A stretch of DNA of 64,000 nucleotides from Sabulicella rubraurantiaca (lineage in GTDB: Bacteria > Pseudomonadota > Alphaproteobacteria > Acetobacterales > Acetobacteraceae): NCBI RefSeq assembly GCF_017355885.1, contig NZ_JAFEUU010000001.1, positions 620,001 through 684,000 on the forward strand. The letters run 5' to 3'. Below the pieces are notes generated by a model that saw only the letters and a list, made by a program, of their open reading frames with translations, made no database searches and had not been told where the DNA came from. Shown here one piece after another: positions 1 to 64,000 of this stretch. How positions within the stretch are numbered: position 1 is the stretch's first letter; every line of letters starts with the position of its first letter. Made by a program: the position numbers and the translations under genes.

Positions 1-268
1 GGAGCATCGGCCCGACCTCATCCTGCTCGACCTCGAGATGCCCGTGATGGACGGGATGGGGTTCCTGGCCGAATGGGCGCTCGCCGGGACGGGCGCGGTG
101 GTGGTCGTTTCCTCCGCCGCGCCACCCGGCAGCCCGGCTGCGCTGGAGGCGCTGCGGCGTGGGGCTTTCTGCTGCGTTTCGAAGCCATCCGGCGCCTTGT
201 CGCCGGATCTCGCCGATCGAGCGGGGGTGGAGATCGTGGCGGCCTGCCGCCGGGCGATGACACGATGA
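1..268 (+). CDS. CheB-type receiver domain, 3' end only
   Basis: This is the C-terminal part of a response-regulator receiver. The reading frame is open from base 2 and enters the window at EHRPDLILLDLEMPVMDG, which carries the phospho-acceptor Asp, and the conserved Lys lies in the later VSKPSG stretch. The order VVVVSSAAPPGS...ALRRGAF..VSKPSG resembles the receiver of the chemotaxis methylesterase CheB. The protein stops about 30 residues after that Lys, so no methylesterase domain follows. The stop overlaps the start of the CheA gene (ATGA), so the two are probably co-transcribed and translationally coupled. The N-terminus lies outside the window, so another domain could precede the receiver. 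Confidence 0.75.
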   Translation, partial: EHRPDLILLDLEMPVMDGMGFLAEWALAGTGAVVVVSSAAPPGSPAALEALRRGAFCCVSKPSGALSPDLADRAGVEIVAACRRAMTR

Positions 269-2595
269 GTCCCGACGATCCGCTTTTCGCCGAGTTCCTG
301 GCCGAGTCGGCGGAACATCTCGATACGCTCGAAATGGGGCTGACGGGCGAGGCGCCAGTGGATGTTCTGTTCCGCGCCATGCACAGCCTGAAGGGCATGG
401 CCAATGCCCTCGGCGCGCGCGGCATGGGCGCCCTGGCCCACGCTGCCGAGGAGGTGCTGGGACGGGCACGGTCCGGCGCACGGCCGCTCGACCGGGATAC
501 ACGCGAGGCGCTGCTGGGAACGGTGGACGCGCTGCGCGCAGCACGTGACGCCCTGGCCGAAGGGCGCGACCTGCCGGCCGATGCCGCATTGCTGGCACGG
601 CTTGTCGGCGGGGAAGCCGCACCTGCCCCTGCGGCAGCCCCGGTGCCTGCCGCCGCTCAGGGCGGTGACCCGTTGCGGCTTTCGCTGGCCTCGCGCCTCG
701 CGGCAGAAATGCCGCGCCTTTCACCGCAACTGGCCGAGGCCGCCCGCGATGCGGGGCTTCCGGCCTTGGCCACGGCCATTGCCGAGGCTGGGTCGCCCGC
801 CGGATACGGGCGGTTGCGCAGCAAGCTCGCCCTGCTGGAAGCGGTGACCGGCATTCCGGCCGGATCCGCTGCCACGCTTACTGGCCGGCCCGACCCTGCG
901 CCCCTCCTGGCGGCGCTGGAGAGTGCGTCGGCGCGCGAAGCGGCGCGCGACTTCGCCGATGCCGCCCATGCCCATGGGGATCGCGGGGCTGAGGAGCTGG
1001 GCCGGCAGATCCAGGACCTGGCCGCACGCGGTGTTTCGGTCGGACATTTCAGGTCGGCTCTGCTGGAGCCGGTGCTGCGCGCCGTCGAGGCGCCGCCCGC
1101 GCCGCCGCCCCCGCCTCTCACCTCCTCGCTCGCCGCCGCCCTGCCGCAAGCCGCACACCAGCGCGCCGCCGCCGCGATGGCGAGTGGGCGGCGCATCTGG
1201 CGCTTGCGCCTGGGTGCCCTCGCCCTCGCCGAAGCGGTGGCGGAATCCTTCCTTCAGCGCGCGGGCGATTCCCTGGCCAGTGCCGGACCGCCCGGCTCAC
1301 TCGACCTCTTCTTCAGCAGCGACCTGCCGCCCGCCGAGCTGGCCGGGCTGCGCGCCGAGCTGGACCCCGAGGGCGTCGCGCTGCTCGACCTCGCTCCGGC
1401 CGATGCGCCACCCCCGCCGCCCATGCTGCGCGTCCGGCAGGATCGGATCGACGCGGTGATCGCGCTGGAGGCGGAGTTGCGCGCTGCGACCCTCGCCCTG
1501 ACCGACTCCCTCGCCGACCCGGGCGCGGCGCAGGCACTGGAAGACCTTGCCGCCATCCAACGCGCCTTGCCGCCCGGCCCGGCGTCGCGCCTCGCCCCCG
1601 CGCTGGAAAGGTTGCGCGCTGTCCGCGTCGCGGCGGACCGCGCGGCGAGCCGCCTTCGCCTGTCCCTGGGCCAGATGGACGAGGCGGTGCTGGAGCTGCG
1701 CGTCGTGCCCTTCGCACAGCTGGCGCAGCGCCTGCACCGCCCGCTGCGGCAGCTTGCCGAGGCGCAGGGCAAGACCGTTGAGCTGGTGACCGAGGGCGAG
1801 GAGGTCACGCTGGACCGTTCCCTCGCCGACCTCCTGGCCGATCCGCTGCTGCATCTGCTGCGCAATGCTGTGGACCACGGGATCGAGACACCGGAGCTGC
1901 GCGCCGCCGCCGGCAAGCCGCGCATGGCGCGCATCCTGTTCACTGCGGAGCGCCGGGCGGGGCGGTTGCGCGTCGTGCTGCGCGACGACGGGCGCGGCGT
2001 GGACGAGGCCGCCGTGCTGGCCCGCGCCCGTGCACGGGGCCTGCTGCCGCCCGGCGCCAACCCGGTGGGAGAGGCGGTGCATGCCCTGCTCTTTCTCCCC
2101 GGCTTCTCGACGCGCGAGGTGGTAAGCGACGTGTCAGGGCGCGGCGTCGGACTCGACGTGGTGCAGGAGGCGGCACGGCGTGCCGGCGGCACCGTGCGCG
2201 TGGACAGTGTGCCGGGCCAGGGCACGGGCTTCGTGTTGGACTTGCCGCTGAACGCCGCCATCCAGCACGTTCTCCTCGTGGAAGCGTCGGGCCATCCCTA
2301 TGCCCTTCCCGCGAACCGCGTGGAATCGGTTCTGGAGCCGGACCGCGTCCCGCCGGGCGTGAAACTGCGCTCGCTGGAGGAATTGCTGGAACTCCCGGCG
2401 GCGCCACCTTCCGCGGTGGTGCTGCTGCGGCGCCCGGCCGGGTTGATGGGCCTTTCCGTCGCGCGGATCGGGCGGCGCACGGATTTGCTGCTCAAGCCGC
2501 TGCACCCCGAGATCGCCGGCCGGCTCGGTGTGGGCGGCGTCGGTGTCCTGGGCCATGGCGAGGCGGTGCTGCTGCTGGAGCCGGACGAGCTTTAA
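265..2595 (+). CDS. cheA: CheA-type chemotaxis histidine kinase
   Basis: 776-residue histidine kinase that would phosphorylate receivers such as those encoded on either side. The N-terminal Hpt domain has the acceptor His at residue 40 (HSLKG). An Ala/Pro-rich stretch of several hundred residues follows. The ATPase has its N box around 529-541 (LRNAVDHGIE), G1 around 574 (DDGRGVD) and G2 around 625 (GRGVGLDVV), and a CheW-like coupling domain fills about residues 660-776. The ATG at 265 was chosen over in-frame starts upstream because it overlaps the previous stop as ATGA and puts the Hpt domain at the N-terminus. It meets the next gene, on the other strand, with no gap. Confidence 0.92.
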   Translation: MSPDDPLFAEFLAESAEHLDTLEMGLTGEAPVDVLFRAMHSLKGMANALGARGMGALAHAAEEVLGRARSGARPLDRDTREALLGTVDALRAARDALAEGRDLPADAALLARLVGGEAAPAPAAAPVPAAAQGGDPLRLSLASRLAAEMPRLSPQLAEAARDAGLPALATAIAEAGSPAGYGRLRSKLALLEAVTGIPAGSAATLTGRPDPAPLLAALESASAREAARDFADAAHAHGDRGAEELGRQIQDLAARGVSVGHFRSALLEPVLRAVEAPPAPPPPPLTSSLAAALPQAAHQRAAAAMASGRRIWRLRLGALALAEAVAESFLQRAGDSLASAGPPGSLDLFFSSDLPPAELAGLRAELDPEGVALLDLAPADAPPPPPMLRVRQDRIDAVIALEAELRAATLALTDSLADPGAAQALEDLAAIQRALPPGPASRLAPALERLRAVRVAADRAASRLRLSLGQMDEAVLELRVVPFAQLAQRLHRPLRQLAEAQGKTVELVTEGEEVTLDRSLADLLADPLLHLLRNAVDHGIETPELRAAAGKPRMARILFTAERRAGRLRVVLRDDGRGVDEAAVLARARARGLLPPGANPVGEAVHALLFLPGFSTREVVSDVSGRGVGLDVVQEAARRAGGTVRVDSVPGQGTGFVLDLPLNAAIQHVLLVEASGHPYALPANRVESVLEPDRVPPGVKLRSLEELLELPAAPPSAVVLLRRPAGLMGLSVARIGRRTDLLLKPLHPEIAGRLGVGGVGVLGHGEAVLLLEPDEL

Positions 2596-3729
2596 CTAGC
2601 GGCTGAAGGCCAGGATCGTCACGTCATCGGCAGCGGGGGCGCCGCGCGCATGGGCGGCGACAGCCGCCAGCAGCTTGCCGATGGCAAGGTCCGGCGCGAC
2701 CGTGCCGCCGAGCGACGCGACGACGGCATCCTTGCCCAACAGCTCACCCTCCGGGTCCTGCGCTTCTGTCACGCCGTCGGAGAGGAGCAGCAGCCCCTCG
2801 CCCTCCGGCACGGCAAATTCCTGCGAGGCGTAGGGGAAGCCTTCCATCACCCCCAGCGCGGGCTGCACGGCGTAGCCTTCCAGCGCCACCGCACCGCCCT
2901 GAGTCAGGCGCAGCGGTGCCTCGTGCCCCGCAACGCAGATACGCCCCTTGCCATCCCGCCGGTCCACCACCCCCAACGCGGCGGTGACGAATGTCATGTC
3001 CTCGTTGTCCACGGCCAGATCGTCATTGGCGAGGGACAGCAGCGCCGCCGGATCCGGCACCCCGGTCGAGATGCGGGCAGCGGCGCGGATCAGCCCGAAG
3101 GAGCGGGCCATGGTCAGACCCGCCGGGGCCCCCTTCCCCGCAACGTCGGCCACCACGAACAGCACGTGGTCCGCCCCGATGGGCAGCAGGTCATACAGGT
3201 CGCCGCCCACCTCGCGCGCCGGCTCCATGTATGCATGAACCGCGAAGCCGGGTCGCTCCAGCGCGGCGAAGTCTCGCGGCACGATGGAAAGCTGCGCGCG
3301 CCGCGCGCTCTCGAGCTCCGTCTCCAATGCCTTGAGGCGCTGATCTGCGAGGTCGCGCAGCGCCTTCTTCTCGAGCACGGCCTGCAGCCGGGCCCTCAGC
3401 AGCGGCGGGTCGAAGCTCTTGGGCAGGTAGTCCTCGGCACCGAGTTCGATGCAGCGGATCACGCCCGACATCTCCGTCTGGGCAGAGATGACGATGACGG
3501 GCGGCGCGTCGCGCATGCCGCGCAGCCGCTCCAGCACGCCGATGCCATCCAGTTCCGGCATCTCGAGGTCCAGCAGCACCACGTCGAAGCGTCGCCGCCC
3601 GATCGCCTCCAACGCCTCGACGCCGTTGGTGGCCATCTCCGGCTCGCCATAGCCCAGCTCGGCAAGGCGACGCTTGAGCAGCAGCCGGTTGAAGGAGCTG
3701 TCGTCGACGACCAGGAAGGAAGGGTTCAT
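2596..3729 (-). CDS. Response regulator with PP2C-type (SpoIIE/RsbU-like) phosphatase output
   Basis: 377-residue two-domain signalling protein. The receiver occupies residues 1-120, with acceptor Asp54 ([11 protein letters not shown]) and Lys104. A predicted helical linker (about 120-150) leads to a PPM/SpoIIE-type serine phosphatase with metal-binding acidic residues at GGDLYD (175-180) and ADVAGKG (194-200), then LLSDGVTEA and a terminal ADDVTIL. RsbU/RsbP-type proteins of this build dephosphorylate anti-sigma-factor antagonists when activated. The start overlaps the stop of the upstream MCP gene by four bases, so receptor and phosphatase form one operon. No anti-sigma or antagonist gene is visible nearby, so the target is unknown. 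Confidence 0.9.
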
Positions 3730-5288
3730 GCGCGGCCCGCGGCCATGTTCTCCACAGCCGCACGCGATTCCGCGGCAAGGCGCGACAGATCGATCATGGT
3801 GACGGTGATCTCCTCGGCGGCCGTGGCATTGCCCTGGCCGATGCGGGTCAGCGTGGCGACCCGCTCATCCAGGCTGGCGATGGTGGCCTGCTGTTCTTCC
3901 ATGGCGACGGCGATGGAGGCGGCGAGGCGTGCCGTCTCCTCCGTGAGCCGTTCGAAATCATCCATGCTGGCACCAACCGCCGCGGCTGCGCCCGCGCCTT
4001 CGCGCGTGCGGCGCCCGGCCTGGAGCACCACCTCGGCGATCTCCTGCGCCAGCGCCTCGGTCGAGGCGGCGAGCTGCCGCACCTCCTCGGCAACCACGGC
4101 AAGGCCGCGCCCGTGCTCGCCCGCGCGGGCCGCCTCGATCGCGGCATTGATGGCGAGGATGTTGGTCTGGGTGGCGATCTTGCCGATGGTGGCGGCGATT
4201 CGTGTCACGCGCTCCGTGTCCTCGCCCACTGCATCCACGGTTTCCACCAGCAGCCGCACCTTTTCCAGCGAGGCCTGGAGCAGCCGCCGCGCCTCGGCGG
4301 CTGTGTCGCGCGCGGTCTGGGTGGAGCGACCGACATCGCTGACCGCCTGCGAAGTGTGAGAGAGGGCGTCCGAGACCTGCCGCAGCTCCGAAAGCTGGGT
4401 CAGGCTGCCCTCGCTCACCTGGCCGATCGCCTGGCTCGCCTGGGAGGTGACGATGGCGGTGCGCCGAGCCCCTTCCAGAGCCTGGTCCATCAGTCGCCGC
4501 GTCTCCGCGAGGTTGGCGCGGAACACCGCCACGGCGCGCGCCATCTCGCCCACCTGGTCCCGCCTCTCCGTCCCTGGGACTTCCACCTCCGCGTCGCCCG
4601 CGGCGAGGTGGCGCATCGAGGAGGCAACCCTGCCCAGCGGCTTCACCGTCATCGCCACCAGCACGACCCAGACGAGACCCAGCCCCACGAGGCCCATCAA
4701 CACGCCCAGCAGCGTGGCGCGCTGGCCCTGCTCGCGCAGCCGGTTCGCCTCCACGAGGCTTTCATCCGCATCCTGCTTGGAGATGCGTCGCGCATCGGTG
4801 GCAAGCCGGTTGAAGGCCACCACCACGTCCAACCATTCCTCCTGCAACGGCCCCCACTCGGCCCGCGCGCGCCGGGAGAAGGCGTCGGCCACGCGTTCGC
4901 CCAGCTCGCGCATGCGGATCGCCATGTCGCGTGCGCCCTCGGCCACGACGCGGTCCAGCCGGTCCCCGAGTAGGTTCGCCAGAGTTTCGTAGCTTTCGAG
5001 AATGCCGTCCGCGTTGCGCTTCATGCGCGGCGCGGTGACGGTGGGCGGCAGGGCGCCGGCCAGCACCGCGGCGAAGCCCTGCGCGAAATCCGCCACGTCG
5101 TTGGAGAAGTCGTCCACCGCCGCGATGGCAGCGCGATCGCGAACGCCCATGCGCTCGATGATCGCGCCCTGGCGTTGCAGCAGCACCAGCGCGCTGCCGG
5201 CCAGGAAGGCCAGCACGGCGAGCATCAGCAGCAGGACGATCGCCGCCCTGGTGCCGATGCGGCCAAAGAAGCCGGTGCCCTGCTCCAT
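3726..5288 (-). CDS. Methyl-accepting chemotaxis protein
   Basis: 520-residue inner-membrane receptor. Transmembrane segments are predicted at about 14-37 and 191-213, enclosing a helical periplasmic sensor domain. A HAMP domain follows (about 214-266), then a long methyl-accepting coiled coil whose signalling tip is at about 371-410 ([10 protein letters not shown]...[17 protein letters not shown]). Such receptors control CheA through CheW. The start at 5288 places the first transmembrane segment close to the N-terminus; further upstream starts would run into the neighbouring amidohydrolase gene. The downstream gene is the receiver-PP2C protein, overlapping by four bases. Confidence 0.93.
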
Positions 5289-5295
5289 TCCCGCG

Positions 5296-6468
5296 TCAGC
5301 CGCGCGGCATTTCCTGCTCCACCAGGGCGGCGAAAAAGCCGGCGCCGATGGGCAGGAGGGCGTCGTTGAAGTCGTATTTCGGGTTATGCAGCGCGACACC
5401 GCCTTTGGTGCCGTCATCCTGGCCGAGCTTCACGAAGCAGCCCGGCCGCTCCAGCAGCATAAAGGAGAAATCCTCGCCACCCATGTTGGGCGGGCGCTTG
5501 CGGATCACCCGCTCATTTCCCACCACCTTCGCGGCGGCGAGCGCAGCGCGCTCCGTCTCCGCCTCGTCATTCACGGTGGGCGGGTAGCCGCGGACGTATT
5601 CCACCGTCACCTCCGCATCGTTCAGCGCCCCGATCTGCTTGGCCGTCTGAGTGATCAGGCGCTCCATCTCATTCTGCGTGCCGGGGCGCAGCGTGCGGAC
5701 TGTGCCGCGGATCTCGGCGGTTTCCGGAATCACGTTGGAGGCGCTGCCGGCATGGAACTGGCAAAGCGAGATGACGGCGGAATCCAGCGGATCCACGCGC
5801 CGCGCCACGATCGCCTGCATGGCGACGATGATCTGCGCCCCGACGACGATGGGGTCCACTGTCTGGTGCGGCCGCGCAGCGTGGCCGCCGACCCCCTTGA
5901 TGAAGATGTTCACCCGATCCGACGCCGCCAGGACCGGTCCGGCGACCACAGCCGCCTCGCCCAGCTTCATGTTGGGGTCGTTGTGGACGCCGAACACCTT
6001 GTCGCACGGAAAGCGGTTGAACAGCCCGTCCTGGATCATGGCGCGCGCCCCGGCGCCACCTTCCTCCGCCGGCTGGAAGATGAAGTGCACCGTCCCGTCG
6101 AAGTTCCGCGTCTCGGCGAGGTACTTGGCAGCGCCGAGCAGCATGGTGGTGTGGCCGTCATGGCCACACGCATGCGCCTTGCCGGGCACGATGGACGCAT
6201 AGGGCGTGCCCGACTCGTCATTCATCGGCAGGCAGTCCATGTCGGCCCGCAGCCCGACCGAGCGGCCCGAATCGCCATTCCGCAGCACGCCGACAAGCCC
6301 GGTCGCGCCCAGGCCGCGATGCACTTCGATGCCCCATTCCGCCAGCTTGGCGGCGACGAGGTCGCTGGTCCGCCGCTCCTCGTAGCCAAGTTCGGGGTGC
6401 TGGTGGATGTCCTGGCGCCATTCGGCCATTTCGGGCTGGAGGTCGGCGAGACGATTGGGGACGGGCAT
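5296..6468 (-). CDS. M20 family amidohydrolase (hippurate hydrolase/amidohydrolase type)
   Basis: 390-residue cytosolic metallopeptidase of family M20, subfamily D, whose members hydrolyse N-acyl amino acids such as hippurate or indole-acetyl amino acids. The metal site is visible as ACGHDGH (C101, H103, H106) and the catalytic Glu pair in QPAEEGGAG (E135/E136). A GGHAARPH motif marks the lid domain and [10 protein letters not shown] a later metal-ligand region. The length is typical. The gene is followed after 7 bases by the MCP gene on the same strand and lies divergent to glycerol kinase. The substrate cannot be read from sequence. Confidence 0.9.
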
Positions 6469-6542
6469 TCCGGTCTTCCTTGATTCACGCCATCATCCGG
6501 CAGCACGGGGCACCGCGTCAAAGGGGCAGGAAACACAGGCAC

Positions 6543-8012
6543 ATGCAGGCGATCCTCGCCCTCGACCAGGGCACCACCTCCACCCGTGCCATCGCCTTCA
6601 GCGCGGGGCTCGATCCCCTCGCGACCGTTCAGGTCGAGCTGCCGCAGCATTTTCCCCGTCCCGGCTGGGTGGAGCACGACGCGGGCGACATCGAGACCCA
6701 CTCCCTCCAGGTGCTGCGCGAGGCAATCGACAGGGTCGGACTGGAGCCGCGACAGGTCGCCGGCCTCGGCATCACCAACCAGCGCGAGACCACGCTGCTG
6801 TGGGAGCGGGATACGGGCCGGCCCATCGGCCGCGCCATCGTCTGGCAGGACCGGCGCACAGCTGAGACCTGCGCCAGGTTGCGGCCCGAGGAGTCGCTTG
6901 TCTCCGCGCGGACCGGGCTGCTGCTCGACCCCTATTTCTCGGCCACGAAGCTTGCCTGGCTTCTGGACAACACCCCGGGCGCCCGCACGGCGGCGGAGCG
7001 TGGGGCACTGTGCTTCGGCACGGTGGATTGCTTTCTGCTCCATCGCCTCACCGAAGGCCGGGTCCACGCCACCGACGCGACCAATGCCGCGCGCACCTTG
7101 CTGATGGACATCCGGCGGGGCGATTGGGACGAGGAGATGCTCGCCCTGTTCCGCATCCCCCGCGCCTGCCTGCCGGATATTCGCGACTGCGCAACCGAGT
7201 TCGGCACCACGCGCCTCCTGGGCGGCGAGATCGCGATCCGCGGCATGGCCGGAGACCAGCAGGCGGCGACCATCGGCCAGGCCTGCTTCGCGCCGGGCAT
7301 GGTGAAGTCCACCTACGGCACGGGCTGCTTCGCCCTTCTGGTCACGGGCGACGAGCCGGTGGCCTCGAATCACCGGCTGCTCACCACGATCGCCTGGCAG
7401 CTAGGCGGGAAGCGGGCCTACGCGCTGGAGGGCTCCATCTTCTCGGCGGGCGCGACGGTGCAGTGGCTGCGCGACGGGCTGGGGATCATCTCCCATGCCC
7501 GCGAGGCCGGTGAATGGGCCGCCAAGGCCGACCCGGCGCAGCGCGTCCATCTCGTGCCCGCCTTCACTGGCCTCGGCGCGCCGCACTGGGATGCGGGGGC
7601 GCGGGCGGCGCTGCTGGGCGTGACGCGTGGCACCACCAAGGCCGAAATCTGCCGCGCCGCGCTGGAATCCGTCGCCTTCCAGACCGCCGACCTGCTGGAC
7701 GCCATGCGCGCCGACTGGCCCGCCATGGGTGATTGCGTGCTGCGCGTGGATGGCGGCATGACCGCCAGCGACTGGACCATGCAGTTTCTGGCCGACCTGC
7801 TCGGGGCCCCGGTGGATCGGCCGGTTGTGGCGGAGACCACGGCCCTGGGTGCCGCCTGGCTGGCCGGGCATCAGGCCGGGCTGTTGCCCGGTCCCGAGGC
7901 GCCGGCGACCCACTGGAAGCTGGAGCGCCGCTTCACCCCCACCATGTCGCGCGACGAGGCGCGCGAGCGGCATGGCGACTGGAAATGCGCCGTCGGAAGG
8001 GTTCTCGGCTGA
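6543..8012 (+). CDS. glpK: Glycerol kinase
   Basis: 489-residue FGGY-family kinase phosphorylating glycerol with ATP to sn-glycerol 3-phosphate. It opens with [13 protein letters not shown], the phosphate-binding motif, and has the glycerol-kinase stretches [32 protein letters not shown] and [10 protein letters not shown]. The ATG at 6543 is preceded by a purine-rich AGGAAA about ten bases upstream and gives the expected N-terminus. Its stop overlaps the next start by one base (TGATG), coupling it to the AtuA-like pair. No glycerol transporter or glycerol-3-phosphate dehydrogenase gene is next to it. Confidence 0.96.
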
Positions 8013-9382
8013 TGTTCCGCCTTGGCAATGGCTCCGGTTTCTCGGGGGACCGGGTGGACGCGCCCATCCCCGTGATGCGCGACCTCGTGGCAGGCGGCAC
8101 CCCCGCCGCGCTGTTCTTCGAGACGCTGGGCGAACGCACCGTCGCACTGGCGCATCTGGAGAAGCGGCGCGACCCGGAACTCGGCTACGAGCCGATGCTG
8201 GAGCGGCTCGTGCGGCCCATCCTGCGTGACGCGGCCGAGCATTCGATCCCGCTCCTGGGCAATTGGGGTGCCGCCAACCCGCCAGCCGGGGCGCGCGCCG
8301 TGGCCCGCGTGGCGATGGAGCTTGGCCTGCCCGACCTCCGCATCGCCGTGGTGGAGGGCGACGACGTGACAGGCGAGGTCGCGAACGGCCAGCTGCCGGT
8401 GCACGAGGCTGATGCGGGGCTGGACATGGGCGATTGGCGCCTCGTCGCCGCCAACGCCTATATCGGCGCGGAACCGCTGGTCGATGCGCTGCGCGAAGGC
8501 GCACAGGTGATCGTGGCAGGACGTACCAGCGACCCGGCCCTGGCCATTGCGCCGCTTGCGCATCATTTCGGATGGGGCATGGACGATTGGGACCGCCTCG
8601 CCATCGGCGCGGCGGCGGGGCACCTGCTGGAATGCGGGTCACAGGTGACGGGGGGCGTGTTCTGGGACCCGGGCCGGAAGGACGTTCCGGACCCCGCCAA
8701 TCTCGGCTTTCCCATCGCGGAGGTCACGGCGGAAGGCAGCCTCGTCATCACCAAGCCGGCAAATACGGGCGGCGCCGTGGATTTCCGCACGATCAAGGAA
8801 CAGCTCCTCTACGAACTGCATGACCCGGCGGAATACATCACCCCGGACGTGGTGCTGGACATCACCGGCTGCACTCTGGAGCAAGTGGGGACGGACCGTG
8901 TCGCCCTGCACGGATTGCGCGGCCGGGAGCGGCCCGAGACGCTGAAGGTGACGGCCAGCTTCGAGGGCTCCTGGCTCGGCGAGGGCGAGGTGAGCGTCGC
9001 CGGGCCCAACGCCGCCGGGCGCGCCCGCGCCATGGCCGACGTGCTGCTGGAACGGTTGCGGATGCGCGGCCTCAAGGTGAAGGCGCGGGTGGATCTGATC
9101 GGCGTTGCCAGTGTGCATGACAGCGACGGCGGCGCTCTGTGGCGCGATGCCGGATATGACGCGCCGGAGGTCCGCGTGCGCCTCGCCGTCGAATCCGCCG
9201 GCCGCGACGATGCCGATCAGGCGGCACGCGAGGTGCTGGCCATGCTGTGCTGCGGCCCTGCCGGGACGGGCGGTGCGCGGTGGCGGGTGACGCCGCGTAT
9301 CCTCACCCAATCCCACCTCATCCTGCGCGAGCGCGTTCCGACACGCGTCGCGATCCGCACCGCCAAGGAGTTGCTGCGATGA
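8012..9382 (+). CDS. AtuA-like protein (DUF1446), large N-terminal part
   Basis: 456-residue protein of the acyclic terpene utilisation AtuA family (DUF1446). The family is genetically linked to terpene and leucine-type acyl-CoA catabolism in Pseudomonas, but its reaction is not established. Recognisable features are LLGNWGAANPPAGARAVARVA near residue 85, IVAGRTSDPALAIAP and a central LLECGSQVTGG. In many genomes it is fused to the roughly 100-residue domain that is a separate gene here, overlapping by ATGA. The start at 8012 is set by the TGATG junction with glpK; frames open further upstream lie inside glpK. Confidence 0.85.
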   Translation: MFRLGNGSGFSGDRVDAPIPVMRDLVAGGTPAALFFETLGERTVALAHLEKRRDPELGYEPMLERLVRPILRDAAEHSIPLLGNWGAANPPAGARAVARVAMELGLPDLRIAVVEGDDVTGEVANGQLPVHEADAGLDMGDWRLVAANAYIGAEPLVDALREGAQVIVAGRTSDPALAIAPLAHHFGWGMDDWDRLAIGAAAGHLLECGSQVTGGVFWDPGRKDVPDPANLGFPIAEVTAEGSLVITKPANTGGAVDFRTIKEQLLYELHDPAEYITPDVVLDITGCTLEQVGTDRVALHGLRGRERPETLKVTASFEGSWLGEGEVSVAGPNAAGRARAMADVLLERLRMRGLKVKARVDLIGVASVHDSDGGALWRDAGYDAPEVRVRLAVESAGRDDADQAAREVLAMLCCGPAGTGGARWRVTPRILTQSHLILRERVPTRVAIRTAKELLR

Positions 9383-9696
9383 CGCGCGTCCCGCTCTACG
9401 ACATTGCCCATTCGCGGGCGGGGGACAAAGGTAATCGCTTGAACCTGTCCCTCATTCCCTACGACCCGGCGCATTACCCTCTCCTCGCCGAACAGGTGAC
9501 GGAGGAGCGGGTGTTGGAACTTTTCCGGCATCGCGGCGCCACCGCCTGCCGGCGCTACGACCTGCCTCTGCTGCACGCCTTCAACTTCATCGTGGAGGAT
9601 GCGCTGGAGGGCGGCGTGAACGGCTCCCTCAACCTCGATGGCCACGGCAAGACCAATAGCTTCCGCCTGCTGGCCCTCGAGGTGGAGATTCCCTAG
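9379..9696 (+). CDS. AtuA-related small protein (C-terminal AtuA domain as separate gene)
   Basis: 105-residue protein matching the C-terminal domain of AtuA-family proteins. The opening VPLYDIAHSRAGDKGNRLNLSLI is characteristic, and the end VNGSLNLDGHGKTNSFRLLALEV is also typical. It overlaps the large AtuA-like subunit by ATGA, so the two polypeptides are probably made together and form a complex. Its stop overlaps the stop of the convergent TctC-type gene by four bases. Function is unknown beyond the family link to acyl-CoA or terpene catabolism. Confidence 0.85.
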   Translation: MTRVPLYDIAHSRAGDKGNRLNLSLIPYDPAHYPLLAEQVTEERVLELFRHRGATACRRYDLPLLHAFNFIVEDALEGGVNGSLNLDGHGKTNSFRLLALEVEIP

Positions 9697-10667
9697 CCGG
9701 CGGTGATGCCCAGCGCGCTGACCATGCCGCCGATGGTGCGGCTGTCGCGCTCAACGAAGGCGGCGAAGTCGCGCGGGCCGAGCGGCGCGGGGGTGATGGC
9801 GTGGTCGTTCAGCCGCGCCTTCACCAAAGGTGTCTCCAGCGCTGCCAGTGTCGTGGGGTGCAACCGTTCCGCGATCGGTTCCGGCAGCCCGGCCGGACCG
9901 CTCAGCCCCACCCAGTTTTCCGCGATGAGGTCAGGGAAGCCCGCCTCCGGCGCCGCCGCCACATCGGGCGCCGAGGAGGAGCGGCGGGGGCTGCTGATGG
10001 CGAGGCCCCGCAGTCGGCCGGCATCGAAGTGCTCGACATATTGGGGCAGCGTGTCGAAGGCGAGCGGGACCTGGCCGTTCAGCAGATCGGGCAGCAGCGG
10101 GCCGGAGCCGCGATAGGGAATATGGGTTAGGCTGACCCCAGCCTGGCGCTGGAACATCTCGCCCACGATGTGCCCGACAGACCCCGTCCCGGAGGAACCG
10201 AAGCCTGGCGCCGTTCGCTGCGCCGCAGCCCAGGCCTTCAGCCCCGCGAGGTCCGTCACTGGCACCACGCGCGCATTGACCACCGCGACCACCGGGGCCG
10301 CGCCGATATAGGAGACATGGGTGAAGGATCGCAGCGGGTCATACCCGACCTGCGGATAGAGGGGCGGCGAGGTGGTGATGGGCGCCGAGTTCGACAGCAG
10401 CAGCGTGTAGCCATCCGCCGCCTGCTGCGCGACATGCAGCGCCGCGACGGTACCCCCTGCCCCTGCCCGGTTGTCCACCACGAAGCGCTGACCCAGCTTC
10501 TGGGAGAAATGCTCGGCCAGGACACGCGCCACGATGTCGGAGGACCCACCGGGCGGGAAGGACACGACGATGCGGACCGGACGCGTGGGCCATGCCCCCT
10601 GGGCGCGCAAATTCAGGGCAGGAAGGCAGAGCGATGCCGCGAGAAGCGGCAGGTTGCGGCGGTGCAT
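9693..10667 (-). CDS. Tripartite tricarboxylate transporter (Bug/TctC) periplasmic binding protein
   Basis: 324-residue solute-binding protein of the Bug/TctC family. It begins with a signal peptide (RRNLPLLAASLCLPALNLRAQ), and the mature protein starts with the family pattern WPTRPVRIVVSFPPGGSSD. Further family motifs are VVDNRAGAGGTVA, DGYTLLL and IPYRGSGPLLPDLLNGQV. These proteins capture carboxylates and other small acids in the periplasm. No TctA or TctB membrane subunits lie nearby; orphan Bug genes are common in Acetobacteraceae and Burkholderiales, so the membrane partner is probably elsewhere. The ligand is not predictable. Confidence 0.92.
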   Translation of the reverse strand: MHRRNLPLLAASLCLPALNLRAQGAWPTRPVRIVVSFPPGGSSDIVARVLAEHFSQKLGQRFVVDNRAGAGGTVAALHVAQQAADGYTLLLSNSAPITTSPPLYPQVGYDPLRSFTHVSYIGAAPVVAVVNARVVPVTDLAGLKAWAAAQRTAPGFGSSGTGSVGHIVGEMFQRQAGVSLTHIPYRGSGPLLPDLLNGQVPLAFDTLPQYVEHFDAGRLRGLAISSPRRSSSAPDVAAAPEAGFPDLIAENWVGLSGPAGLPEPIAERLHPTTLAALETPLVKARLNDHAITPAPLGPRDFAAFVERDSRTIGGMVSALGITAG

Positions 10668-10719
10668 GGGGCACTCTCCTCAGGATGAGGAGCATCCAGC
10701 ATTCGCCGTGCCAAGGTGG

Positions 10720-11373
10720 TTAAACCCCGGCAATCCTGCGCAGCGCGGCGACGCCGAGGAGCGTGGCGTCCAGCAGCGGAAGCCCGGTCTCCGCCTCGAT
10801 TTCCCGCTCCAGCAAGCCGGACGGATAGTTGGTGCACCAGGCGCAAAGCGCATCGCAGTGCGGAGCGAGGCGGCACGCCTGGGCGAGGATCGCCTCCTCC
10901 GGGACGGAGGCGAAGCCAAGATTGTCCGAAAGGCCCAGATGGTCCTCCGCTGCCACCTGCCAGCCCTGGCGCGCAAAGGTAGCAAGCAGGCGTGCGGTGT
11001 AGGCGTCGTCATAGGGCGTCATCACGCCGAGGCGCGGCTGTCCCATCCCGGTGTAGGCACGCTCCATCTCCAGCGCGGAGGTGCCGGCGGGAATGCCCGT
11101 CGCCTCGGTGATGCGCACGCAAAGGTCGCGATCGTGCTCCAGCCCGATCACCCCGCCCTTGGAGCCGTTCCAGATGATTGCCGCCGGGCGTGCGGCGGCA
11201 AGCAGTTCCGCCGCGCGCAGCATGTTCGGGATGTCGTGCGCTTCCGGCACGCCATCTGGCACCGGCGTGCGGGAGAAGACCGGAACCACGCCCGGCACAT
11301 TTCGCAAGGCGGCGATGGTGGTCGCCTCCACCACCCAGTTCGCGCTCGGGGTGATGGTGGCGAGGGGCGTCAC
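10720..11373 (-). CDS. Arylmalonate decarboxylase / maleate isomerase-like protein (Asp/Glu racemase superfamily)
   Basis: 217-residue protein of the Asp/Glu racemase fold, closest by eye to maleate cis-trans isomerases and arylmalonate decarboxylases. The second catalytic Cys is present at C180 (CAWCTNY). The first position, a Cys in racemases and maleate isomerases, reads WNGSKG (68-73) and has no Cys, the situation known in arylmalonate decarboxylase. A one-cysteine decarboxylase or isomerase chemistry is therefore more likely than racemisation. The start is a GTG overlapping the stop of the upstream PhoX-like gene (GTGA). It is the last gene of the operon begun by the molybdenum enzyme. 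Confidence 0.75.
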   Translation of the reverse strand: MTPLATITPSANWVVEATTIAALRNVPGVVPVFSRTPVPDGVPEAHDIPNMLRAAELLAAARPAAIIWNGSKGGVIGLEHDRDLCVRITEATGIPAGTSALEMERAYTGMGQPRLGVMTPYDDAYTARLLATFARQGWQVAAEDHLGLSDNLGFASVPEEAILAQACRLAPHCDALCAWCTNYPSGLLEREIEAETGLPLLDATLLGVAALRRIAGV

Positions 11374-12707
11374 CGAGTCAGGGCCACCAGCGCGGTGCGC
11401 GGCGGCACGCCGGGCTGGAACTCCGGCCAGCGCGTCGCGGGCCGGCTGAAGGAGGCGCCGGGTTCCGCGCCGGGGCGTCGGGCGACCGTCAGCACCGTGC
11501 CGCCATCGGGCGTCACCGCCACGCCGCCAATGCCCGCCGCACGTGGCGCGCTGTAGAGCGGACGACCCTCAAGGAACAGGGTTTCCGCAGCCGGCCCGAC
11601 GCGGCCCTGCGTATCGGTCCCTGCCAGAATCTCACCGCGTGGGCTGGCGGTGACGGCTGCGGCGTTGGGGAGGCGCGCCAGCGGGGCGAGGATTCCGACC
11701 TCTGCTGCCGCATCACCGCGCCATTCGGCCACACCATCCAGCCCGGCGATCAGCAGGCGGGAGCGCGGCGCGTCCCAGGACAGGGCGGAGAGCCCGGTGA
11801 AGGGGGTGCCACCCGCGCTCCGTGCCTCGGCCAAAGGTTCGCTGGCACCGGGCAGCGGCGCCCAGCCCAGCCGTCCGCCCTCGTTCCGCGCGACAAAGAG
11901 CGTGCCGGCATCGAGCGCGTCGGCCGCAGCGGCGGGGCCGGCGGAGAGGAAACGGAACAGATAGCCGGCTTCCCCCGCCTCCGCCATGAAGACGGCAGCG
12001 CGGCCGTCGCGCGTCACGGCGGCGGCGCAATCGGCTTTGGGGAAACGCCCGGGCGCCGCCCGCTTCACGGGGATGCTCTGGGGGTCGAGCGGGTCAAGCT
12101 CCACCAGCCAGCCATACTGGGCCGGGCTCAGCCCGCCGAGCCGCTGGAGCCAGGGCGTCGAACCCCCCTCCGTCAGCAGCAGCGTGTTCCAGGGCGTCGC
12201 CGCGCCACCCGTGACGGCGAGGACGCCCCGCGCCGCGCCGCCGGGTCCCCGGCACAACGTCGCCGCGGAAAGGCGGCGGGCCTGGAATCCGCCCTCGGCC
12301 ACGATCCAGCGTCCCCCTTGGCGTTCTAGGTTCAGGAGACTGGCGCCCTGCATCATCGCCGCCACGTCCGGCCGATCGGCGCCGCCGGGGAAGGCCATGC
12401 GCGGATCCACGGTCGGATGCGCCACAGCGAGAACGAGGCGCGGAATCCCATCGGCCGAGGCGGGCGGCGCGATCAGCGCGGCGATGCGCGCATCCCAGCC
12501 GAACTGGGCTGAGGCACCGTCCGGCGTCAGGCGGCGCGGGTCGAATGGCGGGGCGTCGAAGGTCACGCGGTCGCCCCAGCGGATCAGGATGTCGCGGCGC
12601 CAGCCGGGCGCCACCACGTCATCCTGCTGCACGGGCGGCCCGCCCTGTGCGAGGGCCACAGCCGGGGTGAGCAGAGCGGGGGCGGCCAGAAGGGTCCGGC
12701 GTCGCAT
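11370..12707 (-). CDS. PhoX-like (DUF839) exported protein with degenerate motifs
   Basis: 445-residue exported protein. The N-terminus MRRRTLLAAPALLTPAVALAQ is a signal peptide, Tat-like because of the Arg run. The body resembles the PhoX/DUF839 beta-propeller: VTGGAATPWNTLLLTEGG, YGWLVELDPLDPQSIPVKR...GRF, GTLFVARNEGGRLGW and a C-terminal WPEFQPGVPPRTALVAL. The family's RPE motif and the Cys-Glu-Glu of the TPW block are missing or altered, and the protein is shorter than usual PhoX enzymes. Phosphatase activity is therefore doubtful. It overlaps the molybdenum-enzyme stop by one base and the next gene by GTGA. Confidence 0.72.
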   Translation of the reverse strand: MRRRTLLAAPALLTPAVALAQGGPPVQQDDVVAPGWRRDILIRWGDRVTFDAPPFDPRRLTPDGASAQFGWDARIAALIAPPASADGIPRLVLAVAHPTVDPRMAFPGGADRPDVAAMMQGASLLNLERQGGRWIVAEGGFQARRLSAATLCRGPGGAARGVLAVTGGAATPWNTLLLTEGGSTPWLQRLGGLSPAQYGWLVELDPLDPQSIPVKRAAPGRFPKADCAAAVTRDGRAAVFMAEAGEAGYLFRFLSAGPAAAADALDAGTLFVARNEGGRLGWAPLPGASEPLAEARSAGGTPFTGLSALSWDAPRSRLLIAGLDGVAEWRGDAAAEVGILAPLARLPNAAAVTASPRGEILAGTDTQGRVGPAAETLFLEGRPLYSAPRAAGIGGVAVTPDGGTVLTVARRPGAEPGASFSRPATRWPEFQPGVPPRTALVALTR

Positions 12708-14992
12708 CAGATCATCCCCTCGATCGGCGGCGGGACATGGGCGCGCACCGGCGGCAGCGCCTCCAGCCAAGGCTCGACGCGCACGAGGCAGGATTGCGCC
12801 GACGGCCCCTGCCCCATGCGCGAGGTCCCCACATCCGCGGTCAGCACGTTCGGATTGCCATGGACGCAGAGCGAGCCGGGCACCCCGGGCTCCAGCGGGT
12901 CGAACCAGGCGCCTGTCGCCATCAGGGCGACGCCTGGCGTGAGATCCTCGACGATGCGCAACCCGGCAAGGCAAGCGCCGCGCTCGTTCCACACCCGCAC
13001 CACCCGCCCGTCGGCGAGGCCGCGCGTCCTGGCATCCTCTGCGCAGAGCAGGATGGGCTCGCGCCCTTCGATCTTGTCAGCGGCAGCGATGGGCCCGGGG
13101 TCCAGCTGCGAATGCAGGCGCGTCGCCGGCTGGAAGGAGAGCAGGTGCAGCTCATCCGGCGCGGCGGAGAGCAGGGATTCGCGTGGCGGGATCCAGCTGG
13201 GCATCCCGGGGCAGTCAGGCAGGTTCATCGCCGCGATCGCCTCGGAGAAGACCTCCACCTTGCCCGATGGCGTGTCGAGCGGGCTGGCCTCCGGGTCGGC
13301 GCGGAAGGCGGCGAATTGGGTGTATTCCTCGCGGTGGGCGGGGAGCGGAAGCTCTACGTGGCCCTCGGCCCAGAATCTTTCAAAATCAGGCGCCTCAAAG
13401 CCGAACTTGGCACAGGCTGTGACCCATCGACCGTAGAGAAAGCGCAGCCACGCCCCCTCGTCCCGCTGCTCGGTAAAACGGTCGCGGAACCCGGCGGCGT
13501 CGGCGAGGTCGGCCAGGATGTCGTGGTCGTTGCGCGCTTGGCCCTGCGGCGCGATGGCGCGATGCATCGCGCGCACGAAGCGGTCGCGCGAGGTGGAGGC
13601 GATGTCGTTGCGCTCCAGCGTCGTCGTCGCAGGCAGCACGATGTCGGCGTGCCGCGCCACGGCGGTCCACCAGGGTTCCTGCACCACGATAGTTTCGCTG
13701 CGCGCCCAGGCCCGCAGGAACCGGTTCAGGTCCTGATGGTGGTGGAACGGGTTGCCGCCCGCCCACCAGACCATGCGGATTTCCGGTAGGGCGAGATTCA
13801 GGCCGTTATAGGCCATGGTGCCGCCCGGGTTTTCCAGCAGCTCCGTGATGCGGCCAACGGGGATGAAATCGCGCACCGGGTTGGGCGCGGCCGGCATGGA
13901 GACGCTCGGCAATTCGCGCCGCGGGTTGCCGATGCCGCCAGAGGAGCCATAGCCGAAGCCGACCCCCTGCCCTGGCTTGCCGATGCTCCCCAGGGCACAG
14001 GCCAGCGCCACAAGGGCCCAGTAGGGCTGTTCGCCATGGTCGGCGCGCTGGAGGCTCCATGCGGCGGTGAGCATGGTGGGCTGGCCGGCGCATTCCTCGG
14101 CCAGGCGACGGATGGTGGCGGCGGGGACGCCGGTGATGCCTTCCGCCCATTTCGGCGTGCGGCCGTCCAGCGAAGCGGCGAAGCGGTCCCACCCAGTGAC
14201 ATGAGTGGCAAGGAACTCACGGTCCTCCAGCCCCCGGTCGAGGATGTGGCGGATCATCGCCAGCAGCAGCGCCGTGTCAGTGCCGGGCCGGATCGGCACC
14301 CATTCGGCGCCGATCGCCTCCATCGTATCGCCCCGGAAGGGCGAGACATTGACGAAGCGCACCCCGGCCTCGGCCGCCGCGCGCATGTTCGGGACATAGG
14401 TCTGCGCCGCCGCGCCGCTCGTCACCTGCCCGTTCTTCTCAGCCAAGCCGCCCAGACAGAGCATGAAGCGGGCATGACGCGCGATGGCGGACCAGTCGGT
14501 CATGCGGCCCAGCAGCACCTCCACGTCGCCCAGTACGTGCGGCAGCAGGGCCTGAGCGGTGGCATAGGAATAGGCGTTTACGCTGGTGGTATAGCCGCCG
14601 CCCAAGGCGAGGTAGCGCTGAAGCTGCGTCTTGGCGTGGTGGAAGCGCCCAGCGGAGGCCCAGCCATAGGAACCGCCGAAGAGCGCGTTGTCGCCGTGCT
14701 CGGCGCGGGTCTGCGCCACTTCCTCGGCCAGGAGGCGCGTGATCCGGTCCCAGGACACCGGCACGAAGGGGTCGCCTCCCCGCGCATGGCCGGCGCGCCG
14801 CCCCTCCAGCCAGCCTTTGCGCACATAGGGCCGGTCAATCCGGGCTTCGCTGTGCACCGTGGCCGGCGTCGCGGCGACGAGGCGGGGCGGCATCGGGTCG
14901 CGTGCGAAAGGCCGCGCCTCCACGAAGCGTCCGTCGCGCACCACCGCGTCGAAGAAGCCCCAGTGGGAAGCATGCGGCACGATCTGATCCAT
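12707..14992 (-). CDS. Molybdopterin-dependent oxidoreductase, biotin/DMSO sulfoxide reductase type (BisC-like)
   Basis: 761-residue DMSO-reductase-family enzyme holding a bis-molybdopterin guanine dinucleotide cofactor. It starts with HASHWGFFDAVV, and GGSYGWASAG (107-116) contains the Ser that ligates Mo in DMSO, TMAO and biotin sulfoxide reductases. Other family blocks are LGGLAEKNGQVTSG, WWAGGNPFHHHQDLN and IVVQEPWWTAVARHADIVLPATTTLERND. There is no Cys motif for an Fe-S cluster and no signal peptide, so a cytoplasmic BisC-like S- or N-oxide reductase is likely. It heads a three-gene operon with the PhoX-like and decarboxylase-like genes, and is divergent from the aminotransferase. The exact substrate is unknown. 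Confidence 0.88.
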   Translation of the reverse strand: MDQIVPHASHWGFFDAVVRDGRFVEARPFARDPMPPRLVAATPATVHSEARIDRPYVRKGWLEGRRAGHARGGDPFVPVSWDRITRLLAEEVAQTRAEHGDNALFGGSYGWASAGRFHHAKTQLQRYLALGGGYTTSVNAYSYATAQALLPHVLGDVEVLLGRMTDWSAIARHARFMLCLGGLAEKNGQVTSGAAAQTYVPNMRAAAEAGVRFVNVSPFRGDTMEAIGAEWVPIRPGTDTALLLAMIRHILDRGLEDREFLATHVTGWDRFAASLDGRTPKWAEGITGVPAATIRRLAEECAGQPTMLTAAWSLQRADHGEQPYWALVALACALGSIGKPGQGVGFGYGSSGGIGNPRRELPSVSMPAAPNPVRDFIPVGRITELLENPGGTMAYNGLNLALPEIRMVWWAGGNPFHHHQDLNRFLRAWARSETIVVQEPWWTAVARHADIVLPATTTLERNDIASTSRDRFVRAMHRAIAPQGQARNDHDILADLADAAGFRDRFTEQRDEGAWLRFLYGRWVTACAKFGFEAPDFERFWAEGHVELPLPAHREEYTQFAAFRADPEASPLDTPSGKVEVFSEAIAAMNLPDCPGMPSWIPPRESLLSAAPDELHLLSFQPATRLHSQLDPGPIAAADKIEGREPILLCAEDARTRGLADGRVVRVWNERGACLAGLRIVEDLTPGVALMATGAWFDPLEPGVPGSLCVHGNPNVLTADVGTSRMGQGPSAQSCLVRVEPWLEALPPVRAHVPPPIEGMI

Positions 14993-15056
14993 CGCGCCGT
15001 TATGCCCTTCCTCGTTCCGCCCGGCCAGCTAGGATGGGTGGATCAGGAGACGCGAC

Positions 15057-16451
15057 ATGACCCCTCCCCGCAACAGCAATGCCGTCCGCGACATCGCGAG
15101 CGTGCTGCATCCCTACACGGATGGCCGTGCCCACCAGAAGAACGGGCCGCTGGTCATCACGCGCGGAGAGGGGGTGCGCGTCTTCGACGAGCAGGGCAAT
15201 TCCTACATCGAAACGGTGGCCGGGCTGTGGTGCGCCTCGCTCGGCTTCTCCAACGAGAGGCTCGTGGAGGCGGCGACGCGCCAGATGCGCCAGCTTCCCT
15301 TCTATCACGGCTTTACCGGCCGCTCGCACGAGCCGCAGATAGAACTGGCCGAGATGCTGCTGGAGCGCGCGCCTGCGCCGATGTCGAAGGTGTTCTTCGC
15401 CAATTCGGGTTCCGAGGCGAATGACAGCGCCATCAAGATGATCTGGTACTTCAACAACGCGACCGGGCGGCCGCAGAAGAAGAAGATCATCGCGCGCATC
15501 AAGGGGTATCACGGCGTCACCCTCGCCGCGGCCTCGCTCACGGGCCTGCCGGCGAATCACAAGCTGTTCGACCTGCCGATTGCCGGCATCCACCACGTCT
15601 CGACCCCGCACCATTATCACGGCGCGAATGAGGGTGAGTCCGAGGAGGATTTCGCCACCCGCCTCGCCAACGAGCTCGAGGAAGTGATCCTGCGCGAGGG
15701 GCCGGACACCGTCGCCGCCTTCTTCGCCGAGCCGATCATGGGCGCGGGCGGCGTTCTGGTACCGCCGGCGACCTATTTCGAGAAGGTGCAGGCGGTGCTG
15801 CGGCGCCACGACGTGCTCTTTGTCGCGGATGAGGTGATCTGCGGCTTCGGCCGCACCGGCGAGTACTGGGGCTCGCAGGCCTTCGGCATCCAGCCGGACA
15901 TCCTCACCTGCGCCAAGGCGCTCTCCTCCTCCTTCCTGCCCATCTCCGCCGTCATGGTGAATGAGCGGGTCTTCGAAGGCCTGGCCGATGGCTCGCAGAG
16001 CGTCGGCACCTTCGGCCATGGCTTCACCTATTCGGGCCATCCGGTCCCGGCCGCCGTCGCGGTGGAGACGCTGAAGATCTATGACGAGATGGACCTGGTC
16101 GGTCACGTCCGCTCCGTCGCGCCCGCCATGCAGGACGGGCTGCGGAAGCGCTTCAGCGACCATCCGCTGGTCGGCGAGGTGCGTGGGCGCGGACTGATCG
16201 CGGCGGTCGAACTGGTCGAGGACAAGGCGGCGCGCCGCAACTTCGACCCGGCGCGCAAGATCGCTCCGCGCCTGTCTAAGATCGCGGAGTCGCATGGGCT
16301 GATCATGCGCTTCCTGCCCGGCGACGGCATCGCCTTCTCTCCGCCGCTCATCATCACCGAGGCGGAGGTGAACGACATGCTCGACCGCTTCGGCCGCGCC
16401 CTGGACGAGCTTCAGGTCCAGCTGCGGCGCGAGAGCCTCGCGCCGGTTTGA
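15057..16451 (+). CDS. Class III PLP-dependent aminotransferase (omega-transaminase type)
   Basis: 464-residue fold-type I aminotransferase transferring an omega-amino group, typically to pyruvate. The PLP site is visible: GSEAND (118-123), KGYHG (149-153), Asp258 in VADEVICGFGRTG, and the Schiff-base Lys287 in LTCAKALSS. TFGHGFTYSGHPV marks the second-subunit contribution. A CAGGAGA Shine-Dalgarno precedes the ATG. The stop overlaps the next gene (TTGA). The putrescine, beta-alanine/pyruvate and taurine enzymes look alike, and the amine donor cannot be fixed from sequence. Confidence 0.9.
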   Translation: MTPPRNSNAVRDIASVLHPYTDGRAHQKNGPLVITRGEGVRVFDEQGNSYIETVAGLWCASLGFSNERLVEAATRQMRQLPFYHGFTGRSHEPQIELAEMLLERAPAPMSKVFFANSGSEANDSAIKMIWYFNNATGRPQKKKIIARIKGYHGVTLAAASLTGLPANHKLFDLPIAGIHHVSTPHHYHGANEGESEEDFATRLANELEEVILREGPDTVAAFFAEPIMGAGGVLVPPATYFEKVQAVLRRHDVLFVADEVICGFGRTGEYWGSQAFGIQPDILTCAKALSSSFLPISAVMVNERVFEGLADGSQSVGTFGHGFTYSGHPVPAAVAVETLKIYDEMDLVGHVRSVAPAMQDGLRKRFSDHPLVGEVRGRGLIAAVELVEDKAARRNFDPARKIAPRLSKIAESHGLIMRFLPGDGIAFSPPLIITEAEVNDMLDRFGRALDELQVQLRRESLAPV

Positions 16452-17620
16452 ACCGCGCGCCGCTTTCGGTGGCGGCAGCGCTCGCGCTGCTGCCACTCGC
16501 GCTCGTCCTCCAGTCGCGCGCCATGGCGCCGCTTGCGCTGCTCGGCCTCGCCGGGACGGTGCTGCTGGCTTGGCGCGAGGGGTGGCGCCCCTCCCATCTG
16601 CCCCGTCCGGCCTGGCCGCTGCTCGCCTTGCTCGCCTGGGCGGCGGTCTCGGCGCTGTGGTCGCCGGAGCCCGGGCGCGCCCTCGACACCAGCCTTCGCC
16701 TTGCGGCGATGACCGGGCTTGGGGCGATGGCCGGGGCGGCGCTGCTCGCCTCGCCTTCTCCGCGCATCGGATACTGGGCCGCTGGAGGGCTGGCTCTGGG
16801 GCTGGCGGTCGCGGCGCTGGACGATGCCACCGGCAATGCGGTGCGTGCGGCGGTGCGCGGCCTGCCGGAAGCGCCGGCGCAACTCGCCTTCGGGCTGAAG
16901 AACGCCATGGCCGGGATGGCGCTGCTCGCGCCTCTCGCCTTCGCTCATCCATCCGTTCCGCTGCCGCTGCGAGTGCTGCTCGCGGCGGGAGTCGTGTTCG
17001 TCTCCTTCCTGTTGCCTGGTGAGGCGGCGAAGCTCGCTTCGCTTGCCGCGGTCGCCGCCGCACTCCTCGCTGCGTTTGCCGTGCGTTCCGTCGGGATGCT
17101 GATCGGGCTGGTGGGGGCTGCCTTCGTGCTTGCCGCGCCCTTCCTGGCGCGCTTTGTGCTGGGAGGTGGGATCGAGGTGGGCGAACTTCCCTTCTCCGCC
17201 GCGCACCGGCTCCTGATCTGGGATTTCGTCGCCTCCCGCATCACGGATTCGCCGCTGATCGGCTGGGGCATGGAAGCGTCGCGCACCATTCCCGGCGGCA
17301 CCGGCGCGCCGGATGCCGCAGTGCTCGCGCGCTTCGGCGTTTCAGGGCCCTATTGGGCGACGGCACAGCTCCTGCCACTGCACCCGCACAACGCTGCACT
17401 ACAGATCTGGCTGGAACTCGGTGCGGTCGGCGCCGTACTCGCGGCGTGGCTTCTGGTGGAGTTGGGGCGCGCAGCACGCAGTCCCGCCGCCGTGGGCTGC
17501 TTCGCCGCCGGCTTGGTGGTGGCGATGCTGTCCTACGGCGTGTGGCAGTACTGGTGGGTGGCGGGGCTGCTCCTTGCCGCCGCCGCCTGCGCCGCGGTGC
17601 CAGACCGCGGCGCGCGATAG
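16448..17620 (+). CDS. O-antigen ligase/polymerase-like membrane protein
   Basis: 390-residue very hydrophobic protein with about ten predicted membrane spans. A large loop near residues 255-320 holds the hallmarks of the WaaL/Wzy_C family: HRLLIWDFVASRITDSPLIGWGMEAS followed by LLPLHPHNAALQIWLELGAVGA, including the catalytic His region. Members join undecaprenyl-linked polysaccharide to lipid A-core or polymerise repeat units in the periplasm. The start shown is a TTG overlapping the aminotransferase stop; an ATG near 16523 is an alternative and would lose the first span. No other polysaccharide genes are adjacent. Confidence 0.82.
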   Translation: MNRAPLSVAAALALLPLALVLQSRAMAPLALLGLAGTVLLAWREGWRPSHLPRPAWPLLALLAWAAVSALWSPEPGRALDTSLRLAAMTGLGAMAGAALLASPSPRIGYWAAGGLALGLAVAALDDATGNAVRAAVRGLPEAPAQLAFGLKNAMAGMALLAPLAFAHPSVPLPLRVLLAAGVVFVSFLLPGEAAKLASLAAVAAALLAAFAVRSVGMLIGLVGAAFVLAAPFLARFVLGGGIEVGELPFSAAHRLLIWDFVASRITDSPLIGWGMEASRTIPGGTGAPDAAVLARFGVSGPYWATAQLLPLHPHNAALQIWLELGAVGAVLAAWLLVELGRAARSPAAVGCFAAGLVVAMLSYGVWQYWWVAGLLLAAAACAAVPDRGAR

Positions 17621-17624
17621 GTCC

Positions 17625-19582
<1,958 letters not shown>

Positions 19583-19903
19583 TCAGTTGGTCGGGACGGC
19601 CGGCATCGCCGGGACGGCGGGAGCCGTGGCCGGGGCGGCCGGCGGCGGTGCGTCCAGGATGGAGCGGCGTGCGCCGGTTCCACGGTCTAGCAGGGCCAGA
19701 ACCAGGGCGAGAGCGAAGAACATCGTGCCAAGAATGGCGGTGGTCCGCGTCAGCAGATTTGCCGTCCCGCGCCCCGACATCAGTCCACCCATCCCCTGCG
19801 AGGAGCCGATGCCGAGCCCGCCCCCTTCGGAGCGCTGGATCAGGATCACGCCGATCAGCGCCAGGGTTACGAGCAGGAACAGGACAAGGAGGACGGTGGA
19901 CAT
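19583..19903 (-). CDS. secG: Protein translocase subunit SecG
   Basis: 106-residue inner-membrane protein of the SecYEG channel. It has two membrane helices (about 2-22 and 53-71) separated by the conserved cytosolic loop RSEGGGLGIGSSQGMGGLMSGRG, a clear SecG signature. The C-terminal tail is rich in Ala and Pro, common in alphaproteobacteria. It sits between tpiA and pyrG on the same strand, 56 bases downstream of tpiA. Confidence 0.96.
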   Translation of the reverse strand: MSTVLLVLFLLVTLALIGVILIQRSEGGGLGIGSSQGMGGLMSGRGTANLLTRTTAILGTMFFALALVLALLDRGTGARRSILDAPPPAAPATAPAVPAMPAVPTN

Positions 19904-19959
19904 GGTGCCCGGCTTCTAGACCAAGCGCACCGGGACCGGAAGCCGCCTCGGGCCGCGCT

Positions 19960-20706
19960 TCAGCCCGCCGCCTGGGCAATGGCCAGGAAATCCGCCGCAA
20001 CCAGGCTGGCCCCGCCCACCAGCGCGCCATCCACATGCGGGAGGGCCAGGATCGCCACCGCGTTGCCCGGTTTCACTGAGCCGCCATAGAGCAGGCGCGT
20101 CGCCTCGGCGGGCTTGCCGAAGCGGCCCACCAGGGCGCGGCGCATCGCGCCATGGATGGCGGCGATGTCGTCCTCCGTCGGGGTCCGGCCGGTGCCGATC
20201 GCCCAGACCGGCTCATAGGCCACCACGCCGCCCGCCTCAGCGAAGCCGTCGGGCAGCGAGCCGGCAAGCTGCGCCTCGACCACATGCTCCGCCTCGCCTG
20301 CCAAGCGCTGGTCCTCGGTCTCGCCGACGCAGACGATGGGGGTCAGCCCGGCGGCGAGCGCCGACTCGGCCTTGGCACGCACGTCAGCGTCCGTCTCGCC
20401 ATGATCGGCCCGGCGCTCGCTGTGGCCCAGGATGACGTGGGTCGCCCCGGCATCGCAAAGCATGGCGGCGCTCACATCCCCGGTATGGGCGCCCTTGGCC
20501 GCCGCGTGGCAGTCCTGCCCGCCGACCGCGACGGAGGAGCCCCGCAGGGCCGAGACCACGCCCGGGATGTGCAGAAAGGGCGGGCAGACCAGGAGGTCGG
20601 CGCCCGTCGCACCGCCCTTCACCCCCTCGGCGAGCCGGGAGGCCTCGGCCAGCGTGCCGTGCATCTTCCAGTTCCCGGCGATCAGGGGGCGGATTCCTGG
20701 CGTCAT
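19960..20706 (-). CDS. tpiA: Triose-phosphate isomerase
   Basis: 248-residue glycolytic enzyme interconverting glyceraldehyde 3-phosphate and dihydroxyacetone phosphate. The active-site segments are GNWKMH (Lys), ILGHSERR (His) and VAYEPVWAIGTG (Glu), with phosphate-binding LYGGSVKPGN near the end. The ATG at 20706 is chosen; an in-frame ATG at 20715 would add three residues and is equally possible. It is divergent from the ppiD-like gene with 84 bases between them and leads into secG and pyrG. Confidence 0.97.
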   Translation of the reverse strand: MTPGIRPLIAGNWKMHGTLAEASRLAEGVKGGATGADLLVCPPFLHIPGVVSALRGSSVAVGGQDCHAAAKGAHTGDVSAAMLCDAGATHVILGHSERRADHGETDADVRAKAESALAAGLTPIVCVGETEDQRLAGEAEHVVEAQLAGSLPDGFAEAGGVVAYEPVWAIGTGRTPTEDDIAAIHGAMRRALVGRFGKPAEATRLLYGGSVKPGNAVAILALPHVDGALVGGASLVAADFLAIAQAAG

Positions 20707-20790
20707 CCCGAGCATCCTTATTTTGGCGGGCCGGTGATGGCGCGGGCCGCCCCGTTTGGCAACTGCCCGGCCAGCCGCTAATCCCTGCCC

Positions 20791-22689
20791 ATGATCTCCG
20801 CGATGCGCCGCCTGGCTGGGACCTGGTTCGCCAAGGCCCTCTTCATCCTGCTGATCCTGTCCTTCGCCATCTGGGGCATCGAGGACATGGTCCGCAACAT
20901 CGGCCGCGACACCTCCGTCGCCCGCGTGGGCGGCGAGGCAATCGAGGCGCAGGAGGCACAAGAGGCGACGACGCGCGAGCTGCAGCGCATCACCCGCGCG
21001 CTTCAGGGCAACTTCACCCCTAATGCGACGATCCGCCGCGCCGTGGCGGAACAAGCGGTGGAATCCCTCGTCATCGACCGCGTGGCGCGGCAGGAAGCAC
21101 GGCGCATGGGCATCACCGTCCCCGACGATACGGTGCGCGCCTACGTCTTCCGTATCCCCGGGTTCCAGGGGCTGGATGGCCGATTCTCGCGCGATTCCTT
21201 CAATCAGTTCCTTCGCAACAACGACCTGACCGAGAGCGGCTTCCTGGCGCTGCTGCGTTCCGACCTGTCGCGCCAGCAGCTTTCGGGCGCAGTCCGCTCC
21301 GGTGCCGCCGCGCCCGAGGCGCTGGCCGCCCGCATCCTGGCCTGGCAGCTGGAACGGCGCACCGCCTCGCTGGTCGAGCTGGAATTCGCCGCCGCACCGG
21401 AGCCGGAGGCCCCCACCGAGGCGCAGCTCGCCCGGTTCCACGAGAACAACGCCGCACGCTTCTCCACGCCGGAGTTCCGCGACGTCGCCATCGCCACGCT
21501 GAACGCCGAGCGGATGATCGCTTCGATCGAGGTGAGCGAACGCGACATCGAGGATGCCTACGCCGCGAATCGCGACCAATACGGCGCGCCCGAGCGGCGC
21601 GAGGTGTTCCAGGCCCTCCTGCCCACCGAGGAAGCGGCGCGCGAGGTGGCACGGCTGTGGCGCGAGGAGGGGACGGAGTTCCCTGCCGTCGAGGCGGCCG
21701 CGCGCGAGGCGGGCGGCAGCGCCACGCCGCTTGGCTCCGTCACCCGCACCGAGATGCCGCTCCCGGCTCTGGCAAATGCCGCCTTCGCCCTGGCGGCGGG
21801 CGCGGTGTCCGACCCGGTGCAGACGCCCTTCGGTTGGCATGTGCTGCGCGTCGGCACCGTGCAGCCCGGTGAGACGCAGCCTCTGGAAGCCGTGCGCGAC
21901 CGAATCCGCGCCACGCTGGCCGCCGAGCGCGCCGCGGACGAGGCCTTCGACCGGGCGACCCGCGTGGAGGACACGCTGGCCGGCGGCGCCACGGTGGCCG
22001 AGGCCGCACGGCGCCATGAGCTCGGCTTCGCCGAGGCGCGGATCGACGCCGAGGGCCGCGCGCCGGACGGGACGGAAGTGCCCCTGCCCGTCCCCGCCGC
22101 TGCCCGCGCCGCGGCGCTTCGCGCCATCTTCGCCGCTGAGCGCGGCGCGGCACCCCGCTTCCAGGAAGGCGAATGGGGCTTCATGGCGGTGGAGGTGCGC
22201 GAAGTGATCCCGCCCGCCCTCATCCCGCTGGACGAGGTGCGCCAGCAGGTGACGGAGGCCTTCCTGGCCGACGCGCGCCGCCGATACCAGGAACAGCGCG
22301 CGGCCGCCCTGCTGGCCGCGCTGCGCGCCGGGCGCCCGATGGCCGAGGCCGCCGCCGAAATCGGTGCCACGCCAGAAGTGCTGGGGCCCTTCGGACGTGA
22401 ACCGGGCGGCGGCAACCCGATGCCGCGCGAGCTGCTCGCGCCGGTCTTCGAGCTGCCGGTGAATGGCGCGACCATGGTGGAGCGTCCGCGCTCTTTCGCG
22501 GTGGCGCAGCTTCTTTCGATCCAGCCCGCCGAACTTGGCGAAGCGGCGGAGGCGCTCGGCACGCTGCGCCGCGAGTTGGCGCAGACCATGGCTGAGGATC
22601 TGGAGGCCCAGTATCAGGCGGCGCTGCGCGCCCGCTCCGACGTGCGCATCAACCCGCGCATCGTGCAGCAGATCGCGGGCGGCGAGTGA
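20791..22689 (+). CDS. PpiD-like periplasmic peptidyl-prolyl isomerase/chaperone (SurA_N domain)
   Basis: 632-residue protein anchored by one N-terminal membrane helix (ALFILLILSFAIWGIEDMV, about 16-34). A SurA-type N-terminal chaperone domain follows, with VARVGGEAIEAQE, a long helical region and FQGLDGRFSRDSFNQFLRNN. A parvulin-like domain sits around residues 270-375, recognisable from FGWHVLRVG. Such proteins sit at the Sec exit and help fold exported proteins. The neighbouring tpiA-secG-pyrG and trpE genes form an order often seen in alphaproteobacteria. The stop overlaps the trpE start by one base (TGATG). Confidence 0.9.
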   Translation: MISAMRRLAGTWFAKALFILLILSFAIWGIEDMVRNIGRDTSVARVGGEAIEAQEAQEATTRELQRITRALQGNFTPNATIRRAVAEQAVESLVIDRVARQEARRMGITVPDDTVRAYVFRIPGFQGLDGRFSRDSFNQFLRNNDLTESGFLALLRSDLSRQQLSGAVRSGAAAPEALAARILAWQLERRTASLVELEFAAAPEPEAPTEAQLARFHENNAARFSTPEFRDVAIATLNAERMIASIEVSERDIEDAYAANRDQYGAPERREVFQALLPTEEAAREVARLWREEGTEFPAVEAAAREAGGSATPLGSVTRTEMPLPALANAAFALAAGAVSDPVQTPFGWHVLRVGTVQPGETQPLEAVRDRIRATLAAERAADEAFDRATRVEDTLAGGATVAEAARRHELGFAEARIDAEGRAPDGTEVPLPVPAAARAAALRAIFAAERGAAPRFQEGEWGFMAVEVREVIPPALIPLDEVRQQVTEAFLADARRRYQEQRAAALLAALRAGRPMAEAAAEIGATPEVLGPFGREPGGGNPMPRELLAPVFELPVNGATMVERPRSFAVAQLLSIQPAELGEAAEALGTLRRELAQTMAEDLEAQYQAALRARSDVRINPRIVQQIAGGE

Positions 22690-24173
22690 TGGATTTCGCC
22701 GCCTTCCGCGAGGCGCTGGCCGAAGGCCCGGTGCTTCTGCACCGCGAGCGCGTCTCCGACCTCGACACCCCGGTCGGTGCCTTCCTCAAGCTGGCCGAGG
22801 GGCGGCCCTTTTCCTTCCTGTTGGAAAGCGTCGAAGGCGGCGCGGCGCGCGGGCGCTATTCCGCCATCGGCCTTGCCCCCGACATGATCTGGCGCGTGCG
22901 CGACGGCGTGGCCGAGTGCAACGAGCAGGCTCTCTCCGCACCGCATGCCTTCCAGCGCGAGGCGCTGCCGCCGCTGGAGGCGCTGCGCGCCCGTGTCGCC
23001 GCCTTGCAGATCCGCCGCCCTGCCGGCCTACCCTCCATCGCCGCCGGGCTGTTCGGCTATTTGGGCTATGACATGGTCCGGCAGATGGAGCGCCTCCCGG
23101 CGCTGAATCCGGACGTGCTCGGCATCCCGGAAGCGGTGCTCATCCGGCCAACCCTGGTCGCGGTGTTCGACCACGTGCGCGATGCGCTGACGCTGGTGAC
23201 GCCGGTCTGGGACGCCGCCGACCCGGAAGCCGCCTGGCAGCGCGCGCAGCAGCGCCTGGACGATGCGGAAGAGGCGCTGTCGCGGCCCCTTCCCCGTCCG
23301 GCACCGCCTGCCCGCCTGCCACCGCAGCCGGAGCCGCAATCCAACTTCACGCCGGAAGGCTACATGGCGGCGGTGGAGCGGGCGCGTGAATACATCCGTG
23401 CCGGCGACGCCTTCCAGATCGTGCCGTCGCAGCGCTTTTCGGCGCCCTTCGCGCTGCCGCCCTTCGCGCTCTATCGTGCCCTGCGCCGCATCAATCCGGC
23501 GCCCTACCTCACCTTCTTCGATTTCGGCGCCTTCGCGACGGCCGGCGCCTCGCCCGAAATCCTCGTGGGTTGCCGCAATAGCGAGGTGACGATCCGCCCC
23601 CTGGCGGGCACGCGACGCCGCGGCGCCACCCCGGCGGAGGACCAGGCGCTGGAAGCCGAACTCCTCGCCGATCCGAAGGAGCGGGCGGAGCACCTGATGC
23701 TGCTCGACCTCGGCCGCAACGACGTGGGGCGCGTCGCGGCGATCGGCAGCGTACGCGTGCCGCACCAGTTCGTGATCGAGCGCTACTCCCAGGTCATGCA
23801 CATCGCCTCCGAGGTGAAGGGCAGGCTGCGTCCCGGGCTTTCGGCGTTGGACGCGCTGGTCGCGGGCTTCCCGGCCGGCACGCTTTCCGGCGCGCCGAAG
23901 GTGCGCGCCATGGAGATCATCGAGGAGCTGGAGCCATCGCGGCGGGGCCTCTACGCCGGCGGCCTCGGCTATTTCGGCGTAGATGGAAACATGGATGTGT
24001 GCATCGCCCTGCGCACCGCGCTGGTGAAGGACGGGACGCTGCACGTCCAGGCCGGTGCCGGCGTGGTGGCCGACAGCGACCCGCGCGCCGAGCACGAGGA
24101 ATGCATCGCCAAGGCACGCGCCCTGTTCCGCGCCGCCGAGGAAGCGGTGCGCTTCGCGGCCGGGGGCCGCTGA
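22689..24173 (+). CDS. trpE: Anthranilate synthase component I
   Basis: 494-residue chorismate-using enzyme making anthranilate with the ammonia-supplying TrpG. Signature blocks are GRYSAIGLAPD, FQIVPSQRFS, ASPEILVG, PLAGTRRRG, LDLGRNDVGRVA and the catalytic AGFPAGTLSGAPKVRAMEII, then GYFGVDGNMDVCIALRT. The ATG at 22689 is used; a GTG one codon upstream is possible. The usual partners trpG, trpD and trpC do not follow; a strong hairpin ends the transcript and convergent aromatic catabolism genes begin. Confidence 0.96.
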   Translation: MDFAAFREALAEGPVLLHRERVSDLDTPVGAFLKLAEGRPFSFLLESVEGGAARGRYSAIGLAPDMIWRVRDGVAECNEQALSAPHAFQREALPPLEALRARVAALQIRRPAGLPSIAAGLFGYLGYDMVRQMERLPALNPDVLGIPEAVLIRPTLVAVFDHVRDALTLVTPVWDAADPEAAWQRAQQRLDDAEEALSRPLPRPAPPARLPPQPEPQSNFTPEGYMAAVERAREYIRAGDAFQIVPSQRFSAPFALPPFALYRALRRINPAPYLTFFDFGAFATAGASPEILVGCRNSEVTIRPLAGTRRRGATPAEDQALEAELLADPKERAEHLMLLDLGRNDVGRVAAIGSVRVPHQFVIERYSQVMHIASEVKGRLRPGLSALDALVAGFPAGTLSGAPKVRAMEIIEELEPSRRGLYAGGLGYFGVDGNMDVCIALRTALVKDGTLHVQAGAGVVADSDPRAEHEECIAKARALFRAAEEAVRFAAGGR

Positions 24174-24194
24174 ACGAAGCTGAACGTCTCATGG

Positions 24195-24227
24195 GCGCTC
24201 AGCAGAGGTGGACCCTCTGCTGAGCGC
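24195..24227. terminator. Perfect 14-bp hairpin, probable bidirectional terminator
   Basis: GCGCTCAGCAGAGG at 24195-24208 is exactly complementary to CCTCTGCTGAGCGC at 24214-24227, with a 5-base loop. It stands between the convergent trpE and enoyl-CoA hydratase genes, 21 bases after the trpE stop, where it can act on both transcripts. No long T tract follows on either strand. Confidence 0.8.
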
Positions 24228-24256
24228 TTGGATGCCTCAGCCGGCGATTGACCCGC

Positions 24257-25003
24257 CTAGCGCTTCCGGTTGAGGAAGGCGCCCATCATCCGCGCCGGCT
24301 CGTCGGTCGTGAAAGCTTGGCCGAAGGCGCCGACTCCGGCCTCGATTCCCTCGTCCAGCGTCAGCCCCTCCCAGCGGGAGATCAGTGCCTTCTGGTCGCG
24401 GATGGCGCGCGGCCCGGCCTCGCGCAGCAAGTGCAGCCACTCCTCCACCGCCGCGTCCAGCCCGGCGCGAGGAACGACGCGCTCCAGGAAGCCCCATTCC
24501 TCGACGGTTCGGGCGTCTAGCGTCTCAGCGAGCAGGAGGAGGCGCCGCGTCCGCCCCCAGCCTATCAGGTTGGGCAGCATCGCGGCCTCCACCACAGAGG
24601 GGATTCCGACCCGCACCTCAGGCATGCCGAACTTCGCTTCCTCGGCCGACACGCGCAGGTCGCAGGCCGCCGCGATCTCCATCCCCGCTCCCAGGCACCA
24701 GCCCTGGATGCGGGCGATGACCGGCACCGGGCAAGCGCGGATGGCGCTGTTCACCGCATGGATGCGGGAAATGAAGGCACGCCCGACCTCGGGAGTCCGG
24801 ATGGCGCCCATCTCGGAGATGTCGGCGCCGCCGATGAAGGCGCGGTCGCCCTCGCCGGTCAGCACCACGGCTCGGATATCCTCCTCCACCGCGAAGGCGC
24901 GCGCCATCTCCTCCAGGATCGGCGAGTTCACCGTGTTCAGCTTGGCGTGGTTCAGCAGCGTGACACGGCGAATGTCGCCGTCTCTCCGGATCTCGACCTT
25001 CAC
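24257..25003 (-). CDS. Enoyl-CoA hydratase/isomerase family protein
   Basis: 248-residue crotonase-fold enzyme acting on acyl-CoA thioesters. The oxyanion-hole stretches are AFIGGADISEM and IQGWCLGAGMEIAAACDLRV, followed by AKFGMPEVRVGIPSVVEA with a catalytic-type acidic residue. It starts with GTG overlapping the stop of the upstream monooxygenase (GTGA) and is the third gene of the leftward arm of the aromatic-CoA cluster. A role in hydrating or opening an alicyclic enoyl-CoA is inferred from context. A second family member lies at 29792 in the other arm. Confidence 0.9.
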   Translation of the reverse strand: MKVEIRRDGDIRRVTLLNHAKLNTVNSPILEEMARAFAVEEDIRAVVLTGEGDRAFIGGADISEMGAIRTPEVGRAFISRIHAVNSAIRACPVPVIARIQGWCLGAGMEIAAACDLRVSAEEAKFGMPEVRVGIPSVVEAAMLPNLIGWGRTRRLLLLAETLDARTVEEWGFLERVVPRAGLDAAVEEWLHLLREAGPRAIRDQKALISRWEGLTLDEGIEAGVGAFGQAFTTDEPARMMGAFLNRKR

Positions 25004-26208
25004 CGCGCAAATCCCGCCATCACTGCATATCCCTTGCTGATCGCCTCCAGCTCCTCCGGGGCGATGACATCCTCGATGCGCGCGAAGCCGTCAGGGGCGC
25101 GCTCGCTCACGACGTCCACCACGCGTTCCGGTCCGCCGCGCCGATTGCTCAGCACGATGTCGCGCGTCGAAGGCAGTCGCTCACCCTCATAGGCCAGCAG
25201 CGCCTCCTCTACCGGTAGCGAAGCCAGCTTTGCCGCGAGGCAGCGCGCATCGAGCACCGCCTGGGAGGCGCCGTTGGAGCCAACCGGATACATCGGATGC
25301 GCCGCGTCGCCGAGCAGCGTCACGCGCCCCTCCGTCCAGCGCGGCAGCGGGTCGCGGTCGCACATCGGATATTCCCAGAACTCGGGCGTGGCGCGGACCA
25401 GCGCCTCCACGTCCAGCCAGGGAACACGGAAGCGGCGCAGATGCGGCAGCACTTCCTCCAGCTTGCCGGGGCGCGACCAGTCCTCCCGGCGGGGCGGTGG
25501 TCCGGACGGGTCGCCGATCTGCGCGCAGACTACCCAGTTGGTGAGGCGCGTGCCCGGCGCCGAGCCCGGCGCGATGGGGTAGAGGACCAGCTTCTCCTTC
25601 ATGTCGCCGGCGACGATCATGCAGTCGCCACCCTCGTATTCCGGCCAGTCCAGCGCGCCGCGCCACATCTGGATCCCGTTCCAGCGTATGCCGCCATCCT
25701 CCGGGTGCATCCTGCGGCGGATCGCGGAATGGATGCCGTCCGCCCCCACCAGCGCGGCGCCGCGAAGCTCCTCGCCGCCAGGGAGCGTCACGGTCACGCC
25801 CTCGGCATCCTGACCGAAGGACTCCACACGGCTGCCGGCGCGGAGCGCCGCGCCAAGCCGCTCCTGGGCCGCGCGCCACAGCACGCCGTGCAGCCGCCCA
25901 CGATGGATGCTGAACTGCGGCACGTCATGTCCCGCATGCATCCCGCGCGCCTCGCTGCGAATCACCTGCCCGAAGCGGTTGAGGTAGCGCAGCTCCCGCG
26001 TGCGGATCGCCACTGCGTCCAGCGCCGGCAACAGGCCCAGCGCCGCGAGCTCGCGGATGGCATGCGGCAAGGTGTTGATACCCACGCCGAGTTCCCGCAC
26101 CTCCGGCGCCGCTTCCAGAACGACGCAGGGAATGCCGCGCTCATGCAGCGACAGGGCGAGGGTGAGGCCGCCAACACCACCCCCCGCGATCAGGACGGGC
26201 AGTGTCAT
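25000..26208 (-). CDS. PhzS-like FAD-dependent monooxygenase
   Basis: 402-residue group A flavin monooxygenase. The FAD site is GGGVGGLTLA near the N-terminus, the central motif LVGADGIHSAIRRRMHP follows, and the flavin-binding VTLLGDAAHPMYPVGSNGASQA is near residue 300. The pattern, with GVGINTLPHA, ELRYLNRFG and WRGALDWPEYEGGDCMIV, resembles phenazine monooxygenase PhzS more than classical salicylate hydroxylase. It lies between the fused monooxygenase/reductase and the enoyl-CoA hydratase with overlapping stops and starts. A hydroxylation step on an aromatic intermediate or a side substrate is inferred. Confidence 0.87.
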   Translation of the reverse strand: MTLPVLIAGGGVGGLTLALSLHERGIPCVVLEAAPEVRELGVGINTLPHAIRELAALGLLPALDAVAIRTRELRYLNRFGQVIRSEARGMHAGHDVPQFSIHRGRLHGVLWRAAQERLGAALRAGSRVESFGQDAEGVTVTLPGGEELRGAALVGADGIHSAIRRRMHPEDGGIRWNGIQMWRGALDWPEYEGGDCMIVAGDMKEKLVLYPIAPGSAPGTRLTNWVVCAQIGDPSGPPPRREDWSRPGKLEEVLPHLRRFRVPWLDVEALVRATPEFWEYPMCDRDPLPRWTEGRVTLLGDAAHPMYPVGSNGASQAVLDARCLAAKLASLPVEEALLAYEGERLPSTRDIVLSNRRGGPERVVDVVSERAPDGFARIEDVIAPEELEAISKGYAVMAGFAR

Positions 26209-28520
26209 TCCGCCGCGCGGCCCAGCGGGGCCGGGGCATGGCTGGCCGGACGGGCCTTGCGCCGAAGCTCCATCATCTCCTCCCTCGCGCGCGCGGCGGT
26301 GCGGAACAGTGCCTGCTTGCCGTACTCGTACTGGATCGGCGTCGCCACATCGCGGACGCCGTATTCTGCCGCGGCATGGAGGGTGAAGGAAGGGTCGGCC
26401 AGATGCGGCCGCCCCAGCGCCACAAGGTCGGCACGCCCGGCCGCAACGATGGTGTTCACCTGATCCGCCGTGGTGATCGAGCCGACGCACATCACCGCCA
26501 TGCCTGCCTCGTTGCGGATCATGTCCGCCCAGGGAAGTTGGAACATGCGGCCGTAGCTCGGCAGAGCGTCATGCACGGTCTGGCCGGTCGAGACGTCGAT
26601 GAGGTCGCAGCCTGCGTCACGGAAGGCGTGGGCAATGGCCAGCGTATCCGCGTCGGAGATCCCGCCATCGGCCCAGTCGGTGGCGGAGATGCGGACCGAC
26701 ATCGGCCGGTCGGCGGGCCATTCGGCGCGCAGAGTCCGGAACACCTCCAGCGGGAAGCGCAGCCGGTTCTCGACCGGCCCGCCATACTCGTCAGCCCTGT
26801 GGTTGGTCAGCGGCGAGAGGAAACTGGCAAGCAGGTAGCCATGGGCGCAGTGGAGCTCCAGCATGTCGAAGCCGCATTCGAGACCACGCCGCGCAGCCGC
26901 CACGAACTCCGCCTTCACCCGCTCCATGTCCTCCTGCGTCATCTCGCGCGGCACCTGACTGTGCGGGAAGTACGGGATCGCGCTGGCCGACAGGATGGGC
27001 CACGCACCTTCCTCCAGAGGCTGATCCATCCCGTCCCACATCAGCCTGGTTGCCCCCTTCCGCCCGGCATGGCCAAGTTGCAGCGCGATGCGTGCGCCGG
27101 CCCGGTGGGCATTGGCGACGATGCGGGTCCAGGCCGCCTGCTGCGCGTCGTTCCACATTCCGGTGCAGCCTGGGGTGATGCGCGCATCCGGCGCCGGGCA
27201 AGTCATCTCCGTGACGATCAGCCCCGCGCCGCCCATGGACCGCGCGCCGTAATGGATCAGGTGAAAGTCGGTGGGCACCCCTTCCTCGGCCGAGTACATG
27301 CACATGGGCGAGACGACGACGCGGTTCGCGACCTCCATGCCCCGCAGGCGGAAGGGCTGAAACATGGGCGGGTTATCCGGCTTTCCGCCCGGCGCCTCTG
27401 CCGCCACCAGCTCCTGGACTTCCCGCACGAAGCCAGGTGCGCGGAGCAGGAGGCTATCCCAGGTAATGGCCTTAGAGCGGGTCATCACGCCAAAGGCGAA
27501 GCGCGCCGGGGCGAAGTGCCAGAAGCGCCGCACATGCTCGAACCAGACGAGTGAAACGTCGGCCGCGTGCTGCGTTTTCTCCACCTCTTCGCGTCGGCCG
27601 GATTCGTAGCGTCGCAAGCAGGTGGCGACGTCACCCCTCGCCATGAAGGCGCGGTGCAGGCCGATCGCATCCTCCATCGCCAGCTTCGTGCCGCTGCCGA
27701 TGGAGAAATGCGCGCTGGCCTTGGCGTCGCCGAGCAGGACGAGCCTGCCGCTCACCCAGCGCTCGCAGCGAATGGTCGGAAAGCGCCGCCAGTGCGAGCG
27801 ATTGGTGATCAGGCGATGCCCCTGCAACTCCTCCCGGAACACGCTCTCCAGGAACCGGGCGCTCTCCGCCTCGTCCATCGCACCCAGCCCGGCACGGACG
27901 AAGGTCTCGGGGTCTGTCTCCATGACCCAGGTCGAGCGACCCGGCTGGTACTGGTAGCAATGGGCGATGAAGATGCCTTCGGTCCGCTCCTTGAAGAAGA
28001 AGGTGAAGGCGTCGAAAGGACGCGTCGAACCCATCCAGGCGAAGCGATTGGGACGCAGGTCGAGGGTGGGCCGGAACTCCTCGCGAAAGTGCTCGCGGAT
28101 CGGGGAATTGATGCCATCCGCCGCGACGACGAGGTCGGCGTCGCGAAAATCCTCCGGCTGCGCCTCACGCCCGAACTCCAGCTCCACGCCGAGACGGCGA
28201 GCGCGGTCCTGCAGCAGCAGCAGCAGCGTGCGGCGGGAGCAGCCGCAGAACCCGTTGCCGCCGATGCGGTGCCGCGCGCCCTTCGCAACCACCTCGATGT
28301 CGTCCCAATAGGCGAAGCTCCCGGTGATGGCGCGGTAGGAGGGCTCGTCCGCCTCCTTGAAGGCATCAAGCGTGGCATCGCTGAACACGACCCCGAAGCC
28401 GAAGGTGTCGTCCGGCCGGTTGCGTTCCACCACCGTGACGTGCGCCTTCGGCATGTCGCGCTTCATCAGGATGGCGAAGTAAAGGCCGGCGGGGCCGCCG
28501 CCGATGATGGCGATGCGCAT
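26205..28520 (-). CDS. Fused aryl-CoA flavin monooxygenase / old yellow enzyme reductase (2-aminobenzoyl-CoA monooxygenase/reductase or salicylyl-CoA 5-hydroxylase type)
   Basis: 771-residue two-domain flavoenzyme. Residues 1-380 form a group A FAD monooxygenase (GGGPAGLYFAI at 7-17, VVAADGINSPIREHF, and LLGDAKASAHFSIGSGTKLAMEDA near 262). Residues 387-771 form an NADH:flavin oxidoreductase of the old-yellow-enzyme family (FQPFRLRGMEVANRVVVSPM, IQLGHAGRKG, and ELHCAHGYLLASFLSPLTNHR). This fusion is known from 2-aminobenzoyl-CoA monooxygenase/reductase and from salicylyl-CoA 5-hydroxylases. It would hydroxylate and then reduce the ring of an aryl-CoA. A CTCCT-complementary Shine-Dalgarno lies 7 bases before the ATG. 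It is divergent from the SDR gene across a shared control region. Confidence 0.92.
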   Translation of the reverse strand: MRIAIIGGGPAGLYFAILMKRDMPKAHVTVVERNRPDDTFGFGVVFSDATLDAFKEADEPSYRAITGSFAYWDDIEVVAKGARHRIGGNGFCGCSRRTLLLLLQDRARRLGVELEFGREAQPEDFRDADLVVAADGINSPIREHFREEFRPTLDLRPNRFAWMGSTRPFDAFTFFFKERTEGIFIAHCYQYQPGRSTWVMETDPETFVRAGLGAMDEAESARFLESVFREELQGHRLITNRSHWRRFPTIRCERWVSGRLVLLGDAKASAHFSIGSGTKLAMEDAIGLHRAFMARGDVATCLRRYESGRREEVEKTQHAADVSLVWFEHVRRFWHFAPARFAFGVMTRSKAITWDSLLLRAPGFVREVQELVAAEAPGGKPDNPPMFQPFRLRGMEVANRVVVSPMCMYSAEEGVPTDFHLIHYGARSMGGAGLIVTEMTCPAPDARITPGCTGMWNDAQQAAWTRIVANAHRAGARIALQLGHAGRKGATRLMWDGMDQPLEEGAWPILSASAIPYFPHSQVPREMTQEDMERVKAEFVAAARRGLECGFDMLELHCAHGYLLASFLSPLTNHRADEYGGPVENRLRFPLEVFRTLRAEWPADRPMSVRISATDWADGGISDADTLAIAHAFRDAGCDLIDVSTGQTVHDALPSYGRMFQLPWADMIRNEAGMAVMCVGSITTADQVNTIVAAGRADLVALGRPHLADPSFTLHAAAEYGVRDVATPIQYEYGKQALFRTAARAREEMMELRRKARPASHAPAPLGRAAE

Positions 28521-28558
28521 GGCGCTGCTCCTGGAGCCCGTCGGGGCGGAGAATATCC

Positions 28559-28588
28559 TTGCGGCGGGCATGGCCGCAATGCTTTAAG
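28559..28588 (+). promoter_or_regulatory. Candidate promoter for the SDR-MarR-ligase operon
   Basis: TTGCGG (28559-28564) and TTTAAG (28583-28588) are 18 bases apart and could serve as -35 and -10. The predicted transcript start falls at or a few bases before the SDR ATG at 28597, and no Shine-Dalgarno is visible, so the mRNA may be leaderless. The match to consensus is moderate. Confidence 0.4.
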
Positions 28589-28598
28589 CTCAAAGCAT
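28579..28598. promoter_or_regulatory. Probable MarR operator palindrome
   Basis: ATGCTTTAAGCTCAAAGCAT is a 20-base inverted repeat with perfect 7-base outer arms around an AGCT centre. It covers the candidate -10 and the first two bases of the SDR start codon, in the shared control region of two divergent catabolic operons. The size and symmetry fit a MarR dimer site, and a MarR gene is the second gene of the operon. Confidence 0.7.
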
Positions 28599-29319
28599 GT
28601 TGCGGTTCGACGGGCAGCGTGCCTTGGTGAGCGGCGGGGGTACGGGCATCGGCCTGGCCTGCGCCCGTGCGCTGACCGAAGCCGGCGCCATCGTCACCGT
28701 GCTGGGCCGGCGCGAGGCGCCCTTGCGTGCGGCGGTCGATTCCGGCGCAGCCGCCGAATGCATCGCCGCCGATGCCCGGACGCCCCCTTCCCTTCCTTCC
28801 GCCTCCATCCTCGTGAACGCGGCGGGTGCGGCCGTCTCTGCGCCCTTCCTCAAGACGGATGACGAGACGTTCCGCGCCACGCTGGAAGCCAACCTCATGA
28901 GCGCCGTGGCACTGACCCGCGCCTTGCTGCCGCGGATGCTGGAGGCGCGCTGGGGCCGCGTGGTCAACGTCGCCTCCACGGCCGCGCTGAAGGGATATGC
29001 CTATGTCGCGCCCTATGTCGCGGCGAAGCATGCGCTGCTCGGCTTCACCCGTGCCCTTGCGCTGGAAGTGGCGACGCGCGGCGTCACGGTGAACTGCGTC
29101 TGTCCCGGCTTCACGGAGACACCTCTGCTGCAGGAAAGCATCGCGCGCATCGGCGCCATGACGGGCCGCGACCCGGCCGCCGCCCGCGCCGCGCTAGCCT
29201 CGGGCAATCCACAGGGCCGCCTCTTCACGCCGGAGGAAGTCGCCGAGGCCGTGCTGTTCCTCTGCGCCGCGCCGGGGGTGAACGGCGCCGCGCTGCCCGT
29301 TTCGGGCGGGGAGGTGTGA
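28597..29319 (+). CDS. SDR-family oxidoreductase (3-hydroxyacyl-CoA dehydrogenase-like)
   Basis: 240-residue short-chain dehydrogenase. The cofactor site is SGGGTGIG (12-19), NAAG is at 74-77, and the catalytic residues are Ser127, Tyr140 and Lys144. The family end VNCVCPGFTETPLL and an FLCAAPGVNGAALPVSGGEV tail are typical. In aromatic-CoA clusters such enzymes oxidise hydroxyacyl-CoA intermediates; that role is inferred from context. It is the first gene of the rightward arm; its stop overlaps the MarR start (TGATG). No Shine-Dalgarno precedes the ATG. Confidence 0.9.
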   Translation: MLRFDGQRALVSGGGTGIGLACARALTEAGAIVTVLGRREAPLRAAVDSGAAAECIAADARTPPSLPSASILVNAAGAAVSAPFLKTDDETFRATLEANLMSAVALTRALLPRMLEARWGRVVNVASTAALKGYAYVAPYVAAKHALLGFTRALALEVATRGVTVNCVCPGFTETPLLQESIARIGAMTGRDPAAARAALASGNPQGRLFTPEEVAEAVLFLCAAPGVNGAALPVSGGEV

Positions 29320-29795
29320 TGGACGCCGAGACCGCCCTCGCCGGGCTGCCACCGGGCCGGAAGGACAATCTCCGCCTTTGGCTGCGCCTCCTCACCTGCG
29401 CGACACTGATGGAGCGTGAGATCCGTCGCCGCCTGCGCGCGGAGTTCAACACCACCCTGCCCCGCTTCGACATGCTCGCCGCGCTGGACCGCGCACCGGA
29501 GGGTCTGACCCTCGGCGAGGTGTCACGGCGGATGATGGTGAGCAACGGCAACGTCACCGGCCTTGCCTCGCGCCTGGAGGAGGAAGGGCTGGTGGAACGG
29601 CGCCTGGATGCCAATGACCGTCGCGCCTTCCGCCTGCGCCTGACTCCGCTGGGCGCGCGCGAGTTCGCCCGCCAGTCCCGCGCGCATGAGGTTTGGGTAA
29701 ACGCCCTTCTCGCCGGGGTGACGCCAGCGGACCGCGCAGCGCTGCACGCATTGCTCGGGCGCGCCAAGCATTCCATCGCCGAGGGAAGCGCATGA
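29319..29795 (+). CDS. MarR-family transcriptional regulator
   Basis: 158-residue winged-helix dimeric regulator. Residues about 35-110 hold the family pattern: [47 protein letters not shown], then [16 protein letters not shown]. MarR proteins of aromatic catabolism usually repress until an aryl-CoA or aromatic acid binds. The palindrome at 28579-28598 upstream of the operon is the obvious target and would give autoregulation. ATG at 29319 is used; a GTG one codon upstream is possible. It overlaps both neighbours. Confidence 0.92.
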
Positions 29796-30585
29796 GCCTG
29801 CCGCAACATCTCCGCAGCGAGAGCGAGGGCGGCGTCGTCACCCTCACCCTCGACCGGCCCGCGCGCAAGAATCCGCTGACCTTCGACAGCTATGCGGAGT
29901 TGGTCGCCATCTTCCGTGCCGCCGCGACGGATGATTCCATCCGCGCCTTCGTCGTGACGGGTTCCGGCGGCAATTTCTGCTCGGGCGGCGACGTGCACGA
30001 GATCATCGGCCCGCTGCTGGAACGCGACACGAAGGGGCTGATGCGCTTCACCGCCATGACAGGTGACTTGGTGAAGGCGATGCGCGCCTGCCCGCAGCCC
30101 ATCGTCGCGGCGGTGGATGGGGTGGCGGCTGGGGCTGGCGCCATCATCGCCATGGCCTCGGATATCCGCCTCGGCACGCCACGCGCCCGCGTCGCCTTCC
30201 TGTTCAATCGCGTCGGCCTTGCGGGGTGCGACATGGGGGCCTGCGCGATTCTTCCGCGCATCATCGGACAGGGCCGCGCCTCCGAACTCCTTTTTACCGG
30301 TCGCGCCATGCGCGCCGAGGAAGGGGAACGCTGGGGCTTCTTCAACCGGCTGGTGGAAGGCGATGTGCTGGCGGAGGCGCAGGCCCTTGCGGCGGAGATC
30401 GCCGCTGGCCCCGGCTTCGCCCACGGCATGACCAAGCGAATGCTGGCGATGGAATGGGCCATGGGCGTCGAGCAAGCGATCGAGGCCGAGGCCGTTGCCC
30501 AGGCCCTGTGCATGACCACCCAGGATTTCCGCCGTGCCTATGAGGCCCTCGCGGCGAAGCGAACACCCGTCTTCCAGGGGGATTG

Positions 30586-30586
<1 letters not shown>
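29792..30586 (+). CDS. Enoyl-CoA hydratase family protein
   Basis: 264-residue crotonase-fold protein. It opens with [25 protein letters not shown] and carries the oxyanion-hole motifs [11 protein letters not shown] and [20 protein letters not shown], then [28 protein letters not shown]. Related proteins sit in 2-aminobenzoyl-CoA and benzoyl-CoA type clusters and probably hydrate or open the dearomatised ring. It overlaps MarR (ATGA) and its stop overlaps the dehydrogenase start. It is distinct from the hydratase at 24257. Confidence 0.92.
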
Positions 30587-31739
<1,153 letters not shown>

Positions 31740-31740
<1 letters not shown>

Positions 31741-33344
31741 TGGACAGCTTCTGCCGCGACAACCTGCCGCCGCCCGAGGAATGGCCGGACCTCACGCCCC
31801 TGCCCTACAAGGCGCGGCTGAATTGCGCGACGGAATTGCTGGACCGCAACCTCCAGACGCGCGCCCATCATCCGGCGGTGGTGACGCCATCCGAGACCCT
31901 TACCTACGCGCAACTGGCGGAGCGCGTGAACCGCATCGCCAACGTGCTGGTAAAGGACCTCGGCCTCGTGCCGGGAAACCGCGTCCTGCTGCGTTCTGCC
32001 AACAACGCCTGGATGGTCGCCGCGTATTTCGCGGTGCTGAAGGCCGGCGGGGTGGTGGTCGCCACCATGCCGCTGCTGCGCGCGCGGGAACTGGGCCAGA
32101 TCCTCCGCAAGGCATGCATCACCCACGCGCTGTGCGACGCGCGCCTCGCCGAGGAACTCGCCGCCGCCGAGGCGCCGGAACTCCGGCACATCCTCCATTG
32201 GGGCGACGGGGAGCTCGAGGCGCGCTGCGCTGCTCAGCCCCCACAATTTCAAGCGGCGGACACAGCGCAGGACGATGTGTGCCTCATCGGCTTCACCTCC
32301 GGCACCACCGGTGAGCCGAAGGGCACGATGCATTTCCACCGGGACATGCTCGCGATCTGCGACCATTACTCCGCGCAGGTGCTGCGTCCCTCGGCGGAGG
32401 ACCGGTTCATCGGCTCGCCACCGCTGGCCTTCACCTTCGGGCTAGGCGGGTTGGTGCTGTTTCCCTTCCATGTCGGCGCCACCGCCATCCTTCTGGAGCG
32501 CGCGCCGCCGGAGGAACTGGCCGCCGCCATCGCCCGGTACCGTGCGACGATCTGCTTCACCGCCCCCACGGCCTACCGCGCCATGGCGGCCAAGGCGGGT
32601 GAGCACGATCTTTCCTCTTTGCGGAGATGCGTCTCGGCCGGGGAACACCTGCCCAAGCCCATCTTCGAAGCTTGGCAGAAGGTAACCGGGCTGAAGCTCC
32701 TCGATGGCATCGGCGCGACGGAGATGCTCCATATCTTCATTGCCGCGCCGGAGGAGGCGGTCCGCCCCGGCGCCACGGGCCTTCCCGTCCCGGGCTACGA
32801 GGCCAAGATCATCGGCCCCGATGGGACGGAGGTGCCGCGCGGCACTCCGGGGCGTCTTGCCGTACGCGGGCCGACCGGCTGCCGCTACCTCGCTGATCCG
32901 CGGCAGCGCAACTACGTCCAGCATGGCTGGAACATCACTGGCGACAGCTTCTTCCAGGACGAGGACGGGTATTTCCACTTCCTGGCCCGCAACGACGACC
33001 TGATCGTCAGCGCGGGCTACAACATCGCCGCGCCGGAGGTGGAGGAGGCGCTGCTGTCCCATCCTTCCGTGAAGGAAGCCGGAGTCGTGGGCATACCGGA
33101 CGAGGAACGCGGCATGGTCGTCACGGCCCATGTCGTGCTGCATCCCGATTATCCGCGCGACGACACCACCACCCGCGCCCTGCAGGATCACGTGAAATCC
33201 ATCATCGCGCCCTACAAATACCCGCGCAGGGTAATGTTCCACGACGCCCTCCCACGCACGGAAACCGGCAAGCTGCAGCGCTTCGCCCTTCGCAAGCTTT
33301 CCCTTGCGCCCGACGCCGCGCCCTGGCAGAGCCCCGCCCCATGA
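31740..33344 (+). CDS. Aryl-CoA ligase (2-aminobenzoate/benzoate-CoA ligase family)
   Basis: 534-residue ANL-superfamily ligase forming an aryl-CoA from acid, ATP and CoA. The AMP-binding P-loop is [11 protein letters not shown] (185-195). Later blocks are [54 protein letters not shown] and the catalytic Lys in [11 protein letters not shown] near the end. The N-terminal pattern [12 protein letters not shown]...[13 protein letters not shown] is like 2-aminobenzoate- and benzoate-CoA ligases. Together with the fused monooxygenase/reductase it supports anthranilate or salicylate as the substrate. It overlaps both neighbours. Confidence 0.9.
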
Positions 33345-33736
33345 GCCTCACCGCGCTTCACCCGAAGGGATGGCCCGCGCCGCGCGGCTACGCCAACGGC
33401 CTGATGGGCGATGGCCGCCTTGTCATCCTGGGTGGGCAAGTCGGCTGGGACACCCAGGGACAATTCGCCGAGGGCTTCGTCGCGCAGACGCGGCAGGCGC
33501 TGCGGAACATCCTCACCGTGATGGCCGAGGCCGGCGGCCGGGCCGAGCACATTGCCCGCCTCACCTGGTACGTCACCGATATAACGGAATATCGCGAGAG
33601 CCTGGCGGAACTCGGCCCCGCCTACCGTTCCGTCATGGGACGGCATTTCCCCGCCATGACGCTGGTGCAGGTGGTCGCGCTGGTGGAGCCGGAGGCGAAG
33701 GTGGAGATCGAGGCGACCGCCATCCTGCCACCGTGA
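33341..33736 (+). CDS. RidA-family enamine/imine deaminase
   Basis: 131-residue protein of the RidA/YjgF/UK114 family, whose members hydrolyse reactive enamines or imines to ketones and ammonia, or act in other aromatic pathways. Visible features are [49 protein letters not shown] and a C-terminal [22 protein letters not shown]. Its place in an overlapping chain with the aryl-CoA ligase and dehydrogenase suggests it releases ammonia from an amino-substituted ring intermediate, which favours 2-aminobenzoate over salicylate as pathway substrate (inference). Confidence 0.88.
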
Positions 33737-34761
33737 GCGCGGAAGCACGCATCCGCGAGCAGGCTCTCGCCCTGGGCTTCGACGCGGTTCGCTTCACCAC
33801 CGCCACACTGCCGCCCGAGGCGCGCGCAAGGCTGGATGCCTTCCTGGACGAAGGCTCCCACGGCACGATGGAGTGGATGGAGACGCGGCGCGAACAGCGC
33901 GCCCATCCGCAATCCCTCTGGCCCGAGGCGGTGAGCGTCGTCGTGCTCGGCACCAACTATGCACCGGACTACGACCCATTAGAGAGCCTCGGTCAGCGGG
34001 ACCGCGCCACCATCTCCTGCTACGCGCAGGGGAAGGATTATCACGACGTCGTGAAGAAGCGCCTGAAGGCGCTGGGCCAGTGGATGGCGCGCGAGTTCAA
34101 GGGGGCGCCGCTCAAGGTCTTCGTGGACACCGCCCCCGTGATGGAGAAGCCCCTGGCCCAGCAGGCGGGCCTGGGCTGGCAGGGCAAGCACACCAACCTC
34201 CTGTCCCGCGAATGGGGCAACTGGCTCTTCCTGGGCGAGATCTACACGACCCTGCCCCTCCAGCCCGACAAGCCGGAGCGCGAGCATTGCGGCACCTGCC
34301 GCGCCTGCCTGGATTCCTGTCCCACCAGCGCTTTCCCGGCCCCCTTCCGGCTCGATGCGCGGCGCTGCCTCTCCTACCTCACCATCGAGCACCGTGGCCC
34401 GATCCCGGAGGAGTTCCGCCGCCCGATGGGGAACCGCATCTATGGCTGCGACGACTGCCTGGCCGCCTGCCCCTGGAACAAGTTCGCCCGGAAGGCGCGT
34501 GAGATGGCCTTCCAGCCGCGCCACGACGTTGCGCCCTCCCTTGCCGAACTGGCATCGCTGGACGACGCCGCCTTCCGTGCGCGCTATGCCGGCAGCCCGG
34601 TGAAGCGCATCGGCATCGGGCGCTTCCGCCGGAACCTCGCCATCGCCATCGGCAACAGCCACGACCCGTCGCTCCGCCCCCAGGCCGAGGCGCTGGGCGC
34701 CGATGCCGACCCGATCGTAGCCGAGGCGGGGGCCTGGGCGCTGCGGGAACTCGCCGCATGA
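33733..34761 (+). CDS. queG: Epoxyqueuosine reductase
   Basis: 342-residue cobalamin- and Fe-S-dependent enzyme that makes queuosine from epoxyqueuosine in tRNA. The two 4Fe-4S ligand groups are clear: C186, C189, C192 with C196 ([12 protein letters not shown]), and C212 with C239, C242, C246 ([15 protein letters not shown]). VDTAPVMEK near 131-139 contains the catalytic Asp, and a helical tail ends the protein. The start is a GTG overlapping the RidA stop, so it is translationally coupled to the catabolic genes. queC follows by ATGA. Confidence 0.96.
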
Positions 34762-35456
34762 CGGAAGGCGCGCTGGTCCTGTTCAGCGGGGGGCAGGACA
34801 GCGCCACCTGCCTCGCCTGGGCAATGCGCCGCTTCGAGAGGGTGGAGACGCTGGGCTTCGATTACGGCCAGCGTCACAAGGTCGAGCTGGATTGCCGTGC
34901 TGCGCTGCGCGACGGCATGGCTTGCCCCGCCCTGGGCGAGGACCACCTGCTCTCCCTGCCTGTCCTGGGCGCGATCAGCGACACGGCCCTGACGCGCGAC
35001 GCCGAGATCACCATGCAGGCCGACGGGCTGCCCAGCACCTTCGTGCCCGGCCGCAACCTCGTCTTCCTGACGCTGGCGGCCGCGCTCGCCTATCGGCGGG
35101 GTCTGCGGCACATCGTCGCCGGCATGTGCCAGACGGATTACTCCGGCTACCCGGATTGCCGCGACGATACGGTGAAAGCCATGCAGGTGGCTCTGAACCT
35201 GGGCATGGACCGGCGGTTCGTCCTCCACACCCCGCTGATGTGGCGCGACAAGAAGGCAACCTGGGAGCTTGCGGAGGCTCTGGGCGGCCCGGCGCTGGTA
35301 GAGCTCATCCGCCGGGAGTCCCACTCCTGCTACCGGGGTGTACGCGGCACACTCCATCGCTGGGGGCATGGCTGTGGCGATTGCCCGGCTTGCGACTTGC
35401 GCGCCCGGGGCTGGGATGCCTATGCCGCGTCGCATGATCCTCTCTCCCCGCCTTGA
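34758..35456 (+). CDS. queC: 7-cyano-7-deazaguanine (preQ0) synthase
   Basis: 232-residue ATP-dependent enzyme converting 7-carboxy-7-deazaguanine to preQ0 for queuosine. The N-terminal PP-loop is [14 protein letters not shown] and FDYGQRH follows. [21 protein letters not shown] and [15 protein letters not shown] are QueC hallmarks. The C-terminal Cys residues (SCYRGV...[11 protein letters not shown]) form the zinc site. It overlaps queG by ATGA and the following transporter gene by about 35 bases. Confidence 0.97.
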
Positions 35457-35985
35457 GGGCTTCCTTTTCCTGCTCGGCTTCGGGCTGTGCATCCCGATAG
35501 CCAACTGGCTGATCGGCAATGCCGGCACGGTCTGCGTGCCGAACGGCCCCTGCCTGATCCCCGTGGCGCCTGGGCTGATGGCGCCCTCCGGTGTGCTGAT
35601 GATCGGCCTTGCCTTGGTGCTGCGGGACCTCGTGCAGCGGCGTCTAGGACTGGGTTGGGCAGCCACCGCCATCTCCGCGGGGACGGTGCTCTCCGCCTTT
35701 CTGGCGCCGCCCGCACTCGTCGTCGCCTCGGCCACGGCCTTCTTCCTGTCGGAAGCTGCTGACCTTGTCGTCTACACGCCCTTGCAGCGGCGCGGGCTGA
35801 CGCGGGCGGTGCTGGCCTCCTCCGCCGTTGGGCTGGTGGTGGACAGCGTGGTCTTCCTTTGGCTCGCCTTCGGCAGCCTGGATTACTTGGCCGGCCAGGT
35901 GATCGGGAAGGCGTGGATGGTCGTGTTGGCCCTTCCGCTCATTGCCCTGCTGCGTCGGCGCGACGAGCGACTGGGCCTCGCCTGA
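35422..35985 (+). CDS. VUT family membrane protein (YhhQ-like putative queuosine-precursor transporter)
   Basis: 187-residue integral membrane protein with about six predicted helices. [46 protein letters not shown] and a later [15 protein letters not shown] are typical of the VUT/YhhQ family, whose E. coli member imports preQ0. Its position right after queG and queC fits precursor salvage. The start is uncertain: ATGs at 35416, 35422 and 35434 all lie inside the end of queC. It ends 3 bases before the convergent ThDP-enzyme gene. Confidence 0.85.
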
Positions 35986-35988
35986 CCC

Positions 35989-37620
35989 TCACTCCGCCGC
36001 GAGGGCAGAGCGGCGGGGCAGCACCGCCTCCATCGAGGTGCGGACCAGGATCCCGGCCGGGCCGGGACGACGGATTGCCTCGCGCATCGCGGCGAAATCG
36101 TCCCGCGTGTTCACGCGCAGCAGGGGCAGGCCGAAGCTTTCGATCCAGCGCCCGAAATCCGGGTTGCCAAACATGGTGCCGCTGACCCGGCCCGGGTGCT
36201 GGTGCTCCTGGTGGATGCGGATGCTGGCATAGCCCCCGTTCTCCGACAGGATGAGCTTGATGGGCAGCTTGCGCTCCAGCGCAACGGCCAGCTCGCCGCC
36301 AGTCATCAGCGCCCCGCCATCGCCCACGGCGCATGCGACGGTACGGCCCGGGCAGCGCAGCGCCGCTGCGACAGCCGCGGGCGCCCCGAACCCCATGGCG
36401 CCGGAAATCGGCGCCAGGAGGCGCTGCCCCGGCTTCCAGGATACCTTGCGGTAGAAGGGCGCGCCGAAGGTTCCGGCGTCGAGGGTCAGGATGCCGTCCT
36501 CCGGCAGTGCCTCGCCGATCGCCTGGGCGACCTCGGCGAAGGGCAGCCCATCGGGCCAGTCGCGGCGCGCCACCTTCGTGTCGGCGACGTGCAGGGCGCG
36601 CAGCCTCTCGCACCACGCCGTGCGGCCCTTCGGGAAGCCCGGCGCCTCGCGCTCCATCGCCGCAAGCAGTGCCCGCGCATCGGCGGTGATGGCGGGGTCG
36701 GCGGGGAAGTGCCACCCGAGGAAGCGCGGATCGGGGCAGACATGGACAAGGCGCTGCCCCGGTGCCGGCCAGGAATAGCCCTGGGTCGTGATGTCCGTCA
36801 GACGCGTGCCGAGCGCCACCACCAGATCCGCCTCGGCGAAGGCATCGCGCTGCGCATCCGGGTTCCGCAGCCCCATGTCGCCGGCATAAAGCGGATGGTC
36901 ATTGGGAAAGAGGTCCTGCCGGCGGAAGGACACCGCGACGGGCAGGTTCCAAGCCTCGGCGAAGCGACGCAGCGCGGCGCGGCCGCCCTCGCCCTCCAGC
37001 CCATGCCCCGCCAGCAGGATAGGGCGTTCGGCGGCACGCAGCAGGGCGGCCAGGGGCGCAGGGTCTGGCGCGGCGGCCTCGACCCGCGTCGGTTCGACCA
37101 TGCGGACGGGGCAATCCTCGGCCAGCACATCCTCCGGCAGGGAGAGGACGACAGGGCCAGGCACGCCGCCCGTCGCGGCGGCCCAGGCGCGGGCGATCAG
37201 TTCGGGCACCTGCTCTGGACCGGTCGCCTCGCCCACGAACTTGCAGAACCCGCCGAACATGCGGCGGTAGTCGATCTCCTGGAAGGCGTCGCGGCGCAGG
37301 TCGCGCGCCTCGACCTGCCCGATCAGCAGGATCAGAGGAACCGCATCCTGTTCAGCTGTGTGCAGGGCGATGGAGGCGTTGCAGGCGCCCGGGCCGCGGC
37401 TGACCATGAAGACGCCCGGCAGGCCGGTGAGCCGCGCATCGGCCAGGGCAGCGAAGCCAGCGCCGCCTTCCTGGCGACAGACCACCAGATCCATCGGCGC
37501 GTCGTGGATGGCATCCAGCAGCGCGATGTAGCTTTCCCCGGGCACGCAGAAGGCACGGTCCACGCCCTGGCGGCACAAGAAATCGACGAGAATCTGGGCG
37601 GCGCTGGGCACGGGCGGCAT
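35989..37620 (-). CDS. Thiamine-diphosphate-dependent enzyme (acetolactate synthase-like)
   Basis: 543-residue enzyme with the three-domain layout of acetolactate synthase and relatives. The cofactor-activating Glu is E51 (CRQEGGAGFAALADA), MVSRGPGACNASIALHTA follows, and the ThDP-Mg site is GDGGALMTGGELAVALE with ENGGYASIR after it. The length is near that of the large ALS subunit, but no regulatory subunit gene follows, so a catabolic decarboxylase or ligase is as likely as branched-chain amino acid synthesis. It lies 61 bases downstream of the D-aminoacylase-like gene on the same strand. Confidence 0.85.
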   Translation of the reverse strand: MPPVPSAAQILVDFLCRQGVDRAFCVPGESYIALLDAIHDAPMDLVVCRQEGGAGFAALADARLTGLPGVFMVSRGPGACNASIALHTAEQDAVPLILLIGQVEARDLRRDAFQEIDYRRMFGGFCKFVGEATGPEQVPELIARAWAAATGGVPGPVVLSLPEDVLAEDCPVRMVEPTRVEAAAPDPAPLAALLRAAERPILLAGHGLEGEGGRAALRRFAEAWNLPVAVSFRRQDLFPNDHPLYAGDMGLRNPDAQRDAFAEADLVVALGTRLTDITTQGYSWPAPGQRLVHVCPDPRFLGWHFPADPAITADARALLAAMEREAPGFPKGRTAWCERLRALHVADTKVARRDWPDGLPFAEVAQAIGEALPEDGILTLDAGTFGAPFYRKVSWKPGQRLLAPISGAMGFGAPAAVAAALRCPGRTVACAVGDGGALMTGGELAVALERKLPIKLILSENGGYASIRIHQEHQHPGRVSGTMFGNPDFGRWIESFGLPLLRVNTRDDFAAMREAIRRPGPAGILVRTSMEAVLPRRSALAAE

Positions 37621-37681
37621 TTCCTCTTTCTAGTGGCCGCGGAAGATGCGCCGGAGGAAGCGGCCGGACAAGCCGCTCCGC

Positions 37682-39148
37682 TCAGCGGGATCGCAGGCGA
37701 GGATTGCCCAGGAAGCGGCCCGGGCCCGCCCCCGTCGGCGCCTGCCCTTCGCGATAGGTCTCGACCCCGTTGCACCACACGCGCCGGATGCCTTCGGAGA
37801 TGGCGTCCGGGTTCTCGTAGGTGGCGTGGTCGCGCACCGTCGCGGGGTCGAACAGGACGATGTCGGCGAAGCCGCCGGGCCGGATCGTGCCGCGATCGGG
37901 CAGACCGAAGACCTGCGCGGTGCGGCCCGTCATCTTGTGAATGGCCGTCTCCAGCGTGAACAGCCCCACATCGCGCACGTAATGCCCAAGCACGCGCGGG
38001 AAGGTGCCCCAAAGGCGCGGATGCGGCTTCGCATCGTGCGGAATCCCGTCCGAGCCGATCATGGAGCGCGGATGCGCCATGATGCGGCGCACGTCGGCCT
38101 CGTCCATCTGGAAGTAGATGGCGCCGGCCGGCAGCAGCTTCTCCGCCGCCGCGCGCCGCGTCATGCCCCAGTCGCGGGCGATGTCGTCCAGGTTGCGCCC
38201 CGCCTGCTCGGGGTGCGGAACGGACCACGTCACCTGCACGGGCACGTCCTGCCGCAGCCTTTCCGGCATCAGCACGGTGGAACCCGCCGGATAGGGGTAC
38301 ACGTCGAAGGCAACGGGCTGGTCCTGGCCCAACGCGTCGATCAACGCGAGCGTGTCCCGCGAGCGGCCGAAATTCTCCGGCATGGAGCATTTGTGGTGGG
38401 AGATCACCGTCTCGATGTTGCCGGCCTCGCGCGTCGTCCGCAGCGTCTCGCGGATGGAATCCATCACGCCGTCCGCCTCGTCGCGCATGTGGGTGGCGTA
38501 GAGACCACCTTCCTCCGCAACCACGCTGGCGACGGCAATCACCTCCTCCGTCGGCGCGTGCATGTTGGGCGGGTAGTAGAGGCCTGTCGAGAAGCCGCCC
38601 GCCCCCTCACGCAAGGATTCGCGCAGCCTGTCCTGCATGCGCGCGATCTCGCGGTCCGTGGCCGGGCGGTACACGTCGCCCTCCATCGCCTCGACGCGCA
38701 GCGACTGATGGCCGCAGAAGGCGAAGGTGTTAACCGCCGTGGGACGCTTCGCCAGCGCCTCGGCATATTCGCCGAAGCCGCCCAGGGTGAACCAGCTTTC
38801 ATCGCCCAGCAGGTCCAGCGGCGGCGGCGGGCGCTTCTCCATCCGCAGCGGGGCGAGGGACACGCCGCAATTGCCCACCACCACCGTCGTCACGCCCTGG
38901 CTGGTCTTGCAATGGACGCATTCCGGGCCGCAGAGCACCAGACGGTCATCGTGGGTGTGGGCGTCGATGAAGCCGGGGGCGAGGGCGAGGCCCTCTGCGT
39001 CCACCTCCTCCTGCCCACTGGCGGAGCCGAGATCGCCGAGGCTCACGATCCGATCGCCCTCCACCGCCACGTCGGCGCGGAAGCGCGGGGCACCCGTGCC
39101 GTCGAGCACGGTGGCATTCCGGATCACAAGGTCGCAGCGCAAGGCCAT
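37682..39148 (-). CDS. N-acyl-D-amino-acid deacylase family amidohydrolase
   Basis: 488-residue metal-dependent amidohydrolase. The N-terminal beta domain leads to APGFIDAHTHDD (58-68) with two metal-binding His, and VVGNCGVSLAPL with C94, as in D-aminoacylase. MADV-type metal sites recur as GDGGFSTGLYYPP-like AGGFSTGLYYPPN and in ATHMRDEADG. Later IGSDGIPHD supplies the catalytic Asp region, and an RPGGFADIVLFDP tail closes the amidohydrolase fold. Such enzymes release D-amino acids from N-acyl forms; related dihydroorotase-like hydrolases cannot be excluded. It is divergent from the TRAP transporter genes. Confidence 0.88.
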   Translation of the reverse strand: MALRCDLVIRNATVLDGTGAPRFRADVAVEGDRIVSLGDLGSASGQEEVDAEGLALAPGFIDAHTHDDRLVLCGPECVHCKTSQGVTTVVVGNCGVSLAPLRMEKRPPPPLDLLGDESWFTLGGFGEYAEALAKRPTAVNTFAFCGHQSLRVEAMEGDVYRPATDREIARMQDRLRESLREGAGGFSTGLYYPPNMHAPTEEVIAVASVVAEEGGLYATHMRDEADGVMDSIRETLRTTREAGNIETVISHHKCSMPENFGRSRDTLALIDALGQDQPVAFDVYPYPAGSTVLMPERLRQDVPVQVTWSVPHPEQAGRNLDDIARDWGMTRRAAAEKLLPAGAIYFQMDEADVRRIMAHPRSMIGSDGIPHDAKPHPRLWGTFPRVLGHYVRDVGLFTLETAIHKMTGRTAQVFGLPDRGTIRPGGFADIVLFDPATVRDHATYENPDAISEGIRRVWCNGVETYREGQAPTGAGPGRFLGNPRLRSR

Positions 39149-39294
39149 GGGCAGGGTCTCCGTCGTTGGCCTCACCATGCCGCAGGGTCGCGCGTCGCGC
39201 CAGGGCACGCCGGATGGACGGGCCGGAACGGAAGCGGTAACGCTGCGGGCAACCGGCGCCCTGCGTAGGCGCCCCGCTCGGGAGGTTCCAGACC

Positions 39295-40263
39295 ATGCTC
39301 CGCCGCACTCTCGCCGCCGCTGGCCTCGCCGCGATGATGGCCAGCCCGGCCTTCGCGCAGACCCAGCTCACCATCCAGCATCCGCTGCCGCTGAACAGCC
39401 ACTACGGCGCGGGCGCCTCCGCGCTGAAGGAAGCTTTCGAGCGCGCGACCAATGGCCGCTACCGCGTCAACATTCAGCGCAACGACAATGAGCGCGAGGT
39501 GATCGAGAGCGTGCAGATCGGCACGGCGGAGTGCTATCTCGGCTCTACTGGCCCGGTCGGGAATTTCGTGCCCGAGGTGCGGAACCTCGACGTGCCCTTC
39601 CTGTTTCGCGACTATCCGCATGCGCGTGGCGTGCTGGACAGCGAGATCGGCCAGCAGCTTCTTTCCCGCTTCCAGCCGCGTGGCCTTGTCGGCGTGGCCT
39701 GGATGGAGAACGGATTCCGCCACCTGACCAACTCGCGGCGCGAGGTGAATACTCCGACCGATATGCGCGGGCTGAAGGTCCGCACCATGGAGAACCAGGT
39801 CCACATGCGCGCCTTCAGCGCGCTGGGCGTCCTGCCGACGCCGATGGCCTTCTCCGAGCTGGTGCCGGCGCTGCAGCAGGGCACGGTGGACGGGCAGGAA
39901 AACCCGATTCCGGTGATCGTGGCCAACAACCTGAATCAGGTGCAGCGCTTCCTGACGCTGACGGGCCACGTCTATTCCCCGGGCGTGCTGATCTGCAATC
40001 CGGCCTTCCTGGCGCGCATGTCGGCCGCCGACCGCAACGCCTTCAACGAGGCGGCGCGTCAGGCCGCCCGCGCGAACCGTGACCGCGTCTCGGCCGATGA
40101 GGCGTCGGGCGTGGAGGAGCTGCGCAGGCGAGGCATGACCGTGGTGACACAGGTGGACAACGCGGCCTTCCAGCAGGCCCTCGCCCCCTCGGCCGGGCAG
40201 ATCGAGCAGCAGCTCGACCGCGCCCTTCTCCAGCGCATCCGCAGCTGGCGCCCGGCACAGTAA
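39295..40263 (+). CDS. dctP: TRAP transporter solute-binding subunit (DctP type)
   Basis: 322-residue periplasmic binding protein. A signal peptide (RRTLAAAGLAAMMASPAFA) precedes the mature TQLTIQHPLPLNSHYGAGA. Family motifs are VQIGTAECYLGSTGPV, FLFRDYPHARGVLDSEIG, MENGFRHLTNSRREVNTPTDMRGLKVRTMEN with the conserved carboxylate-binding Arg, and VPALQQGTVDGQENP. A GGGAGG Shine-Dalgarno lies about nine bases before the ATG. It feeds the DctQ and DctM subunits encoded downstream. The ligand is probably an organic or acyl-amino acid, given the divergent deacylase (inference). Confidence 0.95.
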   Translation: MLRRTLAAAGLAAMMASPAFAQTQLTIQHPLPLNSHYGAGASALKEAFERATNGRYRVNIQRNDNEREVIESVQIGTAECYLGSTGPVGNFVPEVRNLDVPFLFRDYPHARGVLDSEIGQQLLSRFQPRGLVGVAWMENGFRHLTNSRREVNTPTDMRGLKVRTMENQVHMRAFSALGVLPTPMAFSELVPALQQGTVDGQENPIPVIVANNLNQVQRFLTLTGHVYSPGVLICNPAFLARMSAADRNAFNEAARQAARANRDRVSADEASGVEELRRRGMTVVTQVDNAAFQQALAPSAGQIEQQLDRALLQRIRSWRPAQ

Positions 40264-40287
40264 GCCGCTCAAGGGCCGGGCGAGGCG

Positions 40288-40875
40288 ATGAACCCGATGA
40301 ATACCGGGCCGCTGATGGCGGTGGGGGCGCTCAGCCTTCTCGCCACGGCGGCGGCGCTGCTGCTGGGGCCACGGGTGCCCGCGCTGCGGCGGGGGGTGCT
40401 TCTGCTGGACCGTGTCGCCACCGGCCTCGCCGCCATCCTCGCCTGCCTTGCCCTTGCCGTCGCTTTTGGAGCGGGGCTCTGGCAGGTCATCGCCCGCTTC
40501 GCGACCGAGACGCCCGCCATCTGGTCTGAGGCGCTGGTGCGGACGGCGCTGATCTGGATGACCTATCTCGGCCTCTCCGTGGCGCTGCGGGCTGGCGCCC
40601 TCGTCGCCATCGACGCCGCGCATCGCTACAGCAGGGGCGCGGTGCGCCGGGCGGTGGAGGCCGCGTCCCTCGCGGCCTGCCTGTCTCTCCTTGGCATTCT
40701 GCTGTGGTTCGGATGGTCCATGGCCGAACGGGTGCAGTTCCAGGAAATGGCAGGGCTGGAGGTGTCCATGAGCTGGGGCTACGCCGCGCTTCCCATCGGC
40801 GCCGCCTTCGCCATCCTCGGCGCCCTCGCGCATTTTCTGGATCGCAATGAGGGATCGCTGGAGGACGTGGCATGA
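40288..40875 (+). CDS. dctQ: TRAP transporter small membrane subunit (DctQ type)
   Basis: 195-residue inner-membrane protein with four to five predicted helices; TRAP small subunits usually have four, and the extra N-terminal hydrophobic stretch is slightly unusual. WSEALVRTALIWMTYLGLSVALRAGALVAIDA is the conserved core of the family. It starts 24 bases after dctP and overlaps dctM by ATGA. It would bridge the binding protein and the large permease subunit. Confidence 0.9.
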   Translation: MNPMNTGPLMAVGALSLLATAAALLLGPRVPALRRGVLLLDRVATGLAAILACLALAVAFGAGLWQVIARFATETPAIWSEALVRTALIWMTYLGLSVALRAGALVAIDAAHRYSRGAVRRAVEAASLAACLSLLGILLWFGWSMAERVQFQEMAGLEVSMSWGYAALPIGAAFAILGALAHFLDRNEGSLEDVA

Positions 40876-42149
40876 CCGGTGCCATGCTGACCGTGATGCT
40901 GGTGCTGTTCGCGGCGGCTGTGCCCGTCGCTGTAGCCATCGGCATCGCCGCGGTCTGGGGCATCGTGGGTTTCACGAGCTTCCCACTGATCGTCGCGGCG
41001 CAGCAGCTATTCGTCTCGCTGGACCGGTTTCCTCTGGCCGCCATCCCCTTCTTCATCTTGGCCGGGAATCTGATGGATGTGGGCGGGATTTCGCGCCGCC
41101 TCGTGGATCTAGCGAAAAGCCTTGTCGGTGGCGTTCAGGGCGGGCTGCCCTGCACCTGCATCGTCACCTGCATGATCTTCGCCGCGATCAGCGGCAGCAG
41201 CGTTGCCACCACCTTCGCCATCGGCGCCATCATGATCCCGGCGCTGGTGAGGCATGGCTATCCGGTCGGCTTCGCCGCCGCGCTCCAGGCCACGGCGGCG
41301 GAGCTTGGCGTGATCATCCCGCCCTCCATCCCCATGATCCTCTTCGGCGTCAGCACCCAGGTCAGCATCCCGGAGCTGTTCCTGGCCGGCTTCGGGCCAG
41401 GGGTGCTGATCGGCCTCGCCTTGATCGCGACCGTGCTGGTCTGGTGCCGCATCAAGGGCTGGGGCAAGCAGGATGGCGAGGGTCGGCTCCCGCTGCTGCA
41501 GGCGACCAAGCAGGCGGGCTGGGCACTGCTGATGCCCGTGGTGGTGCTGGGTGGCATCTATGGCGGCATCACCACCCCCACCGAGGCCAGTGTCGTCGCC
41601 GTGGCCTACGCGCTGCTCGTCGGCATGGTGCTGCATCGCGAACTGGGCTGGCGCGACCTGTATCCGATCTTCCGCCGGTCGGTCGTCTCCTCCACGGTCA
41701 TCCTGTTCATCATCGCCTGCGCCGGGCTGTTTTCCTGGCTGCTGAACCGCCAGGGCGTGCCCGATGCGGCCGCTGCCTGGCTGGTCGAGACCTTCGATGG
41801 GCCGGGCTGGTACCTGCTGGGCGTCAACCTCTTCCTCTTCGTGGTCGGCATGTTCGTGGAGACGAGCGCCTCCATCATCGTCCTCGCGCCCATCCTTCAG
41901 GAGGCGGCGACCCGCTTCGGCATCGATGGCGTCCATTTCGGCACCGTGATGGTGGTGAACCTCGCCCTCGGCATGATCACCCCGCCCTTTGGGGTAAACC
42001 TCTTCGCGGCGGCGCAGGTGGCCGGCACCTCGATCGAGCAGATGATGCGCTACCTGCCGATCTTCATCGCCGTCATCCTGCTCTGCCTGATGATCATCAC
42101 CTACGTCCCGGCCGTTTCGCTTCTGCTGCCCAGGCTCGTGTTCGGCTAA
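40872..42149 (+). CDS. dctM: TRAP transporter large permease subunit (DctM type)
   Basis: 425-residue inner-membrane permease with about twelve predicted helices. Family blocks are PFFILAGNLMDVGGISRRLVDLAKSLVGGVQGGL, MIFAAISGSSVATTFAIGAIMIPALVRHGY, AAELGVIIPPSIPMILFG, GGITTPTEASVVAVAYALLVG and NLALGMITPPFGVNLFAAAQVAG. It is driven by the Na+ or proton gradient and completes the DctPQM transporter. Confidence 0.97.
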   Translation: MTGAMLTVMLVLFAAAVPVAVAIGIAAVWGIVGFTSFPLIVAAQQLFVSLDRFPLAAIPFFILAGNLMDVGGISRRLVDLAKSLVGGVQGGLPCTCIVTCMIFAAISGSSVATTFAIGAIMIPALVRHGYPVGFAAALQATAAELGVIIPPSIPMILFGVSTQVSIPELFLAGFGPGVLIGLALIATVLVWCRIKGWGKQDGEGRLPLLQATKQAGWALLMPVVVLGGIYGGITTPTEASVVAVAYALLVGMVLHRELGWRDLYPIFRRSVVSSTVILFIIACAGLFSWLLNRQGVPDAAAAWLVETFDGPGWYLLGVNLFLFVVGMFVETSASIIVLAPILQEAATRFGIDGVHFGTVMVVNLALGMITPPFGVNLFAAAQVAGTSIEQMMRYLPIFIAVILLCLMIITYVPAVSLLLPRLVFG

Positions 42150-42209
42150 GGGCGCTTGCACGCCGCCTGAGGCCCCGGCAACCTCCACCGAACAATAGGG
42201 AGGTTGTCC

Positions 42210-43445
42210 ATGCAGACGATCAGCCGCCGCGCCGCCCTCCGCGCGGGGAGCGTGCTTGCCCTTTCGCCCCTTCCCGGGCGCAGCCAGCCACGCGACAACA
42301 CGATCCGCATCGGCGTGCTGGCCGATTTCAGCGGCCCGTACCGCGACACCTCAGGCCCTACCTCCGTCGCGGCCGTGCAGCAGGCCGTGGAGGATCTCGG
42401 CCTATCGCAGCGGGGCATCAACGTGGAGGTGTTGCAGGGCGACCACCTGAACCGTCCGGACGCGGCCCTCGCCCTCGCGCGACGCTGGATCGACACCCAG
42501 GGCGTGGACATGATCTGCGAGGTGAACAACAGCGCCATCGCCCTCGCCGTCGCCAATCTTGTGCGGGAGCGCGACAAGGTACAGCTGGCCTCGGGCGCGG
42601 CCTCATCCGCCCTCACCGGGGCGCAGTGCTCTTCCCACACCATCCAGTGGACCTACGACACCTGGATGTTCGCGAATGTGGTCGGCGGGGCCACGGTGCG
42701 CTCCGGTGGTGATACCTGGTTCTTCCTGACCGCCGACTATGCCTTCGGCCACCAGTTGGAGCGGGACACGGCGGGATTCGTTCAGCGCGCCGGTGGGCGG
42801 ATGCTGGGTTCGGCGCGCTTCCCCTTCCCGGGCACCACCGATTTCTCCTCCTTCCTGCTCCAGGCCCAGGCGTCGCGCGCCAAGGTGGTCGGCCTCGCTA
42901 CAGCCGCGCAGGATACGGTCAACGCCATCAAGCAGGCGCGCGAATTCGGCATCACCCGGCGCGGTCAGCAACTGGCGGGAATGGTGATGTTCATCACCGA
43001 CGTGCACGCCATCGGGCTGGAATCCGCCCAGGGCCTGATCATGAGCGAGGTGTTCTACCATGACCTCAACGACCGCACGCGCGGCCTCGCGCAGCGCATC
43101 CTGCGCCGCACGCCCACCAACATGCCGAACCAGGAGCATGCGGGCACCTATTCCTGCGCCATCCACTACCTGAAGGCCGTGGCCGAGATGGGCGCGGCCG
43201 GCGCCAAGGCAAGCGGCGGCGAGGTGCTGCAGGTGATGAAGCGCATGCCGACGGATGACGACGCCTTCGGCCCCGGCCGCATCCGCGAGGACGGCCGCAA
43301 GATGCATCCCGCCTACCTGTTCGAGGTGAAGTCTCCCGCCGAGAGCCGCGGCACCTGGGACTACTTCAAGCTGCGCGCCACTGTCCCGACCGAAGAAGCT
43401 TGGCGCCCACTTTCGGAGGGTGGCTGCCCCCTGGTCCGGGGCTGA
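42210..43445 (+). CDS. ABC transporter substrate-binding protein, branched-chain amino acid (LivJ/HAAT) type
   Basis: 411-residue periplasmic binding protein of the type I fold. The N-terminus SRRAALRAGSVLALSPLPGRSQ is a signal peptide with a Tat-like Arg pair. The mature part NTIRIGVLADFSGPYRDTSGPTSVAAVQQAVEDLG is diagnostic, followed by VLQGDHLNRPDAALALARRWID and LTADYAFGHQLERDTAGFV. An AGGGAGG Shine-Dalgarno supports the ATG at 42210 over a TTG two codons upstream. No permease or ATPase gene follows, so it works with components elsewhere. Aromatic acids and amides are frequent ligands in this subgroup. Confidence 0.92.
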   Translation: MQTISRRAALRAGSVLALSPLPGRSQPRDNTIRIGVLADFSGPYRDTSGPTSVAAVQQAVEDLGLSQRGINVEVLQGDHLNRPDAALALARRWIDTQGVDMICEVNNSAIALAVANLVRERDKVQLASGAASSALTGAQCSSHTIQWTYDTWMFANVVGGATVRSGGDTWFFLTADYAFGHQLERDTAGFVQRAGGRMLGSARFPFPGTTDFSSFLLQAQASRAKVVGLATAAQDTVNAIKQAREFGITRRGQQLAGMVMFITDVHAIGLESAQGLIMSEVFYHDLNDRTRGLAQRILRRTPTNMPNQEHAGTYSCAIHYLKAVAEMGAAGAKASGGEVLQVMKRMPTDDDAFGPGRIREDGRKMHPAYLFEVKSPAESRGTWDYFKLRATVPTEEAWRPLSEGGCPLVRG

Positions 43446-43526
43446 AGCGCGCTTTACGCCGGGACTATGCTGGCGCAACCTTTGCGCTGGCGGCCCGGCA
43501 GAGGCGCGCCAAGGAGGACAAGGTCC

Positions 43527-44774
43527 ATGATCGCACGACGCCAGCTTCCGGTCATCGCGGGCGGGCTTCTCGCCGCCCCAAGCCTCGCCCGCGCACAGAA
43601 CGAGACGCTTCGCCAGGGCTTCTCTCCTTCGCGGCTCGACCGCTTCGCCCCCGCCATGGCCCGCGAGATCGAGCGCGGCTCCTTCCTCGGAGCCGTGGGC
43701 CTGATCGCCCGGAATGGCGAGGTGGTGCACCACCAGGCCTATGGCCATCAGGACATGGCGCGTCAGAAGCCCATGGCGCTGGACAGCATCTTCCTGCTTG
43801 CTTCCATGACCAAGCCCCTCACCAGCGTCGCTACGATGATGATGATCGAGGAGGGCCGGCTGTCGCTGCGCGACCCGATCGTGGAATGGATGCCCGAGCT
43901 GCGGAACCTCGTGGTCCACACGCCGCAGGGTGACCAGCCACTGGCGCGGCCCATCACGGTGCAGGACCTGCTGCGTCACTCCTCTGGCTTCGTCTATGCC
44001 GACGCGGCGCCGGAGCGCATCCGCGATCTCTACAACCAGCACAACATCGAGGCACGCGAGCAGACGCTGGCCGGCGACGAGATGCTGCGCCGCCTCGGCA
44101 CCATCCCCCTCGCCTTCCAGCCCGGCGAGCGATTCTTCTACTCTATCAGCACCGACGTGCTGGGCCTGTTGCTGGAGCGCGTGGCCGGCGAGCGGCTGGA
44201 TCGGCTGCTGGAAAGCCGTATCACCGGCCCGCTTGGCATGAAGGACACGGTCTGGTGGGTAGATGATGCTCGTGCGCCGCGCCTCGCCGAGGCGCCGGAT
44301 TCCGATCCGTTGAAGGCTTCCATGTGGGCCTCCTACCGCATCCGGCAGGACAACTCGACCAATTCCTACCTGAAGGGCGGTGCCGGCATGGTGGGAACCA
44401 GCGCTGACTACCACCGCTTCTGCCAGATGCTGTTGGATGGCGGCAGCTTCGAAGGCCGACGCTACCTCTCCCCCACCACGGTCCGCTTCATGATGAGCAA
44501 CCACATCGTTGGCATGGGCGGATCGCCGGCCGCCAGCACCGGGCCAGGCTATGGCTTCGGGCTGGGCTTCGGGGTGCGGCTGGCGGATGGCATGGGCGTC
44601 GCGCCGGGCAGCCCCGGCGATGCGATGTGGGCCGGCGCCTGGGGGACGTCCTTCACCATCGACCGGGCGCAGAACCTGGTTGGCGTCTTCATGGCGCAAG
44701 GGCCGTCCAACCGCGTCCGCACGCGGATGCTGTTCAAGAACCTCGTCTACGGCTCGCTGGTGGATGAGGGCTGA
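43527..44774 (+). CDS. Serine hydrolase, class C beta-lactamase/esterase family
   Basis: 415-residue exported hydrolase. A signal peptide (about 1-23, ending LARAQ) precedes the domain. The nucleophile motif is S93-M-T-K96 (LASMTKPLTS). The usual Y-x-N reads YSIS, so the Asn is replaced, and near the C-terminus WAGAWGTSF stands where H/K-x-G is expected. This family contains esterases and D-aminopeptidases; a true beta-lactamase role is unlikely. AAGGAGGA lies about ten bases before the ATG. It follows the binding-protein gene after 81 bases. Confidence 0.88.
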   Translation: MIARRQLPVIAGGLLAAPSLARAQNETLRQGFSPSRLDRFAPAMAREIERGSFLGAVGLIARNGEVVHHQAYGHQDMARQKPMALDSIFLLASMTKPLTSVATMMMIEEGRLSLRDPIVEWMPELRNLVVHTPQGDQPLARPITVQDLLRHSSGFVYADAAPERIRDLYNQHNIEAREQTLAGDEMLRRLGTIPLAFQPGERFFYSISTDVLGLLLERVAGERLDRLLESRITGPLGMKDTVWWVDDARAPRLAEAPDSDPLKASMWASYRIRQDNSTNSYLKGGAGMVGTSADYHRFCQMLLDGGSFEGRRYLSPTTVRFMMSNHIVGMGGSPAASTGPGYGFGLGFGVRLADGMGVAPGSPGDAMWAGAWGTSFTIDRAQNLVGVFMAQGPSNRVRTRMLFKNLVYGSLVDEG

Positions 44775-44835
44775 AGCGGGGCGTTGACCCGGCCCGGCGC
44801 AGGACCATCTTCCGTCTCGAGATGAGGAGGAAGGC

Positions 44836-45036
44836 ATGATCCTGCGCCCATTCGGTGCCCCGCTGGGCATGATGACCTTGGCCTTGGTGGCCAAATGCGC
44901 GTTCGCGCTGGGGCTGGGCCTCGGCACGGCGGTCCTGGCTGGAGCCTGCGCGCTGCGCCGCACGATGGGGCGGAGCGATCGCGGTGCTTCCGACCCGATT
45001 CACCACGCGGAATCCGCCGAGGACGCCGTCACCTGA
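44836..45036 (+). CDS. Small putative membrane protein, unknown
   Basis: 66-residue unrecognised protein. Its ATG has a very strong Shine-Dalgarno (GAGGAGGAAGG just upstream). One hydrophobic helix is predicted at about 10-40 (MMTLALVAKCAFALGLGLGTAVLAGACAL), then a short charged tail. It lies between the serine hydrolase and bioY on the same strand with 61 and 46 bases of spacing. A real translated product is likely from the ribosome site, but no family is recognised. Confidence 0.5.
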   Translation: MILRPFGAPLGMMTLALVAKCAFALGLGLGTAVLAGACALRRTMGRSDRGASDPIHHAESAEDAVT

Positions 45037-45082
45037 CCGTGCCGGGCTTGCGGCGCCGCGCGCAGCATGCGAGGCGGCGCCC

Positions 45083-45598
45083 ATGACCCATGACCTCCCC
45101 CTGCGCGCCGCGTCACGCTTCGCGGCGCTCGCATTCCTCGGCTCCGTGGTGCTGGCCGCCTCGGCGCAGGTGGCCCTGCCGCTTTGGCCGGTGCCGGCGA
45201 CGATGCAGAGCCTCGTGGTGCTGCTGCTCGGCGCCCTGGGCGGTGGACGCCTCGCCGCTTCCGCCGTCGCGCTCTACCTGATCGAAGGCGCGATGGGCCT
45301 GCCGGTCTTTGCGAATGGCACGGGCGGTCCTGCCGTGCTCGCCGGTCCGACCGCAGGCTATCTGGTCGGCTTCCTGCCTGCTGCCTGGCTCGCCGGCTAC
45401 GCGGCGCGTGGCGCTTGGTGGCGCCAGGGCGCGGTGCTGGTTGCCGCGCATCTCGCCCTCTTCGTGCCAGGCGTCCTTTGGCTCGCCGCCTATGTGGGGA
45501 TCGAGCGGGCGATTTGGGCGGGTTTCGTCCTGTTCATCCCCGGGACGTTGCTGAAGACAGCGCTGGCGCTGGCCTCGCTGAAGGCACTGCGGCGCTAA
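45083..45598 (+). CDS. bioY: Biotin transporter BioY
   Basis: 171-residue substrate-specific subunit of the biotin ECF transporter with about six predicted helices. ALPLWPVPATMQSLVVLLLGALGGGRLAASAVALYLIEGAMGLPVFANGTGGPAVLAGPTAGYLVGF contains the family pattern (VP-T-Q near residue 30, EGA-GLPVF and GPT-GYL). No bioM or bioN follows; solitary BioY is known to transport by itself. The last 65 bases overlap the 3' end of the convergent glycosyltransferase gene. Confidence 0.93.
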   Translation: MTHDLPLRAASRFAALAFLGSVVLAASAQVALPLWPVPATMQSLVVLLLGALGGGRLAASAVALYLIEGAMGLPVFANGTGGPAVLAGPTAGYLVGFLPAAWLAGYAARGAWWRQGAVLVAAHLALFVPGVLWLAAYVGIERAIWAGFVLFIPGTLLKTALALASLKALRR

Positions 45599-46529
45599 CT
45601 CCACCGAAGCCGAGCGCGAGATAGGCCAACCGCTTCATCTCGCGCCGGCTGTGGGTAACGGCCTGCAGGATCAGCCCGACCGCGAAGGACAGCAGTGCGG
45701 CAAGGACGAGCGCCGAGGCCAATACCGCCGTGGGCAGGCGGGGCACCAGCCCCGTCTCAATGAACTCGAACACCACCGGCAGGCCGAGGCCCAGCGCCAC
45801 GACCGCCAGCAGTCCAGCCAGGATCGAGAAGAACTCGAAGGGCCGCTCCCGCTGCACCAGCACGCCGATGAGGCGCAGGATCACGAAGCCGTCGCGCCAG
45901 GTGGACAGCTTGCTGGTCGAGCCCTCGGGCCGCTCGCTATAGGGCGCGGCGATCTCGCCGACCGGCAGGCGAAGCTCGAGCGCGTGGATCATCAGCTCCG
46001 TCTCGATCTCGAAGCCGGCGCTCATTGCCGGGAAGCTCTTCACGAAGCGGCGCGAGAACACCTTGTAGCCGGAGAGCATGTCGCGCGTCTGGGTGCCGAA
46101 GACGCGGCCCACCAGCCCGGTAAGCACTCGGTTGCCGAAGCGGTGGCCGGGCCGGTAGGCGCCGCCGTGCCCCGTCTCCTCCCGCGCCGCGTTCACCATG
46201 TCGAACCGGCCCTCGGCCGCAGCGGCGATCAGGCGTGGCGCGCTAGAGGCGTCATAGGTCGCGTCGCCATCCACCATGACGTACCAATCCGCCTCGATGT
46301 CCGCGAACATGCGGCGCACGACGCTGCCCTTGCCGGGGCGGCTCTCGAACCGGACCTCCGCCCCCGCTTCGCGCGCCATGTCGGCCGTGCCGTCCGTCGA
46401 ATTGTTGTCATAGACGTAAATCACCGCGTCCGGCAGGGCGGCGCGGAAGCCGCGCACCACCTCGGCCACGGTCAGCGCCTCGTTATGGCAGGGGACAAGC
46501 ACCGCGACGTGGGAAGTAGTCAGTGGCAT
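45534..46529 (-). CDS. GT2 glycosyltransferase, polyprenyl-phosphate sugar synthase type
   Basis: 331-residue family 2 glycosyltransferase with two C-terminal membrane helices. The catalytic domain shows VAVLVPCHNEALTVAEVV, YVYDNNSTDGTADMA, VMVDGDATYDASSAPRLI with the metal-binding DGD, MLSGYKVFSRRFVKSFP and EIETELMIHAL. It is like dolichyl- or undecaprenyl-phosphate mannose/glucose synthases that load sugar onto the lipid carrier. The ATG at 46529 is used; a TTG two codons upstream is possible. It is downstream of a GT-C-like gene that could use the lipid-linked sugar. Its 3' end overlaps bioY antisense. Confidence 0.92.
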   Translation of the reverse strand: MPLTTSHVAVLVPCHNEALTVAEVVRGFRAALPDAVIYVYDNNSTDGTADMAREAGAEVRFESRPGKGSVVRRMFADIEADWYVMVDGDATYDASSAPRLIAAAAEGRFDMVNAAREETGHGGAYRPGHRFGNRVLTGLVGRVFGTQTRDMLSGYKVFSRRFVKSFPAMSAGFEIETELMIHALELRLPVGEIAAPYSERPEGSTSKLSTWRDGFVILRLIGVLVQRERPFEFFSILAGLLAVVALGLGLPVVFEFIETGLVPRLPTAVLASALVLAALLSFAVGLILQAVTHSRREMKRLAYLALGFGGVSAAVPSARPAPALSSATSRG

Positions 46530-46623
46530 GATCAATCTTGGCGCGGTTTTCCCTGAGGTTCCACCTCAGTGACCTCCAGAGGAGCGAGCATTGCCCCTCA
46601 CCGAATTGCGCCGGGAGCCGCCT

Positions 46624-48072
46624 TCAATCGGTCGTGCCAGGGGCACTTCCCCGCACGCGGCAATCGCTTCCCGTTACGGCTCGCAACGCCCCCTCGGGCA
46701 AGTGCCCGTTCAGGATCAATCGGACGGTTGGATCGCCTTCGCGCCCGTCATAGGCCGGGCGGTCGTGTATTGCACGGCGTGCGACCCACTCTCTCACGCC
46801 GGGCTCGAAAGTGACCGCGAGTTCGCGTCTACCAGAGCCCCGCGACTCAGCGAGCCGCGCGTCGAGCGTTTCCAAGAAGGCATCCTGACATAATCCATCG
46901 CGGTAGAGGCGAAGCTGTATGAAGGCGTTGGTCATAAGCATCAGCCCAGCGGAGACACCCAGCGGCAAGAGCATCCATCGCGCCCGCCGCCAAGCTTCTG
47001 CGATGGCGAAAGCCAGGGCGAGTGCGAATGGAATGCCGGATGCGTAGAGGTAATGGCTGCCGGGCTCCGCCAGGGTCAGGACCGGCATAAGGCATAGGAA
47101 ATAGGCGGCAATGTAGAGGAAGGCGACCCGCCACTGGCTCCAGTATCCCACCAGCGCCGCGAGCCCAGCGTGGAGCAAGGCTGCCCCCACATAGGCTGGC
47201 AAGCCGAGCCGCGACTGACGAGGGAAGTCCGTCATGTGTGGAAGGAAAGGGAAAGCCCAATACCCGAGCAGATTTCGACCAAGATAGCGGGTGGAAGGAG
47301 AGTAGGTGGCGACCGCCCGTCCTTCCAGCGTAGCCACAATGGCCGGTATCCGTACCGCGAGATAGGCAACGATTGGTAGGCAAACCAAAACCAGGATAAC
47401 GAGAAGCCTCGTCCAAGAGAGCGGGGGTGACACGGGGGCGATTAACCAAGCGGCGAGGATGGAAACGAGCACGGCCCCTGGCAGGACGACAGAGGTCTCT
47501 TTGGAAAGGATCGCTGCAGAAGACCAGACAACAAGCGCGATACCGCGCGCTGGAGTAAGTCCTGACTGCATTGCCCGGATAGCTTCCGTGCAGCTTAGCA
47601 AGACAAACAAAGCGTACCATCGGTCAAACGATGCTGCCATCCAGCCGGTGGACGCTGTTGCAAGCGGCGAGGCGGCGAAGCATAGGGCGGCGAGCAACGC
47701 CCAGTTCCGCGGGGCCCCACAGCGCAAAAGCGCTGTCAGTAGCGCGACGGCAGTGCCAGCGTGAAACAGCACATCCCCCAGGTGCACCAAAAGCGGGGAA
47801 CTGACCATGAACAGCGCGCTGAAACCTTGTTGCAGGAAACCCAGAGGACGAACAGGATACCCGAACTCAGGACCTGACTGCACGCGCCCGTAGGCCAGCA
47901 TGAAATCACGGAATCCACTTTTTGAAACGTGGTCCCATTTTTCCCACTCGTCATGGCTAAAATAACCCGGATTCAGCACAATGCCGAGATGCAACACTAC
48001 AACCGTCACGACTAATCCCAGGAGCCATCGGACGGGGACGCGAGCGCTTTCTGAAGACATGCTAGCTTCCAT
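46624..48072 (-). CDS. Multi-span membrane protein, GT-C (ArnT/PMT-like) glycosyltransferase candidate
   Basis: 482-residue protein with about ten predicted membrane helices. The first periplasmic loop carries acidic residues (NPGYFSHDEWEKWDHV), as in the DD/DE motif of GT-C enzymes that use polyprenyl-phosphate sugars. A soluble tail of about 85 residues follows the last helix. Family membership is only suggestive. The gene is clearly less GC-rich than its surroundings: rows 47341-47400 and 47461-47520 have 32 and 36 G/C of 60. That hints at horizontal acquisition. It is upstream of the GT2 gene on the same strand. Confidence 0.65.
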   Translation of the reverse strand: MEASMSSESARVPVRWLLGLVVTVVVLHLGIVLNPGYFSHDEWEKWDHVSKSGFRDFMLAYGRVQSGPEFGYPVRPLGFLQQGFSALFMVSSPLLVHLGDVLFHAGTAVALLTALLRCGAPRNWALLAALCFAASPLATASTGWMAASFDRWYALFVLLSCTEAIRAMQSGLTPARGIALVVWSSAAILSKETSVVLPGAVLVSILAAWLIAPVSPPLSWTRLLVILVLVCLPIVAYLAVRIPAIVATLEGRAVATYSPSTRYLGRNLLGYWAFPFLPHMTDFPRQSRLGLPAYVGAALLHAGLAALVGYWSQWRVAFLYIAAYFLCLMPVLTLAEPGSHYLYASGIPFALALAFAIAEAWRRARWMLLPLGVSAGLMLMTNAFIQLRLYRDGLCQDAFLETLDARLAESRGSGRRELAVTFEPGVREWVARRAIHDRPAYDGREGDPTVRLILNGHLPEGALRAVTGSDCRVRGSAPGTTD

Positions 48073-48224
48073 GACTGGCCCTGAGCTCGGGTCATCCGAC
48101 TTTTAGGCAAGCGACCGATAGGCGTGAGCCAATGGACTGGCAAGGACTTCGCGGTCCGGTGAGGGATCGCTTCACCCGTATGGCGGTCTCATTGCAGGCT
48201 ACTGACCGAGCAGTCCGTGTCGCG

Positions 48225-49391
48225 CTACATCAGCGCGGCGGCCACCTCTTCTGTCCGATGCGTCGCCCCAGCTAGGCGCCACGCCGCGGAGGGCGCGACC
48301 CAGGCCAGCTCGCCCACAGCGAATACCGCCTCCACCCCGCCCTCGGTCCGCAGCAGGGCGAGGTCGCCGCGCAGCCCTTCCGCGATGCGGCCCCGGTCCG
48401 AAAGGCCGAGGGCGCGAGCCGGATTCTCCGACACGAGCGCCCAGGACGCCGCGAGGTCGAGCACCCCGCGCTCGGCGAGGCGGAACGGCGCCTCCGTCAG
48501 CGCCGGCCAGTGGTAGTCGCTGGCCAGCACGGAGACGAGGCCGCGCTCGGCCAGCGGCGCGGCGCTGGCCCAGCCCAGGTGGCTGCCGCCGCGCACCACA
48601 TTGGGCGCGCCCATGACCACCGCCTCGCGCGCCTGCCGCGCCTCCTCCGCCACGGCCTCGGCCATGGGGAACTCGCAGATCGTGGCGCCGAGACTGCGGA
48701 AATAGCGGCGGTCCTCCGGCTTTGCATCGTCATGGGAGAGCATGGGGATGCCCACCCGGCGCGCGGCCTCCGCCATGCGGGCGCGCGCGGCCGGCACCTC
48801 GGGACGGCGCGCGGCGGCCTCTAGCGCAAGGCGGCGGAACTCCTCCTCCTTCACCCCGGCGCGGCCCGCGTATTTGCCAAGCTGCTTCGGGTCGTCCAGC
48901 CGGCGCAGGATGCCGGGCGTGTGGTCGTTGAAGCCGAGCAGGGAGACCGCGCCTTCCTCGATGGCTGCCAGCGCACTGGGTTCGGCCTCGAAGTTGTCGG
49001 CTTCGAAGCGCAGATGGACGCGCAGCTCCGGCCCGGGCGGCGGATCGCGAAGCGCCGCGAGCAGATCGCGGAACACGGACAGCGAGCGCAGCCCCGGCTC
49101 CCAGGACAGCGTGACGCCGAGGAAGGCGGTGGTGATGCCGGCGGCCAGGATCTGCGAGGCGGCGTCGCGCAAGGCGAAGGCGGCTGGGAAATCGACTCCG
49201 GGCCGGGGCTGGATGCAGCGCTCATGCGCGTCGCCATGGATGTCCACGATGCCGGGCAGGACAAGGAGGCCGCGCGCGTCGAAGCCCTTCCCTCCTGCCC
49301 CTGCCATGATCCGGCCGTCGGAGAGCCCGACCTCGCCGGGGGCAAGGCGCCCGTCGCGCAGCACCGCGCCACCGCGAATGGTCCAGTTCAT
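48225..49391 (-). CDS. PhnM-family amidohydrolase paralogue
   Basis: 388-residue amidohydrolase related to PhnM, the diphosphatase that trims alpha-D-ribose 1-alkylphosphonate 5-triphosphate. Its metal motif is VDIHGDAHER, and FNDHTPG, MLSHDDAKPEDRR and GAPNVVRGGSHLGWASAA match PhnM blocks. It differs clearly from the canonical copy at 54563 (HTDNLER, LMDHSPG). It follows phnF after 2 bases on the same strand, so the regulator and this enzyme form their own unit facing the main phn operon. A distinct nucleotide or phosphonate substrate is possible. Confidence 0.85.
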   Translation of the reverse strand: MNWTIRGGAVLRDGRLAPGEVGLSDGRIMAGAGGKGFDARGLLVLPGIVDIHGDAHERCIQPRPGVDFPAAFALRDAASQILAAGITTAFLGVTLSWEPGLRSLSVFRDLLAALRDPPPGPELRVHLRFEADNFEAEPSALAAIEEGAVSLLGFNDHTPGILRRLDDPKQLGKYAGRAGVKEEEFRRLALEAAARRPEVPAARARMAEAARRVGIPMLSHDDAKPEDRRYFRSLGATICEFPMAEAVAEEARQAREAVVMGAPNVVRGGSHLGWASAAPLAERGLVSVLASDYHWPALTEAPFRLAERGVLDLAASWALVSENPARALGLSDRGRIAEGLRGDLALLRTEGGVEAVFAVGELAWVAPSAAWRLAGATHRTEEVAAALM

Positions 49392-49393
49392 GG

Positions 49394-50134
49394 TCAGCCT
49401 TCTCCGACGACGAGTTGCGTGCGGCCGGCGGCATATCGTGTGATCGTCGCGTCCACGGGCTTTCCCTCCGCATCCACGTTCAGCGATTCGCTCACCAACA
49501 CAGGGCGGGCACGCGACTGGACCAGTAGCATCGCCTCCTCGGCGGTCGGCATCCTAGCCGTGATGCGGGTGACGCGGCGGCGATAATCCGGAACGCCGGA
49601 TGCCACCAGCGCGGCTGTGATGGAGGGGTTCTCGCGCAGCATAGCCGCGATGCGGGGAAACCGGGCGAGCGGGAAATGGTGTGCGCCCAGCGCCACCGGG
49701 CGGCCATCCGCCATGGACACACGCTCCACCATCACCACCCGCGCCCCCTTCTTTAGTTCCAGCATCTCGCGGATGCGTGGCTCCGGCTCGATCTCCGCGA
49801 GGCGGATCACTTGCCCGGCCGGCTCACGGTTCTGAGCACGGATGATCTCGCTGAAGCGGGTGCGCGAGCCAAGCGGATAGTCCAGCACATCCTCCGCCAC
49901 GAATGAGCCACGGCCCTGCTCCACCCGCACGAGGCCGCGCGCTTCCAGCGATTCCATCGCACGACGTAGCGTGTGGCGGTTCACGCAGAAGCGCGCGGAC
50001 AGTTCCGCCTCGGTTGGCAGGCGGTCTCCGGGCGCATGGGCCCCCGAGGTGATGTCCGCCTCGATGCGGCCGGCGATCTGTCGCCACAGCGCCACGCCTG
50101 CCGCGCGGTCAAGCGTCACGGAATCTTCAACCAA
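49394..50134 (-). CDS. phnF: PhnF-type GntR/HutC-family regulator
   Basis: 246-residue repressor. The N-terminal winged helix reads PGDRLPTEAELSARFCVNRHTLRRAMESLEARGLVRVEQGRGSFV (about 36-80), and the C-terminal UTRA effector domain contains GARVVMVERVSMADGRPVALGAHHFPLARFP. It is divergent from phnG, and a palindrome with GTCTAGAC core lies at the phnG start, a likely binding site. The start used is TTG; no ATG gives the same N-terminus. It probably represses phn genes until a phosphonate or phosphate signal is sensed. Confidence 0.9.
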   Translation of the reverse strand: MVEDSVTLDRAAGVALWRQIAGRIEADITSGAHAPGDRLPTEAELSARFCVNRHTLRRAMESLEARGLVRVEQGRGSFVAEDVLDYPLGSRTRFSEIIRAQNREPAGQVIRLAEIEPEPRIREMLELKKGARVVMVERVSMADGRPVALGAHHFPLARFPRIAAMLRENPSITAALVASGVPDYRRRVTRITARMPTAEEAMLLVQSRARPVLVSESLNVDAEGKPVDATITRYAAGRTQLVVGEG

Positions 50135-50162
50135 ACTGATGGCTCCCCCGGCGAGAACTACG

Positions 50163-50191
50163 TTGACCCTACAAAAACCCCTGTGTAGTTG
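50163..50191 (+). promoter_or_regulatory. Candidate phnG promoter
   Basis: TTGACC (50163-50168) and TAGTTG (50186-50191) are 17 bases apart. The -35 is good and the -10 weak. The start of transcription would fall within a few bases of the phnG ATG at 50201, and there is no Shine-Dalgarno, so a leaderless transcript is possible. A CTACA...TGTAG inverted repeat (50169-50188) spans the spacer. Confidence 0.45.
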
Positions 50192-50201
50192 TCTAGACCA
50201 A
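50189..50201. promoter_or_regulatory. Probable PhnF operator
   Basis: TTGTCTAGACCAA contains the perfect palindrome GTCTAGAC and nearly symmetric flanks. It resembles known PhnF/HutC-type sites such as TGGTATAGACCA of mycobacterial PhnF. It ends on the first base of the phnG start codon and overlaps the candidate -10, so a bound repressor would block initiation. Confidence 0.65.
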
Positions 50202-50623
50202 TGGCAACCCGACCTGAATGGATCTCGGTCCTGGCTCGCGCCTCGGCCGAGGAGATGGAAAGCCTCGCAGGCACCTTTCCCCCGTACCGCCGGCTGCGAG
50301 GGCCGGAGACCGGCCTGACCATGCTGCGCGGCCGGGCTGGCGGCGATGGCGCCGCGTTCAACCTTGGCGAGGCGACGGCGACGCGCTGCACGGTCGCCCT
50401 GGCCGACGGCACGCTAGGTCATGGCTGGCGCCTCGGCCGGGATCGCCGCGCCGCCGAGATCGCGGCCGTGCTTGATGCCCTTCTGCAGGGGGCTGAAGGC
50501 GAGGCTTGGCAGGCGCGCGTCGTCGCGCCGCTCGCCGAGGCGCAGCGCGCGGCGCGCGAGCAGCAATCCCGCCGCGCGGCCGCGACCGCCGTGCGGTTCT
50601 CCACCCTGGGGACAATGCGATGA
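50201..50623 (+). CDS. phnG: C-P lyase core subunit PhnG
   Basis: 140-residue subunit of the PhnGHIJ complex, which with PhnI and PhnL attaches the phosphonate to ribose triphosphate. RPEWISVLARASAEEM, RGPETGLTMLRGRAGGDGAAFNLGEATATRC and LADGTLGHGWRLGRDRRAAEIAAVLDALLQ align by eye with E. coli PhnG from its first residues, supporting the ATG at 50201. It starts the rightward operon and overlaps phnH by ATGA. Confidence 0.95.
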   Translation: MATRPEWISVLARASAEEMESLAGTFPPYRRLRGPETGLTMLRGRAGGDGAAFNLGEATATRCTVALADGTLGHGWRLGRDRRAAEIAAVLDALLQGAEGEAWQARVVAPLAEAQRAAREQQSRRAAATAVRFSTLGTMR

Positions 50624-51186
50624 AGCCCGGTTTCCACGATCTCGTGCTGGACGCACAATCCTGCTTCCGCGCCGCGATGGAGGCCATGGCCCGCCCGGGC
50701 CGTGTGCAGGAAATTCCCCCGACCGAGGGGCTTCCCAATGGGCTGGAGCCGGCTGCCGCTGCCCTTCTGCTGACCCTCGTGGATGCGGATACGCCACTCT
50801 GGACCGATGCGGGCGAGGAGGCGCGTGGCTGGATTGCCTTCCACTGCGGCGCCCCGCTGGTCCGGCCCGGCGAAGCAGGCTTTGCCCTGGTCACCGGTGC
50901 CCTTCCCCCGCTTTCCCGCTTCCGCGACGGCTCGGACGAGGCGCCGCAGGATGGTGCGACCGTGATTGTACAAGTGCAGGACCTGGTCCCTGGCGAGGGC
51001 TGGCGCCTGTCGGGGCCCGGCATCGAGACGAAGCATCGCCTCCGCGTGAACGGGCTGCCGGAGGGCTTCGTCGCTTCCTGGGAAGCGCGGCGCGGGACCT
51101 TCCCGCGTGGCATGGATTTGTTCCTTTGTTCTGGCACGCGGCTCGCGGCCATGCCGCGCACCGTCCGCATCGAGGAGTCGGTCTGA
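50620..51186 (+). CDS. phnH: C-P lyase core subunit PhnH
   Basis: 188-residue subunit of the carbon-phosphorus lyase core complex. KPGFHDLVLDAQSCFRAAMEAMARPGRVQEI is the conserved N-terminus. LLTLVDADTPLW and FHCGAPLV follow, and the end has GTFPRGMDLFLCSGTRLAAMPRTVRIEE. PhnH is related to PLP enzymes but binds no cofactor. Both ends overlap neighbours. Confidence 0.95.
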   Translation: MKPGFHDLVLDAQSCFRAAMEAMARPGRVQEIPPTEGLPNGLEPAAAALLLTLVDADTPLWTDAGEEARGWIAFHCGAPLVRPGEAGFALVTGALPPLSRFRDGSDEAPQDGATVIVQVQDLVPGEGWRLSGPGIETKHRLRVNGLPEGFVASWEARRGTFPRGMDLFLCSGTRLAAMPRTVRIEESV

Positions 51187-52286
51187 TGTATGTGGCGGTG
51201 AAAGGCGGCGACGCGGCGATCGAGGCGGCGCATCGCTGGCTGGCGCATGAGCGGCGCGGCGACCCCGCCCTGCCTGAGATCACGGCTTTGCAGCTGCGCG
51301 AACAGATGACGCTGGCGGTGGACCGCGTCATGGCCGAGGGAAGCTGCCTCGACCGTGACCTCGCGGCGCTGGCGCTGAAGCAGTCGCGTGGCGATGCGGT
51401 GGAGGCCGCCTTCCTGCTGCGCGCCTATCGCAATACACTGCCGCGCTTTATGGCGGCCGAGCCGCTCGACACCGGCGCGATGCAGGCGCGCCGGCGCATC
51501 AGCGCCACCTACAAGGATCTGCCAGGCGGCCAGGTGCTGGGGCCGACCTTCGACTACACACATCGCCTGCTGGACTTCACGCTGGCAGCGGAGGGCGCAG
51601 CACCGTCTGTCCCGGAGGAAGACGCGGAAGGCACCGGTCCCATGCCCCGCGTCACAGGCTTCCTTACCGGGGAAGGCCTTATGCGGGCAGAAGCGCCCGA
51701 TGACGGCGAGGCGCCGCCGGACCTGACGCGCGAGCCACCCTCCTTCCCCGCCTCGCGCCCGCTGCGCCTCCAGGCCCTGGCACGCGGCGACGAAGGGTTC
51801 CTGCTCGGTCTCGGCTATTCCACGCAGCGCGGCTACGGCAACGCCCATCCCTTCGTCGCCGAGTTGCGCGTGGGCGAGGTGGAGGTGCTGGTGGAGCCGC
51901 CGGAACTGGGCTTCGCCATCTCCATCGGCGAGATCACGGTGACGGAGTGCCAGATGGCGACTCAATTCGCCGGTTCGCGCGAGGAGCCGCCGCAATTCAC
52001 CCGCGGCTACGGCCTCGTCCCCGGCCAGAACGAGCGCAAGGCCATGGCGATGGCGCTGGTGGACCGCGCGCTGATGGCCCGCGAACTGGGCGAGGAGGCC
52101 ACCGCCCCGGCCCAGGACGAGGAGTTCGTCCTGCTCCATTCCGACAACGTGGAGGCGACAGGTTTCATCGAGCACCTGAAGCTGCCGCATCACGTGGATT
52201 TCCAGAGCGAGCTGGAAAAGCTCCGCTCTATCCGCCGCCGCTGGGAAGCGGAGCGCGTCGCGGCCCGAAAGGAAGCAGCCGAATGA
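51186..52286 (+). CDS. phnI: C-P lyase core subunit PhnI
   Basis: 366-residue subunit with the nucleosidase activity that starts phosphonate transfer to the ribose of ATP/GTP. MYVAVKGGDAAIEAAHRWLAHERRG is highly conserved, as are ALKQSRGDAVEAAFLLRAYRNTLPRF, LGLGYSTQRGYGNAHPFVAELRVGEVEV and HSDNVEATGFIEHLKLPHHVDFQSEL. The length is as in E. coli. It overlaps phnH by TGATG and phnJ by ATGA. Confidence 0.97.
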   Translation: MYVAVKGGDAAIEAAHRWLAHERRGDPALPEITALQLREQMTLAVDRVMAEGSCLDRDLAALALKQSRGDAVEAAFLLRAYRNTLPRFMAAEPLDTGAMQARRRISATYKDLPGGQVLGPTFDYTHRLLDFTLAAEGAAPSVPEEDAEGTGPMPRVTGFLTGEGLMRAEAPDDGEAPPDLTREPPSFPASRPLRLQALARGDEGFLLGLGYSTQRGYGNAHPFVAELRVGEVEVLVEPPELGFAISIGEITVTECQMATQFAGSREEPPQFTRGYGLVPGQNERKAMAMALVDRALMARELGEEATAPAQDEEFVLLHSDNVEATGFIEHLKLPHHVDFQSELEKLRSIRRRWEAERVAARKEAAE

Positions 52287-53128
52287 GCGCGGCAGTGCAG
52301 GAAGCGGGCGGATACAACTTCGCCTATCTGGACGAGGCGACGAAGCGGATGATCCGCCGCGCCATCCTGAAGGGCCTCGCCATCCCCGGCCACCAGATCC
52401 CCTTTGGCGCGCGGGAGATGCCCCTGCCCTATGGCTGGGGCACCGGTGGCATCCAGCTGACGGCCTCCATCCTCGGCCCGCGCGACCGGCTGAAGGTGAT
52501 CGACCAGGGTGCGGACGATACCACCAACGCCGTTTCCATCCGCCGCTTCTTCCAGCGCGTCGCGGGTGTGGAGGTGACCACGCGCACGGCGGAGGCGACG
52601 GTCATCCAGACGCGCCATCGCATCCCCGAGCGGCATCTCACCGAGGGCCAGGTCCTCGTCTTCCAGGTGCCGATGCCGGAGCCGCTGTTCCGTCTTGAGC
52701 CGCGCCTCACCGAGGCGCGGCGCCTTCACGCGCTGGGCGACTACTCCCTCGCGCAGCTTCGCCTGTACGAGGACATCGCACGCCAGGGAGAGACAGGCTC
52801 CTCCTACAATCATCCGGTGATGGTGAATGGGCGCTACTTGATGTCGCCCTCGCCCATCCCCGGCTACGACAATCCGAAGCTGCACCGCAGCGCTGCCATC
52901 CTGCTCTTCGGTGCGGGGCGAGAGAAGAAGATCTACGCGGTTCCCCCTTGGACGGAGGTGCGGTCGCTCGATTTCGACGACCATCCCTTCCGCCCCATGC
53001 TGGCCGCGGCGCCATGCGCCTTCTGCGGCAGCCGCGACAGCTACAAGGACGAGATCGTGTCCGACGATCGCGGCGGACGGGTCTTCGTCTGCTCCGACAC
53101 CGACCATTGCCGGGAGAACCAGTCGTGA
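52283..53128 (+). CDS. phnJ: Carbon-phosphorus lyase PhnJ (radical SAM)
   Basis: 281-residue radical enzyme that breaks the C-P bond, releasing alkane and a ribosyl cyclic phosphate. YNFAYLDEATKRMIRRAILKGLAIPGHQIPFGAREMPLP holds the Gly-radical region near residue 36. The C-terminal cysteines C245, C248, C270 and C276 (CAFCGS...CSDTDHC) match the Fe-S ligands and catalytic Cys of E. coli PhnJ. All key residues are present, so it should be active. phnK overlaps its stop (GTGA). Confidence 0.97.
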   Translation: MSAAVQEAGGYNFAYLDEATKRMIRRAILKGLAIPGHQIPFGAREMPLPYGWGTGGIQLTASILGPRDRLKVIDQGADDTTNAVSIRRFFQRVAGVEVTTRTAEATVIQTRHRIPERHLTEGQVLVFQVPMPEPLFRLEPRLTEARRLHALGDYSLAQLRLYEDIARQGETGSSYNHPVMVNGRYLMSPSPIPGYDNPKLHRSAAILLFGAGREKKIYAVPPWTEVRSLDFDDHPFRPMLAAAPCAFCGSRDSYKDEIVSDDRGGRVFVCSDTDHCRENQS

Positions 53129-53880
53129 GCGCCCTGCTGCAAGCCGAAGGGCTGCGCCTGCGCTTTGGCGCCGCGCCAGCGCTGGACGGTGTTTCCGTCG
53201 CCATCTGGCCCGGCGAGGTGGTGGCGGTGGTGGGCGAGAGCGGCTCCGGCAAGTCCACCCTGCTGCGCGTCCTGTCGGGCCAGATCGCGCCCGATGCCGG
53301 CACCGTGCACTACGCCGGGCAGGACGTGCTGGCCCTATCCGAGGCCGGGCGCCGCCGCCTGATGCGAACCGAGTGGGGCTATGTCCACCAGAATGCGCGC
53401 GACGGGCTGCGCCTCGGCGTCTCGGCCGGCGGCAATGTCGGCGAGCGCCTGATGGCGGCGGGCGAGCGGCGCTACGGCAGCATCCGCGAGGTCGCCGCGC
53501 GCTGGATGGAGCGCGTGGAACTCGACCCGGCCCGCATGGACGAGCCGCCGCGCAACTTCTCGGGTGGGATGCAGCAGCGTCTACAGATCGCGCGCTGCCT
53601 CGTGACCGAGCCGCGCCTCGTCTTCATGGACGAGCCGACGGGGGGCCTGGATGTCTCGGTGCAGGCGCGGCTGCTCGACCTGATCCGTAAGCTGGCGAAG
53701 GAGATGGGTCTGGCCGTGTTCCTGGTGACGCACGACATCGCCGCCGCGCGGCTCCTCGCGCACCGCATCCTGGTGATGCGGCGCGGCCAGGTGGTGGAGG
53801 AAGGCTTGGCCGACCGCGTGCTTGACGACCCGCGTCACCCCTACACCCAGCTTCTCGTGTCCTCGGTGCTGGCAGCATGA
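53125..53880 (+). CDS. phnK: C-P lyase ABC-type ATPase PhnK
   Basis: 251-residue ABC ATPase that docks on the PhnGHIJ core. Walker A is GESGSGKST, the signature FSGGMQQRLQIAR and Walker B LVFMDEPTGGLD. It starts with GTG overlapping the phnJ stop. The C-terminal HPYTQLLVSSVL resembles peptide-transporter ATPases, as usual for PhnK. No permease gene is adjacent. Confidence 0.95.
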   Translation: MSALLQAEGLRLRFGAAPALDGVSVAIWPGEVVAVVGESGSGKSTLLRVLSGQIAPDAGTVHYAGQDVLALSEAGRRRLMRTEWGYVHQNARDGLRLGVSAGGNVGERLMAAGERRYGSIREVAARWMERVELDPARMDEPPRNFSGGMQQRLQIARCLVTEPRLVFMDEPTGGLDVSVQARLLDLIRKLAKEMGLAVFLVTHDIAAARLLAHRILVMRRGQVVEEGLADRVLDDPRHPYTQLLVSSVLAA

Positions 53881-54566
53881 CGCTCCTCCTCAAGGCCGAA
53901 GGGCTGCGCAAGGGCTTCACCCTACACCTCCAGGGCGGCATCTCCCTGCCCGTGCTGGAAGGCGAGGCGCTGGAACTGCATGCCGGTGAATGCGTGGCAC
54001 TGTCCGGCCCGTCCGGCGCGGGCAAGTCCACGCTGCTGCGCTGCCTCCAGGGCAATTACGGCGTGGATGCGGGACGTGTGCTCCTGCGGCATCGCGGCGC
54101 GATGGTGGATTTCGCCGCGGCCGAGCCGCGCCTCGTGCGGGACATCCGGGCCGAGACGCTGGGCTATGTCTCGCAATTCCTGCGGGTCATCCCGCGCGTC
54201 CCGGCGCTGGAAATCGTGGTGGAGGCAGGGGTGGAGCGGGAGGCGGCTCGCGCCCTTCTTCGACGCATGAACCTGCCCGACCGGCTGCATAGCCTGCCCC
54301 CTGCCACCTTCTCGGGCGGTGAGCAGCAGCGCGTGAATCTCGCGCGCGGCTTCGGCCCTGCCTACCCGATCCTGCTGCTGGACGAGCCGACCGCCAGCCT
54401 GGACGCCGCGAACCGCGAGGTGGTGGTGGCGCTGATCCTGGAGGCCAAGGCGCGCGGCGCCGGCATTATCGGTATCTTCCATGACGAGGAGGTGCGGGAC
54501 CGCGTGGCTGACCGGCTACACCGGGTCTTGCCCATTGGCCCCGCCCCTGCCACCGAGGCGGCATGA
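53877..54566 (+). CDS. phnL: C-P lyase ABC-type ATPase PhnL
   Basis: 229-residue ABC ATPase needed for phosphonate ribosylation. Walker A is GPSGAGKST, the signature FSGGEQQRVNLARGF and Walker B ILLLDEPTASLD. GYVSQFLRVIPRVPALEIVVEAG is typical of PhnL. Its end, IFHDEEVRDRVADRLHRV, also matches the family. It overlaps phnK and the following phnM by ATGA. Confidence 0.95.
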   Translation: MTLLLKAEGLRKGFTLHLQGGISLPVLEGEALELHAGECVALSGPSGAGKSTLLRCLQGNYGVDAGRVLLRHRGAMVDFAAAEPRLVRDIRAETLGYVSQFLRVIPRVPALEIVVEAGVEREAARALLRRMNLPDRLHSLPPATFSGGEQQRVNLARGFGPAYPILLLDEPTASLDAANREVVVALILEAKARGAGIIGIFHDEEVRDRVADRLHRVLPIGPAPATEAA

Positions 54567-55690
54567 CCATCTTCACCAATGCGCGCCTCATCCTGCCGGA
54601 CGCGGTGATGCAGGGCACGCTCGTGGCCGAGGGCGGGCGGATCGTCGAGGTCCAGCCCGGCCGTTCGGGGCATCCCTCGGCCGTGGACCTCGAGGGCGAC
54701 TTCCTCATGCCCGGCATGGTGGACCTTCACACTGACAACCTGGAACGGCAGGTGCAGCCGCGCGCCAATGCCCGCTGGCCGGCCCGCTCCGCCTTCCTGG
54801 CGCATGACGGACAATGCGCCGCCGCCGGCGTGACCACCGTGCTGGACGCGCTCTGCCTTGGCGACCTTGGCTTCGACCAGGGGCGGGACCAGACATTCCG
54901 GGAAGGCGTGAAGGAGGCGACCGCCCTCGCCGGCAGCGGCGCCTTGCGGGTCGAGCACCTGCTGCACCTGCGCTGCGAGTTGCCGGCCCGCGACATGCCC
55001 GGGCTGCTGGAATCCGTCGCCGACCATCCTCTCGTGGCCATGGCCTCGCTGATGGACCACTCTCCGGGGGTCGGCCAATATCGCGACCTCGACCGCTACC
55101 GCGCGATGCGCGTGCGCCAGACGAAGATGACGGCCGCCGAGGTGGAGCAGCGCATCGCCGAACTCCTGGCGCAGCGCGAGCGGACGCTTGAGCCGCAGCG
55201 CCGCTTCGCGCTGGACCGTCTTGCTGCGCGCGGCCTGCCGCTGGCGAGCCATGACGATGAGACAAAGGCCCAGGTGACCCGCAATGCCGGAGACGGCATC
55301 CGGGTCAGCGAGTTCCCGGTGACCATGGAAGCGGCTGAAGCGGCGCGGGACCTTGGCGTCGGGGTGATCGCGGGCGCGCCCAACCTCGTGCGCGGCGGCA
55401 GCCATTCCGGAAATGTCGCGGCCATGGACCTGCTCCGCGCCGGCACGGTCACGGCCATCGCCAGCGATTACGTCCCCTCCGCCATGGTGGAGGCCGCCTT
55501 CCTGGCCGCCAAGGAGATCGGGCTTCCGGCCGCCATCGCCACCGTGACCTCGGCGCCCGCCCGCATGGCGAAGCTGGAGGACCGGGGCCGGCTGGAAGCG
55601 GGGCAGCGCGCCGACCTCATCCGCGTGCGCGAGCACCGCGGCACGCCGGTGATCCGCGAGACTTGGGTTCGTGGGGAGCGCGTGGCATGA
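54563..55690 (+). CDS. phnM: Alpha-D-ribose 1-methylphosphonate 5-triphosphate diphosphatase PhnM (canonical copy)
   Basis: 375-residue amidohydrolase removing diphosphate from the ribosylated phosphonate before PhnJ acts. VDLHTDNLERQVQPRANARW gives the metal-binding motif, followed by TTVLDALCLGD, EHLLHLRCELP, LMDHSPGVGQY, LASHDDET and GAPNLVRGGSHSGNVAA, as in E. coli PhnM. It overlaps phnL upstream and the 2H-phosphoesterase gene downstream by ATGA. A divergent paralogue is at 48225. Confidence 0.96.
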   Translation: MTIFTNARLILPDAVMQGTLVAEGGRIVEVQPGRSGHPSAVDLEGDFLMPGMVDLHTDNLERQVQPRANARWPARSAFLAHDGQCAAAGVTTVLDALCLGDLGFDQGRDQTFREGVKEATALAGSGALRVEHLLHLRCELPARDMPGLLESVADHPLVAMASLMDHSPGVGQYRDLDRYRAMRVRQTKMTAAEVEQRIAELLAQRERTLEPQRRFALDRLAARGLPLASHDDETKAQVTRNAGDGIRVSEFPVTMEAAEAARDLGVGVIAGAPNLVRGGSHSGNVAAMDLLRAGTVTAIASDYVPSAMVEAAFLAAKEIGLPAAIATVTSAPARMAKLEDRGRLEAGQRADLIRVREHRGTPVIRETWVRGERVA

Positions 55691-56352
55691 GGGTTGCGCT
55701 CTACTGGGCGCCCGAATTGGACGATCCGTTGCACGAAGCTGGCTCGCGCTGGCTGGGTCGCGATGCGGAAACGGGGGAGCCTCTGGCGCAGCCGGACCTG
55801 CCGGGCATTGCGGAATGGACGGAGGCGCCGCGCCTCTACGGCCTGCACGCGACTCTGAAACCGCCCTTCAAGCTCGCCCATGGATGGGACACGTTCCTGG
55901 AGGATGCGCGCCGCGTCGCCGCCTCCATCCCAGGCTTTGACCTACCGCCCCTCGCAGTGAAGACGCACAAGGGATTCCTGGCGCTGCGCGAGGCGGAACC
56001 AAGCCAGCCCTTGCAGGATCTGGCGGATGCGCTGGTCACGCGGCTCGATCGGCACCGCACACCGGCGTCGGAGAAGGATTTGGAACGCCGTCGCAAGGCG
56101 GGTCTGACCGAACGCCAGGACCGGCACCTGCGCGACTGGGGCTATCCCTATGTGCTGGAAGATTTCCAGTTCCACGTGACGCTGACGCGCCGCCTCTCGG
56201 ATGAGGAGGCGGCGCGGATCCGACCGGAAGCCGAGGCGCATGTCAGCGCCGTGGCGAACCGGGCAAGGCGCGTCCGACAGGTCTGCGTCTTCACGCAGCG
56301 GGAGCCGGACGCGCCCTTCCTGATCGCGGAGAGGCTAAGCCTCAGCGCGTAG
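55687..56352 (+). CDS. Phosphonate-operon 2H-phosphoesterase-like protein (DUF1045)
   Basis: 221-residue protein of the family often found in alphaproteobacterial phn operons (TIGR03223). It has the two HxT motifs of the 2H phosphoesterase/RNA-ligase-like fold: H54-A-T (YGLHATLKPPF) and H163-V-T (FQFHVTLTRR). No phnP or phnN is visible, so a cyclic-phosphodiesterase step on the PhnJ product is an attractive role (inference). The ATG at 55687 overlaps phnM. Its last 11 bases overlap the convergent EF-hand gene. Confidence 0.85.
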   Translation: MRVALYWAPELDDPLHEAGSRWLGRDAETGEPLAQPDLPGIAEWTEAPRLYGLHATLKPPFKLAHGWDTFLEDARRVAASIPGFDLPPLAVKTHKGFLALREAEPSQPLQDLADALVTRLDRHRTPASEKDLERRRKAGLTERQDRHLRDWGYPYVLEDFQFHVTLTRRLSDEEAARIRPEAEAHVSAVANRARRVRQVCVFTQREPDAPFLIAERLSLSA

Positions 56353-56941
56353 CCGGCGCGGCGGGAGCAGCCGGCGCCGCCGGGGCGCGCTCGCCCCGCT
56401 CGGTACGCTCACCCCGCTCGCCGCGGTGGTGGTGATGGTGGCCACGGTGCCAGCGGGGCAGTTCGTCCCGCGCCACCGCACCGTCGGTGTTCGCGTCCAG
56501 CGCCCGGAAACGGGCGGAGGCGGGAACGCGCATCTCCTCCAGCGTCACTTGACCGTCGCTGTTCGCGTCGAGGGCGCGGAACATGGCGGCGCGGCCACGT
56601 TCCATACGCTCGGTCCGCTCGGGGCTCGCCTGGCGGGCGCCCTCGGGGCGCGGGCCGCGGAGATTGGCGAACTCCGCCTGGCTCAGCCCGCCGGAGCGGT
56701 CGGCATCGGCCCCATTGAAGCGCTGGGTAATGACGCCCCAGGCCTCGTCGAAGGTCACGCGGCCGTCGCGGTTGGTGTCGAACTGCTCGAACATGCGCTC
56801 CATGCCACGGGGACGCCCCTGCTGACCCTGGGCCTGCGCCTCGCCCTGCTGCGCCGGGGCAGCGGGCTGTTGCTGCTGCGCGAAGGCCGGAAGGCCCACC
56901 AGCAGGGCGGCACCGAGAGCGAAGGCAGCTTTGGACTTCAT
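56342..56941 (-). CDS. Exported EF-hand calcium-binding protein with His-rich tail
   Basis: 199-residue protein starting with a signal peptide (about 1-21, ALLVGLPAFAQ). After a Gln/Ala-rich linker come four EF-hand loops: 55-66 (DTNRDGRVTFDE), 79-90 (DADRSGGLSQAE), 125-136 (DANSDGQVTLEE) and 149-160 (DANTDGAVARDE), all with acidic residues at 1, 3, 5 and 12 or close. The tail has a run of five His (168-172), a repeated GERGER/ERGER stretch and an APAAPAAP end. A periplasmic calcium buffer or sensor is likely. The tRNA gene lies upstream. Confidence 0.88.
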   Translation of the reverse strand: MKSKAAFALGAALLVGLPAFAQQQQPAAPAQQGEAQAQGQQGRPRGMERMFEQFDTNRDGRVTFDEAWGVITQRFNGADADRSGGLSQAEFANLRGPRPEGARQASPERTERMERGRAAMFRALDANSDGQVTLEEMRVPASARFRALDANTDGAVARDELPRWHRGHHHHHRGERGERTERGERAPAAPAAPAAPATR

Positions 56942-57046
56942 CGTGCTGTGTCTCCTGTCCGGGCGGGATGGTCCGCCCTTGAGACGCAATATGCGCGCGG
57001 TATGTAACCGCCGCGTGGCGCTCAGGGTGACGAAGTGCAACAGGAA

Positions 57047-57118
57047 TGCCGGGTGTCGGGATTGAACCGACGACCTACCGCTTACAAGGCGGTTGCTCTA
57101 CCCCTGAGCTAACCCGGC
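57047..57118 (-). tRNA. tRNA-Thr (anticodon TGT)
   Basis: 72-base tRNA on the minus strand. The acceptor stem pairs GCCGGGT with ACCCGGC; the D arm is AGCTCAGGGGTAGAGC; the anticodon stem CCGCC/GGCGG-type encloses the loop CTTGTAA, giving anticodon TGT; the T arm is TCGGTTCAATCC. The CCA end is not encoded. Confidence 0.95.
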
Positions 57119-57185
57119 GCCGTTTCCCCTGTATCCCAGCCTCGCCCCGCTTGCCAGCACCGGGCAATCGCCGCCACATGCCCCC

Positions 57186-57947
57186 ATGCGCCGCCGCAAC
57201 GCCCCCCTCCCTGCAAGGTCCTCCGCCCCGCCGGAAGAAGGGGTTTGGCTTTGGGGCCTGCATGCCGTTTCGGCCGCGTTGCAGAACCCGGCGCGGCGCC
57301 TGCGCCGCCTCCTCGTCACCCGCGGGGCCGAGGCGGAGCTGGCCGAGCGGGCGGCCGGACCTTGGCGGATCACGCCGGAATTTGTGGAGAGGGAACGCCT
57401 GGACCGGACCCTGGGTGCCGAGGCGATCCACCAAGGCGCCGCTCTTCTGGTCGAGCCGCTCTCGCCCCCTGCCCTGTCGCAGCTCATGGAGCATACCGCC
57501 GGGCCGGTGCTGGTGCTGGATCAGGTGACCGACCCGCGCAATGTCGGTGCGATCCTCCGCTCCGCTGCCGCCTTCGGCGCGGCGGCCGTCGTCATGCAGG
57601 AACGCCACGCCCCGGCCGAGACCGGCACGCTCGCCCGCGCAGCCAGCGGCGCGCTGGAGGTGGTGCCCGTGCTGCGCGAGGTGAACCTAGCACGCGCCAT
57701 CGAGGCGCTGAAACAGGCCGGTCTCTGGGTGGTGGGGCTCGAGGCGGCCGGACCGGTCACGCTCGCGCAATCCGGCCTCGCCGGCCGGCGCGTCGCCCTG
57801 GTGCTGGGCGCCGAAGGCGAGGGGCTGCGCCGCCTGACCCGCGAAAGCTGTGATGAGCTGGTGCGGCTGCCGATTCGCCCCACCATGGAAAGCCTGAATG
57901 TCTCGGCCGCCGCCGCGGTGGCCCTTTACGAACTGGGGAGGGAATGA
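57186..57947 (+). CDS. rlmB: 23S rRNA (guanosine-2'-O) methyltransferase RlmB (TrmH/SPOUT family)
   Basis: 253-residue SAM-dependent SPOUT enzyme. EEGVWLWGLHAVSAALQNPARRLRRLLVT is the substrate-binding N-domain, and the knot has LDQVTDPRNVGAILRSAAAFGAAAVV, LVLGAEGEGLRRLTRESCDELVRLPI and MESLNVSAAAAVALYEL. It most likely methylates G2251 of 23S rRNA; a TrmH-like tRNA role is possible. It is the first gene right of the tRNA and overlaps the next gene by ATGA. Confidence 0.92.
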   Translation: MRRRNAPLPARSSAPPEEGVWLWGLHAVSAALQNPARRLRRLLVTRGAEAELAERAAGPWRITPEFVERERLDRTLGAEAIHQGAALLVEPLSPPALSQLMEHTAGPVLVLDQVTDPRNVGAILRSAAAFGAAAVVMQERHAPAETGTLARAASGALEVVPVLREVNLARAIEALKQAGLWVVGLEAAGPVTLAQSGLAGRRVALVLGAEGEGLRRLTRESCDELVRLPIRPTMESLNVSAAAAVALYELGRE

Positions 57948-58711
57948 CGATGGATGCCGCCGCCGCGATCCTGGAGGCGCGCCGCGCCAAGCGGGTGCTG
58001 ACCACGCTGGGCGCCGCCGCGCCGCGCACGCTGGAGGAAGGCTACGCCGCCCAGCGCCGCCTTGCCGAAAAGCTGGGCGCGGTGCCGCCCTTCGGCTTCA
58101 AGATCGGCGCAACGACCAAGCAGATGCAGGAATACCTGGGCCTGTCCGGCCCGGCCGCGGGCTTCGTTCCTGCAACCTCCCCGCACCCCGACGGTACCAC
58201 GCTGCGTTTCGATGATTTCCTGAACCCTGGCGTCGAGTGCGAGGTCGGGCTGCGCCTCGCCCGCGACCTCGCGCCCGGCCCGATCAGCCGGGAGGAGGCG
58301 CTGAATGCCGTGGCAGAATTCTTCCCTGCCATCGAGATCGTCGAGCGCCGCTATGGCGATCTTGTGGAACTGGGCACGCCCACGCTGGTGGCCGACCAGA
58401 TCTTCCATGCCGCAGGTGTGCTCGGCACGGCACCCGCCAATTGGCGCGACCTCGACCTCGGCGCCATGCAGGGCGAGTTGTTCGTGGATGGCGTCTCCAA
58501 GGGCGGCGGGCATGGGCGAGACCTGCTGGGCCATCCGCTCGAGGCGCTGCGCTGGCTGGCCGATTCGCCGGCTGCACGGGAGTTCGGCGGGCTGCGCGCC
58601 GGTCAGGTCGTGTGGCTGGGCAGCGTGACGCCCCCTATCTGGCTGCCTGCCCCTTGCGAGGTCGTGGTGCAGTTCGAAGGACTGGGCAAGGTTTCCGTCC
58701 GCTTCACCTGA
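57944..58711 (+). CDS. 2-keto-4-pentenoate hydratase / fumarylacetoacetase-fold protein (MhpD-like)
   Basis: 255-residue protein of the MhpD/4-oxalocrotonate decarboxylase family, which acts on 2-hydroxydienoates in meta-cleavage pathways. GFKIGATTKQMQEYLGLSGP, NPGVECEVGLRLARDL with the metal-binding Glu pair, FPAIEIVERRY and ADQIFHAAGVLG are seen. No meta-cleavage genes are next to it, so the substrate may be unrelated. It overlaps rlmB by ATGA, unusual company for a tRNA/rRNA gene. Confidence 0.85.
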   Translation: MTMDAAAAILEARRAKRVLTTLGAAAPRTLEEGYAAQRRLAEKLGAVPPFGFKIGATTKQMQEYLGLSGPAAGFVPATSPHPDGTTLRFDDFLNPGVECEVGLRLARDLAPGPISREEALNAVAEFFPAIEIVERRYGDLVELGTPTLVADQIFHAAGVLGTAPANWRDLDLGAMQGELFVDGVSKGGGHGRDLLGHPLEALRWLADSPAAREFGGLRAGQVVWLGSVTPPIWLPAPCEVVVQFEGLGKVSVRFT

Positions 58712-58903
58712 CGGGGCTTCGCGCCCCGCTTGCCGCTTCTAACCAGCGGCGGTCAGCCCCATATGGCCTCCGCGGCGTGAAGCCGTATTCGGTCGGCGCA
58801 GCCCTGCGCGCCGGCCATGCAGCGCCGGAATGGTCGCGAACTCCTTGGCCCACTGGAAAGAGGACGGCGTTGGTCCTATTTGGATGGGAGCAAGGAGAAA
58901 CCG

Positions 58904-59356
58904 GTGCTGAAGCTGTCGAGGCTGACCGATTATGGCGTGGTGGTGCTGACCCGCATGGGTGCAGCTCCTTCCATGCGTCAGAGCGCGCCGGAACTGGCCC
59001 ATCGGACCGGCTTGGCCGAGCCGACCGTCGCCAAGGTGTTGAAGATTCTGGCCGGTGCCGGGCTGGTCGAGGGCGTCCGCGGCGCCCGCGGCGGCTATAT
59101 TCTGTCCCGCCCGCTCGACGCCATTCCTCTTTCTGACGTCATCACCGCCTTTGACGGGCCGATCGCCCTGACCGCCTGCGTCGAGGGTGGTGGGGGCGGC
59201 TGCGGTTCCGAGGAGCACTGCCCCGTGCGCGGGCGCTGGGATCCGGTGAACCACGCCATCCGTCATGCCCTCGCCGGCATCACCGTCGCCGATCTGGCGG
59301 TGCCGGCCCCCATCGCTTTCATTCCCGAGGCCGATCTGCGCCTCGCCGCGGAGTAG
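58904..59356 (+). CDS. Rrf2-family regulator of the suf operon
   Basis: 150-residue winged-helix regulator of the Rrf2 (IscR/SufR-like) family. KLSRLTDYGVVVLTRMG, APELAHRTGLAEPTVAKVLKILAGAGLVEGVRGARGGYILSRP is the DNA-binding part. Three cysteines (CVEGGGGGC then CGSEEHC) probably hold an Fe-S cluster. The GTG at 58904, with AAGGAG upstream, gives the conserved family start; earlier starts would add an unrelated tail. It precedes sufBCDS and would repress or tune the operon by cluster status. Confidence 0.9.
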   Translation: MLKLSRLTDYGVVVLTRMGAAPSMRQSAPELAHRTGLAEPTVAKVLKILAGAGLVEGVRGARGGYILSRPLDAIPLSDVITAFDGPIALTACVEGGGGGCGSEEHCPVRGRWDPVNHAIRHALAGITVADLAVPAPIAFIPEADLRLAAE

Positions 59357-59365
59357 GAGCCTTTC

Positions 59366-61604
<2,239 letters not shown>

Positions 61605-61608
<4 letters not shown>

Positions 61609-62876
61609 ATGCAGTGACCGCAGGCGCAGGCGGCTTCATTTCTCGCTTCGAGGGGCTGCGCGACCGGCTTCCGGGCGCGGAGCTGGAGCAGGTGCGCGCG
61701 TTGCGCGAGGAGGGTGCCGCCACGCTGCGCGAGAAGGGCCTGCCCGGCCGCCGCGTCGAGGAATGGCGCTACACCGACCTGGCCCCCGTCGCGCAGGCGC
61801 AGTTTACGGAGGCGCTGACGGCGGTGGGCGAAGCCCCTGCCCTGCCCGCCCCTCGTGCGCCGCACCGCGTCGTCTTCCTGGACGGCCGGCTGGCCGAGCA
61901 CCTGTCGCAGCTGCCGCCGCATGCGGCTCCGCTCTCTGCACGGCTGGAGGCGGCGCAGGACCTGCTGGCCGCCGATCACGGCATGCCGCTGGTCGGGCTC
62001 AACGCCATGATGTTCGAGGACGGGCTGTTCCTCGACCTGCCCGAGGGCCGCGACGCCGGCACGATCGAGGTGCTGAACATCGCCGCCCATGCCGAGCGGC
62101 CCATCGCCTTCCACCCGCGCCACGTCATCCGCTTGGCGCCGGGGGCTCAGCTGACCCTGGTCGAGACGAGCACCGGCCCCGCCGGCGCCACCTATCTGCA
62201 CAACCCCGTCTACGACATCCGGGTGGCGGAGGGGGCGACCTTCACCCATGTGCGCGTGCAGCGCGAGGGGCGCTCGGCCTTCCAGCTCAGCACCATCCGC
62301 GCGCGCGTGGCGGCGGGCGGCACCTATGACAACTTCACCCTGAATGCCGGCGGGCGGCTCGTGCGGAACGAGATCCACGTCACGCTGGAGGGGCCGAAGG
62401 CGGCGGCGCACATGAACGGCGCACAGCTTGTCGCGGATGGCCAGCACGCGGACACCACCACCTTCCTCGACCACGCGGCGCCGGACTGCCCCAGCCGCCA
62501 GACGGTGAAGACCGTGCTGGCCGGGAAGTCGCGCGGGGTGTTCCAGGGCAAGATCCTGGTGCGGCAGGTGGCGCAGCGCACCGATGGCTACCAGATGAAC
62601 CAGGCCCTGCTGCTGAGCGAGGAGGCGGAGATCGACGCCAAGCCGCAGCTGGAGATCTATGCCGACGACGTGAGGTGCTCGCACGGCGCGACAGTCGGCG
62701 CTCTGGACCCGGAGCAGCTTTTCTACCTGCGCGCCCGCGGCATTCCGGCCGAGGAAGCGCGCGCCATCCTCGTCCAGGCCTTCCTGACCGAGGCGGTGGA
62801 AGGCGTCACCGATCCCATCGCCCAGGCGGCGCTGGAGGAAGCGGTGTCCGGCTGGTGGGAGCGGGAGGCCGCCTGA
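61605..62876 (+). CDS. sufD: Fe-S cluster assembly protein SufD
   Basis: 423-residue beta-helix partner of SufB. GLPGRRVEEWRYTDLAPVAQAQF near the N-terminus, LNAMMFEDGLFLDLPEG, TFLDHAAPDCPSRQTVKTVLAGKSRGVFQGKILV and CSHGATVGALDPEQLFYLRARGIPAEEARAILVQAF are typical. It overlaps sufC and sufS. Confidence 0.96.
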
Positions 62877-64000
62877 TGGACCTCGCCCTCGCCCCGCTCG
62901 ACGTGCAGCGCATCCGGCAGGATTTCCCCATCCTGTCGCAGACGGTCCGCGGCCGCCCGCTTGTCTTTCTGGACAGCGGCGCCTCCGCCCAGAAGCCACG
63001 CCAAGTGATGGACGCGATGCGCGACTGCATGGAGACGGCCTACGCGAACGTGCATCGCGGCGCCTATCACCTGAGCGAGGTGGCGACGGAGAACCACGAG
63101 GCTTCGCGCGAGGCGGCGCGGCGCTTCCTCAACGCGGCGCGGGTGGAGGAGATCATCCTCACCGGCGGCTCGACCTCGGCCATCAACCTCGTCGCTCATT
63201 CCTTCGGGCGCGGCGTGCTGAAGCCCGGCCAGCGCGTGCTGGTCTCGGAGATGGAGCATCACGCCAACCTCGTCCCCTGGCAGATCCTGCGGGATGAGGG
63301 GCGCGGAATCGGACTCGGCTTCATCCGCATCACCGATGCGGGGGAGCTGGACCTCGACTCCCTCCAGGCTGAATTGCGGAAGGGCGATGTCGGCCTCGTC
63401 GCCGTCACGCACATGTCCAATGTTCTGGGCACGGTGACGCCTGCCGGGGCCATCGCCCGCATGGCGCATGAGCACGGGGCGCGTGTGCTGTTCGACGGCT
63501 CGCAGGCCGCAGTGCACCGCGGTGTGGACGTGCAGGCGCTGGACGCTGATTTCTATACCTTCACCGTCCACAAGCTCTACGGCCCCACCGGCATCGGCGT
63601 GCTCTACGCGAAGCATGAACTGCTGGAGGCGATGCCGCCGTTCTTCGGCGGCGGCGACATGATCGAGACGGTGACGCTGGAGCGCTCGACCTGGGCCGCG
63701 CCCCCTGCCCGCTTCGAGGCCGGCACGCCGCCCATCATCGAGGCCGCCGGGATGAAGGCCGCCATCGAGTATGTCGAGGCCATCGGCATGGAAACGGTGG
63801 AAGCGCATGAGCGCTCCCTGGTCGAGCACGCGATGCGCGTGCTGCCACAGGTGGAGGGGTTAACCCTGGTCGGAAGCGCGCAGGATCGCGGCGGCGTCTT
63901 CTCCTTCTCGCTGGACGCCGCGCATCCGCACGATTTGTCCACCTTCCTGGACCGTCGCGGCATCTGCATCCGCGCCGGGCGCCATTGCGCCGAGCCGCTG
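62876..64000 (+). CDS. sufS: Cysteine desulfurase SufS (3' end missing)
   Basis: 375 residues are visible of a class V PLP enzyme that takes sulfur from cysteine for the SUF system. Its reading frame runs past the window end. The PLP Lys is K233 (HK in FYTFTVHKLYGPTG), and the catalytic Cys is C371 in IRAGRHCAEP, a few residues before the edge. A sufE/sufU partner and other suf genes are not visible within the window. ATG at 62876 overlaps sufD (TGATG). Confidence 0.96.
   Translation, partial: MDLALAPLDVQRIRQDFPILSQTVRGRPLVFLDSGASAQKPRQVMDAMRDCMETAYANVHRGAYHLSEVATENHEASREAARRFLNAARVEEIILTGGSTSAINLVAHSFGRGVLKPGQRVLVSEMEHHANLVPWQILRDEGRGIGLGFIRITDAGELDLDSLQAELRKGDVGLVAVTHMSNVLGTVTPAGAIARMAHEHGARVLFDGSQAAVHRGVDVQALDADFYTFTVHKLYGPTGIGVLYAKHELLEAMPPFFGGGDMIETVTLERSTWAAPPARFEAGTPPIIEAAGMKAAIEYVEAIGMETVEAHERSLVEHAMRVLPQVEGLTLVGSAQDRGGVFSFSLDAAHPHDLSTFLDRRGICIRAGRHCAEPL

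What the first reader, a model, noticed from the sequence alone, without database searches (positions are those of the whole stretch)
24257..33736. RidA as the candidate deaminase of a CoA-dependent anthranilate pathway
The fused aryl-CoA monooxygenase/reductase, ligase, dehydrogenase and hydratases match the aerobic 2-aminobenzoyl-CoA route. Hydroxylation and reduction of the ring would leave an enamine, exactly the chemistry RidA proteins hydrolyse. The RidA gene overlaps the ligase gene. This would explain nitrogen release in a pathway where that step is not well defined, and argues against salicylate as substrate.
Basis: inference. Interest (0 to 1): 0.7.

Follow-up and report, generated by a model that had tools for sequence, protein, structure and literature searches.

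The report
Nitrogen-release enzyme candidate for anthranilate breakdown
A small Rid-family protein sits at the end of a bacterial gene cluster that probably breaks down anthranilate (a nitrogen-bearing aromatic acid), and comparison across genomes suggests it removes the nitrogen, although it lacks the arginine that known Rid deaminases need, so this must be tested with purified enzymes.

Summary
In detail: window 24257-33736 holds a 2-aminobenzoyl-CoA monooxygenase/reductase-type (ACMR) cluster ending in a Rid gene that overlaps the ligase gene by 4 nt. The link is not chance: Rid in 67 of 67 readable named loci; in 397 Pseudomonadota genomes 83 have ACMR, 82 this Rid, 81 both; in 149 genomes of one other family 24 have ACMR, 18 of these Rid, and the six without have other neighbours (dioxygenase, FAH hydrolase, thioesterase). 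Anthranilate fits better than salicylate: a distant Rid-bearing cluster has a confirmed anthranilate-CoA ligase, and one sister operon carries tryptophan dioxygenase and kynureninase; but a kynureninase is near none of the 67. Main correction: this is no standard RidA. The arginine that deaminase activity depends on is methionine in 121 of 123 distinct sequences. [quoted passage not shown] Against: the arginine-less Rid proteins tested so far were inactive, and eight same-genus relatives keep Rid without the pathway, with altered conserved residues. No activity was shown.

The parts
33341..33736 (+). Rid-family protein (131 aa), Met106 in place of the canonical Arg105; [quoted passage not shown]
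   Evidence: PF01042 74 bits; M invariant in the 18 rows of alignment A1; overlaps the ligase gene by 4 nt; AlphaFold model pLDDT 95.7, Rid structures as best matches
31740..33344 (+). aryl-CoA ligase, probably 2-aminobenzoate-CoA ligase
   Evidence: best solved relative is anthranilate-CoA ligase 4wv3 (337 bits, against 254 for benzoate-CoA ligase 2v7b); 53% identical to the ligase of Arthrobacter Rue61a pAL1
30586..31740 (+). acyl-CoA dehydrogenase
   Evidence: PF00441 141 bits; in 62 of 67 loci
29792..30586 (+). crotonase-family protein ECH2 (PRK08258); a ring-opening role is a guess
   Evidence: NF006107 445 bits, cut-off 330; in 67 of 67 loci
29319..29795 (+). MarR-family regulator
   Evidence: PF12802 54 bits; in 65 of 67 loci
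28597..29319 (+). short-chain dehydrogenase/reductase
   Evidence: PF00106 147 bits; in 67 of 67 loci
28583..28594 (.). candidate MarR operator TTTAAGCTCAAA (1 mismatch to TTTAAGCTTAAA) between the divergent ACMR and SDR genes
   Evidence: 62 of 74 ACMR-SDR gaps of the named loci have it with at most 2 mismatches; 0.6 expected in letter shuffles, 0.5 in random stretches of the same loci; motif chosen after seeing it
26205..28520 (-). fused flavin monooxygenase / old-yellow-enzyme reductase (2-aminobenzoyl-CoA monooxygenase/reductase type)
   Evidence: NF006101 1090 bits, cut-off 1078; both domains; alignment A2
25000..26208 (-). FAD-dependent monooxygenase (PRK07538), accessory
   Evidence: NF005720 543 bits, cut-off 400; only in 16 of 67 loci
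24257..25003 (-). crotonase-family protein ECH1 (PRK06143), accessory
   Evidence: NF004795 312 bits, cut-off 283; only in 5 of 67 loci at the threshold used

Best explanation
The cluster degrades anthranilate aerobically as CoA thioesters. The ligase makes 2-aminobenzoyl-CoA. [quoted passage not shown] The Met-type Rid then hydrolyses this enamine to 2,5-dioxocyclohexanecarboxyl-CoA plus ammonia. The rest of the cluster opens and oxidises the ring; ECH2 doing the ring opening is a guess. Rid needs no carboxylate-binding arginine because the substrate's carboxyl is masked as a thioester. Shown: gene content, overlap, co-occurrence, Arg-to-Met. Inferred: substrate, reaction, and the reason for Met.
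For: Rid in 67 of 67 readable named ACMR loci; in 81 of 83 ACMR genomes among 397; in 18 of 24 in one other family. In G172 Rid lies 0.98 Mb from the otherwise complete cluster, so linkage alone does not explain its presence; in G140 and G395 Rid lies with the SDR-to-ligase genes while ACMR is elsewhere. Rid is kept with different downstream genes: SDR/ECH/ACAD (window), small cupin plus FAH hydrolase without an annotated hydratase (Arthrobacter, Tsukamurella, Rhizobium; these gene tables are incomplete), HCDH plus thiolase (Mesorhizobium). This points to a shared early step. It is absent at loci with gentisate dioxygenase-like/FAH/thioesterase neighbours. Substrate: anthranilate-CoA ligase activity was shown for the Rue61a plasmid ligase, whose cluster has a Met-type Rid; TDO and KynU genes lie inside a sister operon ending in Rid. 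A CoA ester of C7H8O4, the formula of the deaminated acid, was seen only in anthranilate-grown Rue61a cells (PMC3534580, passages). A Rid protein acting on a beta-enamine is known (RutC). Relatives without the pathway core changed otherwise invariant Rid residues.
Against: Rid proteins without the arginine have shown no deaminase activity so far, and RutC R104A is inactive. Eight same-genus genomes, and G046, keep Rid without ACMR. The unstable ACMR product may deaminate spontaneously, and the C7H8O4 ester could be an extraction product. A kynureninase was found near none of the 67 named loci and the own genome has neither kynureninase nor tryptophan dioxygenase, so no anthranilate source is seen in this lineage. 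Nothing was assayed.
Confidence: 0.58

Rival explanations
1. Rid belongs to the pathway but deaminates or quenches a side product (for example an oxidised, quinone-imine form of 5-hydroxyanthraniloyl-CoA), while the main nitrogen release is spontaneous.
For: 5-hydroxyanthraniloyl-CoA is reported when NADH is limiting, and a CoA ester read as hydroxyanthraniloyl-CoA was seen in anthranilate-grown Rue61a (PMC3534580, passages). The authors of PMC8113886 see Rid proteins as accelerating reactions that also run without enzyme.
Against: A by-product cleaner need not be kept in 81 of 83 ACMR genomes.
Confidence: 0.15
2. Rid is not a deaminase. The crotonase ECH2 (or another cluster enzyme) removes the amino group, and Rid does another job such as tautomerisation or binding.
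For: Arg105 is absent. Rid4-7 proteins, which lack it, are reported without deaminase activity, though few were tested. ECH2 is as conserved as Rid in the named loci (67 of 67).
Against: Rid persists in clusters with no enoyl-CoA hydratase annotated in the stretch shown (gene tables incomplete). The Tyr17 and Glu120 equivalents of the Rid active site are kept in 74 of 74 and 73 of 74 rows, the last row being cut off.
Confidence: 0.17
3. The cluster is for salicylate (salicylyl-CoA to gentisyl-CoA), as the database name of the flavoenzyme says, and Rid is a bystander.
For: NCBIfam names the fusion salicylyl-CoA 5-hydroxylase. Aryl-CoA ligases are promiscuous (PMC8388817, passages). No kynureninase near the 67 named loci.
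Against: No relative of the gentisate dioxygenase-like, FAH hydrolase or thioesterase genes used as queries was found in the window (tblastn E up to 1e-4). Loci of the same enzyme family with those neighbours lack Rid. TDO/KynU sit in a sister operon. Best solved ligase relative is anthranilate-CoA ligase.
Confidence: 0.07
4. Rid was kept for a partnership with the neighbouring FAD monooxygenase and ECH1, or for queG co-transcription, and is only loosely tied to the anthranilate route.
For: In eight same-genus relatives Rid stays beside queG without ACMR; FAD monooxygenase is found in seven of them and ECH1 in seven.
Against: FAD monooxygenase is in only 16 and QueG in only 6 of 67 named loci, which all have Rid. 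Core-less Rids changed W36 (6 of 8), N19 (5 of 8) and Y17 (3 of 8).
Confidence: 0.03

Closest known systems
Aerobic 2-aminobenzoyl-CoA (abm) pathway of Azoarcus evansii
   Same: CoA ligase and monooxygenase/reductase, then beta-oxidation (PMC4539516, passages). Schuehle 2001 (PMC95408) is not held; I recall that its abstract mentions a MarR-like regulator and a 'putative translation inhibitor protein' in the cluster, the latter an old name for this family. Not checked.
   Different: The window has an accessory FAD monooxygenase and ECH1. A Rid deaminase role was in none of the texts seen here.
RutC of E. coli (Rid family, 3-aminoacrylate deaminase)
   Same: A small Rid protein encoded in a catabolic operon; hydrolyses a beta-enamine; I propose the same type of reaction.
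   Different: RutC needs Arg104 and acts on a free carboxylate. Here Met, and a CoA thioester as proposed substrate. Window Rid scores 32 bits on the RutC model against a cut-off of 169.
Canonical RidA (2-iminobutanoate/2-iminopropanoate deaminase)
   Same: Fold and family; Tyr17 and the Glu120 equivalent are kept.
   Different: Arg105 is Met; TIGR00004 score 52 bits is below the cut-off of 106.
Salicylyl-CoA/gentisate route (SdgC type)
   Same: Homologous fused flavoenzyme (49% identical to L185 and L186; that those two are of this route is inferred from neighbours).
   Different: Neighbours are gentisate dioxygenase-like, FAH-type hydrolase and thioesterase-like genes; no Rid.
2-aminomuconate deaminase (AmnE)
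   Same: Rid-family pathway deaminase in breakdown of an aromatic amine (PMC6742747, passages).
   Different: Acts on ring-opened 2-aminomuconate, not on a CoA thioester.

Membership tests
Aerobic 2-aminobenzoyl-CoA pathway (abm type) | fused FAD monooxygenase + old-yellow-enzyme reductase | tested here: met
   both domains, NF006101 over its cut-off
Aerobic 2-aminobenzoyl-CoA pathway (abm type) | aryl-CoA ligase in the same cluster | tested here: met
Aerobic 2-aminobenzoyl-CoA pathway (abm type) | beta-oxidation-type enzymes in the cluster | tested here: met
   acyl-CoA dehydrogenase, two crotonases, SDR
Aerobic 2-aminobenzoyl-CoA pathway (abm type) | activity with 2-aminobenzoate | not testable with these tools
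   indirect only: ligase relatives, KynU and/or TDO near some clusters of other genomes, but near none of 67 named loci
Rid family (PF01042) | domain score over cut-off and Rid fold | tested here: met
   74.3 against 27.3 bits; model matches Rid structures (first row 6tcd, E 2.6e-11; 5v4f TM 0.81)
Arginine-dependent imine deaminases (RidA, Rid1-3, RutC) | Arg105 (carboxylate-binding) present | tested here: not met
   Met in the window protein and in 121 of 123 distinct relatives
Arginine-dependent imine deaminases (RidA, Rid1-3, RutC) | conserved Tyr17 and Glu120 | tested here: met
   Y17 in 74 of 74 rows and E122 in 73 of 74, the last row being cut off; the match of residue numbers is mine, by alignment
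Arginine-dependent imine deaminases (RidA, Rid1-3, RutC) | enamine/imine deaminase activity | not testable with these tools
   needs purified protein
RutC subfamily | TIGR03610 over cut-off | tested here: not met
   32.0 against 169.1 bits
Salicylyl-CoA/gentisate route | gentisate dioxygenase and FAH hydrolase beside the flavoenzyme | tested here: not met
   no relative of the L186 dioxygenase or FAH genes in the window (tblastn E up to 1e-4); both kinds of gene in L185 and L186

The most novel reading that the evidence does not exclude
[quoted passage not shown] It supplies the missing nitrogen-release step of aerobic anthranilate breakdown and shows that the arginine rule for Rid deaminases holds only for substrates with a free carboxylate.
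Probability: 0.45. Interest if true: 0.75.

Novelty: new variant of a known kind. Interest (0 to 1): 0.62.

Why it matters
The first product of the pathway, a non-aromatic amino-thioester, is cited from a 1990 paper (Langkau et al.; reference list seen). A 2025 review's legend for three hybrid routes, this one among them, marks hypothetical steps by dashed arrows and speculative ones by question marks (PMC12521323, passages; the figure itself was not seen). A 2022 curation left out tryptophan degradation via anthraniloyl-CoA monooxygenase/reductase for lack of knowledge (PMC9007349, passage). A named candidate with a near one-to-one genomic partner makes the nitrogen-release step directly testable. 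If the Met-type protein is active, the rule that Arg105 predicts Rid deaminase activity (PMC5619798, PMC4433059) needs a substrate-based correction.

Tried and rejected
Salicylate as substrate: considered and put low (see rivals). Chance neighbour: rejected. 'Rid tracks nitrogen' as a proven statement: not claimed, because the Rid-less loci could also handle a nitrogen-bearing substrate (the dioxygenase also matches a 5-aminosalicylate dioxygenase model, below its cut-off) and cyclase-family genes lie beside Rid-less loci too (L232, L235). 'Rid always means ACMR': rejected in this genus. Kynureninase as a general marker: rejected, 0 of 67 named loci (tblastn with one query, at least 60 bits). 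Azoarcus evansii paper: not held, so its content is recalled. The PDB search with the fusion shows matches to the two halves separately in the 60 rows listed of 147. Rid subfamily number (Rid4-7) was not assigned: no CDD models among the tools. Structure model and fold search confirm the family only; Rid active sites hold residues of adjacent monomers, and no trimer or ligand was modelled. Tree of Rid proteins: the non-actinobacterial cluster sequences (Deinococcus included) form one group together with L195 and L196 at weak support (80/81), and the four actinobacterial ones fall apart from them, so one origin of Met is not shown.
Full report
What is there. The window cluster reads, left to right: ECH1(-), FAD monooxygenase(-), ACMR-type fusion(-), then divergently SDR, MarR, ECH2, acyl-CoA dehydrogenase, ligase, Rid (+). 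Every neighbouring pair within each arm overlaps by 1 to 4 nt (coordinates), and the two arms are 76 bp apart. The fusion passes the NCBIfam cut-off for 'bifunctional salicylyl-CoA 5-hydroxylase/oxidoreductase' (1090 against 1078 bits); in my view that name does not tell salicylyl- from 2-aminobenzoyl-CoA enzymes. The Rid gene also overlaps queG by 4 nt. Upstream lies trpE.

Is the Rid link real? A protein scan with the fusion gave 80 named loci (the best 80 of 468 relatives, so close kin are favoured). Of these, 67 had at least 5.6 kb on the cluster side and 13 were too short to judge. In the 67: Rid 67, ligase 67, ECH2 67, SDR 67, MarR 65, acyl-CoA dehydrogenase 62; FAD monooxygenase 16, ECH1 5. 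So Rid belongs to the core and the FAD monooxygenase and ECH1 do not. In 397 genomes drawn from the phylum (at least 90% complete asked for), 83 hold ACMR (profile A2, E up to 1e-150) and 82 hold this Rid type (profile A1, E up to 1e-20). 81 hold both, where 17 would be expected (Fisher p 3e-81, not corrected for kinship). Rid without ACMR: G404, which has MarR, ECH2, acyl-CoA dehydrogenase and ligase beside Rid. Of 85 ACMR loci, 74 have Rid within 20 kb (median gap 5.1 kb). The other 11: two genomes without Rid (G299, G352), one second ACMR copy (G247), five with Rid on another contig, three with Rid far away on the same contig (38 kb, 0.98 Mb, 1.8 Mb). In G172 (0.98 Mb) Rid is apart from an otherwise complete cluster; in G140 and G395 it lies with the SDR-to-ligase genes and ACMR is elsewhere.

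A built-in control. The Rid-less loci are different in kind. L185 (G299) and L186 (G352) carry a gentisate 1,2-dioxygenase-like gene (306 and 322 bits, below the cut-off of 442), and FAH-type hydrolase and thioesterase genes by similarity to annotated ones; SDR, ECH2, acyl-CoA dehydrogenase and this ligase type were not found there. In the family of G352 (149 genomes, G352 included; a small overlap with the 397) 24 have the fusion and 18 have Rid, all 18 with the fusion. Within 1.5 kb of the fusion, the six without Rid show the dioxygenase-like gene in 2, FAH in 4, thioesterase in 5, MarR in 6, and SDR or ECH2 in none. Of the 18 with Rid, 16 show SDR and/or ECH2; L239 shows no other marker and L253 shows Rid and acyl-CoA dehydrogenase. 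On a tree of 58 fusions (L122, cut by the locus border, dropped from 59) the nine Rid-less ones need three changes, nested among Rid-bearing ones. Caveat: rows were labelled by locus for L188 and L200, whose genomes have Rid elsewhere, and by genome for L189, L191, L193 and L239; by genome alone two changes would remain (my reading of the printed tree). L200 shows an FAH-type gene but no dioxygenase-like one.

Which substrate? Arthrobacter sp. Rue61a pAL1 has Rid, FAH hydrolase, cupin, thioesterase, ligase and fusion together. The plasmid ligase ARUE_113p00220, which I take to be the one beside the fusion, gave anthranilate-CoA ligase activity in E. coli (PMC3534580, passages). That paper also reports a C7H8O4 CoA ester only in anthranilate-grown cells, which might be cyclohexanedione-carboxyl-CoA according to its authors; it notes that the ACMR product is unstable in acid, so an extraction artefact is possible. 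It further reports that a mutant without the plasmid still grows on anthranilate, so paralogues must exist. Sagittula stellata has one run of genes: fusion, SDR, MarR, hydratase, acyl-CoA dehydrogenase, ligase, tryptophan 2,3-dioxygenase, kynureninase, thioesterase, Rid. Kynureninase also lies within about 10 kb of the fusion in Aminobacter and Arthrobacter ERGS1:01, and between ligase and Rid in G140 (by similarity). Against this, a kynureninase or a cyclase-family gene was found in none of the 67 named loci, which are the window's nearest kin, and the window's own genome has no kynureninase and no tryptophan dioxygenase. Isatin hydrolase and other sources were not searched in the whole genome. 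In all, 14 plasmid regions were opened: 13 of the 60 fusion hits listed and one of the 40 Rid hits listed. All 14 have a Met-type Rid by profile; the L205 record carries no annotation. A tblastn of the whole window found no relative of the dioxygenase-like, FAH, cupin or thioesterase queries at E up to 1e-4.

The Rid protein itself. It lacks the arginine that binds the substrate carboxylate in RidA. The position is Met in all 18 rows of A1 and in 121 of 123 distinct sequences scoring at least 100 bits on a profile built from Met-type rows; one has Ser (L195, not beside ACMR) and one is cut off. One Met-type protein (L196) is also not beside ACMR. The Met holds in four actinobacterial plasmids and one of Deinococcus. 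Of the seven other Rid genes of the own genome, five could be aligned: two have Arg and three Ser. PMC4433059 (sections 5 and 6 and passages) and PMC5619798 (passages) treat the arginine as the mark of deaminase activity, and PMC8113886 (passages) reports that RutC R104A is inactive. This is the strongest argument against a deaminase. The counter-argument is chemical inference: the arginine holds a free carboxylate, and the proposed substrate has none. The Tyr and Glu of the site are kept, and W11, N19, W36 and W76 are invariant in 74 of 74 rows.

The awkward relatives. Among 60 relatives, 24 have the fusion (full or long fragments) and 32 have Rid. 23 have both (G036 among them, though its Rid genes are not beside its fusion); the one fusion genome without Rid, G017, is 57% complete. 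Fisher p is 3e-8. Nine have Rid without the fusion, eight of them in the same genus (two of the eight are under 90% complete). In those eight, Rid stands beside queG, with FAD monooxygenase and ECH1 each found in seven, and the core is absent; L223 keeps a 228-bp piece similar to part of the fusion's reductase half, which could be a deletion scar or an assembly effect. All eight changed one to three of 34 otherwise invariant Rid positions: W36 in six, N19 in five, Y17 in three; Met106 and Glu122 stay. The 34 positions were chosen from 18 pathway-bearing sequences, but W36, N19 and Y17 are also unchanged in all 74 rows. The simplest reading is loss of the core with relaxed or changed function of Rid, but a separate role with the FAD monooxygenase cannot be excluded.

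Most likely mechanism. Ligase, then hydroxylation and reduction by the fusion, then Rid-catalysed hydrolysis of the enamine to 2,5-dioxocyclohexanecarboxyl-CoA, then ring opening and oxidation. The early steps follow the Azoarcus evansii chemistry as reported in PMC4539516 (passages). Rid remains in clusters whose downstream genes differ, which suggests a shared step soon after the fusion. That a crotonase opens the resulting beta-keto ring, like the anaerobic ketocyclohexane hydrolase BadI, is recalled analogy only.

Prior knowledge. Searches of the open-licence library listed no paper that I saw assigning a Rid protein to this pathway; most subscription papers are not held, lists were capped, and of the papers opened only passages or sections were read. 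PMC6449761 (passages) predicts a role of Rid-family proteins in regulons for benzoate and related compounds. From memory, the 2001 Azoarcus paper already listed a 'putative translation inhibitor protein' in its clusters, so the gene's presence is probably not new; a function, the Met, the distribution and the contrast with the Rid-less loci are what this work adds.

Regulation. Between fusion and SDR genes, 62 of 74 named loci have TTTAAGCTTAAA with at most two mismatches (0.6 expected in letter shuffles; 0.5 in random stretches of the same loci), which fits one MarR-type switch for both arms. The motif was chosen after seeing it.

Noticed in passing
28583-28594: Palindrome-like TTTAAGCTCAAA just before the SDR start; a near form recurs in the same gap of 62 of 74 related loci: candidate operator of the cluster's MarR protein.
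   Followed up: partly
L217-L224 (eight same-genus relatives): The anthranilate core is missing, but Rid is kept beside queG, with the FAD monooxygenase and ECH1 each found in seven; Rid has changed W36, N19 or Y17 in six of the eight.
   Followed up: partly
L223:1195-1422: A 228-bp piece similar to part of the fusion's reductase half lies between FAD monooxygenase and Rid, possibly a deletion scar; the contig is only 3 kb long.
   Followed up: no
33733-35985: Rid overlaps queG (epoxyqueuosine reductase) by 4 nt; queC and a Vut_1 transporter follow. queG beside the cluster is seen in 6 of 67 named loci.
   Followed up: no
22686-24173: trpE (anthranilate synthase component I) lies next to a probable anthranilate-degrading cluster; seen in 1 of 67 named loci.
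   Followed up: no
L207:12001-21923: A Sagittula stellata plasmid joins tryptophan dioxygenase and kynureninase genes to the CoA pathway genes in one run that ends in thioesterase-Rid.
   Followed up: no
L120, L121, L123, L206, L207, L209, L210, L212: A small thioesterase gene directly precedes Rid in these plasmid clusters, overlapping it in some; no relative of the Paracoccus one was found in the window.
   Followed up: partly
L185, L186: Rid-less fusion loci carry gentisate dioxygenase-like and nitrilase-like genes (both) and an indolepyruvate oxidoreductase beta-family gene (L185); their true substrate is open.
   Followed up: partly
L195, L196: A second, more distant Rid type (about 122-128 bits on profile A1) occurs in one other family; of two read, one has Ser and one Met at the Arg place, neither beside the fusion.
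   Followed up: no
39295-43445: TRAP transporter genes and a Peripla_BP_6 binding protein follow downstream; link to the cluster not examined.
   Followed up: no
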